Source of the DNA: Zanthoxylum bungeanum
Lineage: Eukaryota; Streptophyta; Magnoliopsida; Sapindales; Rutaceae
NCBI GenBank assembly: GCA_019454045.1
Contig: SKCR01038117.1
Span: forward strand, 124,001 to 188,000
Reading direction: 5' to 3'
DNA: 64,000 bases
The notes under the pieces were generated by a model. It was not told the DNA's origin, did no database searches, and was given only the letters and a program-made list of their open reading frames with translations. This document shows, piece by piece, positions 1 to 64,000 of this stretch (positions are counted from its first letter, which is position 1; every line of letters begins with the position of its first letter). Made by a program: the position numbers and the translations under genes.

Positions 1-960
1 TCAGAAAAACAAACTGGACAAACAGTTTGCTCGTTTCCTGGAGATATTCAAAAAGCTGCACATCAACATCCCATTTGCAGAAGCCTTGGAACAAATGCCC
101 AGTTATGTCAAATTCATGAAAGACATCCTTTCACGAAAACGGAGATTGGGAGATTACGAGACAGTAGCATTGACGGAAGAATGCAGCGCCATCATTCAGA
201 GGAAGCTTCCCCCGAAGTTGAAAGATCCTGGCAGTTTCACAGTTTCATGAACCATTGGAGAACATTACATCGGTAAGGCCTTATGTGATTTAGGTGCCAG
301 TGTTAATTTAATGCCTTTTTCTATTTACAGGAAACTGCAAATTGGAGAAGCAATGCCTACTTCAGTTCTTTGCAACTTGCTGATCGAACACTCGCATTTC
401 CGAGAGGAGTCGTTGAAAATGTGCTGGTCAAAGTTGACAAACTCATCCTTCCAGCAGATTTTCATTCTTGACATGGAAGAAGACAAAGAAGTACCTATCA
501 TTCTTGGGAGACCATTTTTGGCTACAGGTAAAACTGTAATTGATGTGCAAAAAGGAGAACTAACCATGAAAGTGCAGGACCAAGAAGTGACATTTAATGT
601 TTTCAAAGCTATGAAATTCCGAGCGATGAAAAGGAAGAAAAAGAATGCTTCAGAGTTGATGTTATTGATAGTATCATTCAGGATACTGAGCCAAATCCTA
701 CGGATACACTTGAAGCTTGCATCACCAAACTGACTAACAGCGAGCTAGATGCTGAAATCCTGGAATGTATCAACTACCTTGACAAACCATTCCGATTCAA
801 AGCAACACCACCAGTTGAAAGCTTGGAACTGCCAAAGAAAGATCGAATCAAGCCTTCGATTGAAGAACCACCACAGCTGGAGCTGAAGTCACTTCCGAGC
901 CATCTCAGGTATGCATTTTTTGGAAACTCTTCTGAATTACCTGTTATTATTTTTCTTCTC
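1..960 (+). pseudogene. Element A gag tail and aspartic protease region, broken
   Basis: Frames in this stretch give the gag/protease linker (KLHINIPFAEAL, MPSYVKFMKDILSRKR), then DPGSFTV and the protease active-site stretch ALCDLGASVNLMPF near 280-320. In this clade the protease uses DLGAS rather than the more common DSGA. A TGA near 247 and several frameshifts (for example around 380-480 and 620-650, relative to the matching part of element C at 13064-14307) interrupt it. The part after 560 (VQKGELTMKVQDQEVTF) is the conserved linker before RT. Protease would cleave the gag-pol polyprotein in the virus-like particle; this copy cannot be translated in one frame. Confidence 0.8.
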
Positions 961-995
961 TAACATTGGAGCAGGAAGAAAAGTTGCTGAGAGGT

Positions 996-2193
996 TACGA
1001 AAGCACAAAAGAGCCATTGGCTGGACTATAGCAGACATTCGAGGCATTAGTCCATCATTTTGCATGCACAAGATTCTGATGAATGATGAATACAAACCCA
1101 CAGTGGAGCATCAACGGAGACTCAATCCAATCATGAAGGAAGTTGTGAAGAAGAAAGAAAGAAATCATCAAATGGTTGGATGCTGGCATCATTTACCCCA
1201 TCTCAGATAGCACTTGGGTAAGTTCCATGCAGTGTGTACCAAAGAAAGGAGGAATTAATGTGGTCACCAATGAAAAGAACGAGCTGATTCCAACAAGAAC
1301 GGTGACTGGATGGAGAGTATGCATGGATTAAGGAAGCTGAACAAAGCCACGAGAAAGGACCATTTTCCGCTGCCATTCATTGACCAGATGCTAGACAGAT
1401 TGGCAGGACATGAGTCTATGCTTTCTTTCTTGTGGATATTCAGGGTACAATCAGATTGCTATTGCCCCAGAAGATCAGGAGAAAACCACTTTTACATGTC
1501 CCTATGGTACTTTTGCTTTCCGCAGAATGCCATTTGGATTATGTAATGCTCCTGCTACATTTCAGCGTTGCATGATGGCCATCTTCTCAGACATGTTGGA
1601 GCAGAGTATGGAGGTTTTTATAGATGATTTTTCTGTGTTTGGAGATTCTTTTGACCATTGTTTGCAAAATTTGGAACATGTGTTACAAAGGTGCGAAGAT
1701 ACAAACCTGGTACTCAACTGGGAGAAATGCCACTTTATGGTGCAAGAAGGCATTGTTCTTGGACACCGGATCTCACAAAAGGGGATTGAGGTAGACAAAG
1801 CAAAGATAGAGACAATTGAAAAACTACCTCCACCAACATCTGTCAAAGGGATTCGGAGTTTTCTTGGACATGCAGGTTTTTACAGGAGATTTATCAAAGA
1901 CTTTTCCAAGATTGCCAAACCTCTTTGCAATCTTTTGGAAAAGGATGTGCCTTTCAATTTCACAAAAGATTGCCAGAAAGCTTTTGAAATCTTAAAACAG
2001 AAGCTGGTCTCTGCTCCCATCATTGTAGCACCAGATTGGACCCTTCCATTTGAGGTAATGTGTGATGCTAGTGATTTTGCTGTAGGTGCAGTTTTGGGAC
2101 AACGCAAAGCAAAGATTTTCCACACCATTTACTACTCCATCAGAACTCTGAATGAAGCTCAACTCAACTACACAACCACTGAAAAGGAGTTGT
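996..2193 (+). pseudogene. Element A reverse transcriptase, first copy of a tandem duplication
   Basis: This 1.2-kb stretch repeats almost entirely at 2194-3380: the sequence beginning TTACGAAAGCACAAAAGAGC occurs at both 996 and 2194. It encodes the RT region from [12 protein letters not shown] through [26 protein letters not shown] and the start of RNase H ([15 protein letters not shown]). It has its own lesions: an extra 4 bases in the GAAGAAGAAAGAAAG run near 1150, a lost base pair of the tyrosine codon near 1331, and a disturbed frame around 1412-1440. The open part (1410-2285) crosses the duplication joint. It stops before the distal RNase H and integrase parts, so it is an extra half-copy. 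Confidence 0.85.
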
Positions 2194-2262
2194 TACGAAA
2201 GCACAAAAGAGCCATTGGCTGGACTATAGCAGACATTCGAGGCATTAGTCCATCATTTTGCC

Positions 2263-4065
2263 ATGCACAAGATTCTGATGAATGATGAATACAAACCCAC
2301 AGTGGAGCATCAACGGAGACTCAATCCAATCATGAAGGAAGTTGTGAAGAAAGAAATCATCAAATGGTTGGATGCTGGCATCATTTACCCCATCTCAGAT
2401 AGCACTTGGGTAAGTCCCATGCAGTGTGTACCAAAGAAAGGAGGAATTACTGTGGTCACCAATGAAAAGAACGAGCTGATTCCAACAAGAACGGTGACTG
2501 GATGGAGAGTATGCATGGATTACAGGAAGCTGAACAAAGCCACGAGAAAGGACCATTTTCCGCTGCCATTCATTGACCAGATGCTAGACAAATTGGCAGG
2601 ACATGAGTTCTATTGCTTTCTTGATGGATATTCAGGGTACAATCAGATTGCTATTGCCCCAGAAGATCAGGAGAAAACCACTTTTACATGTCCCTATGGT
2701 ACTTTTGCTTTCCGCAGAATGCCATTTGGATTATGTAATGCTCCTGCTACATTTCAGCGTTGCATGATGGCCATCTTCTCAGACATGTTGGAGCAGAGTA
2801 TGGAGGTTTTTATAGATGATTTTTCTGTGTTGGAGATTCTTTTGACTTGTTTGCAAAATTTGGAACAGGTGTTACAAAGGTGCGAAGATACAAACCTGGT
2901 ACTCAACTGGGAGAAATGCCACTTTATGGTGCAAGAAGGCATTGTTCTTGGACACCGGATCTCACAAAAGGGGATTGAGGTAGACAAAGCAAAGATAGAG
3001 ACAATTGAAAAACTACCTCCACCAACATCTGTCAAAGGGATTCGGAGTTTTCTTGGACATGCAGGTTTTTACAGGAGATTTATCAAAGACTTTTCCAAGA
3101 TTGCCAAACCTCTTTGCAATCTTTTGGAAAAGGATGTGCCTTTCAATTTCACAAAAGATTGCCAGAAAGCTTTTGAAATCTTAAAACAAAAGCTGGTCTC
3201 TGCTCCCCTCATTGTAGCACCAGATTGGACCCTTCCATTTGAGGTAATGTGTGATGCTAGTGATTTTGCTGTAGGTGCAGTTTTGGGACAACGGAAAGCG
3301 AAGATTTTCCACACCATTTACTACTCCAGCAGAACTCTGAATGAAGCTCAACTCAACTACACAACCACTGAAAAGGAGTTGCTCGCAGTTGTGTACGCTT
3401 TTGACAAATTCCGCTCTTATCTGCTGGGTCCCAAAGTGGTGGTCTACACAGATCATTCAGCAATGAAATATCTGATCACAAAGAAAGATGCCAAACCCAG
3501 ATTGATCCGTTGGATACTTCTTTTGCAAGAATTCGACGTGGAGATTCGAGACAGGAAAGGAACAGAAAATCAGGTGGCAGATCATCTATCAAGTCAAGCT
3601 CGAGAATGGAGAACAGCTGACAAAGATCCATCAATCAAAGAAACTTTTCCAGATAAACAACTGTTTTCCATAAATCAACAGGAAGTCCCTTGGTATGCTG
3701 ACTATGTCAATTATATTGTGTCAGGAAAATGGCCGTTGGAATGGACAACTCAGCAACGGAAGAAGTTCTTCAAAGAAGTCAAGCATTATGTCTGGGATGA
3801 ACCATACATGTTTAAACGCTGTGCTGATCAATTATTAAGACGGTGCATTCCACAGGAGGAAATCAACAGTGTTTTGCAACACTGTCATTCATCACCATAC
3901 GGTGGACACTTCAGCGGAAACAAAACTGCAGCCAAAGTCCTTCAATCAGGTTTATTCTGGCCCACACTTTTTAAAGATGCTTATCTTTTTGCTTTTCAAT
4001 GTGACAGGTGCCAGAGAACGGGGAATATTTCCAGGAGAACGAAGGACCATTGCAAAACATTCTAG
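2263..4065 (+). CDS. Element A pol: RT, RNase H and integrase zinc finger, 600-codon open frame
   Basis: The longest open frame in the window. Residues about 1-120 are RT fingers/palm ([34 protein letters not shown]), catalytic FIDD lies near 183-186, RNase H begins near 329 ([14 protein letters not shown]) with TEKELLAV and YTDHSA following (about 396) and NQVADHLS closing it. The integrase zinc-binding part follows from about 540 ([15 protein letters not shown], then CDRCQR near 580). Indels near 2830-2850 turn the usual SVFGDSFDHC into an altered stretch but restore the frame. The start chosen is the first ATG after a one-base insertion at about 2262 that separates it from upstream RT residues, so this is not a native start. 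RT, RNase H and integrase would act in the retrotransposon particle; here the integrase continues out of frame. Confidence 0.85.
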
Positions 4066-4990
4066 AAGTGGAAATATTTGATGTATGGGGTATTGATTTC
4101 ATGGGACCCTTTGTTCCATCATTTGGAACCTGTACATCCTGGTTGCTGTAGACTACGTCTCCAAATGGGTTGAAGCAATTGCACTGCCATCCAATGACTC
4201 AAAAGTTGTGATCAAATTCATAAAGAAGAACATTTTCACTCGATTCGGAACACCTCGGGCAATTATCAGCGATGGTGGCTCACATTTCTGTAACAAATAC
4301 TTCGATGCACTCATATCCAAATACGGATTAACTCACAAAGTTGCCACAGCTTACCATCCACAGTCAAATGGACAGTTGAAGTTTCAAACAGGGAATCAAG
4401 AGAATCCTAGAAAGAACCATTGGATCAACAATGAGGGACTGGTCAACAAAACTAGATGATGCATTATGGGCCTAACCGAACACTTACAAAACACCCATTG
4501 GTATTCCCCATATCGATTGGTGTTTGGGAAAGCATGCCATCTGCCAGTTGAGCTTGAACACAAGGCGTACTGGGCACTGAAGAAGTTAATCTTGATTCAC
4601 AAGCTGCAGGAGAGAAAAGATTTCACCAACTCAATGAATTGGAGGAATTTCGCTACAGGCTTATGAGAATGCCAAATTATACAAGGAAAAGACCAAAAAA
4701 TGGCATGACCGAAAAATAGTGCACAGACATTTGGAACCAAGGCAGCAGTGTTGTTGTACAACTCGAGGTTAAAACTTTTCCCTGGAAAGTTAAAATCTAG
4801 GTGGTCCGGACCATTTGTGATCACTCAGGTTTTACCATATGGAGCTGTTGAGTTACAGATCCCAATACCAACAACACATTCAAAGTTAACAGTCAGCGTG
4901 TCAAGCACTACTGGGGAGAATCATTTGAGCGACAAAAAGAAAGTGTCACACTTTCAGATCCAGCATAAACGTTCGAGCAGTCACGTCTAG
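4066..4990 (+). pseudogene. Element A integrase core and C-terminal domain, broken
   Basis: Fragments in several frames show the DDE core: [11 protein letters not shown] at about 4080-4110 (first Asp), IISDGGSHF near 4262 (second Asp) and HPQSNGQ near 4355 just before the Glu region, which is frameshifted. Then [27 protein letters not shown] (in shorter pieces, 4500-4590) and the chromatin-side tail [18 protein letters not shown] (4755-4810). The tail HYWGE is followed by a stop near 4988. Integrase would insert the cDNA into the genome. Several single-base losses, for example near 4057-4140 and 4440-4470, make this copy inactive. Confidence 0.8.
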
Positions 4991-5072
4991 CTGACGACTT
5001 TAAACTTAACGCTCGCAGGGAGGCAACCCATGCAATTTTTGTATATATTGTGATTTGATGAGATTTAATTTT

Positions 5073-5091
5073 GTGTGTTTAGTTTTTGCAG
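5073..5091 (+). promoter_or_regulatory. Splice-acceptor-like site before ORF-X in element A
   Basis: A pyrimidine-rich stretch ends in TTTTTGCAG at 5091, 16 bases upstream of the first ATG of ORF-X (5108). Element B has the same arrangement at 19221-19238. A similar acceptor-like TTTGTGTTTCAG precedes gag in B and C. This would suit expression of the 3' ORFs from a spliced subgenomic RNA, as described for env-like ORFs of some plant Gypsy elements. The site is seen; splicing is inferred. Confidence 0.4.
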
Positions 5092-5107
5092 ATTAAGTCA
5101 TTTCAAG

Positions 5108-5656
5108 ATGGAAGAAGCTCTCGCAAATATTCACAAACAATTTCCTTCTCTCCCTCAAAAATCTCTAATGAAAGTTTACAAAGCTCGCTTGGAACGGATG
5201 AGGTTACTAACAATCCATGGTGTGCCCAATGACATTCGTTGGGTAATTGAAGCACGAGTCCGATTGGCAGGTGAGTCTTCTGAATCTTTTATTTCACATC
5301 TGTCTGGTTTTTGGAAGAAGCACCTATGCAAAGAAACGTAGAGCTAAACAAATGGATGTTTGTTACAAATGTGCACGTTGGAATTGCAATACTCGTTGTC
5401 GTTCTTTAGGAATGGTGTCTGTTAATCGCGAAGACAAAATTAAATTCATTAGGGATGGCTTGAGTAAGGAGTCTTTAGATGATATATCTTCGACTCTTAA
5501 GACGCATCCCGGTGGATATGTTCACATAAACTTTCGCAGATTACATACACAATATCAAAAGAAAGACAACAGTTAAGTCTTGGGAATCTGACTAAAAAAG
5601 ACCCTGTTTGCCAATTTATAAGAAAATTGGATGGGAAGCTTGTCCCTGACGCATAG
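5108..5656 (+). pseudogene. ORF-X of element A: unknown protein with cysteine cluster, frameshifted
   Basis: I do not recognise this family. Aligned by eye with the element B copy it spans about 180 codons from MEEALANIHKQFPSLPQKSL to KLVPDA and a stop at 5654. Visible parts: a basic N-terminal helix (KARLERM), a segment VIEARVRLAGESS, a cluster CYKCARWNCNTRC (spacing C-x2-C-x4-C-x3-C, possibly zinc binding), then DKIKFIRDGLSKESLDDIS and a charged C-terminal part. At least two frameshifts (near 5310-5340 and 5520-5540) break it. It lies between integrase and the LOG-like gene, where Athila relatives may carry an env-like ORF, but it shows no signal peptide or membrane segment. Confidence 0.6.
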
Positions 5657-5897
5657 ACGTTAATTAAGCTGTAAATTCTTGTACATATTATATCTCTTTG
5701 TCTTTTCTAATAATTGTTATTTGTTTGTTTTGTTTTTATTTTCTCCGATGGATCCAGATTTGTTGACTATCACGATCTATTTTACTATTTTGCTACTAAT
5801 CGTCCTTTGGAAGATACTTGTGCTATTTTCACTCACCCTTTTCAGGTATTATAAATTCAACTCATCATTGCACTTTTGAAGACATCCAGAGTAAAAA

Positions 5898-6560
5898 ATG
5901 GAAACCACTTCAAGAAGACGAGTTGAAAAACATTTGTGTGTTTTGCGGTAGTACTGTTTGTACTAAACCACAATACATAGAAGCAGCACAGGAATTGGTC
6001 GAGTCTTAGCTGTAAGGAATATGCACTTAATATATGGAGGAGGCAATCTTGGACTAATGGGGATTGTTTCAAAGGCCGTACAGGAAGGAGGCAGTCACGT
6101 TTTGGGAATCATCCCAAAACCCTTGGCAGAGGCAAATCTTATTGAACCATCAAACGGAGAGGAACTGATCGTACAAGGTATGTCTGAACGACTGATAGAA
6201 ATGATTAACCGTGCTGATGCTTTTATTGCTTTGCCAGGTGGCTTGGGCACATTGGAGGAAATTTTTATTGTACTATCTTGGGCGAACCTAAACATACACC
6301 AGAAACCAATTGGGCTGTACAACGTTGATGGGTTTATGATTTTCTTTGTGTGTTTCTTGATGATGCTCGAAGAAATGGGTTCGTGTCAAAACCTTAAAAA
6401 GAAATCCTCTTTACTGCCAGGAACTGCTCCAGATCTGATTGACCAACTCATAGCCTATGAACCAAAAGTTGACCAATCATATCAAAGATAAATTGGTCCG
6501 AGGACGATCGTGGTAAGAGGCGTAGAATTAATCTGGATCTTAACCTTAAATTGTCCTGTA
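5898..6560 (+). pseudogene. LOG-like: LOG-like cytokinin riboside 5'-monophosphate phosphoribohydrolase in element A, broken
   Basis: LOG enzymes release the active cytokinin base from its riboside 5'-monophosphate in the cytosol. The fragments show the family's order: NH2-terminal ICVFCGS, YGGGNLGLMGIVSKAV, LGIIPKPL, ERLIEM and the signature PGGLGTLEE (about 6235-6260), then NVDGF and a C-terminal helix; length is about 195-215 codons, normal for LOG. The conserved Glu of PGGxGTxEE and the Arg of the RK/ER motif are present. No introns are seen although plant LOG genes are intron-rich, so it looks mRNA-derived. Breaks: an extra A in 5926-5930, losses near 5997 and 6332, and a gain near 6419. 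The central catalytic part 6021-6330 remains open. The frame once seems to have continued to about 6560. Confidence 0.85.
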
Positions 6561-7105
6561 GAATTTCAGCTAACCAGGTATTATTTTCTAAACTCTTCTT
6601 CTACTGTTTAAGACATTGGGGACAATGTCTCATTTAGGTTTGGGGGTGATGATGTATAGTTAAGTACTTGTTTGTATTGTGTTTTTTTTTTTTTTTTTTT
6701 TTTAGTCCAAAATTTTTCGAAAAATACAAAAAAAAAATTGAAAAATTTTCAAAAATTACAAAAATATTTTGCATTTTTGTGTTTTTATTTTGACTAAAAA
6801 GGTGAAATTGGTAAGAGATAGCCGAGTAAGGAGTTTCCACTCCTGAGACGTATCTCCAACCTTTTTTGAAACAAGTTAATTTTTTGTTTATTTCATTTTA
6901 AATTATTTAATTTGTGAATTCTCCATAATACTGACTAAAATGGATCTTCATATGCTTAGTTGGCAGGTATTATCAACATACATGGAACATACAGACATGA
7001 GCTGTAATTGAAAAGTTTGTAATATTCCGTGCTTAGTTTAATTGGAGGAAGCATCTATAAATAGTAATGGAAAAAAAAAATTTCTGATTTACAAAAATAA
7101 AGTAT
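6561..7105 (+). other. Element A non-coding 3' region with internal polypurine-like tract
   Basis: No gene is visible. It holds a palindromic stretch ACATTGGGGACAATGT (about 6613-6628) directly before GGTTTGGGGGTG at 6637-6648, a second copy of the motif that also primes the LTR at 7899. Next come a T run and A-rich stretches (6685-6780) that fold back on each other around TTTTTCGAAAAA. Element B has the same order at about 20700-20950. Such a central polypurine-like tract is common in Athila/Tat elements. Confidence 0.6.
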
Positions 7106-7335
7106 CTAAGATCCGGGTTATTAAGTCTGTAAGGGTGTTTTAACACCTAGTGCCCTAAAACCAACTGGTTTGGGAGTCACTGGCCCAAAGCTCGCTACAT
7201 GGATCGAATATGCTACAAAATATATATATATATCTGAAGTCTGAGTAATTAAGTTCGTAGGGGTGTCTTAACACCTGGTGCCCTAAAGCCAACTGGTTTG
7301 GGAGCCACCGACCTAAAGCTCGCTACATAGACGGA
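7106..7335 (+). repeat. Tandem hairpin module, two units, element A
   Basis: Two units of about 105 bases (7106-7210 and 7233-7335) share the same order: a TTAAGT segment, the hairpin GGTGTTTTAACACC (7134-7147; GGTGTCTTAACACC at 7262-7275), GTGCCCTAAA, a second hairpin around CCAACTGGTTTGG, then GAGCCACCGACC-type sequence and CTCGCTACAT. Element B carries both units too (21222-21445). The hairpin stems are kept while loops and linkers vary, which suggests a structured RNA element of the 3' untranslated region. Confidence 0.6.
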
Positions 7336-7898
7336 AGGTATTGTATATAAATAAAAAGTCAAAATTCAGAAAAAGCAAAAAAAAAATATCAGAAAAATGA
7401 GAAAAATTATTTCATTGCTACAAAAAGGTGTGAAATCTGATAGAACTTTAGGACAAAAATATTACTCTCTTATCAACTGCACTTATGACTGTTGTGGGCA
7501 AAAATGAGTTGTTTAATATTTTGTTGGTTGTGTATATGAAGAATGGTAAAAAATAATCGGAGAATTTACTTATTCGGTAATTTAGAAAGAAACAAAACAA
7601 CTAGTAACTTGGAGTAGAAGTTTCACCTAATTAGTCACTAACATCTTTATTCTCTTTTCGCTTGTCTTTTTGCTTTTTGTGTGCATTAGTTTTACTACCT
7701 TTTTTTACTTTTGTAAAATGTTTGTGGGTATCATTGCTGTAAACCCTCACGAGACTACAACTCGTCCACTAGGGACACCTAGGGGTTTAAAGGGTTGTTG
7801 CATATGCTAAATGCAACCGTGATCCCTATGAAAATGGCTTAGTTAAATTTTATTCTGTTATTTTATTCTGTATTTTGCTCGAGGACTAGCAAAATGTT
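7336..7898 (+). other. Element A 3' non-coding region with decayed short ORF and conserved block
   Basis: A stretch near 7437-7600 matches the 69-codon open frame of element B at 21535-21744 but is frameshifted here. A strongly conserved block at 7725-7840 (CCCTCACGAGACTACAACTC, CACTAGGGACACC, then TTGCATATGCTAAATGCAACC) reappears at 21830-21925. It has short inverted repeats (CGAG...CTCG, TTGCAT...ATGCAA). No gene recognised. Confidence 0.5.
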
Positions 7899-7911
7899 AG
7901 GTTTGGGGGTG
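7899..7911 (+). promoter_or_regulatory. Polypurine tract of element A
   Basis: AGGTTTGGGGGTG lies directly against the LTR start TGATGAGTGG. In LTR retrotransposons this purine-rich RNA resists RNase H and primes plus-strand DNA. The same sequence and spacing occur before the 3' LTR of element B (21998-22010). Confidence 0.8.
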
Positions 7912-8096
7912 TGATGAGTGGTATTTATATCACTATTTCCCACTCATTTAATCTAATATTTTGTATAGTTTCTTGAGTTTTGTGAATATTTTGATATGTT
8001 TTTGTGTTATTTTGTAGATAAATAAAGTTTCAGACATTCTGGAGGTGATTTGGAGCAAAATAGTGAAAATTGGCGAAAAAGGGCATTTTGGTAATT

Positions 8097-8545
8097 TCCA
8101 GCGTCGCGCCGCCCAGACCTTCCGCGTCGCGACGCCCAGTGTGCGCCGAATCTGCTAACGTGCGCCGGGTCACACTGTCAGAATTTGAGAAGTCTGACTT
8201 TGCTAACGTGCGCCGTAACACGTGTCACCATCACATCCAATCTGCTAACGTGCACCGTACCACGTGTCAACATCATATGCTGCCGACACTCAGACTTGAC
8301 ACGTGTCGCCTCGTCATCAGCCATGTCAGCGGTCAACGAGTCAACTTTGCCATGTGTCATCACACACGTCATCGCCACGCAGCGCCACGTCAGCATGACG
8401 TCATCATGATGTCATCACAATAATTGAGTTTTAGCCGCCTTGCCACGTGTCGCGTGAACAGTCAGCCGCCATGACGCGTGTCGCCTCCTCAGCGTGCCAC
8501 GTCTTACTATTCAGCGTCGCGACGCTGATCTGGCGTCGCGACGCT
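8097..8545 (+). promoter_or_regulatory. GC-rich U3 promoter region with G-box/ABRE-like motifs and palindromes
   Basis: ACGTGTC occurs exactly four times (8220, 8262, 8301, 8445), twice within a CACGTG core; this is an ABRE/G-box-like motif. Three perfect 12-bp palindromes GCGTCGCGACGC lie at 8124, 8514 and 8533, the last two flanking 19 bases apart. GCTAACGTGC recurs at about 8154, 8203 and 8244. The whole block ends about 15 bases before the TATA box. Binding by bZIP-type factors is known for ACGTG cores; regulation here is inferred. Confidence 0.55.
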
Positions 8546-8560
8546 GGCACCAAAATTTTC

Positions 8561-8568
8561 TATAAATA
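8561..8568 (+). promoter_or_regulatory. TATA box in element A LTR
   Basis: TATAAATA, preceded by the GC-rich promoter block and followed after about 25-30 bases by a pyrimidine-rich CTCTCTCTCCC stretch suitable for a transcription start. LTRs of element B have TATAAATA in a similar place (14927, 22613). Confidence 0.7.
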
Positions 8569-8866
8569 CTGCGCGAAATTTCAGATTTTGATATTATTCT
8601 CTCTCTCCCAATTCCGTGTAAAGAGAGTTTCTCTCCCTAAAAAAATTTTAGTTTTTAATTTTTTTTACTTTTGTAATTTAATTTTAATTACTTTTTGTAA
8701 TAATAATAGTTTACTTTCTTTATTTTTTACAGTTTTTACTATTTACCATGAGGAGGTAATTTCCCCAGCTAGGGTGAAAGGTAAATCTTTTACTGTTGCT
8801 ATTTAGTTTAATCTCCCTTAAAAATAATATATTTACTAATTAAAATGCTGATTAATAAAGGATACC

Positions 8867-9130
8867 GCTATATTGGTCGGTTGGCAATTTAATTTAATCT
8901 GGTTTAAACTTGACTTAATAAGGAAACCGCTATATTGGTCGGTTGGTAAATTTATTTTCTGTTGGTTTGAACCTGATTATCAAGGATACCGCCAGATTTG
9001 TAGGTTGGTAAATTTTATTTTGGTACCGCCTTTATGGCTGGATTATGGACAAATATTACCGCCTATATGGCTGGTTGGACTTAATTTGACTTAATCAGGA
9101 TACCGCCAGATTGGTCGGTTGATTAAATAA
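8867..9130 (+). repeat. LTR minisatellite with GGATACCGCC and GGTCGGTTGG cores
   Basis: Five to six degenerate units of roughly 40-70 bases, each with GATACCGC(C/T), a short A/T spacer, and (G)GTCGGTTGG or GGCTGGTTGG, separated by AATTTAATTTG-like linkers. The same unit family is in both element B LTRs (15253-15400 and 22937-23080), so it is an old part of the LTR and not a chance expansion. Confidence 0.65.
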
Positions 9131-10040
9131 TATCACAAGTTTATATATTATTTTATTGGGAGATATCTAAATTAGTAATAGTAAAAGTAATTCCTTTTAC
9201 CTTAGCATTTCATTTTTATTGTATTTTTACTTTTCAGTATTTATTTTACCGCAATTACTTTTCAGCAGTTTATGTCTTTTATTTTCAAGTTTTTACCAGC
9301 CCTAGCTATGTGTCATAACTAAGTTAATATCTAGGGTTGTGATAAAATTCAATGTCACGGGTTTTAAGGGTTAGATTATAATTTGGGTAATATAAAAATT
9401 TATTTATTGAGTCTTAATCTTAATGCTCTTTAATTAACTGGCCATTAATTAAATTGATTAGGCAAACTTAAAATGAACTAGACATAGGGATTTTAAGTTT
9501 AAGACCTTAGATTCAATAACCCACGATCTTCCTTAAGGATAGATAACCCTTTCAATAGATTTCCTTACAGGATAGGAATATACCTATCGGGCGGGGGTAG
9601 CCATAATTGGAACTTAATCATAATGAATCTAGGTAATTTGGTTGACATAGACATATGGTTCAATTGGATTATACTAGGTATTTGTAATTGACCATCGGAA
9701 GAGGCTTTTTACATAAATTAGTGGTCCAGGAATAAATCAATATATTACCCAATTATAAAATAACAACTTTATCTTTAAATAATATTGGAATAAATCACAA
9801 CCCTAGATAGTTTTAATATTGAATTTTTCTTAAAATCTACCTTCAAACAATTTTATTTTATTGTCTTTAAATTTAGAATCGTCGCTATTTCAAATCAATT
9901 AAACAACATGTTAGATACTAGTAATCATTTAACCTCATAAAATTAATAACTTAGGTATTAAGTCCTCGTGGGATCGATATTTTTTATACTACTTGAACGA
10001 TACGTACGCTTGCGTTATACGTGTGTGTTTACGCCGGTCA

Positions 10041-10443
10041 ATGACGTGGCATGTTGACTCGGTCAACAGCTGATGTGGATGATGACGTGGCTGACACGTG
10101 GAGTGACATGTGGCGACACGTGGCGATGGCGATTGTCAGCACCGTAGGATGATGACATATGGTACGGCCTACGTTAGCAGACCGGATGTGATGGTGACAC
10201 GTGGCATGGCGCACGTTAGTAAAGTCAAACTTCTCATATTCTGACTTGTGGACCCGGTGCACGTTAGCAGCTCTTGGTGTCCAATTTTCACTGTTTTGGC
10301 TCCAAATCACCTCCAGAGAGTCCTGAAACTTTATTTATCTACAAAATAACACAAAACACATCAAAATATTCACAAAACTCAAGAAACTAGACAAAATATT
10401 AAGTTAAATGAGTGGGAAATAGTGATATAATTACCACTCATCA
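10041..10443 (-). repeat. Element C 3' LTR, first 403 bases only
   Basis: Reading leftward it starts TGATGAGTGG at 10443 and matches the start of the element A LTR (same ATTTCCCACTCATTTA and TTTCAGG segments and CACGTGGC-type motifs), then stops exactly at the end of element A's LTR. The rest of this LTR must lie beyond the left edge of the window, on the far side of A. Confidence 0.85.
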
Positions 10444-10552
10444 ACACACAAAAATAAAACACACCAAATGTGAATATATACACAAATTGCATGGGTTGCC
10501 TCCTTGCTAGCGCTAAGTTTAAAGTCGTCAGCTAGACATGACTGCCCGAACG

Positions 10553-11861
10553 TTAGGCTGGATCTGAAAGTGTGACACTTTCTTTTTCTCGCTCAATTGA
10601 TTCTCCCCAGTAGTGCTTGACACGCTGGCTGTTAACTTTGAATGTGTTGTTGGATTTTGGGTTGTATATCTCAACAACTCCAAAGGGTAACACCTGAGTA
10701 ATTACAAATGGACCTGACCACTTTGATTTCAGCTTTCCAGGGAAAAGTTTCAACCGTGAATCGTATAAAAACACCTGCTATCCTGGCTCTAGTTGTCTGC
10801 ACATTATTTTTTATCATGCCATTTCTTGGTCTTTTCTTTGTACAGTTTGGCATTCTCATAAGCCTGTAGGCGAAATTCCTCCAATTCGTTGAGTTGGTGG
10901 AGCCTTTTCTCTCCTGCAACTTGTAGATCAAGATTTACTTCTTCAGTGCCCAGTACGCCTTGTGTTCAAGCTCTACTGGTAGATGGCACGTTTTCCCAAA
11001 CACCATTTGATATGGGGATATACCAATATGTGTCTTGCAAGCTGTCCGGTAGGCCCATAATGTGTCATCCATTTTTTCAAACCAGTCCTTCATTGTTGAT
11101 CCAATGGTTCTCTCCAAGATTCTTTTGATCTCTCTGTTTGAAACTTCAACCTGTCCATTTGACTGTGGATGGTAAGTGTGGCAACTTTATGAGTAACTTC
11201 GTATTTGGATAAGAGTGCATCAAAGTATTTATTACAGAAATGTGTGCCGCCATCACTGATAATCGCCTGAGGTGTTCCGAAGAGAGTGAAAATATTCTTT
11301 TAAGGAATTTGATCACCACTTTTGAATCATTGGATGGTAGTGCAATTGCTTCAACCTATTTGGAGACGTAGTCTACTGCAACTAGTATGTACATGTTTCT
11401 GAATGATGTAACAAAGGGTCCCATAAAATCAATACCCCATATATCAAATATCTCCACTTCCAGAATATTTTGCAAAGGTCCTTCACTTATCCTTGAAATA
11501 TTCCCCGTTCTCTGGCACTTACATTGAAGAGCAAATTGATAAGCATCTTTAAAAGAGTGGGCCAGAATAAACCTGACTGTAGAACTTTGGCTGCAGTTTT
11601 ATTCCCGCTGAAGTGTCCGCCATATGGTGATGAATGAAAATGTTGCAAGACACTGTTGATCTCCTCTTGTGGAACACACCGTCTCAGTAATTGATCGGCA
11701 CAGCATTTGAACAGGTACGGCTCATCCCAGACATAGTGTTTGACTTCTTTGAAGAACTTCTTCCGTTGCTGAGTTGTCCATTCCAACGGCCATTTTCCTA
11801 ATACTATGTAGTTGACATAGTCAGCATACCAAGGGACATCATGCTGTTTCATGGCAAACAA
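10553..11861 (-). pseudogene. Element C integrase, broken
   Basis: On the minus strand: zinc-binding part with [19 protein letters not shown] and a shortened second cysteine pair (11500-11700), the DDE core around 11100-11480 (frameshifted), [20 protein letters not shown] and [20 protein letters not shown] (10935-11060), then [18 protein letters not shown] and HYWGESIEREK ending at a stop at 10553. These are standard Athila/Tat integrase motifs. Stops and indels break the core, so no active integrase is made. Confidence 0.8.
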
Positions 11862-13112
11862 CTGTTTATCTGGAAAATTTTCTTTGATTGTAAGTTCTTT
11901 GCTAGCTGTTTCTCATTCTCGAGCCTCGATAAATGATCTGCCACTTGGTTTTCTGTCCCTTTCCTATCTCGTATCTCCACTTCAAATTCTTGCAGTAGAA
12001 GTATCCAACGGATCAATCTGGGTTTGGCATCTTTCTTCACGATCAGGTATTTGATTGCTGAATGATCTGTGTAGACCACCACTTTGGGACCCAGCAGATA
12101 GGAGCGGAATTTATCAAAAGCGAACACAACTACAAGCAACTCCTTTTCAATGGTTTGTAGTTGAGTTGAGCTTCATTCAGAATTATGCTGGAGTAGTAAT
12201 GGTGTGGAAAATTTTTTCTTTGCGTTGTTCCAAAACTGCACCTACAACAAAATCACTAGCATCGCACATTACCTCAAATGGAAAGGTCCAGTCTGGTGCT
12301 ACAATGATGAGAGCAGACATCAGCTTCTGTTTTAAGATCTCAATAGCTTCTTGGCATTCTTTGGTGAAGTTGAAAGGCACATCTTTATCCAGAAGATTCC
12401 ACAGAGGTTTAGCAATCTTTGAGAAGTCTTTGATAAATCTCCTGTAAAAGCCTGCATGTTCGAGAAAACTCCGAATCCCTTTTACAGATGTTGGTGGAGG
12501 TAGTTTTTCAATTGTTTCAGTCTTTGCTTTATCTACCTCGATTCCATTTTTTGAGATCCGATGTCCCAGCATAATGCCTTCTTGCACCATGAAGTGGCAT
12601 TTCTCCCAATTGAGTACCAGGTTGGTATCTTCACACCTTTGTAATACATGTTCCAGATTTTACAAACAGTGGTCGAACGAGTCTCCAAACACAGAAAAAT
12701 CATCCATGAAAACCTCCATACTTTGTTCCAGCATGTTTGAGAAGATGGCCATCATGCAACGTTGAAATGTGACAGGAGCATTACATAGTCCAAATGGCAT
12801 CTTGCGGAAAGCAAAAATACCATACGGACATGTAAAAGTGATTTTATCCTGATCTTCTGGGGCGATGGCAATCTGATTGTACCCCGAGTATCCGTCCAGA
12901 AAGCAATAAAATTCATGTCCCGCCAATCTGTCTAGCATCTGGTCAATGAATGGTAGCGGAAAATAATTTTTCCTTGTTGTTTTGTTCAGCTTCTTGTAGT
13001 CCATGCATACTCTCCATCCAATCACTGTTCTTGTTGGAATCAGCTCATTCTTTTCATTTGTGACTACAATAATTCCTCTTTTTTCGGCACACATTGCATA
13101 GGACTCACCCAA
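11849..13112 (-). pseudogene. Element C reverse transcriptase and RNase H, broken
   Basis: Three minus-strand pieces (13112-12660, 12590-12183, 12139-11849) cover RT and RNase [40 protein letters not shown], catalytic FMDDFSVFG, then [24 protein letters not shown] and [12 protein letters not shown] single RT is present, unlike the duplicated RT of element A. Breaks lie around 12600-12660 and 12140-12190. Copies cDNA and removes RNA template in active relatives. Confidence 0.85.
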
Positions 13113-14307
13113 GTGTTGTTAGATATAGGGTAAATGATGCCAGCATCCATCCATTTGATAATTTCTTTCTTCATGACCTCCTTCATGATTGGATTCAGTC
13201 TCCGTTGATGCTCCACTGTGGGTTTGTACTCGTCATTCATCAGAATTTTGTGCATGCAAAATGATGGACTAATGCCTCGAATGTCTGTTATAGTCCAGCC
13301 AATGGCTTTCTTGTGTTCTCGTAACACTATCAACAATTTTTCTTCCTGCTCCAATGTTAGTGACGAAGAAATAATCACAGGTAATTCAGAAGAATTTCCT
13401 AAGAATACATACCTGAGATGGCTTGGGAGTAACTTTAGTTCCAGTTGCGATGGTTCTTCAATCGAAGGCTTGATTCGCTCTTTCTTCGGTAGTTCCAGAC
13501 TTTCCACCTGTGGTGTCGATTTGAATCGAAAGGGTCTGTCAAGATAGTTGATACATTCCAGAATTTCAGCATCTAGCTCGTTGTTAGTCATGTTGGTGAT
13601 GCAAGCTTCAAGTTTATCCGTGGGAAGTGGTATTGCATCAGTATCCTGGATGATACTACCCACAACATCAATTCTGAAACATTCCTCCTCATTTTCATCA
13701 CTCGGGAATTTCATGGCTTTGAAAACATTGAAGGTAACTTCTTGGTCCTGCACTTTCATGGTTAATTCTCCTTTTTGTACATCAATAACAGTTCGACATG
13801 TAGCCAAGAATAGTCTTCCAATGATGATATGAACATCTTTGTCTTCTTCAATGTCAAGGATAATGAAATATGCTGGGAGAATGAGTTTGTCGACTTTGAC
13901 TAGCACATCTTCAACTACACCTCTTGGAAATACGAGCGTTCGATCAGCAAGTTGCAGATAGACTGAGGTGGGCATTGCTTCTCCAATTTGCAGTTTCCTG
14001 TAAATAGAAAAAAAGGCATTAAATTAACACTGGCACCTAAATCACATAAGGCCTTACCAATATAATATTCTCCAATGGTGCATGGGACAGTGAAACTGCC
14101 AGGATCTTTCAACTTTGCGGGAAGTTTTCTCTTAATGATGGCGCTGCATTCTTCTATCAATGTTACTGTCTCGTAATCTCCCAATCCCCGTTTTCGTGAA
14201 AGAATGTCTTTCATGAATTTTACATAGCTGGGCATTTCTTACAACGCTTATGCAAATGGGATATTGATATGCAGCTTTTTGAACACCTCCAAGAATAGAG
14301 CAAACTG
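13064..14307 (-). pseudogene. Element C protease and protease-RT linker
   Basis: Minus-strand frames 14235-13915 and 13975-13064 give DPGSFTVPCTIG, ALCDLGASVNLMPF (protease active site), FPRGVVEDVLVKVD, VIDVQKGELTMKVQDQEVTF and the long acidic linker up to RT ([11 protein letters not shown]). A frameshift lies near 13960-14020 and another at about 13070. The 5' limit is the target duplication of element B, where the gag/protease polyprotein was cut and resumes at 24140. Confidence 0.8.
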
Positions 14308-14312
14308 CTTGT
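14308..14312. repeat. Left target-site duplication of element B (CTTGT)
   Basis: CTTGT directly precedes the LTR start TGATGAGCGG and is repeated directly after the other LTR at 24135-24139. Five bases is the usual size for Ty3/Gypsy insertions. Confidence 0.9.
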
Positions 14313-14803
14313 TGATGAGCGGAAAATATAACAATATTTACCGCCCCTTTTACTTAATATTTTGTTTAGTTTCTCGGGTTTGATGAACGTTTTGATATGT
14401 TTTAGTTATTTTAGAGATAAAATAATATTGGGACTCAATGAAATCATTTAGGACGAAATATGGGTCAAATAAGGCAAATATTGGACTTGACATATTAATT
14501 TTGGAGATTGGAAACTTGAAATGGCGTTTTAATGAAATGCAGTTTGGAAATTCCAATTTTGTGCATCTGTCGTATTTTGGGCATAACTTTTTACTCCGAT
14601 ATCGGATTGAGCTGGTTCAAGTTCAATATTAAATAAGACTCAATGAACTACAACTTAAAGAACAAAATAATTTCGAAGTCTGAAGATTTCATGACCAAAA
14701 TTGATGAAGATCCGTAAGTGTGTTATGTGTAATTATTAAAGTCATTTTCAAAGTAAATAAATAAATAAATAATAAAAATAGTCAAACTCCCACCAAACAT
14801 GTT

Positions 14804-14905
14804 AGCAATTAGTGGAGAAATTAGTGGAGCAATTAATAATGGATTTGGTGGAGCAATTAGTGGAGCAATTAGCGGAGCAATTAATAATGGATTTGGTGGA
14901 TGATT
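14804..14905 (+). repeat. AATTAGTGGAGC short tandem array upstream of the TATA box
   Basis: Units of 12-15 bases (GCAATTAGTGGA and a longer AATTAATAATGGATTTGGTG form) repeat about seven times immediately before the promoter. The 3' LTR has fewer units (about 22500-22590), so copy number changed after insertion. Confidence 0.6.
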
Positions 14906-14926
14906 TGATGGGGGCAAAATTTTGCC

Positions 14927-14934
14927 TATAAATA
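14927..14934 (+). promoter_or_regulatory. TATA box, element B 5' LTR
   Basis: TATAAATA preceded by the near-palindrome GGCAAAATTTTGCC; the same arrangement is at 22613-22620 in the 3' LTR. Confidence 0.7.
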
Positions 14935-16398
14935 CCAAGCCATTTCATTTGTAAATTCATATTTTCTTCTTTGAAATTCCTTAAGAATAACTAAGAAGAT
15001 TGTATCTTGTTTGTTTATTTACAGCTTTCAGTAATTAATTTCCGCTTTTGCACTTTCTTTTCTTTACTTTTCAGTTTTTACTTTCCGTAATTTACTTTTA
15101 CGCACAGTATTTTCCTTTATTTATTTTTTCAGTTTTTACTTTTCAAGCAATGAGGAAGTAACTCCCCCTTGCTGGGGTAAAAGGTAAAGCTTTTATTATT
15201 GCTATTTAGATTAATCTCCCTTAATTATAAAATAATAAACCTTACTTAATGAGGATACCGCCATATTGGTCGGTTGGTAATTAATTATAAATTGGTTTTA
15301 ACCTGACTAAGCATGGATACCGCCTGGTTGGTCGTTTGGTAATTAATTATTAATTTGACTTAATCAGGAAACCGCCTATATGGCTGGTTGGTAATTATCA
15401 CGCAAAGTTAATATATTATATTAATGGATATATCTAAAATTGTAGTAATAAAAGTGAATCCTCTAACCCACATCATTTTCTTTTATTGTACTTTTACTTT
15501 ATTTACTTTCAGCAATTTACTTTTCAGCAATTTACTTTTCAGCAATTTACTTTCAGCAATTTACTTTTCAGCAATTTACTTTTCAGCAATTTACTTTTCA
15601 GTATTTAATTTCCAACATTTACTTATGTATTTTCTTTTATTTAAGTTTTTAGTACCAGTAAATATGTGTCGTAACTAAGCAAGATATCTGGGGTTGTGAT
15701 GAAGTCCAATATCATCGGTTATAAGGGTAAGGGGTAAATTACAGTTTGGTAATATAAATGTTTATTTATTGAGCCATAATCTTAATGATTTTATTAATTG
15801 GCCATTAATAAAATTGAACTGGTAAACTTAATGAATGAACTTGGAAAAGAGATTTTAGGTTAAAAGACCAATAGACTCAATAGCCATGATCTTCCTTGAG
15901 GATAGATAACCCTTTAATAGATTTCCTCACAGGATATGAATATACCTGTCGGGCGGGGTAGCCATAATTGGAACTTAATCTTCATGAATTCAGATAATTT
16001 GGTTAACATAGGAATATGATTAATTGGGTTATACTGGGTATTTGTATTTGACCATCGGAAGAAGTTTTTACAAAATTTTGTGTTACAGGTTAATAAACCA
16101 ATATATTACACTAACGTAAAATAACCACTTCATCTTTTAAAAAGATATTGGAAGGATTCACAACCCTGGATAGTTTTATCAATTTGAATTTTCTTCAATC
16201 TACTTTCAAGCAATTTATTTACTTGTTTTAATTTTAAAGTCACCACTCAATCAAACAATCAATCCATTAGATACTTGTAAACATTTAACTTCATAAATTG
16301 ATAACAAAAGGTTTTAAGTCCTCGGGGGATCGATACTTTTTATACTACTTAAACGATACGTGTGCTTGCGTTATACGCGTGTGATTACGCTCCAGTCA

Positions 16399-16412
16399 AG
16401 TTTTTGGACTTA
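16399..16412 (+). promoter_or_regulatory. Element B primer binding site, deleted
   Basis: After the LTR end, AGTTTTTGG runs straight into ACTTATTTATC. In element C the same place reads TTTTTGGCGCCGTTGCTGGGGACTTG (reverse strand of 25781-25807). The 14 bases that pair with the tRNA-Asp 3' end are missing here, with GG on both sides of the gap. Without them minus-strand priming is not possible. Confidence 0.8.
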
Positions 16413-16491
16413 TTTATCTTTCACTATTAGTTTTGGGGTTAGATACGTTACTTGTATCTAATTTATTTTTACTTATTGTTTTTGTTTTTTT
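16413..16491 (+). other. Element B leader with acceptor-like end
   Basis: Short T-rich leader between the primer site and gag, ending in TTTTTTGTGTTTCAG right before the gag frame. It matches the element C leader (25705-25780, minus strand). It may be the end of a leader intron; no donor was identified. Confidence 0.35.
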
Positions 16492-17835
16492 GTGTTTCAG
16501 GTTCTCAGAAACTACATGAGACGAACCAGAAGCTTTGAACTCCGACCGCTCGACCCAGAAATTGAAAGAACCATCAGACAGTTGAGAAGGGAAAGGCGTG
16601 AAGGCCAAGAAGCTTTAGTCAACATGGAATCTGAACCTTTGGAGGTTGCACCACCAATGGCCATTCGAGACAGAACCATACTGGTGGTCGACGGCTTCAT
16701 TTCCTATATTGTACTTCCTCATTTACCAGCAAATGCGTGTGACATCAAATCATGCATTCAGATGATTCAGCAGTCAGTACAGTTTGGGGGAAAGCAACTG
16801 AAGATCCTAATACCCACATCAGCAACTTCCTGGAAGTTTGCGGCAATTTCAATTACAACCGAGAAGCTGAAGAAGCAATGAGACTGCGTTTTTCCATACT
16901 ACTTGAAGGACATTGCAAAGGCTTGGCTACATTCACTACCAGCAGGTTCCATCACAACTTGGAACACTCTAGCCACCAAATTTCTTGCAAAGTACTTTCC
17001 ACCAGCCTGAACTGGAAAGCTGAGGAATGACATCACATCTTTTGTACAACAAGACTCGGAAACTCTCTGCGAAGCTTGGGAAAGGTACAAAGATTTGCTC
17101 CGGAAATGTCCTCACCATGAGATTCCAAAATGGCTTCAAGTCCAAACTTTCTATAATGGACTTTCTGGAATAATGAGAACCACAATTGATGCTGCTGCTG
17201 GAGGAGCTTTATGGCAAAAGGAGAAGATCAAGCCTGGGACCTAATCGAAGAAATGGCCAACAATAATTCCTTGTGGCCAACAGAAATGAGCATGATCCAA
17301 AGAATTGCAGGAATTTATGAAAGTGGAGCCAATACAGCAGTCAATGCCAAGCTGGATCAGATATGCAAATTTATGGAGACTCTTACCACTAGATCCACAA
17401 GTTCACCATATGGAGGAGAACCAGAACCAAACCAACTTGAAGAGACGGTGAATTATGTCAACAATTTCAACAGGCAGGGGAACAATCCATATTCCAACAC
17501 CTACAACCCAGGGTAGCGGAATCATCCAAATTTTTCATGGAACAACAATTCAGGGCAAAAGAACAATCCACCACATGTATTCCAACAACAGAACAAAGGC
17601 CAGGAACATGCAAATGAACTAGGAATAGCAGAAGTGTTGGCTCAGTTAAAAAAGTACGATGCAATGTTTCAGAGCCAATCTGCTTCCATCAAAGCACTGG
17701 AGAATCTAATTGGACAATTGGCCAATGCTCAGAGTTACAGACCACCAGGTAATCTTCCCAGCAACACAGAACCAAATCCAATGAACATAGGGAAGGAGCA
17801 GTGTCATGCCATCATGTTAAAAAGCTGGTACTGAA
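16492..17835 (+). pseudogene. Element B gag, broken
   Basis: Frames 16492-16881, 16752-17030, 17211-17516 and 17634-17834 together follow the gag of element C: N-terminal MRRTRSFELRPLDPEIERTI, then EDPNTHISNFLEVCGNFNYN, SLCEAWERYKDLLRKCPHHE, YNPG plus the NHPNFSWNNN-type stretch and SYRPPGNLPSNTEPNP near the end. These are Retrotrans_gag features of the Athila/Tat clade; gag would form the particle. Frameshifts near 16780-16880, 17010, 17210 and 17810 and a stop at 17515 (TGG to TAG) inactivate it. Confidence 0.8.
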
Positions 17836-18520
17836 ATCAAACAAGATGTTGGAGCCAAAACAACTGCTGAGAAGTTTCAAAAGAAACAAAGCAACAGATG
17901 GAGGAAAAAAAGAAGAAGGAAAAAAGAACAGATCACTCCACCTCCATCTTTTCCTTAGCGTCTTCAAAAAAAAAAAACTGGAAAAGCAGTTTGCTCATTT
18001 CCTGGAGGTGTTCAAAAAGCTGCACATCAACATTCCATTTGCAGAAGCTTGGAACAAATGCCCAGCTATGTAAAATTCATGAAATACATTCTTTCACGAA
18101 AACGGAGATTGGGAGATTACGAGACAGTTATTGATATAGAAGAATGCAGCGGCATCATTCAGAGGAAGCTCCCCCAAAGTTGAAAGATCCTGGAAGTTTC
18201 ACCATTCCTTGCTATAGGAGAACATAACTTTGGTAGGGCTTTATGTGATTTAGGTGCAAGTATTAACTTGATGCCTTTTTCTATTTTCAGGAAACTACAG
18301 ATTGGAGAAACAATGCCTACCTCAGTCTCTCTACAACTTGCTGATAGAACGCTCGTATTTCCGAGAGGTGTAGTTGAAGATGTGCTGGTCAATGTTGACA
18401 AATTTATTTTCCCAGCAGATTTTATTGTCCTTGATATGGAGGAAGACGAAGACGTGCCGATCATCCTCGGGAGACCATTTTTAGCTACAGGTCTAACCGT
18501 TATTGATGTACAAAAATGAG
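17836..18520 (+). pseudogene. Element B gag tail and protease, broken
   Basis: Lysine-rich gag tail (17840-17960), then KLHINIPFAEA and MPSYVKF-like sequence (18020-18090), DPGSFTI (about 18187) and the protease stretch LCDLGASINLMPFSIF (18245-18290), followed by FPRGVVEDVLVNVDK and ILGRPFLATG. A stop at 18517 (CAAAAATGAG) and frameshifts near 18050, 18170 and 18210 break it. It parallels 13064-14307 of element C. Confidence 0.75.
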
Positions 18521-18528
18521 AACTAACC

Positions 18529-19113
18529 ATGAGGGTACAAGACCAAGAAGTAACATTCAATGTTTTTAAAGCCATGAATTTCCTGAATGACGAGAATGAG
18601 GAATGTTTCAGACTTGATGTTATAAATGGTACCATCCAGACCTCCAATGCAATGCAAAGTTCTGCTGACAAACTTAAAGCATGTCAATTGTCTGTGGAGC
18701 CTGAAGATAAAGCGTATTGCGTACTGAAGAAGCCTATTCTTGCACTACAAGCAACAGAAGAGAAACAGTTCCACCAGCTCAATGAATTGGAGGAATTTCA
18801 CATTCAGCCTTTTGAGAATGCCAAATTATACAAAGAAAAGGCCAGAAAGAAACATGATGAGAAGTTAGTGCGCATACAACTGAAACCAGGGCAGAAGGTA
18901 CTGTTAAACAAATCAAGGTTGAAACTTTTCCCATGGAAACCAAAATCCGGTGGTCAGGTCCATTCCAATCACCAAGGTTTTACCAGATAGAGCCGTTGAG
19001 TTACATGATCTCGACTTCAACAAAACATTCAAGGTTAAAAAAAGCGTGTCAAGCACTACTGGGGAGAATCATTGAGCGACAAAAAGAAAATGTCACACTT
19101 TCAGATCCAGCCT
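18529..19113 (+). pseudogene. In-frame fusion of protease linker to integrase C-terminus (RT, RNase H, integrase core deleted)
   Basis: One open frame (18529-18990, 153 codons) starts in the linker VQDQEVTFNVFKAMNF and passes after KLKAC directly into SVEPEDKAYCVLKKP, the integrase region that in element A reads [15 protein letters not shown]. About 3.6 kb of pol present in element C has been removed. The joint has AAAGCATG-like microhomology and keeps the frame. It continues to LKLFPWKPKSGG before a frameshift; further integrase tail (HYWGE, SDPA) is visible to a stop near 19112. Confidence 0.8.
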
Positions 19114-19220
19114 AACGTTCGGGCAGTCATGTCTAGCTAACGACTTTAAACTTAGCGCTAGCTGGGAGGCAACCCAAGCAATTTGTGTACATATTGTGAT
19201 GTGGTGTGTTTTAATTTTTG

Positions 19221-19238
19221 TGTGTTTAGTTTTTGCAG
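19221..19238 (+). promoter_or_regulatory. Splice-acceptor-like site before ORF-X in element B
   Basis: TGTTTAGTTTTTGCAG ends at 19238, 16 bases before the ATG of ORF-X; it is followed by GT. It is conserved with element A (5073-5091) even where nearby sequence differs. Inferred to serve a spliced RNA for the 3' ORFs. Confidence 0.4.
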
Positions 19239-19254
19239 GTTAAGTCAATTCAAG

Positions 19255-19802
19255 ATGGAAGATGCTCTCGCAAATCTTCACAATCAATTTCCTTCTCTCC
19301 CTCAAAAATCTCTGATGAAAGTCTACAAAGCTCGCTTGGAACGATGATGAGATTACTGATGATTAAAGGTATTCCTACTGACATTCGTTGGATTATTGAA
19401 GCACGGGTCCGATTGGCAGGTGAGTCTTCTGACTCTTTATTTCACATCTGCTTGGTTTAGTAGAAGCACCTATGCTAAAAGAGAAGAGCTAAAAGAATGA
19501 GTGTTTGTTATAAATGTGCTCGTATGATATGTAATACTCATTGTCGTTCTTTAGGAATGGTGTCTGATAACCGCGAAGATAAGATTAATTTCATTAGGGA
19601 TGGCTTGAGTAAGGAGTCTTTGGATGACATATCTAAAACTCTTGAGACGCATCCCAGTGGATATGTCTATCATGAAATTCGTGTGTTATATGCACAATTC
19701 CAAAAGGAAAGACAACAGTTAAGTCTCAGGAATCTGACTCAAAAAGACCTTGTTTGCCAATTTATAAGAAAATTGGATGGGAAACTTGTCCCTGACGCAT
19801 AG
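19255..19802 (+). pseudogene. ORF-X of element B: unknown cysteine-cluster protein, frameshifted
   Basis: Homologous to 5108-5656 over its whole length and better kept in its second half (open 19497-19802). Visible: MEDALANLHNQFPSLPQKSL, KARLE, IIEARVRLAGESSDS, CYKCARMICNTHCRSLGM, DKINFIRDGLSKESLDDISK, VYHEIRVLYAQFQKERQQL and KLVPDA before a TAG at 19800. A small insertion near 19344 and a stop at 19459 split it. Residues are conserved with element A despite both being broken, so the ORF was probably under selection before these insertions. Function unknown; the cysteine spacing could bind zinc. Confidence 0.6.
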
Positions 19803-20048
19803 ACGTCAATCAAGCCGCTACATTTCTTGTAAATATTATATCTCTGTCTTTTCCTAATAATTGTGATTTGTTTTGTTGTTTTCTTTTATTTTCTCTGACA
19901 GGATCCAGACCTTTTTTACTATCACGATTTATTTTACTGTTAACTAATAATTGTCATTTGGCAGGTACTAGTGCTATTATTTTACTCACCATTTTCAGGT
20001 GTTATAAATTCAACTCATCATTGCACCTTTGATGGCATCCAGATAAAA

Positions 20049-20617
20049 ATGGAAGCTACTTCAAGAAGACGGGTTGAAAACATCTGTGTGTTTTGCTGTA
20101 CCAGTGTTGGTGTTAAACCAGAATACGTAACAGCGGCACAGGAATTGGGTCGAGTCATTGCTGCAAGGAATATGCACTTAGTATATGGCGGTGGCAATCT
20201 TGGACTAATGGGGATCGTTTCAAAGGCTGTATAGGATGGAGGCAGTCAAGTCTTGGGAATCATCCCAAAACCCTTGTCGGAGGCGAATCTTATTGAATCA
20301 TCAAACGACGAGGAACTAATCGTGCCAGGTATGTCTGAACGACTACAAGAGATGACTAATTGTGTTGATGCTTTTATTGCTTTTCCTGAGGCTTGGGCAC
20401 GATGGAGGAAATTTTTACAGTACTATCTTGGGCAAACTTGAACATACACCAGAAACTGCTTGGACTGTACAATGTTGATGGATTTTATGATTTTCTTTGT
20501 GTGTTTCTTGATGATGCCTGGAGAAATGGGTTCTTGTCAAAGCCTGTAAAAGAACTCCTATTTACTGCCAGAACTGCCCCAGATTTAATTGACCAAATCT
20601 TAGCCTTTGAACCTTAA
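20049..20617 (+). pseudogene. LOG-like: LOG-like phosphoribohydrolase in element B, broken
   Basis: Starts MEATSRRRVENICVFC at the ATG at 20049, 51 bases after an acceptor-like TTTTCAG. It follows the LOG order: AAQELGRVIAARNMHLVYGG, LGLMGIVSKAV, LGIIPKPLSEANLIE, MSERLQEM, LEEIFTVLSWANLNIHQK, NVDGFYDFLCVFLDDA and a C-terminal helix (TAPDLIDQ). Lesions differ from element A: CAG to TAG at 20232, a lost base at about 20389 destroying the PGG part of PGGxGTxEE, a CGS to CCT change near 20096 and a stop at 20615. No introns. It lies in the same order after ORF-X as in element A, showing that the pair moved together. Confidence 0.87.
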
Positions 20618-21221
20618 ATTGACCCCATTCTTTCCAAGATAAACTGGTATGATAATGATCGTGGTAAGAGGCGTCGGATAAATCTGGATCTTAACCTTTA
20701 ACTTTTCATTTAGATGTAGAATTTCAACTAACCAGGTACGGTTTTCTAAACTCTTCTTCTACTGTATAAGACATTGGGGACAATGACTCATTTAGGTTTG
20801 GGGGAGGAGAATAGTTAAATTGTATCTTATTTTTATTGTTTTATTTTTAGTCAAAATTTTTCGAAAAAGCCAAAAAAAAAATTGAAAAATTTTACAAAAA
20901 ACCAAATTTTTTTTTTGTATTTTTGTGTTTTTATTTGATTAATTATGTGAAATTGGTGTGAGATAGCTATGTAAGGAATTTCCATTCCTGAGACGTATCT
21001 CAACCTATTTCGGAACAAGTTAATTTTTGTTTATTTCCTTATTTAATTTGTGAATTCTCCATAAAACTGACTAAAATGAATCTTCATATGCTCAGTTGAC
21101 AGGTATTATCAGCATACATGGTAACATACAAACATGAGCTGTAATTGAAAAGTTTGAAATATTCAGTGCTCTAGTTTAATTGGAGGAAGCATCTATAAAA
21201 AGCGATGGAGTAAAAAAAAAC
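20618..21221 (+). other. Element B non-coding 3' region
   Basis: Starts with sequence that in frame still reads GKRRRINLDLNL (about 20670-20700), the former LOG-ORF tail. Then ACATTGGGGACAATG and GGTTTGGGGG (about 20770-20803), the internal polypurine-like tract, followed by A-rich foldback sequence around TTTTTCGAAAAA. No other gene visible. Confidence 0.55.
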
Positions 21222-21445
21222 GTCTGAGATCCGAGTTATTAAGTCCGTAGGGGTGTTTTAACACCTAGTGGCCAAAAGCCAACTATTTTGGGAGTCACTG
21301 GCCCAAATCTCGCTACATGGATCAAGGATGTTGCAAAAATATATATATCTGAAGTCTGAGTAATTAAGTCTGTATGGGTATCTTAACACTGGTGCCCTAA
21401 AGCCAACTGGGTTGGGAGCCACCGACCCAACACTCGCTATATAGA
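21222..21445 (+). repeat. Tandem hairpin module, two units, element B
   Basis: Same two-unit arrangement as element A 7106-7335. The hairpin GGTGTTTTAACACC is exact at 21252-21265; the second unit (GGTATCTTAACACT-like) has decayed slightly. CCAACT-N-TTTGGGAG and CTCGCTA follow in each. Confidence 0.6.
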
Positions 21446-21534
21446 TGGAAGATATTGTATATAAATAAAAAAAATTCAAGAAAAAAAAAATCAAAAAAAT
21501 CAAAAGAAAATTATTCCATTGGTTAAAAAAATGT

Positions 21535-21744
21535 GTGAATTCTGATATAACTTTAGGACAAAAATATTACTCTCTTTTCAACTGCACTTGTGACTATTGT
21601 GGGCAAAATGAGTTGATTAATATTTTATTGGCTGTGTATATGGAGAATCGTAAAAATAATCGGAGAATTTACTTATTCGGTAATTTAGAAAGAAACAAAA
21701 CAATTATTGACTTAGATAAGAAGTTTCACATGTTTAGTCACTAA
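21535..21744 (+). CDS. Short conserved ORF in element B 3' region, unknown
   Basis: A 69-codon frame containing QKYYSLFNCTCDYCGQNEL, then VYMENRKNNRRIYLFGNLER. The region is also in element A (7437-7620), where it is frameshifted, so coding is uncertain. It has a C-x-C-x2-C arrangement. No family recognised; it could equally be non-coding element sequence. Confidence 0.25.
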   Translation: MNSDITLGQKYYSLFNCTCDYCGQNELINILLAVYMENRKNNRRIYLFGNLERNKTIIDLDKKFHMFSH

Positions 21745-21997
21745 CTTTTTTATTCTCTTGTCTTTTTGCTTTTGTGTGCATTAGTTTTACTATCTTTTTA
21801 CTTTTATAAGATGTTTGTGGGTATCGTCGCTGTAAACCCTCACGAGACTACAACTCGTCCACTAGGGACACCTAGGGGTTTAAAGGCTTGTTGCATACGC
21901 TAAATGCAACCGTGATCCCTACGAAAGTGGCTTAGTTTAATTTTAATTGTTTCTTGTATTTTCTTTTTTTGTTTTGCTCGAGGACTAGTAAAATTTT

Positions 21998-22010
21998 AGG
22001 TTTGGGGGTG
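21998..22010 (+). promoter_or_regulatory. Polypurine tract of element B
   Basis: AGGTTTGGGGGTG directly against the 3' LTR start TGATGAGCGG, same as element A. Primes plus-strand synthesis in active relatives. Confidence 0.8.
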
Positions 22011-24134
22011 TGATGAGCGGAAAATATATCAATATTTACCGCCCCTTTTACTTAATATTTTGTTTAGTTTCTCGGGTTTGATGAACGTTTTGATATGTCT
22101 TAGTTTATTTTACAGATAAAATAATATTGGGACTCAATGAAATCATATAGGATGAAATATGGGTCAAATAAGGGCAAATATTGGACTTGACATATTAATT
22201 TTGGAGATTGGAAACTTGAAAAGGAGTTTTAACAAAGTGCAGTTTTGGAAATTCCAATTTTGTGCATCTGTCATATTTCGGGCATAACTTTTTACTCCGA
22301 TATCGGATTGAGCTGATTCAAGTTCCAGATTAAATAAGACTCAAGGCACTATAACTTGGAAGAACAAAATAATTTCGAATTCTGAATATTCATGACAGAA
22401 ATTGATAAAACATCCGGAAGTGTGTTATGTGTAATTATTAAAGTCATTTTCAAAGCAAATAAATAAATAATAAAAATAGTCAAACTCCAACCAAAAATGA
22501 TAGCAATTAGGGGAGCAATTAATAATGGATTTGGTAGAGCAATTAGTGGAGCAATTAGTGGAGTAATTAATAATGGATTTGCTGGATGATTTGATGGGGG
22601 CAAAATTTTGCCTATAAATACCAAGCCATTTCATTTGCAAATTCATACTTTCTTCTTTGAAATTCCTTAAGAATAACTAAGAAGATTGTATCTTGTTTGT
22701 TTATTTACAGCTTTTAGTAATTAATTTCCTCTTTCGCACTTTCTTTTCTTTACTTTTCAGTTTTTACTTTCCGCAATTTACTTTTACGCACAGTACTTTC
22801 CTTTATTTACTTTTCAGTTTTTACTTTTCAAGCAATGAGGAGGTAACTCCCCCTTGCTGGGGTAAAAGGTAAAGCTTTTATTATTGCTATTTACATTAAT
22901 CTCCCTTAATTATAATATAATAAACCTGACTTAATGAGGATACCGCCATATTGGTCGGTTGGTAATTAATCATAAATTGGTTTTAACCTGACTAAGCATG
23001 GATACCGCCTGGTTGGTCGGTTGGTAATTAATTATTAATTTGAGTTAATTAGGATACCGCCTATATGGCTGGTTGGTAATTATCACGCAAAGTTAATATT
23101 TTATATTAAGGGAGATATCTAAAATAGTAGTAATAAAATTGAATCCTCTAACCCCCAGCATTTTCTTTTATTGTACTTTTACTTTATTTACTTTTCAGCA
23201 ATTTACTTTTCAGCATTTACTTTTCAGCAATTTACTTTTCAGCAATTTACTTTTCAGCAATTTACTTTTCAGCAATTTACTTTTCAGTATTAATTTCCAA
23301 TATTTACTTTATGTATTTTCTTTTATTTAAGTTTTTACTACCCGTAAATATATGTCGTAACTAAGCCAGTTATCTGGGGTTGTGATGAAGTCCAATATCA
23401 CCGGTTTATAAGGGGTTAAATTACAGTTTGGGTAATATAAAGGTTTATTTATTGAGACTTAATCTTAATTCTTTTTATTAATTGGCCATTAATAAAATTG
23501 AACTGGTAAACTTAAAATGAACTTGGAAAAGAGATTTAGGTTAAAGACCGTAGACTCAATAGCCCACGATCTTCCTTGAGGATAGATAACCCTTTAATAG
23601 ATTTCCTCACAGGATAGGAATATACCTGTCGGGCGGGGGTAGCCATAATTGGAACTTAATCTTAATGAATTCAGATAACTTGGTTAACATAGGAATATGA
23701 TTAATTGGGCTATACTGGGTATTTTTATTTGACCATCGGAAGAGGCTTTTACATAATTTCGTGTTCCAGGTTAATAAACCAATATATTACACGGAAGAGG
23801 CATTTACATAATTTCGTGTTCCAGGTTAATAAACCAATATATTACACAAACGTAAAATAACCACTTCATCTTTTAAAAAGATATGGGAAGGATTCATAAC
23901 CCTGGATAGTTTTATAAATTTCAATTTTCTTCAATCTACTTTCAAGCAATTTATTTACTTGTTTTAATTTTAAAGTCACCACCCAATCAAACAATCAATC
24001 CATTAGATACTTGTAAACATTTAACTTCATAAATTGATTACAAAAGGTTTTAAGTCCTCATGGGATCGATACTTTTTATACTACTTGAACGATATGTGCG
24101 GTTGCGTTATACGCGTGTGATTACGCTCCGGTCA
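22011..24134 (+). repeat. 3' LTR of element B
   Basis: TGATGAGCGG to CTCCGGTCA, 2124 bp. Longer than the 5' LTR partly because of a 55-bp tandem duplication at 23737-23846, and shorter in the AATTAGTGGAGC array. TATAAATA at 22613. Followed by the CTTGT duplication. Confidence 0.92.
23737..23846 (+). repeat. 55-bp tandem duplication private to the element B 3' LTR
   Basis: CGGAAGAGGC(T/A)TTTACATAA to ATATATTACA occurs twice at an offset of 55 bases; the 5' LTR has only one copy near 16046-16105. The two copies differ by about one base, so the duplication is recent compared with insertion. Confidence 0.8.
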
Positions 24135-24139
24135 CTTGT
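24135..24139. repeat. Right target-site duplication of element B (CTTGT)
   Basis: Exact match to 14308-14312; element C's gag frame continues from here on the minus strand. Confidence 0.9.
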
Positions 24140-25699
24140 CCAATTTGCTTTTCTGGAGTCGTTGTGGAAAAGGTGGAGGTGAAGTGATTCTTTCTTGATC
24201 TTTTTCTTTTGTTTCTTTTTCCTCCATCTGTGGAACTGCATCTTTTGGAACTTCTTCAATGGATGCCTTGATTCCAACATCTTTGTTAATTTCAGTACCA
24301 TTTTTCAAGGTAATGGCTTGACATTGCTCCTTCCCTCGGTTCCTCGGATTTGGTTCTGTGTTGCTAGGAAGGTTACCTGGCGGTCTGTAACTCTGAGCGT
24401 TGGCCAGTTGTCCCATTTATTCTCCAGTGCTTTAATATAAGCTGAATGGCTTTGATTCAATGCTACTTGATTTTGAACCATAACTGCTAAAGCATCGTAT
24501 TTTGCTTCTTTCTTTTTCAACTAGGCCAACACTTCTGTTATTCCTGGTTCTTTTTCATGCTCATGGCCTTTGTTTTGTTGTTGGAATCCAGGTGGTGGAT
24601 AGTTCATTTGCCCTGAATTGTTGCTCCATGTGAAATTGGGATGATTCCTCCACCCTGGGTTGTAGGTGTTGGAATATGGATTGTTCCCTTGTCTGTTGAA
24701 ATTGTTGACATAATTCATTATTTCTACTTGTTGGTTGTAAGATTCTGACTCTGGTGCTCCTCCAAATGGTGAACTTGTGGATCCACAATTAACCTTCATT
24801 TTAAGAGTTTCTAGATTTTTGCAAATTATATCCAGCTTGGAATTCAGTGTTGTGTTGGCTCCAACTTCATAAATTCATGTGATTCTTTGGATCATGCTCC
24901 TTTCTGTTGGCCATAAAGAATTGTTGTTGGCCATTTCTTCAATTAAGTCTCAGGCCTGATCTTCTCCTTTTGCCATCAAAGCTCCTCCAACAGCAGCATC
25001 AACTGTGGTTCTCATTATTCTAGAAAGTCCATTATAGAAAGTTTGGACTTGTAGCCACTTTGTGATCTCATGGTGAGGACATTTTCTGAGTAAATCCTTG
25101 TACCTTTCCCAAGCTTCGCATAGGGATTCTGAGTCTTGTTGCACAAATGATGTAATGTCATTCCTCAACTTTGCAGTTCTGGCTGGTGGAAAGTACTTTG
25201 CAAGGAATTTGATGGCTAGAGTGTTCCAAGTTGTGATGGAACCTGCTGGTAATGAATGTAGCCAAGCCTTAGCTCTATCTTTCAAGGAATATGGAAAAAC
25301 ACGCAGTCTCATTACTTCTTCAGCTGCTCGGTTGTAATTGAAAGTGCCGCAAACTTCCAAGAAGTTACTGATGTGGGAATTAGGATCTTCAGTTGCATTC
25401 CAATCAAACTATACTGACTGCTGAATCATCTGAATGCATGTTTTGATGTCACACGCATTTACTGGTAATAGAGGAAGTACAATACAGGAAATGAAGCCGT
25501 CAACCATCGGAATGGTTCTGTCTCGAATGGGAATTGGTGGTGCAACTTCTAAAGGTTCAGGTTCCATGTTGATTAGTGCTTCTTGGCCTTCTCGCCTTTC
25601 CATTCTCGACTGTCTGATGGTTCTTTCAATTTCTGGGTCAAGCGGTCGGATTTCAAAGCTTCTGGTTCGTCTCATGTAGTGTTTGAGAACCTGAAACAC
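24140..25699 (-). pseudogene. Element C gag, broken
   Basis: Minus-strand pieces in order: 25699-25409 (N-terminal MRRTRSFEIRPLDPEIERTI), 25360-24950 (capsid part: FNYNRAAEEVMRLRVFPYSL, AWLHSLPAGSITTWN, FLAKYFPPARTAKLRNDI, SLCEAWERYKDLLRKCPHHE), 24799-24521 (NNFNRQGNNPYSN, YNPGWRNHPNFTWSNN) and 24416-24132 (SYRPPGNLPSNTEPNPR, charged tail). This is the best-kept Athila-type gag in the window. A stop after QQSV (25409), a TGG to TGA at about 24948 and a frameshift near 24420 break it. The C-terminal end is cut by element B. Confidence 0.85.
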
Positions 25700-25784
25700 A
25701 AGAAAACAAAAAACAATAAGTAAAACGAAATTAGATACAAGTAACGGTATCTAACCCCAAAACTAATAGTGAAAGATAAACAAG

Positions 25785-25802
25785 TCCCCAGCAACGGCGC
25801 CA
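25785..25802 (-). promoter_or_regulatory. Primer binding site of element C
   Basis: On the minus strand TGGCGCCGTTGCTGGGGA, six bases beyond the LTR end. It pairs with the 3' end of plant tRNA-Asp with one mismatch. This is the usual Athila/Tat primer. Confidence 0.85.
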
Positions 25803-25808
25803 AAAACT

Positions 25809-26092
25809 TAACCGGCGTAATCAATGCAAGCGCACGTATCGTTCATGTAGTATAAAAAGTATCGATCCCACGAGGACTTAGTACCTAATCTATTAATTTA
25901 TGAAGCCAAGTTTTTACGAGTATCTAATGGATTGATTGTTTGATTGGATGGCGACTTTTAAAATTAAAACAAGTAAATAAAACAGTGTGTGAAAGTAGTT
26001 TGGGAAAATTCAATGTTTAGAAACTATCCAGGGTTGTGAATCTTTCCAATATATTTTTAAAAGATGAAGTGGTTATTTTACGTTTGTGTAAT
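25809..26092 (-). repeat. Element C 5' LTR, last 284 bases
   Basis: Reading leftward it ends GATTACGCCGGTTA; the other LTRs of the family end GTCA, so the terminal CA has mutated to TA. It matches the end of the element B LTR (AAGATGAAGTGGTTATTTTACG reversed) until 26092, where element F starts. Confidence 0.8.
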
Positions 26093-26744
26093 TGTGGGAA
26101 CACAGAAAACTGGGCGACGCATGCTGTCCCGGGCTCGCGGCCCGGTCGGGAGTACGGAGTAGCCACGGGGGACTAAACCGGAGAATAATGGAGTCGCCAC
26201 CCGGTGTGAACCGGGAAAATGAGATTTAAGGCCGCACTCACCCCTCGCAATGGAAGACCTCAAACCGTTGGGTTCGGAATGGTCCCTTACTCATGTCACT
26301 TGTAATGAAAGGATTTATATAATAATTTAACAATCTGAAGTAACACTTATTTCTAAGGGTATCATGCTTCTAAATTCACATTTATAAAATAAAATATGCG
26401 CCTAAATATACATGTATTTCACATATAAGATTGCATGCTTAGAAGTACATTAAATCAACAAACAGACAATTTCATTGGCAAGTTGTATTCATGGAAATGC
26501 AAGCACATACTAACCACACAAGCACACATAAAGGCGAATCAAATGATGGTGAACATGTGATTTCATAGACATATCATAAACAAATAGCCATTACATGTCC
26601 ATGCACAAATAAAAGGGTCAACTAAGTACATAATGCAAAAAGACGCTTAGGGATGCAATTAGGCATTAAAGTGAGCATGCTATGACGTGGTGCAAAAGAA
26701 GATAGATATAGACACAGACGCACATATGATGAAAATGACACAAT

Positions 26745-26895
26745 TCAGTGTATTCGCGTTCGTGTAGCGTTCGTAAACGCGTTCGAACGGTAAACAGAAG
26801 GTTCGCGTCCGTATAGCGTTTGATAACGCGTTCGAACGGGACCAGACAGAAAACATGCGTTCGTGCGGCGTTTCGGAACGCGTTCGAACGGGTTA
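26745..26895. repeat. GCGTTCG/GTTCGAACG palindrome array in element F
   Basis: Three units of about 55-60 bases, each with one or two GCGTTCG or GCGTCCG half-sites and ending in the perfect palindrome CGCGTTCGAACG (about 26778, 26832, 26879). The E LTRs contain a similar array (46345-46630; 50373-50650). Confidence 0.7.
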
Positions 26896-26983
26896 TAGCA
26901 ATGACCTCCAAAGTGCAGTAAACAACATGACACATACATGAACATATGAATATATGACTTCTCGTACATAACAACAGATAAAG

Positions 26984-27720
26984 GGGCGCGGCAAATCATT
27001 GTAGCAAAAGGTAGCTTTCAAGCATTTTCACCCCTCAAAGTGGAGGACCCTTGATCTCACTTGATAAGCCCATGCGCAATGTAATATGATGCATGAATTT
27101 TAAAAAAAAAGACGTTATGAAGCGAATAACTAAATAAAAGAGGCGCGGCGAAGTACTGCCGTAAAGGTGGCCTTTTAGGCTCTTTGTCTCTCAAAGAGAT
27201 GACCTTTAGACCAACATACTAAGCCCATGCGCAATGTGATATGATGCATGGTCATGTAAGAAGACGTCATACTAAACAACAAGATAATGGGGGCGCGGCA
27301 AAGTACTGCCGTAAAGGTGGCCTTTTGGGGCTCTTTGTCTCTCAAAGAGGGGACCTTTAGACCAACATACTAAGCCCATGCGCGTCACATCACAATACAT
27401 GAAATAAAGACAATAAAAGTGTAGGACTTCATATGCCCGATTGAACGTACATTCAACCCAAACACACTTCGTCCGGCGCGGCGAAGTAGTGTCACAAAGG
27501 TGGCCTTTTAGGCTCTTCCTCTCTCAAAAAGAGGACCTTTGGACTAACTCACTAAGCCCATGCGCTCGATCGCATCATGCATACAAAAATAAAGACAATC
27601 ATATCAAACTTAGTATGCCCGATTGAACATATCTTACATCCAACCGAACACACATCAACCGGCGCGGCAAAGCATCGTGATATGATTGTCTTTATATCAC
27701 TACCCATGCGCTCGATCACA
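26984..27720. repeat. Degenerate tandem repeat with hairpin core in element F LTR
   Basis: Five units of roughly 150-185 bases start GGCGCGGC(A/G)AAG (26985, 27142, 27294, 27476, 27661) and end CCCATGCGC plus CAT-rich sequence. The middle holds AAAGGTGGCC, then CTCTTTGTCTCTCAAAGAG, a hairpin, then ACCTTT closing an outer stem. The last unit is truncated. Confidence 0.7.
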
Positions 27721-27814
27721 ACATAAATAAATAACATGCGGAAATTAAAAGACAGAATGATAAAGTGCGAATAATCAAAATAACATAAAGCGAAATATGC
27801 GTCGTTTACTCAAG

Positions 27815-27904
27815 TGGTACGTGGAGTTGTATCCCAAGTACAGACCGCACTACCGTCCATTCGGAATCGGCTACGGAATTTACGTCTGGGTTTCCATCCT
27901 ATAT
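27815..27904 (-). repeat. 90-bp block shared with element E
   Basis: On the minus strand this reads ATATAGGATGGAAACCC to ACTCCACGTACC and matches 48684-48772 in element E at about 90 percent. All nine differences I count are transitions, several at CG sites. Both copies lie in the same orientation relative to their element. Confidence 0.75.
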
Positions 27905-29566
27905 ACCCGAGAGACGACGTATTTTCCGTTTTAATCAATGGCCACAACACACATCACATGCAAACAATATTCAATAAATAATTTAAAACACAATTAAAAG
28001 AATCAATAAAAATCGAATAAATAATAAAAAGAAAACAAGTGTGAAAGGTACCCTCAGGTCTAACCTTTTAAGTCGTCTTCCGGACTCGCGTTTACAACCG
28101 TCGGAAGGGCTATCACTCCGCAACTTTTCTGGTTCATTGGTTTGCTTTTTACCTTGCTGTTTCGCTGTTTTGCTCGCTGTTTTAACTCCGTTTGCTGCTG
28201 TTTTTAACTCCGTTTGCTGCTGTTTTGGACTGCAGTTTCTGGTTACTGTTTTGGTTGTATTTAGGCTATTGTTTTGTGTGGTTTTGGGACTGCTTTGGGG
28301 TATTTTTGATGCAGTTTTTTTGTGCGTGCAGTGGGGCGTTTCAGGGGACTTACTGGTTGCTGTTTTATGGTAAAAGGGGCTGCTTAGGTGGCTTATTTAG
28401 TGTGAATCAATTGGGGCAGTAGGCTACGCGTGCTTATGGTTAGGGCTGATGAGGGTTTTTGGTGCGCATGTGTCGTGTGTGAGAGGGCTGGTTACACGGG
28501 CTGCAGGATTTTTGTGTGATGAAGTCGTGGAAGGCAGGCGTGAAGGGTTTATGAAGCGTGAGGCATGGAGCAAGGTGAGCCTGGTGGGCAGAGGGCATGT
28601 TGGGAAGGTTTGTGGCTCATGTGCGTGAGGGCTGGTTGCTTGTGTGAGATGAGAGGAAGAGGCGTGAAGGTAGCTGAGGGTTACGTGGGTGTGGAGCTAG
28701 TTGATGGTTGCGTTTGTTTGCTAGGGGAACGTGTGGTGCACTGAGTTTTGCCGAGTGTAAGGGCTGCTAGGGGCTTGTGTGAAGGGCGGTTAACATGGTG
28801 CATGTGTGTTGATCTTGTTGGCTTATGTTGTCTCGGTTGAGAGAGAGGAAGACAATTGTTGTTGTTTTATTTTTTTGTGTTTCTTTGTGTGAGCCGTGTC
28901 TCCCTTAGGGTTGCAATTAGTGTGTGTTTATATAGTTATCAATTAGGGTTTGCATGGCTTAATTAGGAAATAAATCAATTTAGAATTATGTGTATATGAT
29001 TGGAATATTTTAGGCAAGAGATAATTGTAATTTGGGTAGGAATTTCTTAAATTTGGTGAGTGTTTTAATTAAATTAAGAATTATTTTATTTGATTGATTT
29101 TATTTGGAAGTGAATTATTTAATTTTGGTATTTGATTTAATTTTTAATTGTAATTAATTTAATTTATTAATTTAATTGGTTTGTAATTTAGATTTAACAT
29201 TTAATTCATTTAATTGATTATTTAATTTCAATTTAGTTTATATTTGTGAGTTAATTAATTTTAATTTGTGAATTTAATTTAATTAAGATTTTATTTTAAT
29301 TAGTTTGTGAATTTAATTTAAAATTTGTGACATATATTAATTATTTCTTTGGATGTGATTTAATGGGCTTGGGCTAAGGTTAAGTTTTTAAAACGGAGAT
29401 CCAACAGCGAACCCGAAGCTAAACACGTGAACTAAATCCGACAAAATCGTCAATTCTTGACTCTTCCCTTCCGACGTCTGTTTCCCGCGATTTCCGCGAC
29501 TTAAAAGATAGTGCCTCCAAATGAGGCTCATCATCGGGTTTCACATGCAAAAATACAATGCCTACA

Positions 29567-29582
29567 GTCGCCCCCACTTTGA
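29567..29582 (-). promoter_or_regulatory. Polypurine tract of element F
   Basis: Minus strand TCAAAGTGGGGGCGAC lies directly before the LTR start TGTAGGCATTG. This fixes the orientation of F. Confidence 0.65.
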
Positions 29583-29699
29583 TGGGACTTGTGTAATGTG
29601 TAACAGTGACAATCCTATCAAAGTTATGCAATGCATTTTCACTTACCTGGCTAGCCAACTGCAACTTGACTTTCCACGTGTTTGAGTTGATTTGGGTGG

Positions 29700-30165
29700 T
29701 GAGGTGTTGCGACCCATGGTTCATTCCCGAACCGTGTTGTGATGTGGTCCATTCCCGAACCGTTACTGTAAGGTGGTCCATTCTCGAACCGTTACTGTGA
29801 GTTGGTCCATTCCCGAACTGTTACTGTGAGGTGTTCATTCACGAACTGTTACCGTGAGGTGTTCATTCCCGAACTGTTACCGTGAGATGTCCATTCCCTA
29901 ACCGTTACTGTGAGCTGGTCCATTCCCGAACCGTCACTGTGAGTTGGTCCATTCCCGAACCGTTACTGTGAGTTGGTCCATTCCCGAACCGTTACCATGA
30001 GATGTCCATTCCCGAACTGTTACTGTAAGGTGGTCCATTCCCGAACCGTTACTGTGAGTTGGTCCATTCCCGAACCATTACTGTGAGGTGTTCATTCCCG
30101 AACTGTTACTGTGAGTTGGTCCATTCCCGAACCTTTACTGTGAGGTGTTCATTCTCGAACTATGC
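29700..30165. repeat. 28-31-bp tandem array (CATTCCCGAAC / GTTACTGTGAG)
   Basis: About sixteen units of the type GGTCCATTCCCGAACCGTTACTGTGAGT (in shorter form GTTCATTCCCGAACTGTTACC). It lies in the internal tail of element F, next to the polypurine tract. Open frames across it are periodic and not a gene. Confidence 0.8.
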
Positions 30166-30600
30166 TTCCATTCTTGGAGTGCCATTCCCGGCTTGTTCAT
30201 TCCTGAACTGTATTTCCATTATCGGAGTGCCATTCTCGGCGTGCTCATTCTCGAGCTGTCCATTCCCGGACTATATCTCCATTCTCGGAGTGCCATTCTC
30301 GGCGTGCTCATTCTCGAGCTGTCCATTCCCGGACTATATCTCCATTCTCGGAGTGACATTCTCGGCGGAACTGATCTGATGTGATGCGGGCCTCGCCCCC
30401 AGAATGCCATACCCGGCAATGCTGATCTGATGTAGTATGGGCCTCGCCCCCAAAATGCCATACCCGGTAATGCTGATACTGAAGTGGGCCTTGGCCCCAG
30501 AATGCCATACCCGGCAATGCTGATAATGAAGTGGGCCTCGGCCCTAATTGCTACCGATATGGGCCTCTCCCCCAGACTGATACTGCTAATATGGGCCTCA
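30166..30600. repeat. 63-bp and related repeats in element F tail
   Basis: CTCATTCTCGAGCTG recurs at 30244 and 30307 (63-bp period) with CATTCTCGGAGTGCCATT between. It passes into a second repeat, GGGCCTCGCCCCCA(G/A)AATGCC with CCCGGCAATGCTGAT (30385-30600). Palindromic cores (CTCGAG, CCCGG) recur. Confidence 0.7.
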
Positions 30601-30904
30601 CCCATGTGATTCATTCCTGAAGACTGCTGACATTGTACTGTTACTGCTTCTGTTTGGCTTGTCTTTGCCACTTTTCTTTTTTTTTTCTTCAAAACCTGTG
30701 AATACAAAACAGAACAAACACGAAAGGATGCAAGATGTGTTACGTGTATGCATGTATGAATGTTCTTATCCCGTCGGGTTAGGTCTTCCGTCAATTTTCT
30801 TGATGACTGATTAGTCTTCTTTTCTTCAGGCAAGCTACTGCTTCAATCTGTCTACATTGATCGGCTCGGTGAACTAATTCCCTTCCAAGTCTGACATTTT
30901 CACT

Positions 30905-31319
30905 GCCTCTAGATGACATGTGGAGATGACGATTGTCGGTAGCATGTGATGATGACACGTGACACGGTGCACGTTAGCGGATCTGCTCTGATGTTGACAC
31001 GTGGCAGGCGCACGTTAGCAAAGGCGCATGTTAGCAAACTTCTCAGATTTTGACATGTGTCCCGGCGTATTTTAGCATGATTCGGCGCACGTTAGCGGTC
31101 GCGACGCAGAAGACTTGCGCGTCGCTACGCCCAAATTATGATTTTGCCCTTTTTGTCCGTTTTTCACTGTTTTGGCCCTGAATTGCTTCCAAAGAGTCCT
31201 GAAAATTTATTTATCTATAAAATAACACAAAACACATCAAAATATTCACAAAACTCAAGAAACTATACAAAATATTAGGTCAAATGAGTGGGAAATAGTG
31301 ATACATTTACCACTCATCA
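30905..31319 (-). repeat. Element C 5' LTR, first 415 bases
   Basis: Reading leftward from TGATGAGTGG at 31319 it matches the start of the element A LTR and the other element C LTR end (10443-10041), including CACGTTAGC and decayed GTCGCGACGC motifs. It stops near 30905 at element F. The sequence before it on the minus strand lacks a polypurine tract, so this is the outer edge of a 5' LTR (or a separate truncated LTR). Confidence 0.7.
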
Positions 31320-31344
31320 TCATGGTACCAATCAACAAAGATTT

Positions 31345-32030
31345 TTAAAGACTTGTCATCTCCCTACTTCATCAACCTCAACGATCCCATTGTCTTTCTT
31401 GGCACGCAAGACCCTTTGAAGTGTCGCACAAAATATTTCCTCAATTGCGTGAAGCTGCAGATACTCCCCGGGGTTAAGTTCATGAACCATAAGCTGACTT
31501 ACCAGCCAATGGTTAGAGGGAACACCTTACAGATGGCCTCTCCGACCATTCCCTGAATATCCATCAGCAAAACGAACTTCTCAACATGAGACTTGGGGTC
31601 CGTGCTCCCTTTATAGACATCCATCAAAGGCATGGTGAATCTCCATGGAAATTCCATTGCCATAATTTCCTTTGAAAATGGGAATGCCGCTTCCATATCT
31701 TGGTCACCCATTGGTCCGTCTTTCATCCTTTCCTCTCACTTCCTCATCTCCTTCTGAAACCAACCCCTCATCTGGTTCTCAGAGCTATCACGCTCACATC
31801 TACGGGATTCCCCGTGTTTCCCGCTCCGAGCACGGTACCTTTCGTAACTGGTAGCTTCACATTTCGCCCACAGGCGTTGCTCTATGCCACTGTCCGCAAA
31901 ACACTGGCTGTTGTTCGAGGATTCCAGAGTTTGTGTGACTTCCCCATCTTCCCAAAACTCTCCCGCTGGCGCGGCTCCGACAATGAATATCGATCTCACT
32001 CTATGGGTACCCCTATTTTCTATTTTCACC
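31345..32030 (-). pseudogene. Element H gag, broken
   Basis: Minus strand 31726-31499 reads PFSKEIMAMEFPWRFTMPLM, then DVYKGSTDPKSHVEKF and GEAICKVFPLT, the typical start of the Gypsy capsid; ASLWFMNLTPGSI and FVRHFKGS follow after a stop near 31500. The N-terminal part (32029-31736) is charged and variable. Gag would build the particle. Frames are interrupted and pol is missing. Confidence 0.7.
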
Positions 32031-32297
32031 GTCTCATTCTGCTTTGGCGATTCTTTTTCCGCTCGCTATCTCCTTCTTTCTTTGGCTAGGGTCTGCTACC
32101 CTCTATTATCCCGCCTTCTTCTCCAACTTCTCCATCATGGCCTTCATGAACGTTTGAGTTGCCACCATTTCCAACTTTCTCTCTCACTTCGCATGGTTTC
32201 CTCTATTTTCTCCATCCACTCCGTCGTCGAAGCCTTTGAAGATTTATGGTTCTCGTCTCCTGCAATCGCCTTAGTGTGTTTGCTACTTTTTGTACTT

Positions 32298-32317
32298 TTC
32301 CCCACAAACGGCACCAA
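32298..32317 (-). promoter_or_regulatory. Primer binding site of element H
   Basis: Minus strand TTGGTGCCGTTTGTGGGGAA just inside the LTR end (TGTTGATAATG on plus from 32319). Element D has TTGGCGCCGTCTGTGGGGAA in the same position, so this is a mutated form of one primer type. Confidence 0.65.
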
Positions 32318-32318
32318 C

Positions 32319-32746
32319 TGTTGATAATGATTTTTTGTTCCAAGAGTAATTCGGGAAAATCACTCATCGAACAAATCTCTCTCAACTGTGAATTTATTTG
32401 GTTTGTTGGGAACCAAACAAATGATTTAACGTGGTTTGGTAGAATGGATCCAACCTAGGTCCACAGACACAAGGGAAAATGAAACTTTTATTACTACCTC
32501 GGATCTGACCGACCACTTTTCTTTCTCTAGCTCAAGATTCTTTAACTCTCTATTACAAACTACAAGTGATTGTGAATAAAATTGCTCAACCTTTTACAAA
32601 GAACTCTCAATCCATTTATACACTAAGTCTAATTACACTATTACGGCAACTCTGTGACGTTAGCCACGTTGCCAAACTATTATTTCTTAGGCACTATTCC
32701 CCAGTTACCCTACAGATAATAGCCCAGCCGTCATACACAGCTACAA
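32319..32746 (-). repeat. Element H 5' LTR fragment
   Basis: 428 bases from the LTR end outward. It shares with element D's LTR the sequence AACGTGGTTTGGT, GGATCC, CCTA(C/G)GTCCACAGACACA and CTTTTATTACT, placing H near D. It ends where Copia RT sequence begins. Confidence 0.65.
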
Positions 32747-33655
32747 CCTTGGAACTATCGTATTGATATAATCATAATGGTATATGATTTAATTCAAAAC
32801 GAAGATAATTCTTGTGTATATAAGGAGGTTAGTGGGAACGCACTGCAAGTGATTGTCCTAAATAATGATGATATATCATTTCTTGGAAATGATATTCCCA
32901 TAATACAATCGGTAAAACCTTGGCTTTCACGAAAATTCTCCGTAGAATTCTTGGGAGAGACAACCTTTATTCTAGGAATAAAGATCTACTGGATAGATCT
33001 AAAAGTTGTTGACACTCTCCGAGAACTCGTACATTGAAATAAATATACGCGACCTGGTGTCTCATATGCTTTGAGCATATGGAGTCACAATCAGGCCAAT
33101 CCAAGTGATAGTCACTGGATTGATGTTAAGAACATCCTTAAGTATCTTAGATGATCTAATGATGCTTTCTTAAGCTATGGAGAATGAGAACTTGAAGTGA
33201 TTGGGTTCACTGCTGCAAGTTTCCTAACCGATAAAAATGACTATAAGTCGTAATAAAGGTACTATATAGTTTGAATATAGGAACAGTGAGCTGGAAATCT
33301 TCCAAGCAAGATACTATTGCCGAATAAACATCAAAAGCGGAATATTGCTGCAGCTGAGGCAGCAATAGAAGCCATTTGGATCTTAATAATCCTAATAAGA
33401 TTAGGTGTAGTTCTGTTAGTAGCTGAGCTAGGCTACAGCACAGGCTAAAGAATTAATGGTCTCATCAACGATCCAAGTATATACTTCAACTATTCATCTG
33501 ATTCGTTTGGATCATACATCGTGGCGATGTGATGATCGAATAAATCGCATCAGATGATAACTTTGCAAATCCGCTGACGAAAGCTGTTTCTCAGCAGAAG
33601 TTTGAGCAAATCATACATAGTTCAAGTGTAGGACACTTGAGTGATTGGTTATAGG
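32747..33655 (+). pseudogene. Element I left copy: Copia RT end and RNase H
   Basis: The frame 32777-33037 reads MVYDLIQNEDNSCVYKEVSG, LNNDDISFLGNDIPIIQSVK, FSVEFLGETTFILGIKIY, matching the Copia RT region after the catalytic motif (YVDD region degraded to LNNDD). RNase H follows in broken frames (SWKSSKQ-like, EAEYIAA-like and DNFANPLTKA-like words, 33280-33610). Ends at the polypurine tract. Confidence 0.75.
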
Positions 33656-33668
33656 CCAAGTGGGAGAT
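33656..33668 (+). promoter_or_regulatory. Polypurine tract of element I
   Basis: GCCAAGTGGGAGAT directly before TGTTGGACAATT, the classic Copia arrangement. Confidence 0.75.
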
Positions 33669-35636
33669 TGTTGGACAATTATGACCCATAGCATCACTAT
33701 TTGTACAGAACATTGTGTTGTTATACAAATTAACTATGTGACAAAGTAAATTGCTCTTTTATCATTTATAATTAGATTACCGAGATATATAAATGATAAA
33801 AGTCCATATGATTAGTTCTGGATTGATAAGATATGAGACAGTATCAATCCATGAAGGTTTAATCATTTAAACATCCCTAGTCTGAGTATTATCGAGATTG
33901 GGCATCGATAATGCATAATAGACTAGTATTGCACTTGTGCGCGTTGTGGGAGCATAACGGCATAGTTCTCATATATTTAAGTATTGGATACTTATGCAAG
34001 TGTAATAGGAGGTTGTGTTTACCGATGGTACAGGAACAGCTTCGCTCTGGATAGACCCCTCGGAATTCCATTGGTAGTATGACTATGTGTCTATGGAAGT
34101 CCAAATCAGGGTAGGTGTATTTGGTCTTAACCTGAGACTTACACAGCTAATACTTACGACAATCAATATACTTTGGTTTTGGTCGACCAGGGGTTTAACC
34201 GGTTCTGTGTACGCCTCTTCTGGGTATATTGAGAATCGTAGTGTATTGGGTGTGATGTCAGATGGAAGTATCACTCCAGTCATAGTAGAGATTATGGTCA
34301 CGTAGGATACGGAACTGGTACTCTTATGTACTGCAGTCATCGGGATAATATGACTAGGTCATGATTATCCGATTATAGAGACTAGTTACCAGAGATTCGA
34401 CATGTGCTTCGTACGGGGCATACACAATTCCAGCCTCAGGCCTAGCATGTGACATCCGATACTGGATCGCAATACGCAATACTACGTATATAACGCCTGA
34501 TATAGATTACATATTCCTTTAAGAATATTTCTGGAGAATTGGGTAGGCACGGTGCTTTGCTAGAAGCCAACCATGTCTTGTAAATCGGTAAAAACGTAGT
34601 ACTAGGTAAGTACGTGTTCAGATAGTCCGACGACCGGATTTAATGCCAACATATCCAGGGATCTCATGGGTCGCTTCCCGAAGATTCACCGATGACGTAT
34701 GACTCGAACATTATTAATCTGGGATTAATTAATAGAGAGAGAAAATTAATCTGGGATTAATTACAGAGATATTTTCTCTGGGATAAAATACTATTTAAAT
34801 AGATAGAACGAATTATTTGGAATTAATCGATAAAATAATATATTTGATATATTATACGAAATTAGATTTCGACGCGGAATTAAAATTAGATTTTAATTCG
34901 GGCGAACGAGTTAATTTAGAATTAATTCGCTAGCGACGTGAATATTAATTTTGCTAGGCATAATTATTTAATTAAATTTGATTTAATTACGTCGCAACGG
35001 AAAATTCATTAATTCGGAATTAGCGAACCCGATCCCGGGAGTGTTTGCCGGCCCACTCGCATTTCGAATCAAGTGGGGCCCACAAGTCACATCAAGTGTC
35101 ACATCATTAGTCACTTTGAGTGATGTGATGTAAGTCACTTTGTGATTGATGGGAGTTGTTGGAAGGCTTAATGCCTTGTACCCTTTTTTGAATTTGGTAA
35201 TTGAATTTTTGGTATTAGATTTTGGAAATCTAAATACACAAAACCAACTCATCTCTTCTCTCTCTCTCACTCTCTCCCTCATTCGGCCAAGGGCCATTTT
35301 TTCTCTCAATTTCTTGGCTTGGCTTAAGGGAATTTTGTGGCAAAAATTTCCAAGTGCTAGCACACCAAAGGAGTCTCACAAAGGTGATAGGGAAACTCAT
35401 TCATGAGCATGGAATCCATTATCAAAGCTTGGAGCTTGGAGATCTACAAATGGAGGGTTGACCGAAACTTGGAGCACAAAAGAAGGCATTGCCGAGAGCT
35501 TCAAGGGTGAAGAAAATTTTTGTGTTTCATCGCATCGCAAAAGCCGATCAAAGTGAGTATTCCGCAAGTTAACTTTTTTGTATTCACACTATTTCATATG
35601 CTTAATTGATCTTGGGATGACTTAGTAAACCCAACA
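33669..35636 (+). repeat. LTR of element I, 1968 bp
   Basis: Starts TGTTGGACAATT and ends AAACCCAACA, with inverted ends TGTTGG/CCAACA. Contains ATTAAT/AATTAATTCG-rich sequence and a CT-repeat near 35255-35280 that resembles a 5' untranslated region. Followed by the primer site. Only one LTR of this element is found in the window. Confidence 0.8.
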
Positions 35637-35650
35637 ATAGTATCAGAGCC
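35637..35650 (+). promoter_or_regulatory. Primer binding site of element I
   Basis: ATAGTATCAGAGCC follows the LTR; standard TGGTATCAGAGC with one G-to-A change. It pairs with initiator tRNA-Met. Confidence 0.75.
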
Positions 35651-38440
35651 TTGTTAAACATGAAATTGATTTAGGGTAAAATTTGGGTAAAATTGATTTG
35701 AGCATGATTTGATGAAATTGATTGTTTGAATATGTTTGAATGATGATAACTTAGATTTATTCATGATCAATTTGATGAAAATTGAATTGGATTAATTTTT
35801 CCCCAAATAGTAGGCTTGGCCGAAGTGTTGAAGTGCCCTAATGTCATGGTAATTTTTTTTTTTTTTGATCATTGGATGAGTTGAAAGACTTGGGAAATTT
35901 GATTTAGGATTTAATTGGATTGAAATCGAAATGGACAAAAAATCCCCAATTACCGTGAACAATGAAGCATGGAAATGGATTGATTTTGCTTCAATAATTG
36001 TGTTGGACATGTGTTGATAATTAGTTAGCATGATTAATTAAGTAAATTGGTATTTTGGAAATGTTAATTTGACTAATTAATTATGGCTAAACACTTTAGT
36101 TAATTAAATTGTGAAATTTGGAATTTGTAATTTAATTAGTTGGGCTAAATTTGGAATTGGGCTTGAAAGTTGTATTTGGGCTTAATGGGCTTGGTTGGGG
36201 AAGTTTGGTTTAGGTTAATTGGTTGGATCCAATTGGGCCCAAAACCATATCCATAAAGTCCAAATATAATTAATGGACCTTTAAAATTTTAATTGGGCCT
36301 AAATTGATTTTTTGGCAAAGGGTGATTCCTTATTGGGCTTTGGTTGCCAAAGTCCATGCCTTATAAATTAATTGAAAGCCCATTGGACTTTAATTAAATT
36401 GACATTGGATGTTAATTGGGCTTTGAGACCCGTAAAGATTAGATTTAGAATCTAAGTCGCAAAGGCTCATTAATAAAGTGTAATTATTTAATTAGAATTA
36501 ACTAAAGAATTAGTATTGAATACAAATTAAATTGGATTTAATGTTGTAGTTTGATATAATTCAAGAATTCGTACTTTGAGTACTTATTCTTAAAACGAGT
36601 TTGACTCGCGCAAATCAAATCGTTGTTTGAACATTGGATGGTCATTAATTTCAGATTAATTAATTGGATTAGATTGATTGATAACATGCTTTGTGTGAAT
36701 ACATGGATGTGATGTATGAATAATGTATATCGGATGGATATTAGATGGGTGAGGGCAATTTTGGAAATTGTTGTAATAAATTTAGAATTTATTAAATTGG
36801 ACCTGCGTGTCCAGCCTATTACCTCTTGACTCTTTGTATTTCTCTTCTCACCTATTCCCCTCAATGTAAATGAGGTTTCTTTAGAAGTGTTATGTAATTG
36901 GGTAGAAGTAAGATTTGTGCTAGCGGGAGAGAGGAAATGAGAGATTTGTTCTAGGAACAAGTTGTTTTAAATATCCATCCGCATATCATTATTAATTTTA
37001 TTTATCGCGCCTTATTATGCTTTTAGAATGCATGCTTAAGGGTGTATGATGAGACCTAAAAAGATAATTAATTGGTTGCCAATTACGCGAAAAACCCTCA
37101 ACATATATTAAGCGTTTTTCCTTCCATTGAATGATTCATTCTCAAGATCCAAGATTGGCACTGGTTTTGGCCAAAGTCAAGACCTTTGTCCATCGCGGAT
37201 GTGTTTGAATCATGAAGGCTTTGTTCCATATCGGTGTCTTGTCCAAGTTGTGATTTGTTGGCCAAAGTCAAGATCACTTCTTGTCCATCGACATCGATTA
37301 CGAAGCTTTCCAAGGTCAATGGGTCCCGCTTAACTGGAATCATTAAGTTTGTTGTGCCAAAGCCAAGGCTTAGTTGATTCAGAGGAAAAGGTTAGGAAAT
37401 ATATTGGATATATTGGCATATATAGATATATGTTTCGGACTTGGATGTCCACCTACTGGATCTAGGAATTGGATGAGATCCAATTGATCTTAGAGATCTA
37501 CCTAGTTAAATATCATACAGCTTGTTGGCCAAATTCAAGGTTGTGTGTTATTTAACGGTATCCTAGCCCACTAGGAAACAAGGTTTCTCGAGTACTCAAC
37601 AGAGGGTTAGAGGCTCGCCGAAAAATAGTAGGAGGCAAGTATTAAATTTATAATTTCGTCTAGATACTTGCCAATACGCGCTCATTTCAATTTTTTGTCA
37701 TTACTTAAATAAATATATTAGTTGGACTAATATTTAATTGTTGTTTTAATTAAACAGTTGGAACATTTTCAAACTACTTCAAATTATAGTTGATTATATA
37801 ATTGGATTATAGTAATCAATATATTTGAATTTAACCAATCAAATTATAGTTGATTATATAGTTAGACTATAGTAATCATTATAATCTATAGTACCTAAAA
37901 TCGTTGATTGGATAGTTGGACTATAGCAATCAAGATAACTGAAAGATTAGCGTTTAAAACATAATCCTGGGTAAAAATGTCTTAAACGGCTTTAATTTTC
38001 AGAATGGGAATAGAACCTCAGGATAGTCCTGGGAACTGAGAAGTTATTCTATTTGATAGAATTACATCTCGGGCCTAAGCCCAGAGTTGAGCAAATAGTA
38101 GAACATGATCTTTGGAAGATTCATGTGATGATAACTTTAGTGCTCAATCCTTTATGCTTACCGCAATTACTCTTTAATTCTGTCGTCAATATTAAGGATT
38201 AGATCATTGTACCATGATGATGAAATTACAGATCTTCATAGATCTATTCTTAGATCTTAGAAGTACAAATTGCATAAAAAGCTCTTTAGCTCATGTATGT
38301 CAGAGGGTACATCTGTCGAGCACTAGGTGTCGTAGATGATTGCTGACATCGATCAGCTAGGTTAGCTGGGCATTACCTACGTGGCCGAGACTACCAAAAT
38401 TTGATCTTATAGTCTCTACCCACCCGAAAGCTGGGGCAGG
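35651..38440 (+). other. Element I leader and decayed gag region
   Basis: AT-rich sequence with TTAATTAATTGG-type words and no usable frame. Repeated phrases GCCAAAGTCAAGA(C/T) at about 37170, 37260 and 37350 and TATAGTTGATTATATA(A/G)TT at 37785-37920 are short internal duplications. Gag N-terminal coding is not recognisable until 38440. Confidence 0.5.
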
Positions 38441-38690
38441 TTCATTGTGAACCAAGAGTAAACTCTTGGAGAGTTGATGGCTATGCTCAAGGAGGCAGAG
38501 CCAGAGCTTCTAAAAGGGGCAAAGGCAAAATCATCACAGTCTTCTGGGAAGACAAATGACATATCCCAAGATGTCTGCCTAAACTGTGGCAAACGGGGTC
38601 ACTGGAAGCGTGACTGCCGTATGGACAAGGCAGACATGAAGGAAGTGAAGAGAGGGGCAAGGCTCCGGCTTCAAGTATGTTTGTCATAAA
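38441..38690 (+). pseudogene. Element I gag zinc knuckle
   Basis: The frame from 38474 has LLKGAKAKSSQSSGKTND and then CLNCGKRGHWKRDCR, a CCHC knuckle (C-x2-C-x4-H-x4-C) that binds RNA in Copia gag proteins. MMAMLKEAEPEL upstream resembles the usual Copia sequence before the knuckle. The downstream frame ends soon after. Confidence 0.8.
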
Positions 38691-39780
38691 CATGTTCACT
38701 ATTAGTTTCAAAATTGGATTTTGATACTAGATGTGGTACATAAATATGTACTGATGTGCGGAATCTGCTGATTAGCAGGAGACTGACTTCAGTTGAGATC
38801 TAACCTACGAGTCGGAAACGGGACGAGAGTCGCTGTTTTAACCGTAGAAACCTAAGTTTAGGAACTACCCTTTGGGTATGTACTTAAATTAGGAAACTGT
38901 TATAATGTACCTAGTTTGACTAGAAACATTATCTCTATATCAGAGTATAACTCGTTGCGGTATACCTTTATATTCTAGAACACTAAAGTGTTTTATTTTA
39001 TAAAGATGATATTGAGATAACACATTAGATGTGAATAACAGTATTTATATTTGAATATAAATGAATCTCAAACGTATAACATGACAAACAAATAGCTCAA
39101 ACTGAATTAATCAGATGAGACTTATTTGTGGCATTGTTGTCTGGGACACATTAAACAAGACTCGTATATCCACACTTTTGAAGAGTGGATACTAGGACGG
39201 ATTTGATTCTATTCAAATAATGTCTACGAATCTAGTTTATTAGGCAAAGTGCCTAAAAACACCTTTTACTTGGTAAAAGTACAAGTGCCAACGATCTGTT
39301 AGCCCTCGTTCATAGTGACGTAAGTGGGCCCATATCTAGCTAGGCTAGAGGTGGATATGAACACTTCGTAACCTTTACGGATGTGGCATCGCGTTATGGT
39401 TATGTGTTTCTTTTGAAACATAAATCGGAAACTTTTGATAAATTCAAAGAGTTTCGACACGAAGTAGACAAACAGATCGGCAAAGTATTAAAACATCACG
39501 GTTAGACCATGGTGGAAAATACTTAAGCAATAAGTTTCTCAAATACTTGAAAGAGTATAGTATTCTTTCATAAAGTGACTCCTCTCGGAACACCTCAATT
39601 GAGCGGTGTGTCCAAACGGAGAAACCGAATTTTGTTGGACATGATAGGTTAATCATGAGTCGCTCTGAGCTACCATTTTCCTTCAAGGGATACGCATTAA
39701 ACAGTGCAATACTTATTTTGAATAAGGTTCCATGAAAATCTGTTAGACAGACTTCATATTAGATATGAACAGGAAAGAAA
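38691..39780 (+). pseudogene. Element I protease remnant and integrase, broken
   Basis: Around 39120 a frame reads LWHCCLGHIKQDS, the Copia pre-integrase LWHxRLGH zinc motif. Around 39560-39720 another frame has GTPQLSGVSKRRNR and LLDM, then ALNSAILILNKVP, the Copia integrase core after the second Asp. Protease between 38700 and 39050 is not recognisable. Integrase is inactive through many stops. Confidence 0.7.
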
Positions 39781-41265
39781 CCGGGTTTCTCATTCCTGGA
39801 GATTTGGGAATGCTGGGCATATGTTTGGATGATACCAAACTAAACCCAAATCGGATAAGTGCCTAATTTGTAGGTTATCCTAGGGTAACCAAAGTATAGT
39901 ACTTATACAACTCACAAGAGAACAATGTAATTGTTGCTCTCGCCATGCGGTTTTCCTAAGAGGAATACCTATATGCAGTGGTAAGTGGGAGGAAAGTAAA
40001 AATCGATGAAAATCAGAGTAATACTGTTCCAGGCACCGATTCTTTAATGGAACACAAACAGTTCATCAGGATGAAACTGTACCACAATCTTCGAATACAC
40101 AAAAACCGCGTAAGTCGGAGAGAGTCAGAAAACAACCTGGGAGGTATGGGTTTCTGATCTCACCTCATAAAGATGTCAATCTTATTGAGGAATACGAACC
40201 GACTCGTATGAGGAAGTGATACAAGGTATCGACTCCTATTATGGCAAAGTGCCATGATGTCCGAAATGGATTCCATGTATAACCAACAACAAGTTTGACA
40301 CTGGTTGTTGTACCGGAAGGCATTGTGCCTATGGTACATATAAGAGTCTTCAAGGAAGACATACATGGATGGCAACATACAACAAGCTAGGCTTGTAGCG
40401 AAAAGGTATCGTTATCAACATGTGTGTCGATTACGAAGAAACTTTTATACTCGTTGCCATGGTTAAATCCATTTGGATAATGCTTGCTATGCAATGGCTA
40501 ATGCTTTGCTAAATGCTGCACAATGTTTTTTTGCAATCCATGTTTGAAAAATAAATGCAATAATCTCATTATGCTTCAAAATCTGTTCTTTTCTTTATGA
40601 AATAATGGCGGAAACTCTTTTGGGAAATTTTGGATGTTTACAACATCCTGACGGTTTTGTCGCACACAAACGAGCAAACAAGTTTGCAAATTAATCTATC
40701 CATTCATGGATTGAAGCAAGCATTGCGTTCTTGGAACTATCGTATTGATGTAATCATAATGGTATATGATTTAATTCAAAACGAAGATAATTCTTGTGTA
40801 TATAAGGAGATTAGTGGGAGCACACTGCAAGTGATTGTCCTAAATAATGATGATAATATCATTTCTTGGAAATGATATTCCCATAATAAATCGGTGAAAG
40901 GCTTGGCTTTCATGAAAATTCTTCGTAGAATTCTTGGGAGAGAACCTTTATTCTAGGAATAAAGATCTACTGGGATAGATCTAAAAGTTGTTGACACTCT
41001 CCGAGAACTCGTACATTGAAATAAATGTACGCGACCTGGTGTCTCATATGCTTTGAGCATATGGAGTCACAATCAGGCCAATCCAAGTGATAGTCACTGG
41101 ATTAATGTTAAGAACATCCTAAAGTATCTTAGATGATCTAAGGATGCTTTCTTAAGCTATGGAGAAGGAGAACTTGAAGTGACTGGGTTCACTGCTGCAA
41201 GTTTCCTAACCGATAAAAATGACTATAAGTCGTAATAAAGGTACTATATAGTTTGAATATACGTA
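39781..41265 (+). pseudogene. Element I right copy: Copia reverse transcriptase, broken
   Basis: At 40140-40350 frames give RYGFLISPHKDVNL and VVVPEGIVPM (the usual RT start), then ARLVAKRYRYQH-like sequence near 40390-40430, SLQINLSIHGLKQALRSWNY at about 40680-40745 and the segment repeated at 32747. It ends at 41265 in the middle of what should be RNase H, followed by an A-rich run. Confidence 0.7.
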
Positions 41266-43829
41266 TTATAAAAAAATAAAATAAAAAAATAAAAAATCAG
41301 TTAGTTAATGTTCTTAGTGATATTCCATTTTGACATGTGGCCAAATTTGAAGATTTGGAGTTTTTTATGGTTGTTTATAATTTTACAAATATTTATGATA
41401 TGAAATTTATTTTGAAATTAGATGATGGTTGTTTACAATATAAAATATATAGTTCTGCCGAAACATCTATCGTATGAGATCGAAAGTCTATTCTCTCACT
41501 AATATTTAAGAGATGCTTATCCATATATTCATATTTCCACATTTTTATGGATAATGTGGATAACAAGATTTTTTAAGTTGAAGCCTCAAATTCATTTATA
41601 TGAGTAGCAGGACCGGTCTTGGGCTAAGGCAGGCGCCGCCCCTGAATTTTTTTGTTATACCTATTAAATAACTAATGGATTCGAAATTTGTATATTATCA
41701 TATTATACTACGCTTAAAAATCTCAAAATTTTTATATTATAATATATATATATTTATAATTAAGGAACTCAAAATATAAAAATAATTTTATTAGTCCCGA
41801 ATCAGAAAACTCCAATTTAACCCGAAGATGTACAGGGCTGCCTCCCGAGTAGAAACTGAAGTGACCAGATTGGAGTTAAAATGGAGAAAGGAAATCATGA
41901 TTCCATATGGGTTATGATTTTTTATGCCTCCTCATTCCTCAATAGTACTTTCACATTAATATCTTTCTTACTATTGGGTTCTTTGGCCCATCCTAAAATT
42001 GGATTTACATTCAGAATTATAATATACCCTTCATGTTTAAAACAATATGAAAGAAAAACAAAATGTGCTTATTGACTGGCAAAACACATATCATAAACTT
42101 TTGTGTCGAGATAAATGTCATTTTATATAGATTATAAATTTAAAAGTTGAGACGCAATACAATTATTTTGAGTTGCTAAAATCAACTTAGTGATCTCCCA
42201 AAAGATATGGGCATCTTGACTTCATCCAAATTTAGGGAAAAAAAAAAATAATCAAAATCATGAGAAATCGGTGAAATTTATCCCTTAATTATATAATTTT
42301 TTTTTAATGACTCTGCTCTGGCATGCTTCATAATACAATATACTTAATATATATGTTGAAAGTCAAAATGATACTATCCTATAATAAAATTGCTTACTAA
42401 TCAAAAAACAATTGGTCAACTAGATTACTTCTATTGGCTCAAATCCTAACGATATTGTCAAATAAATACAAAGTAAAGCAATTCTTTCAAGCTATAAGAA
42501 TTTCATTCAACCCCTTGCCCATCATGAGTTTTAATTAATATAATTGGATAATTCAAATCTTGATTAAGTTGTGCCTTGCAAGGAATCTCTGTGTAAATTA
42601 ATATTGATTGAATTTTTTAAATTTTTATGCAGTCGGATTTGACCATGAATAAATTATTTTTTCATTTTATATGGTACAAATTAGTTTAATAATCAAATGA
42701 TTTTTTATTATCCTACATTCTTTCTTTTTCCCAATTTTTCTATATATTTACAACATCATAGTAATTAAGGTTTTTTTAATTTTTTGGTGGAAGAGTCCGA
42801 ATTTCATTCTTTATCGGTTTTATTCCGATTTTAGCAAGAAAAAAACACAAAAACACTATATAAGTATATACTCATATATCCGAAGGGTATCTTTGTACCA
42901 AATGTGAGTTAAAAGCCATGTTTTCATAACCGGACCGGCTGATTCGACCAATTGAATCGGGAACTGACCATAAATCTGGTCCGGTCAAATGTAAAAAATA
43001 GTTCTGACAAAAAACGTTCATAATCGATAAAAATCATAATAATATAATTGTTACTAATTAAATACAAAATTATTAATTATTATTTAACATTTAGTCGATA
43101 AAAATTATTGTAAAAAATATTTCTACTAAACAAGTTTTACTTTTTTTTCTAATTTCAAAATTATTATTTTAAAAATGATATCAAACACATTCTTAAATTA
43201 TGAAAATAAATTTAAAAATAGTATTTCTACTCTTATACTTGTTTCTTAAAAAGAATCATTAAAAAACAACAACGAACGTACACTAAGCTTCTAAGGAACA
43301 AATGTAACAAAAACCTAGATATAAAGCAATGAGATTCACATCAATTTGTGCTATATAATTATTTACTCATCGACTAACATTTGGATTTTGATTTGATGAT
43401 TTGGTCACAATACCATTCAAATAAATAAATAAATAAATAACCAATTATTGGCAAACAAGGTATATATATAATATAATCACCAACCATCAAGAAAATGACT
43501 TTCCTTATAAATTAACATTTGAAATCAATAAAGTTTATCCATCAAGTGGTATCCCACAAACAACATAAACAAAAGTGTTAAAATGATTTATACTTTCATT
43601 CTTCACTTCCTACACATCATTTGGTGGTAGATTTATTTATGCTTCAAGTCAAAAAATAGCTAAGCTATGATTTTGAGTAATTTGAAGGTCTAACTTGATA
43701 ATTCCTTTTTATATTGCATCTTTTTTTATAATTTAAAGTTTGGTGTGCTTCATAATGCTTGCTAGCTATATGCATAAGGTGTCCAATTTAATGAATTACC
43801 ATTTTACATTTGAGTTTTGCTATAGACAT

Positions 43830-44725
43830 TTTGGAATCGAAATGAGATGGAATCGAAATGGAATCGAAATCGGAATGAGCTGGAATCGGAATGGTAAATC
43901 GGAATCAGAATAAGTTGTTTACTAACTGTAACTAATTGGAATTAACTGTAGAAATGGGAATCAGAATGAAGCAGTATTACCATTGATGTGTTTACTTTGT
44001 CCAGTAATCGGAATGAATTGTTAAAAAGTTACAAAAATACTCTTAGTTATAATTATTTATTAATTTATTATTTATTAATTATTATTAATTTTTGATGTAT
44101 TAAATTACTCAATGTTAAATTATTCTTTTATTAAAATATTAAAATATTAAAATTATTTTTATTATTAATTATTGATTAATAGTTTTATTTATTATTTATT
44201 ATTTAAGTATTAATTAATTATTAATGTATTAAATTACTAAATATTAAATTATTCTTTTATTAAATTATTATTTTATTAAAATGTTAATGTAAATATTATT
44301 TTATTATTAATTAATTTATTATTTATAATTAAGTATTAATTAAGTTTTACTTTATTAATTAATTATTAATGTATTAAATTACTAAATACTAATATATTCT
44401 TTTATTAAATTATTATTTTATTAAAATAGTAAATATTTTTTTTATTATTATTGATTAATTATTAATTATTAATACATTTTATTTATTATTTATAAATTAA
44501 TATTATTAATTATCTTAGAGATAATATTGTAATTTCTCATCAATAATGGAATAGGAATCACATTCTCATGGGGTGGTGGGAATGAGATTCACATTCCTCA
44601 TTTCCAAATTTGTGGGCTCCACTCTCATTCGCATTCCTATTTTCATTCAATTTTATGAAATATACAACTTTATTGGAAATGATTATCATTCATCCATTCT
44701 CATTGCTAAACACGCCATTAGTTTT
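43830..44725. mobile_element. MITE-like element with GGAATCGGAATG ends
   Basis: Left side repeats GGAATCGAAATG and GGAATCGGAATGG (43834-44030); the right side has the complementary CATTCCTCATTTCC and CATTCCTATTTTCATTC words (44575-44710), with an AT-only middle. The two sides could pair as long inverted repeats. Exact ends and target duplication are not clear to me. Confidence 0.45.
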
Positions 44726-45954
44726 GAATGATTTAATCAATAGAAATTTAATTTGCACTCATCTTTTAGAGTGTGAAATTGAAGCTACAAATGCTATCAT
44801 TGTATTATAATTAAGCAGACGATATTATTTAATTTTTTTAAAAAGTACGGACATTCATATTTTGTAACTCTCGAGCAATTAATTTATTAAAGAACCTATC
44901 CGGTTGAAGAGTAATTATTCGGTGTAGTGTAATTATTGTATGAGTGAAGTGGTATCATTAATCAATCATATGAAGTTATATTAAATATAATTATCATTTT
45001 TTTTAATTATTTTTTACTATTTTAACACGTATGACAATATATTATTTGAATGACATGATATCACCATTACATAATAAAAAATTTTCAAGATAAATTATGA
45101 ACATATAAATTTTATAGCAAAGAATACCCTAGCTAAAACAAAACTTAAATACACACTCATTTTTCACTAAAACATCGTGAACTTTAGTTGATGAACAGTA
45201 ATGGAAAAAAAAAAAAAGTAATAAAAAGTAAGATCACAGAAATTATAAATAAATAAAAAGTTTAAAATTGTCTAAATTGAGAATCAATCTCCCCACACGA
45301 GCACATAATCTCGTGCATGCATGTTGCCTGCGTGCGAACCACCACTTCAAGCAATATTAATTTTAAAAAATTGAAGTTAACACAACTTAGATTTAGTACC
45401 TAATTATTCTTTTAATTACAAAAAGTTTAAAGCAATAATTGTAAAAGCGAAATGGCTGTTCTATAATCTGAATAATCAGTTTATTATTTGGATTTTTCTT
45501 TAAATACATAATAAGTTAATTAATTATTAAATTATATCCTAGTGGGCTTGAAGAGTTTGTCAACTTAATTAATTTTAATTTTTATACTATACGTACAGTC
45601 TGGAACCTGAACTAAAAGCATTTATATAGATTATAATTGAGGGATTAAAATATGCCCTATCTAGTGTATAAAGTTTCCGCTATAAACGGGATTTAGAGAT
45701 GTCTTAATGTAAATAATTTTACCTTTATTTTTCAAAAAACTAACGTTTTCAGAAATCAAATTCGTGACCAAATGAATAACAAATTAACCTGTGGCTAAGC
45801 TTATAATTGGAGGATTAAAATGTTAATACTTAGTTATTTAGCATGCCCATGATTTTGTGGCCACGTATCACTTTATAATATCATAATCATGGATAATTAA
45901 TAATGCTGGAGTCCAACCTTAGAGAGCCTAAAGTAAAAATAATTTATGGTGGGT

Positions 45955-46095
45955 TTACGTACTTATAATCAAAATGAGATAAAATCAGAATGGACTGGAA
46001 TGAGAATGGTAATACGGAATCAGAATAAATTATTTACTTAACTATATAAATAGTAATCGGAATGAACTCTTGTTTAGCAATAATTGATTTGGCCA
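45955..46095. mobile_element. Fragment of the same MITE-like family
   Basis: TTTACGTACTTATAATC, AATCAGAATGGACTGG, GAATGAGAATGG and GGAATCAGAATAAATTATTTAC resemble the left part of 43830-44725. About 140 bases; no partner end seen. Confidence 0.4.
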
Positions 46096-46225
46096 TTTGG
46101 TGTCAGTAATAATTTATGGACTTTTTCTTCTTTTTTTTTAATTGTTAAATGGTAGTTACAATAATTAGATGATTATATACATTAAATTGACCATTTTCAA
46201 TTAAAATTGTACGTTAATGTTTATC

Positions 46226-46230
46226 AAAAT
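46226..46230. repeat. Left target-site duplication of element E (AAAAT)
   Basis: AAAAT precedes TGTTAGCACC and is repeated at 51373-51377 after the second LTR. Confidence 0.85.
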
Positions 46231-46344
46231 TGTTAGCACCTTTTTTATTGGCATGTGTCCGTGACAAAACAAGTTCAATTGAGTTGTAATCTTTCATGAA
46301 GATCTTTGTGCAATTGGACTGATTTCTGGCTGCTGTGCATCAGA

Positions 46345-46630
46345 CATGCGTTCGTGGTGCGTTCGTTGCAGTGTTCGAACGATTGGCGTTAGTGCTGCGT
46401 TCGTTTGTGGGTTCGAACCTGTGGCGTTAGTGGCACGTTCTTTATTGGGTTCGAACGGGAGCATTCCAGAGAGCAAACGTTCGAGTCACGTTCTTGTGGG
46501 GTTCGAAAGGGAGCATTCCAGAGAGCTCACGTTCGTTGTGCGTTCGATTGACGTTCGAACGAGTCTTCACAGAAAGGGCGCGTTCGTGTAGCGTTCTAGT
46601 AAGCGTTCGAACGCGACTGCGATCTGAACG
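46345..46630. repeat. GTTCGAACG palindrome array in element E 5' LTR
   Basis: TGCGTTCG, GTTCGAACG or GTTCGAAC(C/G) recur about every 25-50 bases (for example 46372, 46410, 46449, 46499, 46553, 46606), with GGGAGCATTCCAGAGAGC twice between them. It occupies the promoter position. The 3' LTR copy (50373-50650) is nearly identical. Confidence 0.75.
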
Positions 46631-46668
46631 CGTTTTTGGCCTGCAAAACCCTAGGTTTTCACCCTACC

Positions 46669-46676
46669 TATAAATA
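46669..46676 (+). promoter_or_regulatory. TATA box, element E 5' LTR
   Basis: TATAAATA preceded by CCCTACC, 40 bases after the palindrome array; second copy at 50697-50704. Confidence 0.7.
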
Positions 46677-47336
46677 TAACCCTTAGCCGCCATTCTCATA
46701 GTTGAAGCAAATATTTCTTGAGCCTAAATCCCTCAAAGCTTTCAACCTTATTTTGATTCCACCATTGAAGACTTTCTATGTTCTTATCTTCTTCATTAAT
46801 GGTGAAATCCATTCTTTGTTAAACCTTCAACACAACTTAACCCAAATTCCCTAATCCTTTAGAGTTCTTTAGGAGGAAGTTTGGTAGTCGGAGTTTCGGC
46901 GTCATTGGTGATATAATCTACTCAGAGACTTCAGAGGTTCTGAAGAAAACCGTGGGTCGCGGGCTTGAGGAGTTGCCTTGAGTTCTTGCAGTATAGAGGT
47001 ACTTGAGTCGGTGGAGTTGCCACCATAGGTCTTGACCATCGCTGTAAGTTTTTCTCAATATAGTGGATTCGGGTGGTAGCCTATACCCGGAGTGGTTTTT
47101 TACTCGGATGAGTTTTCCACTTCGTCACCAAAATCATTGTGTTGAATTTTGTGTGGTTTGATTATTTTTGCTGCTTTAATTATTGTTATTGTTTTTACAT
47201 TTGCAGCTTATTATTTTAGTTGGTTGATTTGTTAAATTGCCTGTTGCAATTCCATAGTAGCAGTAACAGGACTTGTCCTGCTTATTGTCTGTAATTCCGC
47301 ATAGGGTCAGAACTTAGGATACCCCGAATTTTCAAT

Positions 47337-47348
47337 TGGTATCAGAGC
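47337..47348 (+). promoter_or_regulatory. Primer binding site of element E
   Basis: TGGTATCAGAGC, exact complement of the initiator tRNA-Met 3' end, two bases inside the LTR. Confidence 0.9.
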
Positions 47349-47375
47349 CTGAACTCGATCCTTGACCCATTAGCT

Positions 47376-47654
47376 ATGGAACATAGTCAACCCTTAAATT
47401 GTGATACCCTCACATATCGTGATTTGGCCTTGTTTACAAATAAGTTTAAGAAATTTCTTAAACCTAAGAAGAGTGGCCATAACAGTGATATGTATATGAA
47501 GAATAAGCCTAGAGAGAGTAGGCATAGCAGGAGAGAGTCTAGAGGGGATAAGGATAATAGATCCCGTGGCGTCCAGTGCCATGAATGTGAAGGATATGGG
47601 CACGTTAGATCCGAGTGTCCCACATATCTTAGGGCTAAAGGCAAAAAGCCATGA
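47376..47654 (+). CDS. Element E gag, first part with CCHC knuckle
   Basis: 92 codons. Starts MEHSQPLNCDTLTYRDLALF, then TNKFKKFLKPKK, an Arg/Ser-rich stretch, and CHECEGYGHVRSECP (C-x2-C-x4-H-x4-C) near residues 68-81. In Sirevirus gag the KFxKFLK segment comes late, so most of the N-terminal capsid part was lost before this start. The ATG follows the primer site by only 28 bases. It overlaps the next frame by 4 bases (ATGA); one base in the preceding A run would join them. Confidence 0.65.
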   Translation: MEHSQPLNCDTLTYRDLALFTNKFKKFLKPKKSGHNSDMYMKNKPRESRHSRRESRGDKDNRSRGVQCHECEGYGHVRSECPTYLRAKGKKP

Positions 47655-48559
47655 CAGCATCCCTTAGTGATTCTGAAGGTGATGACTCTCCTAAAGGCAA
47701 TTATATTGCTTTTACTGCTAGTGTGACTGATGTGAGAGAGAATATAGCCAATGATGTAGATTCTGATATTTCTCTTGATGAGTCTGTTGATGAGGAAAGT
47801 CTTCAAGTAGCTTATGTTGAACTGTTTAATGAGAGTTTAGCTATTAAGAAGACTAATTTAGAGGTCAATAAAAGGCTGAAACTAGTTGAGTTAGAAAAGA
47901 ATGAAGCTCAAGCTAAATTTGAGCAAAGCCTTTTGATTGTTGATGACCTAGAGGAGAGGAACAGAGGCCTAATTAATAGGGTCCAAATATTAGAAACTGA
48001 ACTTGAAGATACTAGAACCCAGTTGTCTGTATTTTCTAGTGGAAATAAGAAAGTGGATCGTATGTTAGGTATTAATTTTGAGCCTAACTGTGATAAGGCG
48101 TCTTCTTCCAAAGCTGTGCCTGTAGCAGCTAAACGTGACTTAGGTAAGAAACCTGTTGAGTGTAGTCATGCTTTTCCTCCTGTTATTCCTCGTCCTGTTT
48201 CCCAACCTCAATCTAGAGGTATTGTGGGTAAATCTCGCTCTCATCCGAGGTTTGTGCTTGTGTGCCATCATTGTGGCAAGGCCGGACACATTAGGCCTAA
48301 GTGCTTCATGCTTCACAAGCAAAAGAAGAGGCCTAAAAAGGTGTCACCTAGATTTGACTCTTCAAATCTAGCTTCTCAAGTTTCTGCACTAACAAAACAA
48401 ACAAAATTTCTTAGTGAGAAACTTAATTTGTTGACTAGGAATTCTCAAGTGGATGAGGTTCCTAGAAAGGTTTGGGTGAAGAAGCAAGATGAATTCCCAT
48501 CTTCTTCTGCGTGTCCTGATGGACATTATGAGAGTACACTTCGGTGTAACTCTGCTTGA
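47651..48559 (+). CDS. Element E gag, second part: acidic, coiled-coil and second CCHC knuckle
   Basis: 302 codons, uninterrupted. Residues 1-60 acidic (SLSDSEGDDSPKGN), about 60-135 a likely coiled coil (leucine/lysine/glutamate rich, KKTNLEVNKRLKLVELEKNE), then a basic linker and CHHCGKAGHIRPKCF near 205-219, a second knuckle typical of Sirevirus gag, and a C-terminal helix before WVKK. Gag would package the RNA. The frame is intact although the element lacks pol, in contrast to all other genes here. Confidence 0.7.
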   Translation: MTASLSDSEGDDSPKGNYIAFTASVTDVRENIANDVDSDISLDESVDEESLQVAYVELFNESLAIKKTNLEVNKRLKLVELEKNEAQAKFEQSLLIVDDLEERNRGLINRVQILETELEDTRTQLSVFSSGNKKVDRMLGINFEPNCDKASSSKAVPVAAKRDLGKKPVECSHAFPPVIPRPVSQPQSRGIVGKSRSHPRFVLVCHHCGKAGHIRPKCFMLHKQKKRPKKVSPRFDSSNLASQVSALTKQTKFLSEKLNLLTRNSQVDEVPRKVWVKKQDEFPSSSACPDGHYESTLRCNSA

Positions 48560-48683
48560 AAGATGCATTTTATTTTCCCATTGCATGTGTGTGTGCGTGT
48601 GTTTTATGTTCTTACACGTTTGTTTTATTTTCACAGCATATGGGTGTGTGTGTGTGTCTTGTTTTTGTTATATATCCCTTGGT

Positions 48684-48772
48684 ATATAGGATGGAAACCC
48701 GGACATAAATTTCATAGCCGATTCCGAATGGACGGTAGTATGATCTGCACTCGGGATACAACTCCACGTACC
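48684..48772 (+). repeat. 90-bp block shared with element F
   Basis: ATATAGGATGGAAACCC to ACTCCACGTACC, about 125 bases after the gag stop. In plus frame it reads GWKPGHKFHSRFRMDGS then TRDTTPRT; the F copy keeps most residues. See 27815-27904. Confidence 0.75.
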
Positions 48773-49860
48773 ATTGGATGTTTTACAAGCTGTTTTGTGT
48801 CTTTATTTTTTGTTTTGTGCTTTAAATCCAAAAAAAAAAAAACAATTATATATTTTGAAAAAGACCAAAAATATTTTTATGGCTTGTTAGAGCATGAAAA
48901 GCTTATGCATGTGATCCTGGTATGTAGGATATATGATTATGCATGTAGGATATGCTTTTATTTTTCTTGATGCTCTATATACATGAGTGTGTGTGATAAA
49001 AACCTTTGGTATATCTTGTGCTTGCACTTTCACATACACGTTTTTATTTTGTCAAGGTTTGGTCGCATGTATGAGTTTTTGGAATGGCAATCTAATCTCT
49101 TCCATGCTTTGTTTGCTTAATAGTGTGACCTTTGACTAGATGACCTTGCTATCCCCTTGTAAAAGTAAAAAGAAATATATTTTTAAAAAAAAAATGAAAA
49201 TGAGACTCAAGTGCAAAAGAGCCAAAATGGCCAAATTCAAAAGATAAGGGCAAAAACCCTTCACTCGAAAGAGTTATTAAATATGAGCTCATGATATTTC
49301 TGGGGTGAATAATATAGCATGCAACCAATGTTGCTTATTTTCAGGTCCTAGTGGTGTTGGGTTTGAACACATATTTTGTGGACTTGGTATGTTTAGAGAT
49401 GGATTTCTTTGGCTGTGTCCAGCTCATAAAATAAGGTCTTAAGCCTTGATTTGTTGTGCACTTTATTTTCCACGCAAGTGCCTTATATGCTTTGGTGTTT
49501 ATGTCATATGCATAAATGTTATATTTAGCCACTTTTAAAATGATGCATATTGTTTCATGTCATAAACATCTGAATACTGACTGGGTATCATTGTATCAGC
49601 TTGAAATGCTGTTTCAGTCAGTTTTTGACAGGATTTTTATTTATCTCAGTATGTGCCTGTGTGTGCTTCATGTTATTGCATACTTTTTTTTTTCTTTTCT
49701 GTGCACCTTTCTGAGTTTTGGTTTGCTTCCCGTGTTTTATTTTGCTAACTTTATGTGCCTGTTAGTGAGGGGGAGTAATTCCTGTTTGTTTATGCTCTTG
49801 CATGTGTTGTCTCCTGTTCTCCTGTTATTTTTCCTGTTTCTTTTTATCCTTTTTCATTTC
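48773..49860 (+). other. Element E non-coding internal region
   Basis: T-rich sequence with TGTGTGT runs (48590-48660) and no gene. It stands in the place of pol. Words such as GTGACAAAAAGG near its end introduce the purine tracts. Confidence 0.55.
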
Positions 49861-49865
49861 GTGAC

Positions 49866-50258
49866 AAAAAGGGGGAGAGTAATATATTAAGGGGGAGAGC
49901 CTTAATATATAGGAGAGAGTCGTAGAATATCCTTTAGATATCTCCGTTTTAAGGGGAGTTAAGATTAAGAGGGAGAGGGATTTCTACTTGTCCATGCATG
50001 AGATTTTTACCTGCTTTATGTTTTACTTGATTATCCCAATGCTTTTCACGGTATATTGTTGTTTGTGGATGTTTCAGGTAGCAGGTATGTTGCTGCGGTG
50101 GCATTTCTTTCAAGACTACTTTGTTAGGTGTTAGATCGAGTCCATTTGTAATAAGTCACTGTTTTGATGGTTGACAGTTGACTACTTTGCTTTTTGGGTC
50201 TATTACCGTAGTCTTTGTATTAGGTAGTGTTTTGTCACGGAATGCCAAATGGGGAGAT
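49866..50258 (+). promoter_or_regulatory. Multiple purine tracts before the element E 3' LTR
   Basis: AAAAAGGGGGAGAGT (49866), AAGGGGGAGAGCC (49889), AAGGGGAGTTAAG (49952) and AAGAGGGAGAGGG (49967) precede the true tract AAATGGGGAGAT at 50247-50258, directly against the LTR. Repeated purine tracts at this place are a known Sirevirus feature. Confidence 0.7.
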
Positions 50259-51372
50259 TGTTAGCACCTTTTTTATTGGCATGTGTCCGTGACAAAACAA
50301 GTTCAATTGAGTTGTAATCTTTCATGAAGATCTTTGTGCAATTGGACTGGTTTCTGGCTGCTGTGCATCAGACATGCGTTCGTGGTGCGTTCGTTACAGT
50401 GTTCGAACGATTGGCGTTAGTGCTGCGTTCGTTTGTGGGTTCGAACGTGTGGCGTTAGTGGCACGTTATTTATTGGGTTCGAACGGGAGCATTCCAGAGA
50501 GCAAACGTTCGAGTCACGTTCTTGTGGGGTTCGAACGGGAGCATTCCAGAGAGCTCACGTTCGTTGTGCGTTCGATTGACGTTCGAACGAGTCTTCACAG
50601 AAAGGGCGCGTTCTTGTAGCGTTCTAGTAAGCGTTCGAACGCGACTGCGATCTGAACGCGTTTTTGGCCTGCAAAACCCTAGGTTTTCACCCTACCTATA
50701 AATATAACCCTTAGCCGCCATTCTCAATAGTTGAAGCAAATATTTCTTGAGCCTAAATCCCTCAAAGCTTTCAACCTTATTTTGATTCCACCATTGAAGA
50801 CTTTCTATGTTCTTGTCTTCTTCATTAATGGTGAAATCCATTCTTTGATAAACCTTCAACACAACTTAACCCAAATTCCCTAATCCTTTAGAGTTCTTTA
50901 GGAGGAAGTTTGGTAGTCGGAGTTCCGGCGTCATTGGTGATATAATCTACTCAGAGACTTCAGAGGTTCTGAAGAAAACCGTGGGTCGCGGGCTTGAGGA
51001 GTTGCCTTGAGTTCTTGCAGTATAGAGGTACTTGAGTCGGTGGAGTTGCCACCATAGGTCTTGACCATCGCTGTAAGTTTTTCTCGATATAGTGGATTCG
51101 GGTGGTAGTCTATACCCGGAGTGGTTTTTTACTCGGAAGAGTTTTCCAATTCGTCACCAAAATTATTGTGTTGAATTTTGTGTGATTGATTTTATTTGCT
51201 GCTTTGTTTATCGTTATTGTTTTTATATTTGCAGCATATTTTATTTATTTTGTTATTGTGGTTGCCTGTTAATTTGCCTGTTGCAATTCCATAGTAGCAG
51301 TAACAGGACTTGTCCTGCTTATTGTTTATAATTCTGCATAGGGTCAGAACCTAGGATAACCCCGAATTTTCA
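50259..51372 (+). repeat. 3' LTR of element E
   Basis: TGTTAGCACC to CCGAATTTTCA, near-copy of 46231-47334; it diverges most in 51180-51260 where short A/T insertions occur. Followed by AAAAT. Confidence 0.9.
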
Positions 51373-54197
51373 AAAATATTTTAGTAGTTTTGCTTTGGTA
51401 TTATGGGCCAAATTTTGGGAGAGTGTTGAATCTAATTATAGCTCAGATCTCTAGGTATCTCAAATCATTTGATATGAGATTTGAGACGATTTTTTTATTT
51501 AGAGTACAAAGAAATCATGATAGGATTCGGGGGAAAAAATCCCGAATCTAAACTTTTTGTGTAAAAAAATCCGAATTTGATTAGGATTCAAGATCCCGAA
51601 CTGTTCAATATGATTTAAGATGATTTTTTTATTTCGAATCAAAAACTAATACCGGAATCAAAATAAATTTTCATCTCGAGTATATAAATAAAATGAAACC
51701 GATATTGATAAATCTCGGCACATACCAAATGATTATCATATCTACTTGTAATTTTTCTTCTTCATCATAATGAACTCCCACAGCCACAGCAGTTAAAAGT
51801 AGACGTAACGCTCACATTAAAAAGTGAAGCACTAAAGTATGGCCCCTATCTATCTTCTTCTAAAGTGAAGGATTAGATTTTACCAAATGTTTTTGTATAT
51901 ATGTGATTTATTTTTTGCTTAAGTTATTAATAATACACAACTACAAAATCCCATGGAGATTGAGTGTAGTTTTAGTTTGGGACCATGCTTTCAGCTTTAG
52001 ATTTCTTAGATGACTGACACTCTAAGATACCTTTTGCCATTTTTCAAAAATACAAAGGAAAATAAATACATAGTCCAAAAACTAAATGGTCAATCATAAT
52101 GATAAATTTTCTATAAATATGATTCTTTAAAAACAAAATTGAAAACATTTAATACTAATATTGTATGTGTGACTTGATATTTTCAATTAATAAATATATA
52201 ATATGTGGAGTTATATTAAATGTAATTAATATTTATTTTGTTATTCTTTTATTATTTTAACACACATTCCAAGATATTACTCATTAATATCTCGGGTTAA
52301 AATTATTTCTAAAATATAGTGATCATAAGTTTGATCTAGAATGAGAAGTATTTAGAAATTTTATTCAGTCGAGGCATGTTCAAAATTTATTAAAAATTAT
52401 TTTTAAAAAATTCATATTATAATATATAATACAATAATTATAATATTTTTGTTATTCAACAGGAATTCATGTAATGAAAACGATGTATAATAGTTTATTG
52501 TCAATTCATGTTTTGGATGGTTGGAGTTGGGTGGTGGAGAAATAGTGATAGTAGTGACAAATCGATATCGGTGAGAATTTTTTTGAAGGAGATATCAGTG
52601 AGATTAAGAAACAAATTTAAAATTTTCTTTTGTTAATTGTAAATTTTTTAAGATTAATAACTTAAAAGATCTAAGTATAAATATACTTGTATTAGTTTTT
52701 TTTTTTTTTAAAGAAGTGGCATTAAGAAAAAAAAGAAAAAATAATATCATTATATTATATTATATTATTATTATTATTTGGTAAGTTACTACTTATTCAG
52801 TATGGATAATTGATTTTTATGAAGAAAAAAAAACTAAATAAATTTTAAATAATTTTACTTTTATATCATAAACAAATTGAAACTTTTTCAAAAAATTAAT
52901 TTGATTATTAACATAATTCTAAAATTGAGCACGTTTTCATAAAATTGAAAGAAATTAAATTTAATTTTAAAATCATATTTTGAAATTTTCCAAATGTCAA
53001 CAGGTATCAGCCGGGGCCCGGGGCACATCCCAACGTGGATACTCCCATGATCTAGATTTTCAACAGCCCTTCAACTTTTTAAATGTTCGAAGTTGCCAAT
53101 TTTGAACATGAAACAATTGAAGGAAAATGTTATTCTACTCGTAAATTTTTTTTGCTGCATCTATAAACTTATTTTAAAGTCACGATGTATAATGTAAAAT
53201 GGAAAAAGTCTAATTATAATTTAAAAGATATTGTTGACGGTGGTTTTCATCTCCCTCGAAGTCACAATCTCGAGTTAGGGTATTTATGAGATTTCCACTT
53301 TCCAGACTCGAGGGCCAAGGTCCATAAGACAGAGATGTCGAGCCCCGTAAAGATATCAGAATTGGTTTGCACCTGATACCCGACCCGAGGTGGAGAGTTG
53401 TTCAGATGACTGAAGTGCAGGCCTCGAAACCAACCCAACCTTGTAGCTCAACAGGATATGATGTTGGTTATTACAGTTTCCCGACCTGGTTGGGCGAGTC
53501 GGGTTAATATCTTTATGATCAAGTCAAGATGAAGTAAGACCTTCATGAGAACTTGCACCTTCCAAAGAGGTCTGACGTGACAAGAGCAGGTCATCGGCTT
53601 ATTTTCTAACATACGCTATCATATGAGAGTTGATAGATTACAGATTGGTTTTGTAAGATAACGTGTAGCAGTGGCCGAAAGTGGTATGGTTTAAAGAGAT
53701 ATCAGGTGGCAGAATTATTTTTTTTTGCAGAGCAGTTGGTCACCTTCCAAACAAATGTTATTTTACTTGTAATTTTTTTTTACTGCATCTTTAAACTTAT
53801 TTTAAAGTCATCTTCCAAACAAAAGTCTAATTATAATTTAAAAAATATAATTGAAAAATCGAATATTTTTTTTCGGAAACTCTACTATCAGGATTGGTGG
53901 TGAAAAATAGAACAGATTTGGGTAAGTTTGAATTGACCCATGATCCAAAAATATCTTGAAATGAATGATGTGTGGTGTGGATGATGACAGAGAAATGGGA
54001 GGCAGCCGACATCTTGAGTAGTTAGTGGTTCACTTACTTTATTTTTCTATTTTAGACTATTGTTTGTTCCGTGCCCAATTGGAGCTGACTCAGTCCACAT
54101 ACAAAAATAAAAATAATAATAAAAATAATATTGATTGAAGATGTCATTTTATATTGACTGATTTAGGATTATGCTCTCTAACAACATTTTCTATTCT
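51373..54197. other. AT-rich intergenic stretch with one GC-rich inserted piece
   Basis: The first five bases are element E's right target duplication (AAAAT). The rest is A/T-rich with TTAT and ATATTATATTATT runs (52740-52790), without genes. A piece at 53230-53700 is much richer in GC (TCGAGCCCCG, CCCGACCCGAGG) and is described separately. Confidence 0.6.
53126..53855. repeat. Direct repeats of about 105 bases flanking a GC-rich piece
   Basis: 53126-53230 and 53755-53855 share GTTATTTTACT(C/T)GTAA-type sequence, GCATCT(A/T)TAAACTTATTTT and AAGTCTAATTATAATTTAAA. Between them, 53231-53710 begins TTGTTGACGG like the LTR ends of elements D and H and is GC-rich. It may be a truncated LTR insertion with a large duplication, or two copies of a local repeat. 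Confidence 0.5.
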
Positions 54198-54202
54198 AAT
54201 CC
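54198..54202. repeat. Left target-site duplication of element D (AATCC)
   Basis: AATCC precedes TGTTGACGGC and recurs at 60013-60017 directly after the other LTR. Confidence 0.9.
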
Positions 54203-55022
54203 TGTTGACGGCTGATTTTGGTCTCAGGTGCAATATGAGAATATTACTCCCGAGACAATCCTCCCTCAATAGTGAATTTGTTTGATTATGGGGGACCAAA
54301 AGCAAACTTAGCAAAAGACAGATAAATACGCCAATCGACAAGGAGTTTTAACGTGGTTCGGTGGATTTGGATCCGACCTACGTCCACAGACACAAACATG
54401 ATGATACTTTTATTACTTAAACACTCTCTTTTGGGTCTCTTTTTGTTTTCTACAAGTCAGAGCTTGATGATTCAGATGATGATATTGGTTCTCTTTTTTA
54501 TTCCCCTTCTCTACACTCACTCTACCCTCCTATTTATAATGGTGAAGAAATCATATTCCTACTTGTACAAGAATTTCCAAGTTGAAACAATTTCCTTTTC
54601 CCATAAGGATTCCTAGTCAAAACTATTCCCTTTTTCCATAAGGATTCCTAATTAAAACTACCTTCACTTCTTTTATCCTATTTGGACACTGACTCATCAG
54701 TTTTCCCCATGAAAGTAGGATAACATGTCATCTTATCCGTAAAAACATGATGCCTTATCTTCCTGAGCACGCCTCGCCATGTGCTCGGTCTTCATGAGGT
54801 CGGTCACAATGGTATTTAGAACTAAGAATGCTGCTACCGATCTAATAATTGCCCGGTCATCTGAACCCAAGTGCTCGGTTACCGATCATATAGTGCTCGG
54901 TCACTTACTGTTTGGCTCTTAGTGGTCAGGTCGGCATTAATGATCTTGACTGAGAAGTGAATTACCTTTTTTACCCCTGTCGTACTGCTTAAATAACATA
55001 GTGCCTGAAAACACCATCAACA
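54203..55022 (-). repeat. 3' LTR of element D
   Basis: 820 bp, TGTTGACGGC to ACCATCAACA (plus-strand reading), inverted ends TGTTGA/TCAACA. Contains AACGTGGTTCGGTGG, a TTTATTAC segment and CGGTC-rich words (GTGCTCGGT repeated at 54780-54910). Confidence 0.92.
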
Positions 55023-55036
55023 TCTGTCCCCTAGTT
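55023..55036 (-). promoter_or_regulatory. Polypurine tract of element D
   Basis: Minus strand AACTAGGGGACAGA directly before TGTTGATGG, the LTR start; confirms orientation. Confidence 0.65.
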
Positions 55037-55395
55037 CTCGGTTCCAACGAGTATGCAAGTTGGTGCCGGGAACTATATAAAGATGGTGTGCTGATCGCCT
55101 TGCTGGTGGTCGCTCCAGAAATCACAGAGAAATTGCCTTCGCCATCAACTAAGTCTTCTGTTTCTATCTTCATATCCTCGGTTATTGGAGATGTTGACCC
55201 TATTCAGAACGATTTTCCACCTCAAAACAAATTGCTTACTTGGGTCGTTCCATCAGGAGATGAAGTTCCTCTTGTTGTCCAAACTAAAAATGACTCCTCT
55301 GTAATATCTGTACCAAAGATTTAGAGGTCCTGACCCCTGACTGATCCAATCTCGATTGTGAGGAGAAAATTTTGCCTCTGAGCTAACGATGATGT
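55037..55395 (-). other. Element D internal 3' segment
   Basis: A unique stretch between the polypurine tract and the repeat array. An open plus-strand frame of 107 codons exists but is antisense to the element and shows no family features, so I do not call it. Confidence 0.5.
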
Positions 55396-57235
55396 GCTCG
55401 GTGGCATGTGATCCTGTCTCGAGCCGTGAGAGATGCTCGGACCTGGGGGAATTTTACGTCCCCAGTCCGAAGGACTGACTCGGTGGGACGCAACCCGACC
55501 CTGAATGAAGAGAGGCACTTGTACATGGGGGAATGTACGTCCCCAGTCCGAATGGCTGACTCGGTGGGACGTACCCCGACCCCGAGCTGAGAAAGGCACT
55601 TGGACCTGGGGGAATGTTACGTCCCCAGTCCAAAGAGGTAGACTCTGTGGGACGTAACCCGACCCCGAGTAAAGAGAGGCACTTGGATCTGGGGGAATGT
55701 TACGTCCCCAGTCCGAAGGGCTGACTCGGTGGGACGTACCCCGACCCCGAGCTGAGAAAGGCACTTGGACCTGATGGAATGTTACGTCCCCAGTCCAAAG
55801 AGGTAGACTCGGTGGGACGTAACCCGATCCGGAGTGAAGAGAGGCACTTGGATCTGGGGGAATGTTACGTCCCCAGTCCGAAGGGCTGACTCGGTGGGAC
55901 GTACCCCGACCCCGAGCTGAGAAAGACACTTGGACCTGGGGGATGTTACGTCCCCAGTCCAAAGAGGTAGACTCGGTGGGACGTAACCCGACCCCGAGTG
56001 AAGAGAGGCACTTGGACCTGGGGGAATGTTACGTCCCCAGTCTGAAGGGCTGACTCGGTGGGACATACCCCGACCCCGAGCTGAGAAAGGCACTTGGACC
56101 TGGGGGAGTGTTACGTCCCCAGTCCAAAGGGCTGACTCGGTGGGACGTACCCCGACCATGAGCTGAGAAAGGCACTTGGACCTGGAGGAATATTACGTCC
56201 CTAGTCCAAAGAGGTAGACTCGGTGGGAAGTAACCCGACCCCGAGTGAAGAGAGGCACTTGGATCTGGGGGAATGTTACGTCCCCAGTCCGAATGGCTGA
56301 CTCGGTGGGACGTACCCCGACCCCGAGCTGAGAAAGGCACTTGGACCTGGGGGAATGTTACGTCCCCAGTCCAAAGAGGTAGACTCGGTGGGACGTAACC
56401 CGACCCCGAGTGAAGAGAGGCACTTGGACCTGGGGGAATGTTACGTCCCCAGTCCGAAGGACTGACTCGGTGGGACGTACCCCGACCCCGAGCTGAGAAA
56501 GGCACTTGGACCTGGGGGAATGTTACATCCCCAGTCCAAAGGGCTGACTCGGTGGGACGTACCCCGACCCTGAGCTGAGAAAGGCACTTGGACCTGGGGG
56601 AATATTACGTCCCCAGTCCAAAGAGGTAGACTCGGTGGGACGTAACCCGACCCCGAGTGAAGAGAGGCACTTGGACCTGGGGGAATGTTATGTCCCCAGT
56701 CCGAAGGGCTGACTCGGTGGGACGTACCCTGACCCCGAGCTGAGAAAGACACTTGGACTTGGGGAAATGTTACGTCCCCAGTCCAAAGAGGTAGACTCGG
56801 TGGGACGTAACCCGACCCCGAGTGAAGAGAGGCACTTGGACCTGGGGGAATGTTACGTCCCCAGTCCGAAGGACTGACTCGGTGGGACGTACCCCGACCC
56901 CGAGCTGAGAAAGGCACTTGGACCTGGGGGAATGTTACATCCCCAGTCCAAAGGGCTGACTCGGTGGGACGTACCCCGACCCTGAGCTGAGAAAGGCACT
57001 TGGACCTGGGGGAATATTACGTCCCCAGTCCAAAGAGGTAGACTCGGTGGGACGTAACCCGACCCCGAGTGAAGAGAGGCACTTGGACCTGGGGGAATGT
57101 TATGTCCCCAGTCCGAAGGGCTGACTCGGTGGGACGTACCCTGACCCCGAGCTGAGAAAGACACTTGGACTTGGGGAAATGTTACGTCCCCAGTCTGAAG
57201 GAGCCGACTCCGTGGGACGTAACCTGACCCCGAGC
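55396..57235. repeat. 82-83-bp tandem array with higher-order structure in element D
   Basis: About 22 units of GGGGGAATGTTACGTCCCCAG, then TCC(G/A)AAG and GACTCGGTGGGACGTA(C/A)CCCGACCCCGAG and AGGCACTTGG (shown in parts). Two unit types alternate: one with GGCTGACTC and CCGAGCTGAGAA, one with AGGTAGACTC and CCGAGTGAAGAG. A five-unit block of 412 bp is repeated nearly exactly (about 56430-56780 matches 56842-57192). Each unit has two inverted repeats: CTGGGG...CCCCAG and TCGGTGGGACGTACCCCGA. Long minus-strand frames across it are a by-product. Confidence 0.9.
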
Positions 57236-57695
57236 TGAAATAAACATCGATCTCGGCGGTACAAGAGCAGACCTGAGCCGGAAAGAAAACATCTGACCTC
57301 AGCGGAACGAATCCAGCCTTGAGTCGATTAACCAAGTGGCCTCGGCGGAATGAATCCAGCCTCGAGCCGATTAATCAAGTGGCATCGGCGGAACGAATCC
57401 AGCCCTTAGCCGATTAATCAAGTAGGACTTATTCAGAAGGGAAGTGAATCAACCTTTTGAAACCCTACCGAATCTGGTACGGGCGTCCCCTTACCAGACC
57501 AGTAAAAAACAAAAACAAATATCTGAAAAATATAATTAAAAGGTGGGGGTGACTTAGCACTTGTCCCAAAGCAAAACTTTTCACAAGTGTAAACAACAGC
57601 ACGGATGCCTCAAAACAGCGTCATGTCCGAGGCCTCCAAAACACAATTCTGACTCTTTCAATTCAGTGTCCCGGCGAACCAGGATTTAGATCAGG
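57236..57695. repeat. Short CTCGGCGG/GAGCCG repeats and unique sequence in element D
   Basis: From 57236 to 57425, units with (C/A)TCGGCGGAACGAATCCAGCC and GAGCCGATTAA repeat about four times at 45-48 bases. From 57430 to 57695 the sequence looks unique with no gene visible; GTGGGGGTGACTTAGCAC lies at about 57543. Confidence 0.6.
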
Positions 57696-58135
57696 AGAGC
57701 GTTTGAATGGTAAGGGCACATCCTCTATACGTCGGGTCACCGTGGAGCCTGTGTATTGCACGAGGGCTCCTCCTTACCGCGCTGGAGCAGGCACACGCTA
57801 CAGGGGCACAATGCATCCCCGTGCTGCGCCTCTCTTGGATCCAAATGATGAATGGATCAAAGAGCGTCCGGGATACTAAGGGCACATTCCTCCTTAGGTC
57901 CGGCATCACTGGAGCTAGCAATCGTCACGGGGGCCTCATCACTCCCCGTGCTATGCTTTCCCACAGATCCATTACATCGGGTAAGTGAGGATCAAAGAGT
58001 GTTCGACACATTAAGGGCATATTCCTCCTTATGTTCGGTAACACTGGAGTAAGCAATCGCCACGGGGGTATCATCCCTCCCCGTGCTATGCTTCTCACGG
58101 ATCCTATGCATCGAGTATGTCCCTGAGGACCCCGA
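57690..58135. repeat. Three 136-165-bp tandem units in element D
   Basis: ATCA(A/G)(A/G)GAG(C/T)GT starts at 57690, 57855 and 57991; each unit continues with TAAGGGCA(C/T)ATTCCTCCTTA, CACTGGAG, CGGGGG and CCCCGTGCTATGC. Afterwards the array's CCGAGC words resume (58130-58490). Confidence 0.7.
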
Positions 58136-58490
58136 GCCAAGAGAGATATTTGGTTCTAGGGGAATGTTCCGTCCCCAGGCTAATAAGCACGACTCGGTGG
58201 GACGTAACTCGACCCCGAGCTGAAAGAAAAACTTGGCTCTGGGGGAATGTTACGTCCCCAGTCCAAAGAAGCCGACTCGGTGGGACGTAACCCGACCTCG
58301 AGCTGAGAAAGACACTTGGACCTGGGGGAATGTTACGTCCCCAGTCCGAAGGGCTGACTCGGTGGGACGTACCCCGACCCCGAGCTGAAAAAAACATCGA
58401 TCTCGGCGGTACAAGAGCAGACCCGAGCCGGAAAGAGACATCGGTCTCGGAGGTACAAGAGCAGACCCGAGCCGGAAAGAAACATATGGC
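58136..58490. repeat. Second block of the 82-bp array family plus ATCGGTCTCGG units
   Basis: Three more GGGGGAATGTTACGTCCCCAG units (58160, 58240, 58325), then two or three units of ATCG(A/G)TCTCGG, GGTACAAGAGCAGACC and GAGCCGGAAAGA (58390-58490). Shows that the array was interrupted by the 57690-58135 units. Confidence 0.75.
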
Positions 58491-59175
58491 CTTTGTAGGG
58501 CGTCATGGTCAGCATGTTGAACCTTTTCGGGAATTTTGCTGATTTTATTTCTTCTGTGATGGGGGGTTCCTCTTTGTCATCCCGGGCGTCTTCTGTACCT
58601 GTTTTGAGGCTTGCCCCCACTTGGCCATCTCTTTCTTTAACCAAGATTTTACCTCGCTGTTTGGGCCGCCATGTCGCCTTCTGCGCTCTTCTTCATGTCT
58701 GTTGCCACGGGTGCGGTGTTCCTCACGCCTTGGGATCTCCCGAATAGTCTCGTCATACTCTGTGCCTCCTCTTCTAGTGTAGCGGAGACTATCATAAGAG
58801 GAATCTGTCGAAAGTCTCTCTTCTTCTTCTTCCCATGTGTCCTCTGCTTGTGAATCTTTTTCCACAACTATGGATTTTATCCCGTAAGGCCCCCTCCTCA
58901 TAGGTCCATCGTCCTCACTTGTATCCACAACCTCTTTCCATCTGTTATCTCTCATCTTCTTTGATTAGCTCTGGTTTCGGGTTTCTCGCGATTCCCCCCT
59001 TCCATTCTCTCCAGTCGGTCGATCATGGTTTTTAGGAGGGCCTGACTATCCTCCATGTCCTTCCTTATGCTTTCTTCTATCTTCTTTATCCAATCTGTGG
59101 CCGGATTCCCCGACGATTGGTGATTTCCGCCTTCTGCCATCGTCTTACTACGCAAACCGCTTTTTGTTGAGTTCC
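58491..59175 (-). pseudogene. Element D gag N-terminal part, truncated
   Basis: Minus-strand frames 59191-58952 (RKDMEDSQALLKTMIDRLER), 58955-58545 (very charged, EEEEERLSTDSSYDSL, REEHRTRGNRHEEERRR) and 58644-58500 (KSAKFPKRFNMLTMTPYKG). The last matches the start of the Gypsy capsid domain seen in H (FPWRFTMPLMDVYKG), then the frame runs into repeats. So only the variable N-terminal region and the first capsid residues are left. Frames overlap with one shift near 58950. Confidence 0.6.
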
Positions 59176-59190
59176 CCACAGACGGCGCCA
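59171..59190 (-). promoter_or_regulatory. Primer binding site of element D
   Basis: Minus strand TTGGCGCCGTCTGTGGGGAA just inside the LTR end. Shares the GGCGCC core with the tRNA-Asp type of elements A-C but differs in its second half. Confidence 0.75.
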
Positions 59191-59192
59191 AC

Positions 59193-60012
59193 TGTTGACG
59201 GCTGATTTTGGTCTCAGGGGCAATATGGGAATATTACTCCCGAGAAAATCCTCCCTCAATAGTGAATTTGTTTGGTTATGGGGGACCAAAAGCAAACTTA
59301 GCAAAAGACAGATAAATACGCCAATCGACAAGGAGTTTTAACGTGGTTCGGTGGATTTGGATCCGACCTACGTCCACGGACACAAACATGATGATACTTT
59401 TATTACTTAAACACTCTCTTTTGGGTCTCTTTTTGTTTTCTACAAGTCAGAGCTTGATGATTCAGATGATGATATTGGTTCTCTTTTTTATTCCCCCTCT
59501 CTACACTCACTCTACCCTCCTATTTATAATGGTGAAGAAATCATATTCCTACTTGTACAAGAATTTCCAAGTTGAAACAATTTCCTTTTCCCATAAGGAT
59601 TCCTAGTCAAAACTATTCCCTTTTCCCATAAGGATTCCTAATTAAAACTACCTTCACTTCTTTTATCCTATTTGGACACTGACTCATCAGTTTTCCCCAT
59701 GAAAGTAGGATAACATGTCATCTTATCCGTAAAAACATGATGCCTTATCTTCCTGAGCACGCCTCGCCATGTGCTCGGTCTTCATGAGGTCGGTCACAAT
59801 GGTATTTAGAACTAAGAATGCTGCTACCGATCTAATAATTGCCCGGTCATCTGAACCCAAGTGCTCGGTTACCGATCATAAAGTGCTCGGTCACTTACTG
59901 TTTGGCTCTTAGTGGTCGGGTCGGCATTAATGATCTTGACTGAGAAGTGAATTACCTTTTTTACCCATGTCGTACTGCTTAAATAACATAGTGCCTGAAA
60001 ACACCATCAACA
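59193..60012 (-). repeat. 5' LTR of element D
   Basis: 820 bp, same ends and length as 54203-55022, about ten substitutions and no indel seen. Followed on the plus strand by AATCC. Confidence 0.92.
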
Positions 60013-63000
60013 AATCCTATTTAATTTTTTCGGTTATTACTCTCTCTATATTTAGGAAAAAAAAAGTGATATACAAATAATTAATATTATCATAAAATCA
60101 ATAAATTGACACTGCAATATATACATAATAAAATATTTTTATATTATGTAGGAAAAATATAGGAGTATTATTAGATTAATCCTCTTACATGACATCTTAA
60201 ATTAAAATAATATTATTTTTGCATAAATTTAGGGAGCCAGGTAAGTAGCTTTGTTGGAGATGATAGGACCGAAAAATACATATTTTACCCTTAATGTATG
60301 GAGTGAGATATGATTTTTCTCGCCAACAATACATTATATCTTTATCATAAATCAACTTCCATTAACTACACTTCTTACATTTAAGAGTAAATTAAGATGT
60401 TATTCCCGCAAAATAACACTTTTAACTCATTAATTTAATATTATTTATTTTCAAAATAAATTTAAAATGAATTTATAATAATATATAATATTTTATATTA
60501 AGTAGGAGATGCGTATGAGAATTGATGAAGAAAAACCTCTCACTATTCCATATGTCTCCCTAAATTAGAAATGATATCATTTCAATGCCTCAAGAGTTTG
60601 ATTGATTAGTGTAAAAAATAAAAAATAATAACAATTTGAAATTTTGAACATTACCCATCCATCTTTTTTTTTTTTAATAAAAAAATACAAAAACAAAATA
60701 AAATAAACATATTTCCTACCATATTGTCTTTTGTTTAATCATCAGGTTTCATGTTTATACAGTACTTGCCACTCAATTTATCCCTCACATCTTTTTTTTT
60801 TTCTTTTTCTTTTTCTCCATTTTTCCTGTTTTTAACAGTAATAAAGAATGTTGGGACTGTTGAATATCAAAAATGCTAAATATATTTACCGTTATTCCTA
60901 AAAATTTTCGGACTCTCTCACTGTAATATCAGTATGCATTAAAAAAAATTGAGATAATTTTAGAGATAAATATAACGGATGAATATATACAAGATGACCT
61001 TAAATAGTGACATCAAATCAAAGAGAGACCCAATCCACTGAAAAAAAAAAAACAAAAAAAACAAGTGCATAGACCATTATTATGTGTTTGACCATCAACT
61101 TCCCCCTTTTCAATCCTTTCTAATTAAGACAAAACTAAGAAAAAAAATCAATAGATATTATCCTTCTTGTATGATTTTCTTTTTTTATTGTTGATCAGCA
61201 CCACATAATAAATTAGGTTCACACTACTTCATATTTTAAGAATTTAATAAAAAGGGAGTATGCATTAAGGTGTCATTTGTTATTTCATAATTTCTAAATT
61301 AGTGAAATGATAAAACCTTTACTTTTTTTTTTTTTTTAAAAAATGTCTATATTGTAATAATTTATTGAATGAAATAGATTATTATATAACAAGCTTATTA
61401 TATTAAGGAAAAATTCTATAATATGATGATATCATATCACATATGTAACAACTTAATAATATCTTACCGCTTATATTAAAATATTACAAACAATATTAAA
61501 ATATTAAAAAAATAAATGCTTTAGTTGTAATTATCCCAAATGATATCGTAATTGTCTTAACTCTTAAAAATTAGAGGTTACGAGTTTAAGTCATATGGGA
61601 TGTATTTGACTTAGGATTTCTGTGGGGTGAGAGAATAATATATAAGAAATATACTTAGATTTTTTAAATAAAAAAAAAAAGTGTGAAGAACAGGCAAGAA
61701 AAAACAGGCCACCTCTGCGGATTAAATTATGTTTTTAGGTTACCTACGAATGAAATTTTTTACAAACTTGTAGCTACAGTGAGGAAGTAGGGAAAATTTT
61801 CGGGATAAAAGTTGGTATGTATATCATTTCCCAAAACATATAGAGAGTGATTGAGTTAATTTTTCTAGACTTTTAGTCACCTGCTTTTCTTTTACTTGCA
61901 TGCAAAGCCTTTCTAGGCTCTAGCTTTCTTACAAGTTCATATTCATTGATTTTTTTTTTTTTTTAAAAAAAGTTAAAGTGTAATATCATATATCCCAACA
62001 TTTAAGTTTCAAAAAAAAAAAAAAAGAATTAGGATCATTACTATTTTGATTTCCAATATCAAATATTAAATTGTGTGAGATTAACGATTAAAAATTTATA
62101 GTATAAAATTCGTGAATTTAAAGTTTGATTCGAGGATTTTCCTCACGTTAAATTGATTTGCATTTGCATTAGTAATAAACTAATCTTTTTTTTTCAAAAA
62201 AATGATGAATTAACATTATTACTATTTTGAGTTCTAAAATCAAACATTAGATAGCGTGAAATCAATGATTCGAAATTTATATTAAAAATTTAGGTTGAAA
62301 TAGTCTCCCCTTTTTCTACAATAAATTTTAAAGCAATTTAGGAAGAGGATTATCTATCGTTTCATAATAATTTTTCTCTAGTCTTGTACATTATCCGAAT
62401 TTAAGGCAATTTGTGAGAGAAAAAAATAAAATTTCTATAATCTTGTATAATTTTTGAAATGCCTCAAATTACTTATTTTCAGATCAAAGAGTTTTCTTTT
62501 AAATGGAATCCATTTGAAGCACCAAAAATCCCATAAGAGGGAGCCCATCCAAATTCAATTTCCACAGTATTCTTCAGTTGATTAGATACAATTTTTCAGC
62601 ATACTCATTAATGTACATAAATGATTTTTTTTTTAAATGTGTTTTCGAAATTAATTTTAGTGTTTTGCAATGCATAGAATTCATAAAGTACATAAATGCA
62701 CCACCATATATACCCAATTTAATTAATAGCAAAGTTTTATACCTATAATTTTTATTTTTTTGAAATCTTGGAAATCTCGTCGCTATAAATCACCATTCTG
62801 AACTTAAGCGTAATAGGTAAAATCTCTGGCTGTCCCAGACTCTTACAAGAAACGCATTCCATGAATTCGAACCCAATATATCAAGATAAGATCATGAATC
62901 CTACACCACCAAACTACACGAGGAAACCTATAACCTTCTTATTAAAGGAAAAAAACAAATTAATGCCCATATGAATTTTCAAGCAAGTTTTAATTATCCT

Positions 63001-63303
63001 GCAAGAGTTGTTGACAGCTTTAATTTAGCTTTGGCTTTTAATGTCTTGAGAGAATAAAGAGAAATTAAATCTAAGGGCTCACTAATTATTCACTTACCAA
63101 AATAAATTTAAGGAACAATATCAGAAATAAATATATTTACAGCGAAGATTATGTTATATTTTATCTGCAACGAATAACAAGACTCTGGAATTATCCAGCG
63201 AAATGGTGGGAAGATTATGTTAAATTAAAGCAAAAAAATTCTTAAGCCACCTCAAGTTGTGGTAATTGTTGAAATAATCTTACTTGGTTTTCTCAATCCA
63301 ACC
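60013..63303. other. AT-rich intergenic stretch without genes
   Basis: Begins with element D's right AATCC. Poly(A)/poly(T) runs and short frames only. Related short phrases recur (TATTACTATTTTGA(T/G)TTC near 62038 and 62220, with GAAATCAATGATTCGAAATTTATA-type words after each, shown in parts), suggesting remnants of a small dispersed repeat. Confidence 0.55.
61540..61682 (+). mobile_element. Possible degenerate SINE
   Basis: AGGTTACGAGTTTAAGTC at about 61573 resembles a tRNA-type B box (GGTTCGANTCC with changes) and the stretch ends in an A run at 61668-61681, as SINEs do. A box and target duplication are not clear. Confidence 0.25.
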
Positions 63304-63311
63304 ATATCTAC
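63304..63311. repeat. Left 8-bp target-site duplication (ATATCTAC)
   Basis: ATATCTAC directly before TAGGGGGTGG; repeated exactly at 63870-63877. Confidence 0.85.
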
Positions 63312-63869
63312 TAGGGGGTGGTAATTTGGGTCAGGATTCGTTTATTCGTTCAATTCGATTCGCTTTAAAGCGAATACGGGTTTGGAAAAATGGATTCGTT
63401 TAATAAATTGGTCAATTCGATTCGATTTGTTTAATAAACGAATCGAATACGAATTTAAACTCATTGATTCGTTTATTCGTTTATGATTCGTTTTATTATT
63501 TTTATTTACTAATTTATATTAATTTTCAATTAAGATTCGAGAAATTATAGTTAATTATCATAGAAAAATTAATATTTTCGATATTTTGTGAGATATTTTT
63601 AGTAAATATATTAATTACATATTTCATATGTATATATTTATGAAGAATTAACGTAAATCAAATGTGGTAAGTTATTTTATTAAATAATATTATTGACTAA
63701 ACGAATAAACGAATATTCGTATTCGATTCGTTTATTAAACGAATCGAATACGAATCATGATATTAGGATTTGTTTAATAAACGAATCGAATACGAATTCA
63801 TCACATTTTGATTCGATTCGTTTAGGATTCGATATAAATTCGATTCGTTGATTCGTTTTCGCACCCATA
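63312..63869. mobile_element. Non-autonomous hAT-type MITE, 558 bp
   Basis: Starts TAGGGGGTGGTAA and ends GCACCCATA, so the ends are short inverted repeats (TAGGGGGTG / TATGGGTGC), and it is flanked by a perfect 8-bp duplication, the hAT signature. The inside is full of ATTCGTTTATTAAACGAAT-type palindromes on both sides of an AT-only middle, so it can fold extensively. It has no coding capacity for a transposase. Confidence 0.8.
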
Positions 63870-64000
63870 ATATCTACCTTTGAACTTGTAAATTTTAACA
63901 CTGCTATTTACACTTTTGAGTACTCTATGAGTATTGAAATTTGCCCCAAATATTTAAATAGTTAATTCATTAAATTAAATAAATTACTTATTTTTGAATG
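63870..64000. other. Right 8-bp duplication and AT-rich end of window
   Basis: 63870-63877 is ATATCTAC, the second target duplication of the hAT-type MITE. The remainder is AT-rich with no feature seen. Confidence 0.7.

Follow-up and report, generated by a model that had tools for sequence, protein, structure and literature searches.

An abundant, mobile group of retrotransposons in Zanthoxylum bungeanum carries two accessory genes in its 3' region, one encoding a cysteine-rich protein (CRP) and the other derived from LOG. The element group is real, and both its gene content and its recent mobility were observed. As the best reading, to which we assign a probability of about 0.45, an old captured LOG has been reshaped into an element protein that is nuclear, may bind a corepressor and is paired with a viral-type CRP. 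The analysis covers a window of 64,000 nucleotides, meaning the whole stretch of DNA under study (Table 1), together with searches of the plant assembly (3.96 Gb, 51,709 contigs).

Table 1. Positions of elements A and B and their parts in the window
Feature	Position	Strand	Remarks
Element A	before base 1 to 10040	+	5' end beyond window
Element A pol region: protease-like ORF at start, RT/RNase H and integrase pieces	251..4960	+	ORFs; Pfam RVT_1, RT_RNaseH, Integrase_H2C2, rve
Splice-acceptor-like TTTTTGCAG, just upstream of CRP ORF	5083..5091	+	putative function
Element A cysteine-rich ORF (CRP; carlavirus/betaflexivirus nucleic-acid-binding relative)	5108-5656	+	PF01623, PF05515; broken
Splice-acceptor-like CCCTTTTCAG, upstream of LOG	5836..5845	+	putative function
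Element A LOG-derived gene	about 5898-6550	+	PF03641; broken
Element A polypurine tract TTAGGTTTGGGGGTG	7897..7911	+	adjoins 3' LTR
Element A 3' LTR, TGATGAG...CCGGTCA, 2.1-kb	7912..10040	+	LTR comparison
Target-site duplication CTTGT, left of B	14308..14312	+	
Element B, whole	14313-24134, 9822 bp	+	both LTRs and target duplication
Element B 5' LTR	14313..16398	+	
Element B gag and protease region	16516..18690	+	ORFs
Element B cysteine-rich ORF	19255..19802	+	broken by indels
Element B LOG-derived gene	20049..20701	+	broken
Element B 3' LTR	22011..24134	+	
Target-site duplication CTTGT, right of B	24135..24139	+	

Elements A, B and C in the window

Elements A and B are classed by their sequence as Athila-type Ty3/gypsy elements of two subfamilies. 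The ORF list and Pfam matches show that the pol frames of A are broken and its RT partly duplicated. About 1.03 kb of this RT region is present twice in tandem (1155-2190 against 2347-3384, 99.0% identical), which is either a recent duplication or an assembly artefact. Among the Pfam profiles used, RNase H in the broken pol matched RT_RNaseH families only; an aRH domain would mark Tat (PMC6317226).

A preliminary description of this DNA had placed a LOG-like gene of A after integrase and before the polypurine tract and 3' LTR, and this arrangement agrees with the PF03641 match and with the coordinates. The three LOG motifs it named are all present in A. The gene is not intact in a single frame: ICVFCGS lies in a different frame from YGGGNLGLMG and PGGLGTLEE, and the LOG copies of A and B both contain indels and in-frame stops relative to another copy. 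The longest open piece in A matches PF03641 at E 4.4e-30. The CRP gene, a second accessory ORF between integrase and LOG in both elements, was absent from that description. Element B carries the LOG gene in the same place, as had been claimed, but its integrase is mostly missing, as is most of RT, and both accessory genes are retained. The gag piece of B gave no Pfam match, and its protease match fell below the cut-off. The LTR pair of B is 95.2% identical (K2P 0.049).

A further element of the same kind, C, lies on the minus strand at 11487-14312 and 24140-25800, split by the insertion of B; it includes a gag end and a tRNA-Asp-type PBS near 25785. Right after the LOG gene of A, a polypurine-like GGTTTGGGGG (6637-6646) is a near copy of the true polypurine tract about 1.26 kb downstream, and might be an additional priming site or a remnant of the way in which the 3' region was put together. 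Elsewhere, positions 29709-30000 hold an array of 29-base repeats around GGTCCATTCCCGAACCGT, and a long minus-strand array at 55321-58502, read as repeated WTGDVTFPQVQVPFSARGRGTSHRVSPSDWGR-like ORFs, is probably a satellite or element repeat.

Abundance, mobility and selection

With the LOG region of A as query, 6053 first-look candidates turned up across the genome, and with the LOG of B 7176, both being loose counts and not verified copies; equally loose counts were obtained with the CRP (5566) and integrase (INT; 7915) queries. All 40 scored places of the A query, A itself included, match nearly the whole query at 96-100% identity. Besides B, the B query gave 39 full-length places at 94-96%, plus two partial ones. 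Ten copies with long flanks were picked by LOG similarity to A, so that the share of LOG-less elements is not readable from this sample. CRP, LOG and LTR start follow one another in this order in all ten. RT was matched in nine (not in L015) and gag in nine (not in L010), INT is partial in L015, and the Gypsy order of RT before INT holds in 9 of the 10 loci, the exception again being L015.

Both LTRs were measured in nine of these copies, with L010 left out. A perfect 5-bp target duplication was present in six (L002, L015, L016, L017, L023 and L030), and in this measurement none was found for L005, L009 and L008. The LTRs of the six copies diverge by K2P 0.0063-0.0153; assuming 1.3e-8 substitutions per site and year, these copies would have inserted about 0.2-0.6 million years ago. 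The tract TTAGGTTTGGGGGTG beside the 3' LTR is identical in eight of the nine measured copies, and the PBS TGGCGCCGTTGCCGGG follows the 5' LTR in eight; in each case the ninth is one base off. We take this PBS to be of the tRNA-Asp type, which is typical of Athila. With the Athila lineage (OTA superclade), the elements share this type of PBS, 5-bp target duplications and sense ORFs between pol and the 3' LTR; they differ in carrying CRP and LOG instead of ORF1 or env-like 3' ORFs.

The preliminary description had held that the family carried LOG while mobile, which is borne out by the CTTGT duplication of B, by the duplications of the six copies above, and by the LOGs of A and B each having close copies of their own. 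An origin by segmental duplication of a host locus, or from a host LOG retrocopy hit by element insertions, has a negligible probability. Two copies do lie in one window, and nothing further was found in favour of this origin. Segmental duplication is excluded because perfect 5-bp target duplications flank B and six of the nine copies elsewhere; the adjoining flanks also differ, the candidate places number in the thousands, and the 3' LTRs of A and B are 75% identical.

Thirty copies were fetched, including the near-identical pairs L003/L011 and L008/L012 (2-3 differences of 3663 bases, or 3.66 kb), each of which may be one insertion counted twice. Counting the reference in each case, the 217-aa LOG is unbroken in 17 copies and broken in 13, and the 182-aa CRP is unbroken in 5 and broken in 25; both genes are unbroken in 3 copies. 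Set against a single reference copy, the LOGs show 47 synonymous and 56 non-synonymous differences (pN/pS 0.36), and the CRPs show 265 and 241 (pN/pS 0.25, leaving out six copies with large CRP gaps). The corresponding ratios of element B to the references are 0.29 for LOG and 0.30 for CRP. These ratios pool selected and post-insertion changes and are thereby pushed toward one. Both genes show purifying selection and do not look like junk cargo. The many broken copies would fit the idea that both ORFs are chance pick-ups persisting without function, which is nevertheless very improbable given these ratios, protein families of both ORFs that stay open at 50-60% identity, and the openness of the LOG matches in the genome. 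With AtLOG3 as query, 57,829 first-look candidates were obtained; all 150 scored places lie at 49-52% identity, and 145 of them are open through the match without a stop, a count made irrespective of LTR context.

The C-terminal 61-residue piece of AtLOG3 matched 21 genome places at 72-87%, ending at query residue 38-44. In six contigs a second LOG3 piece is found about 55-245 bases further on, a gap of the kind that an intron would leave. Host LOG genes distinct from the element copies therefore seem to exist in this genome. The element copies read through the host exon-like edge, in agreement with the intron-less gene reported earlier, and because they do so we infer that LOG was captured via spliced RNA.

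Catalytic core, pocket and tail of the LOG-derived protein

An unbroken LOG copy matches the AtLOG3 structure 2a33 (E 1.6e-58, about 50% identity) and TIGR00730 (E 5e-50). Its relatives were taken as the best 120 of 7862 matches to the protein P0001, and the names among the matches listed are Xanthoceras, Populus (some called LOGL10), Paulownia, Reevesia and Diplodiscus. Relatives of LOG and CRP outside this genome were listed by protein similarity, whatever their setting in those genomes. A phylogeny of the element ORFs against host LOGs had been suggested in the preliminary description. In a tree of 33 element-type relatives, 22 plant LOGs (AtLOG8 included) and a single bacterial LOG, the element-type sequences group together in one clade (support 93/95), next to that of the plant LOGs (100/95); a long outgroup branch leaves the depth of this split unsure. 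Among viral contigs, an alignment search with LOG returned 23 loci at 28-55% identity over the best segment, mostly short or weak and none similar to the element LOG.

According to PMC4979012, Arg99 and Glu122 of CgLOG are the proposed catalytic pair, Met96, Lys100 and Glu121 belong to the adenine site, and Met96, His97, Lys100, Glu125 and Trp129 to the prenyl site. Alanine mutants of AMP-binding and catalytic residues have their activity nearly abolished, in a set whose description includes Lys100 (PMC4979012). We compared 103 element-type sequences, namely P0001 and the 102 of its 120 listed relatives that have at least 200 residues (18 shorter ones were dropped), with a canonical set of 120 listed plant LOGs from the top of a LOG3 search, in which LOG7 and LOG8 types are poorly sampled. 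Of the 103, 94 keep the catalytic Arg, 101 keep the catalytic Glu and 102 keep the pocket Trp, whereas the equivalents of His97, Lys100 and Glu125 (CgLOG numbering) are found in 29, 8 and 8. All six positions are kept in 120 of 120 canonical LOGs, and the one LOG8 examined has all three pocket residues. P0001 has none of the three and keeps the PGGxGTxxE motif.

Eight of the 103 relatives retain His, Lys and Glu together, and in the other 95 both Lys and Glu are gone. At the level of sequence, the phosphoribohydrolase core of the element-type LOGs is preserved and the adenine/prenyl pocket altered. Because the eight full-pocket sequences include the deepest branches of the element-type clade in the tree, the pocket was apparently lost a single time, following capture. 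Gln replaces the catalytic Arg in P0010, P0011, P0014, P0017, P0020, P0026, P0030 and P0115 (8/103 listed), and with Cys counted as well this Arg is changed in nine. The Gln replacements suggest that some lines no longer require catalysis, which may not be needed in all element LOGs.

The C-terminal tail sets the element LOGs further apart. A basic cluster is present in the last 20 residues of 98 of the 103 listed relatives as against 1 of 120 canonical LOGs, and an EAR-like LxLxL, itself a short motif, lies within the last 12 residues of 83 of the 103 (P0001 included) as against 0 of 120. With the tail in register (92 rows), Leu stands at positions -5, -3 and -1 in 84, 87 and 86 sequences, and the residues between vary. 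EAR repression motifs of plants, which bind TOPLESS-type corepressors, have LxLxL as their core. The Xanthoceras-type sequences without LxLxL could be losses. Since one protein, P0042, combines the tail with a canonical pocket, the tail may predate the pocket change. In the predicted structure, 149 of 217 residues have a pLDDT of at least 90 and residues 204-217 fall below 50, so that the core is modelled confidently and the tail is disordered. Element LOGs thus share with plant LOGs such as AtLOG3 (2a33) the fold, the PGGxGTxxE motif and the catalytic Arg and Glu; they differ in their identity of about 50%, the mostly lost Lys/Glu pocket, the intron-less gene, and the basic and LxLxL-bearing tail.

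The preliminary description had proposed that the element activates cytokinin. In its full form, this holds that an active LOG would raise free cytokinin and so promote division of meristem or germline-forming cells and the element's own spread. The retained PGGxGTxxE core and catalytic pair (94 and 101 of 103), purifying selection, the confidently modelled fold, the TIGR00730 match and the whole canonical pocket of eight relatives speak for it. The rarity of the other three pocket residues, which all 120 plant LOGs have, and the CgLOG alanine changes speak against it, and the altered pocket and new tail argue against simple cytokinin activation as far as can be judged from protein sequence. 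We therefore regard cytokinin activation as doubtful and, on the whole, unlikely. P0001 scored 114.6 bits on a curated model for cytokinin LOGs (cut-off 300 bits), a result dropped as counter-evidence because three canonical plant LOGs also miss the cut-off, at 131.9-135.6 bits.

The product could instead be a nucleotide hydrolase of changed specificity, acting on AMP or another NMP, that aids reverse transcription or blocks a nucleotide alarm, with the tail serving for localisation only. A catalytic pair and phosphate site that are mostly kept while the pocket has changed would suit such an enzyme. The change of Arg to Gln or Cys in nine sequences would not, and the strict spacing of the tail leucines exceeds what localisation needs; we consider this explanation improbable. 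In the preferred reading of a remade nuclear protein, the LOG product would enter the nucleus through its basic tail and bind a TOPLESS-type corepressor via the EAR-like LxLxL, and the nucleotide-binding LOG dimer might serve as a scaffold or act on some nucleotide that is not one of the usual cytokinin precursors.

The cysteine-rich partner, earlier reports and significance

The unbroken CRP scores above the Pfam cut-offs of PF01623 and PF05515 (28.4 vs 20.9 and 27.3 vs 23 bits), the families Carla_C4 and Viral_NABP. Each family was also matched by 22 of 25 CRP relatives at E 0.01 or better. The relatives are the best 120 of 453 matches, those named among the matches listed being Xanthoceras, Populus, Acer, Orobanche and Rhamnella; Xanthoceras and Populus are common to the listed LOG and CRP relatives. 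Like the carlavirus/betaflexivirus CRPs, the element protein has a basic stretch followed by a Cys cluster. It differs from them in being a retroelement-encoded protein of 182 aa whose last third, outside the Pfam matches, is conserved among its relatives. One CRP relative, P0227, is extended and ends in LSLSL, which is EAR-like as in the LOG products.

The CRP model has low confidence (pLDDT 61.8), and with it the structure search returned no viral structure at E below 0.001. Among the first 11 rows of this search, 8 are small plant-virus proteins named silencing suppressor, nucleic-acid- or RNA-binding protein, or 15-kDa protein, at E 0.17-3.1 and with poor superposition of the low-confidence model; TM values of the first four rows are 0.14-0.27. 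The viruses of these eight rows presumably belong to the Betaflexiviridae. No CRP relative was found by alignment against viral contigs, phage records gave no match, and the PDB gave three matches only, at E 0.16-0.53. According to PMC12172455, RNA silencing can be suppressed by carlavirus-type CRPs, and the one encoded by chrysanthemum virus B is a transcription factor that causes hyperplasia.

Upstream of the two genes, pyrimidine-rich CAG patterns of the TTTTTGCAG type occur in 20 of the 30 fetched copies, and also in B, and those of the CCCTTTTCAG type in 22 of the 30. A similar stretch upstream of LOG is readable in P0010 and P0011 (about 66% LOG identity), where the frame is open by chance. 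These candidate acceptors fit env-like spliced messages by analogy. Taken as a mechanism, the 3' region of an abundant Athila-type group would code for a CRP and for a protein derived from LOG, acquired through the spliced message of a plant LOG gene, and both would be made from spliced subgenomic RNA in the manner of a retroviral env. The CRP would bind nucleic acid and weaken RNA silencing, and together the two proteins could act as a counter-defence or host-reprogramming module favouring element expression.

LOG domains in Gypsy elements are known in outline. The abstract of Steinbauerova et al. 2011 is said to report two Athila-like elements similar to LOGL4. The preliminary description had taken LOG-bearing LTR families to be undescribed, a claim that does not hold: PMC9289625 describes Gypsy elements with the LOG (YgdH) domain from Citrus sinensis and C. 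clementina and, without a filter, from Populus trichocarpa, and cites Steinbauerova et al. 2011. Those elements share with ours a LOG-like domain inside Ty3/gypsy; the LOG section of that paper treats domain presence alone, with no analysis there of a CRP partner, tail, pocket change, selection or copy number. The same source describes orchid Gypsy elements that have likewise captured an accessory enzyme, in this case an AlkB-type m6A demethylase, found in that screen in Phalaenopsis only (PMC9289625). Neither LOG nor cytokinin is named in the searched portions of PMC7264820, PMC11963269 and PMC11728184. Among the papers listed by our literature searches there was no report joining a CRP with a retrotransposon, or a retrotransposon with LONELY GUY and carlavirus, and nothing on topic for LOGL4 with Athila, for a carlavirus NABP alongside additional ORFs, or for captured cytokinin or LOG genes in LTR retrotransposons. 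Three features found in this analysis, namely the CRP partner, the altered pocket and the tail, were not encountered in the literature searched.

Among the extra ORFs of plant retrotransposons, only 21.4% have any recognised domain (PMC6317226). Both extra ORFs described here have recognisable parents, one a host enzyme and the other a plant-virus protein family; with known parents and purifying selection on both, their function is therefore directly testable. We put forward only tentatively, as a possibility, that these elements form a widespread eudicot retrotransposon lineage with a two-gene host-control module, in which a viral-type silencing suppressor accompanies a LOG turned nuclear corepressor recruiter. 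If true, plants would have in this module a counterpart of those retroviruses that carry both accessory counter-defence genes and captured growth-control genes. Retroelements and betaflexiviruses may be linked by gene exchange in either direction, and some of the plant genes annotated as LOG, for instance Populus LOGL10, may belong to elements and play no part in making cytokinin.
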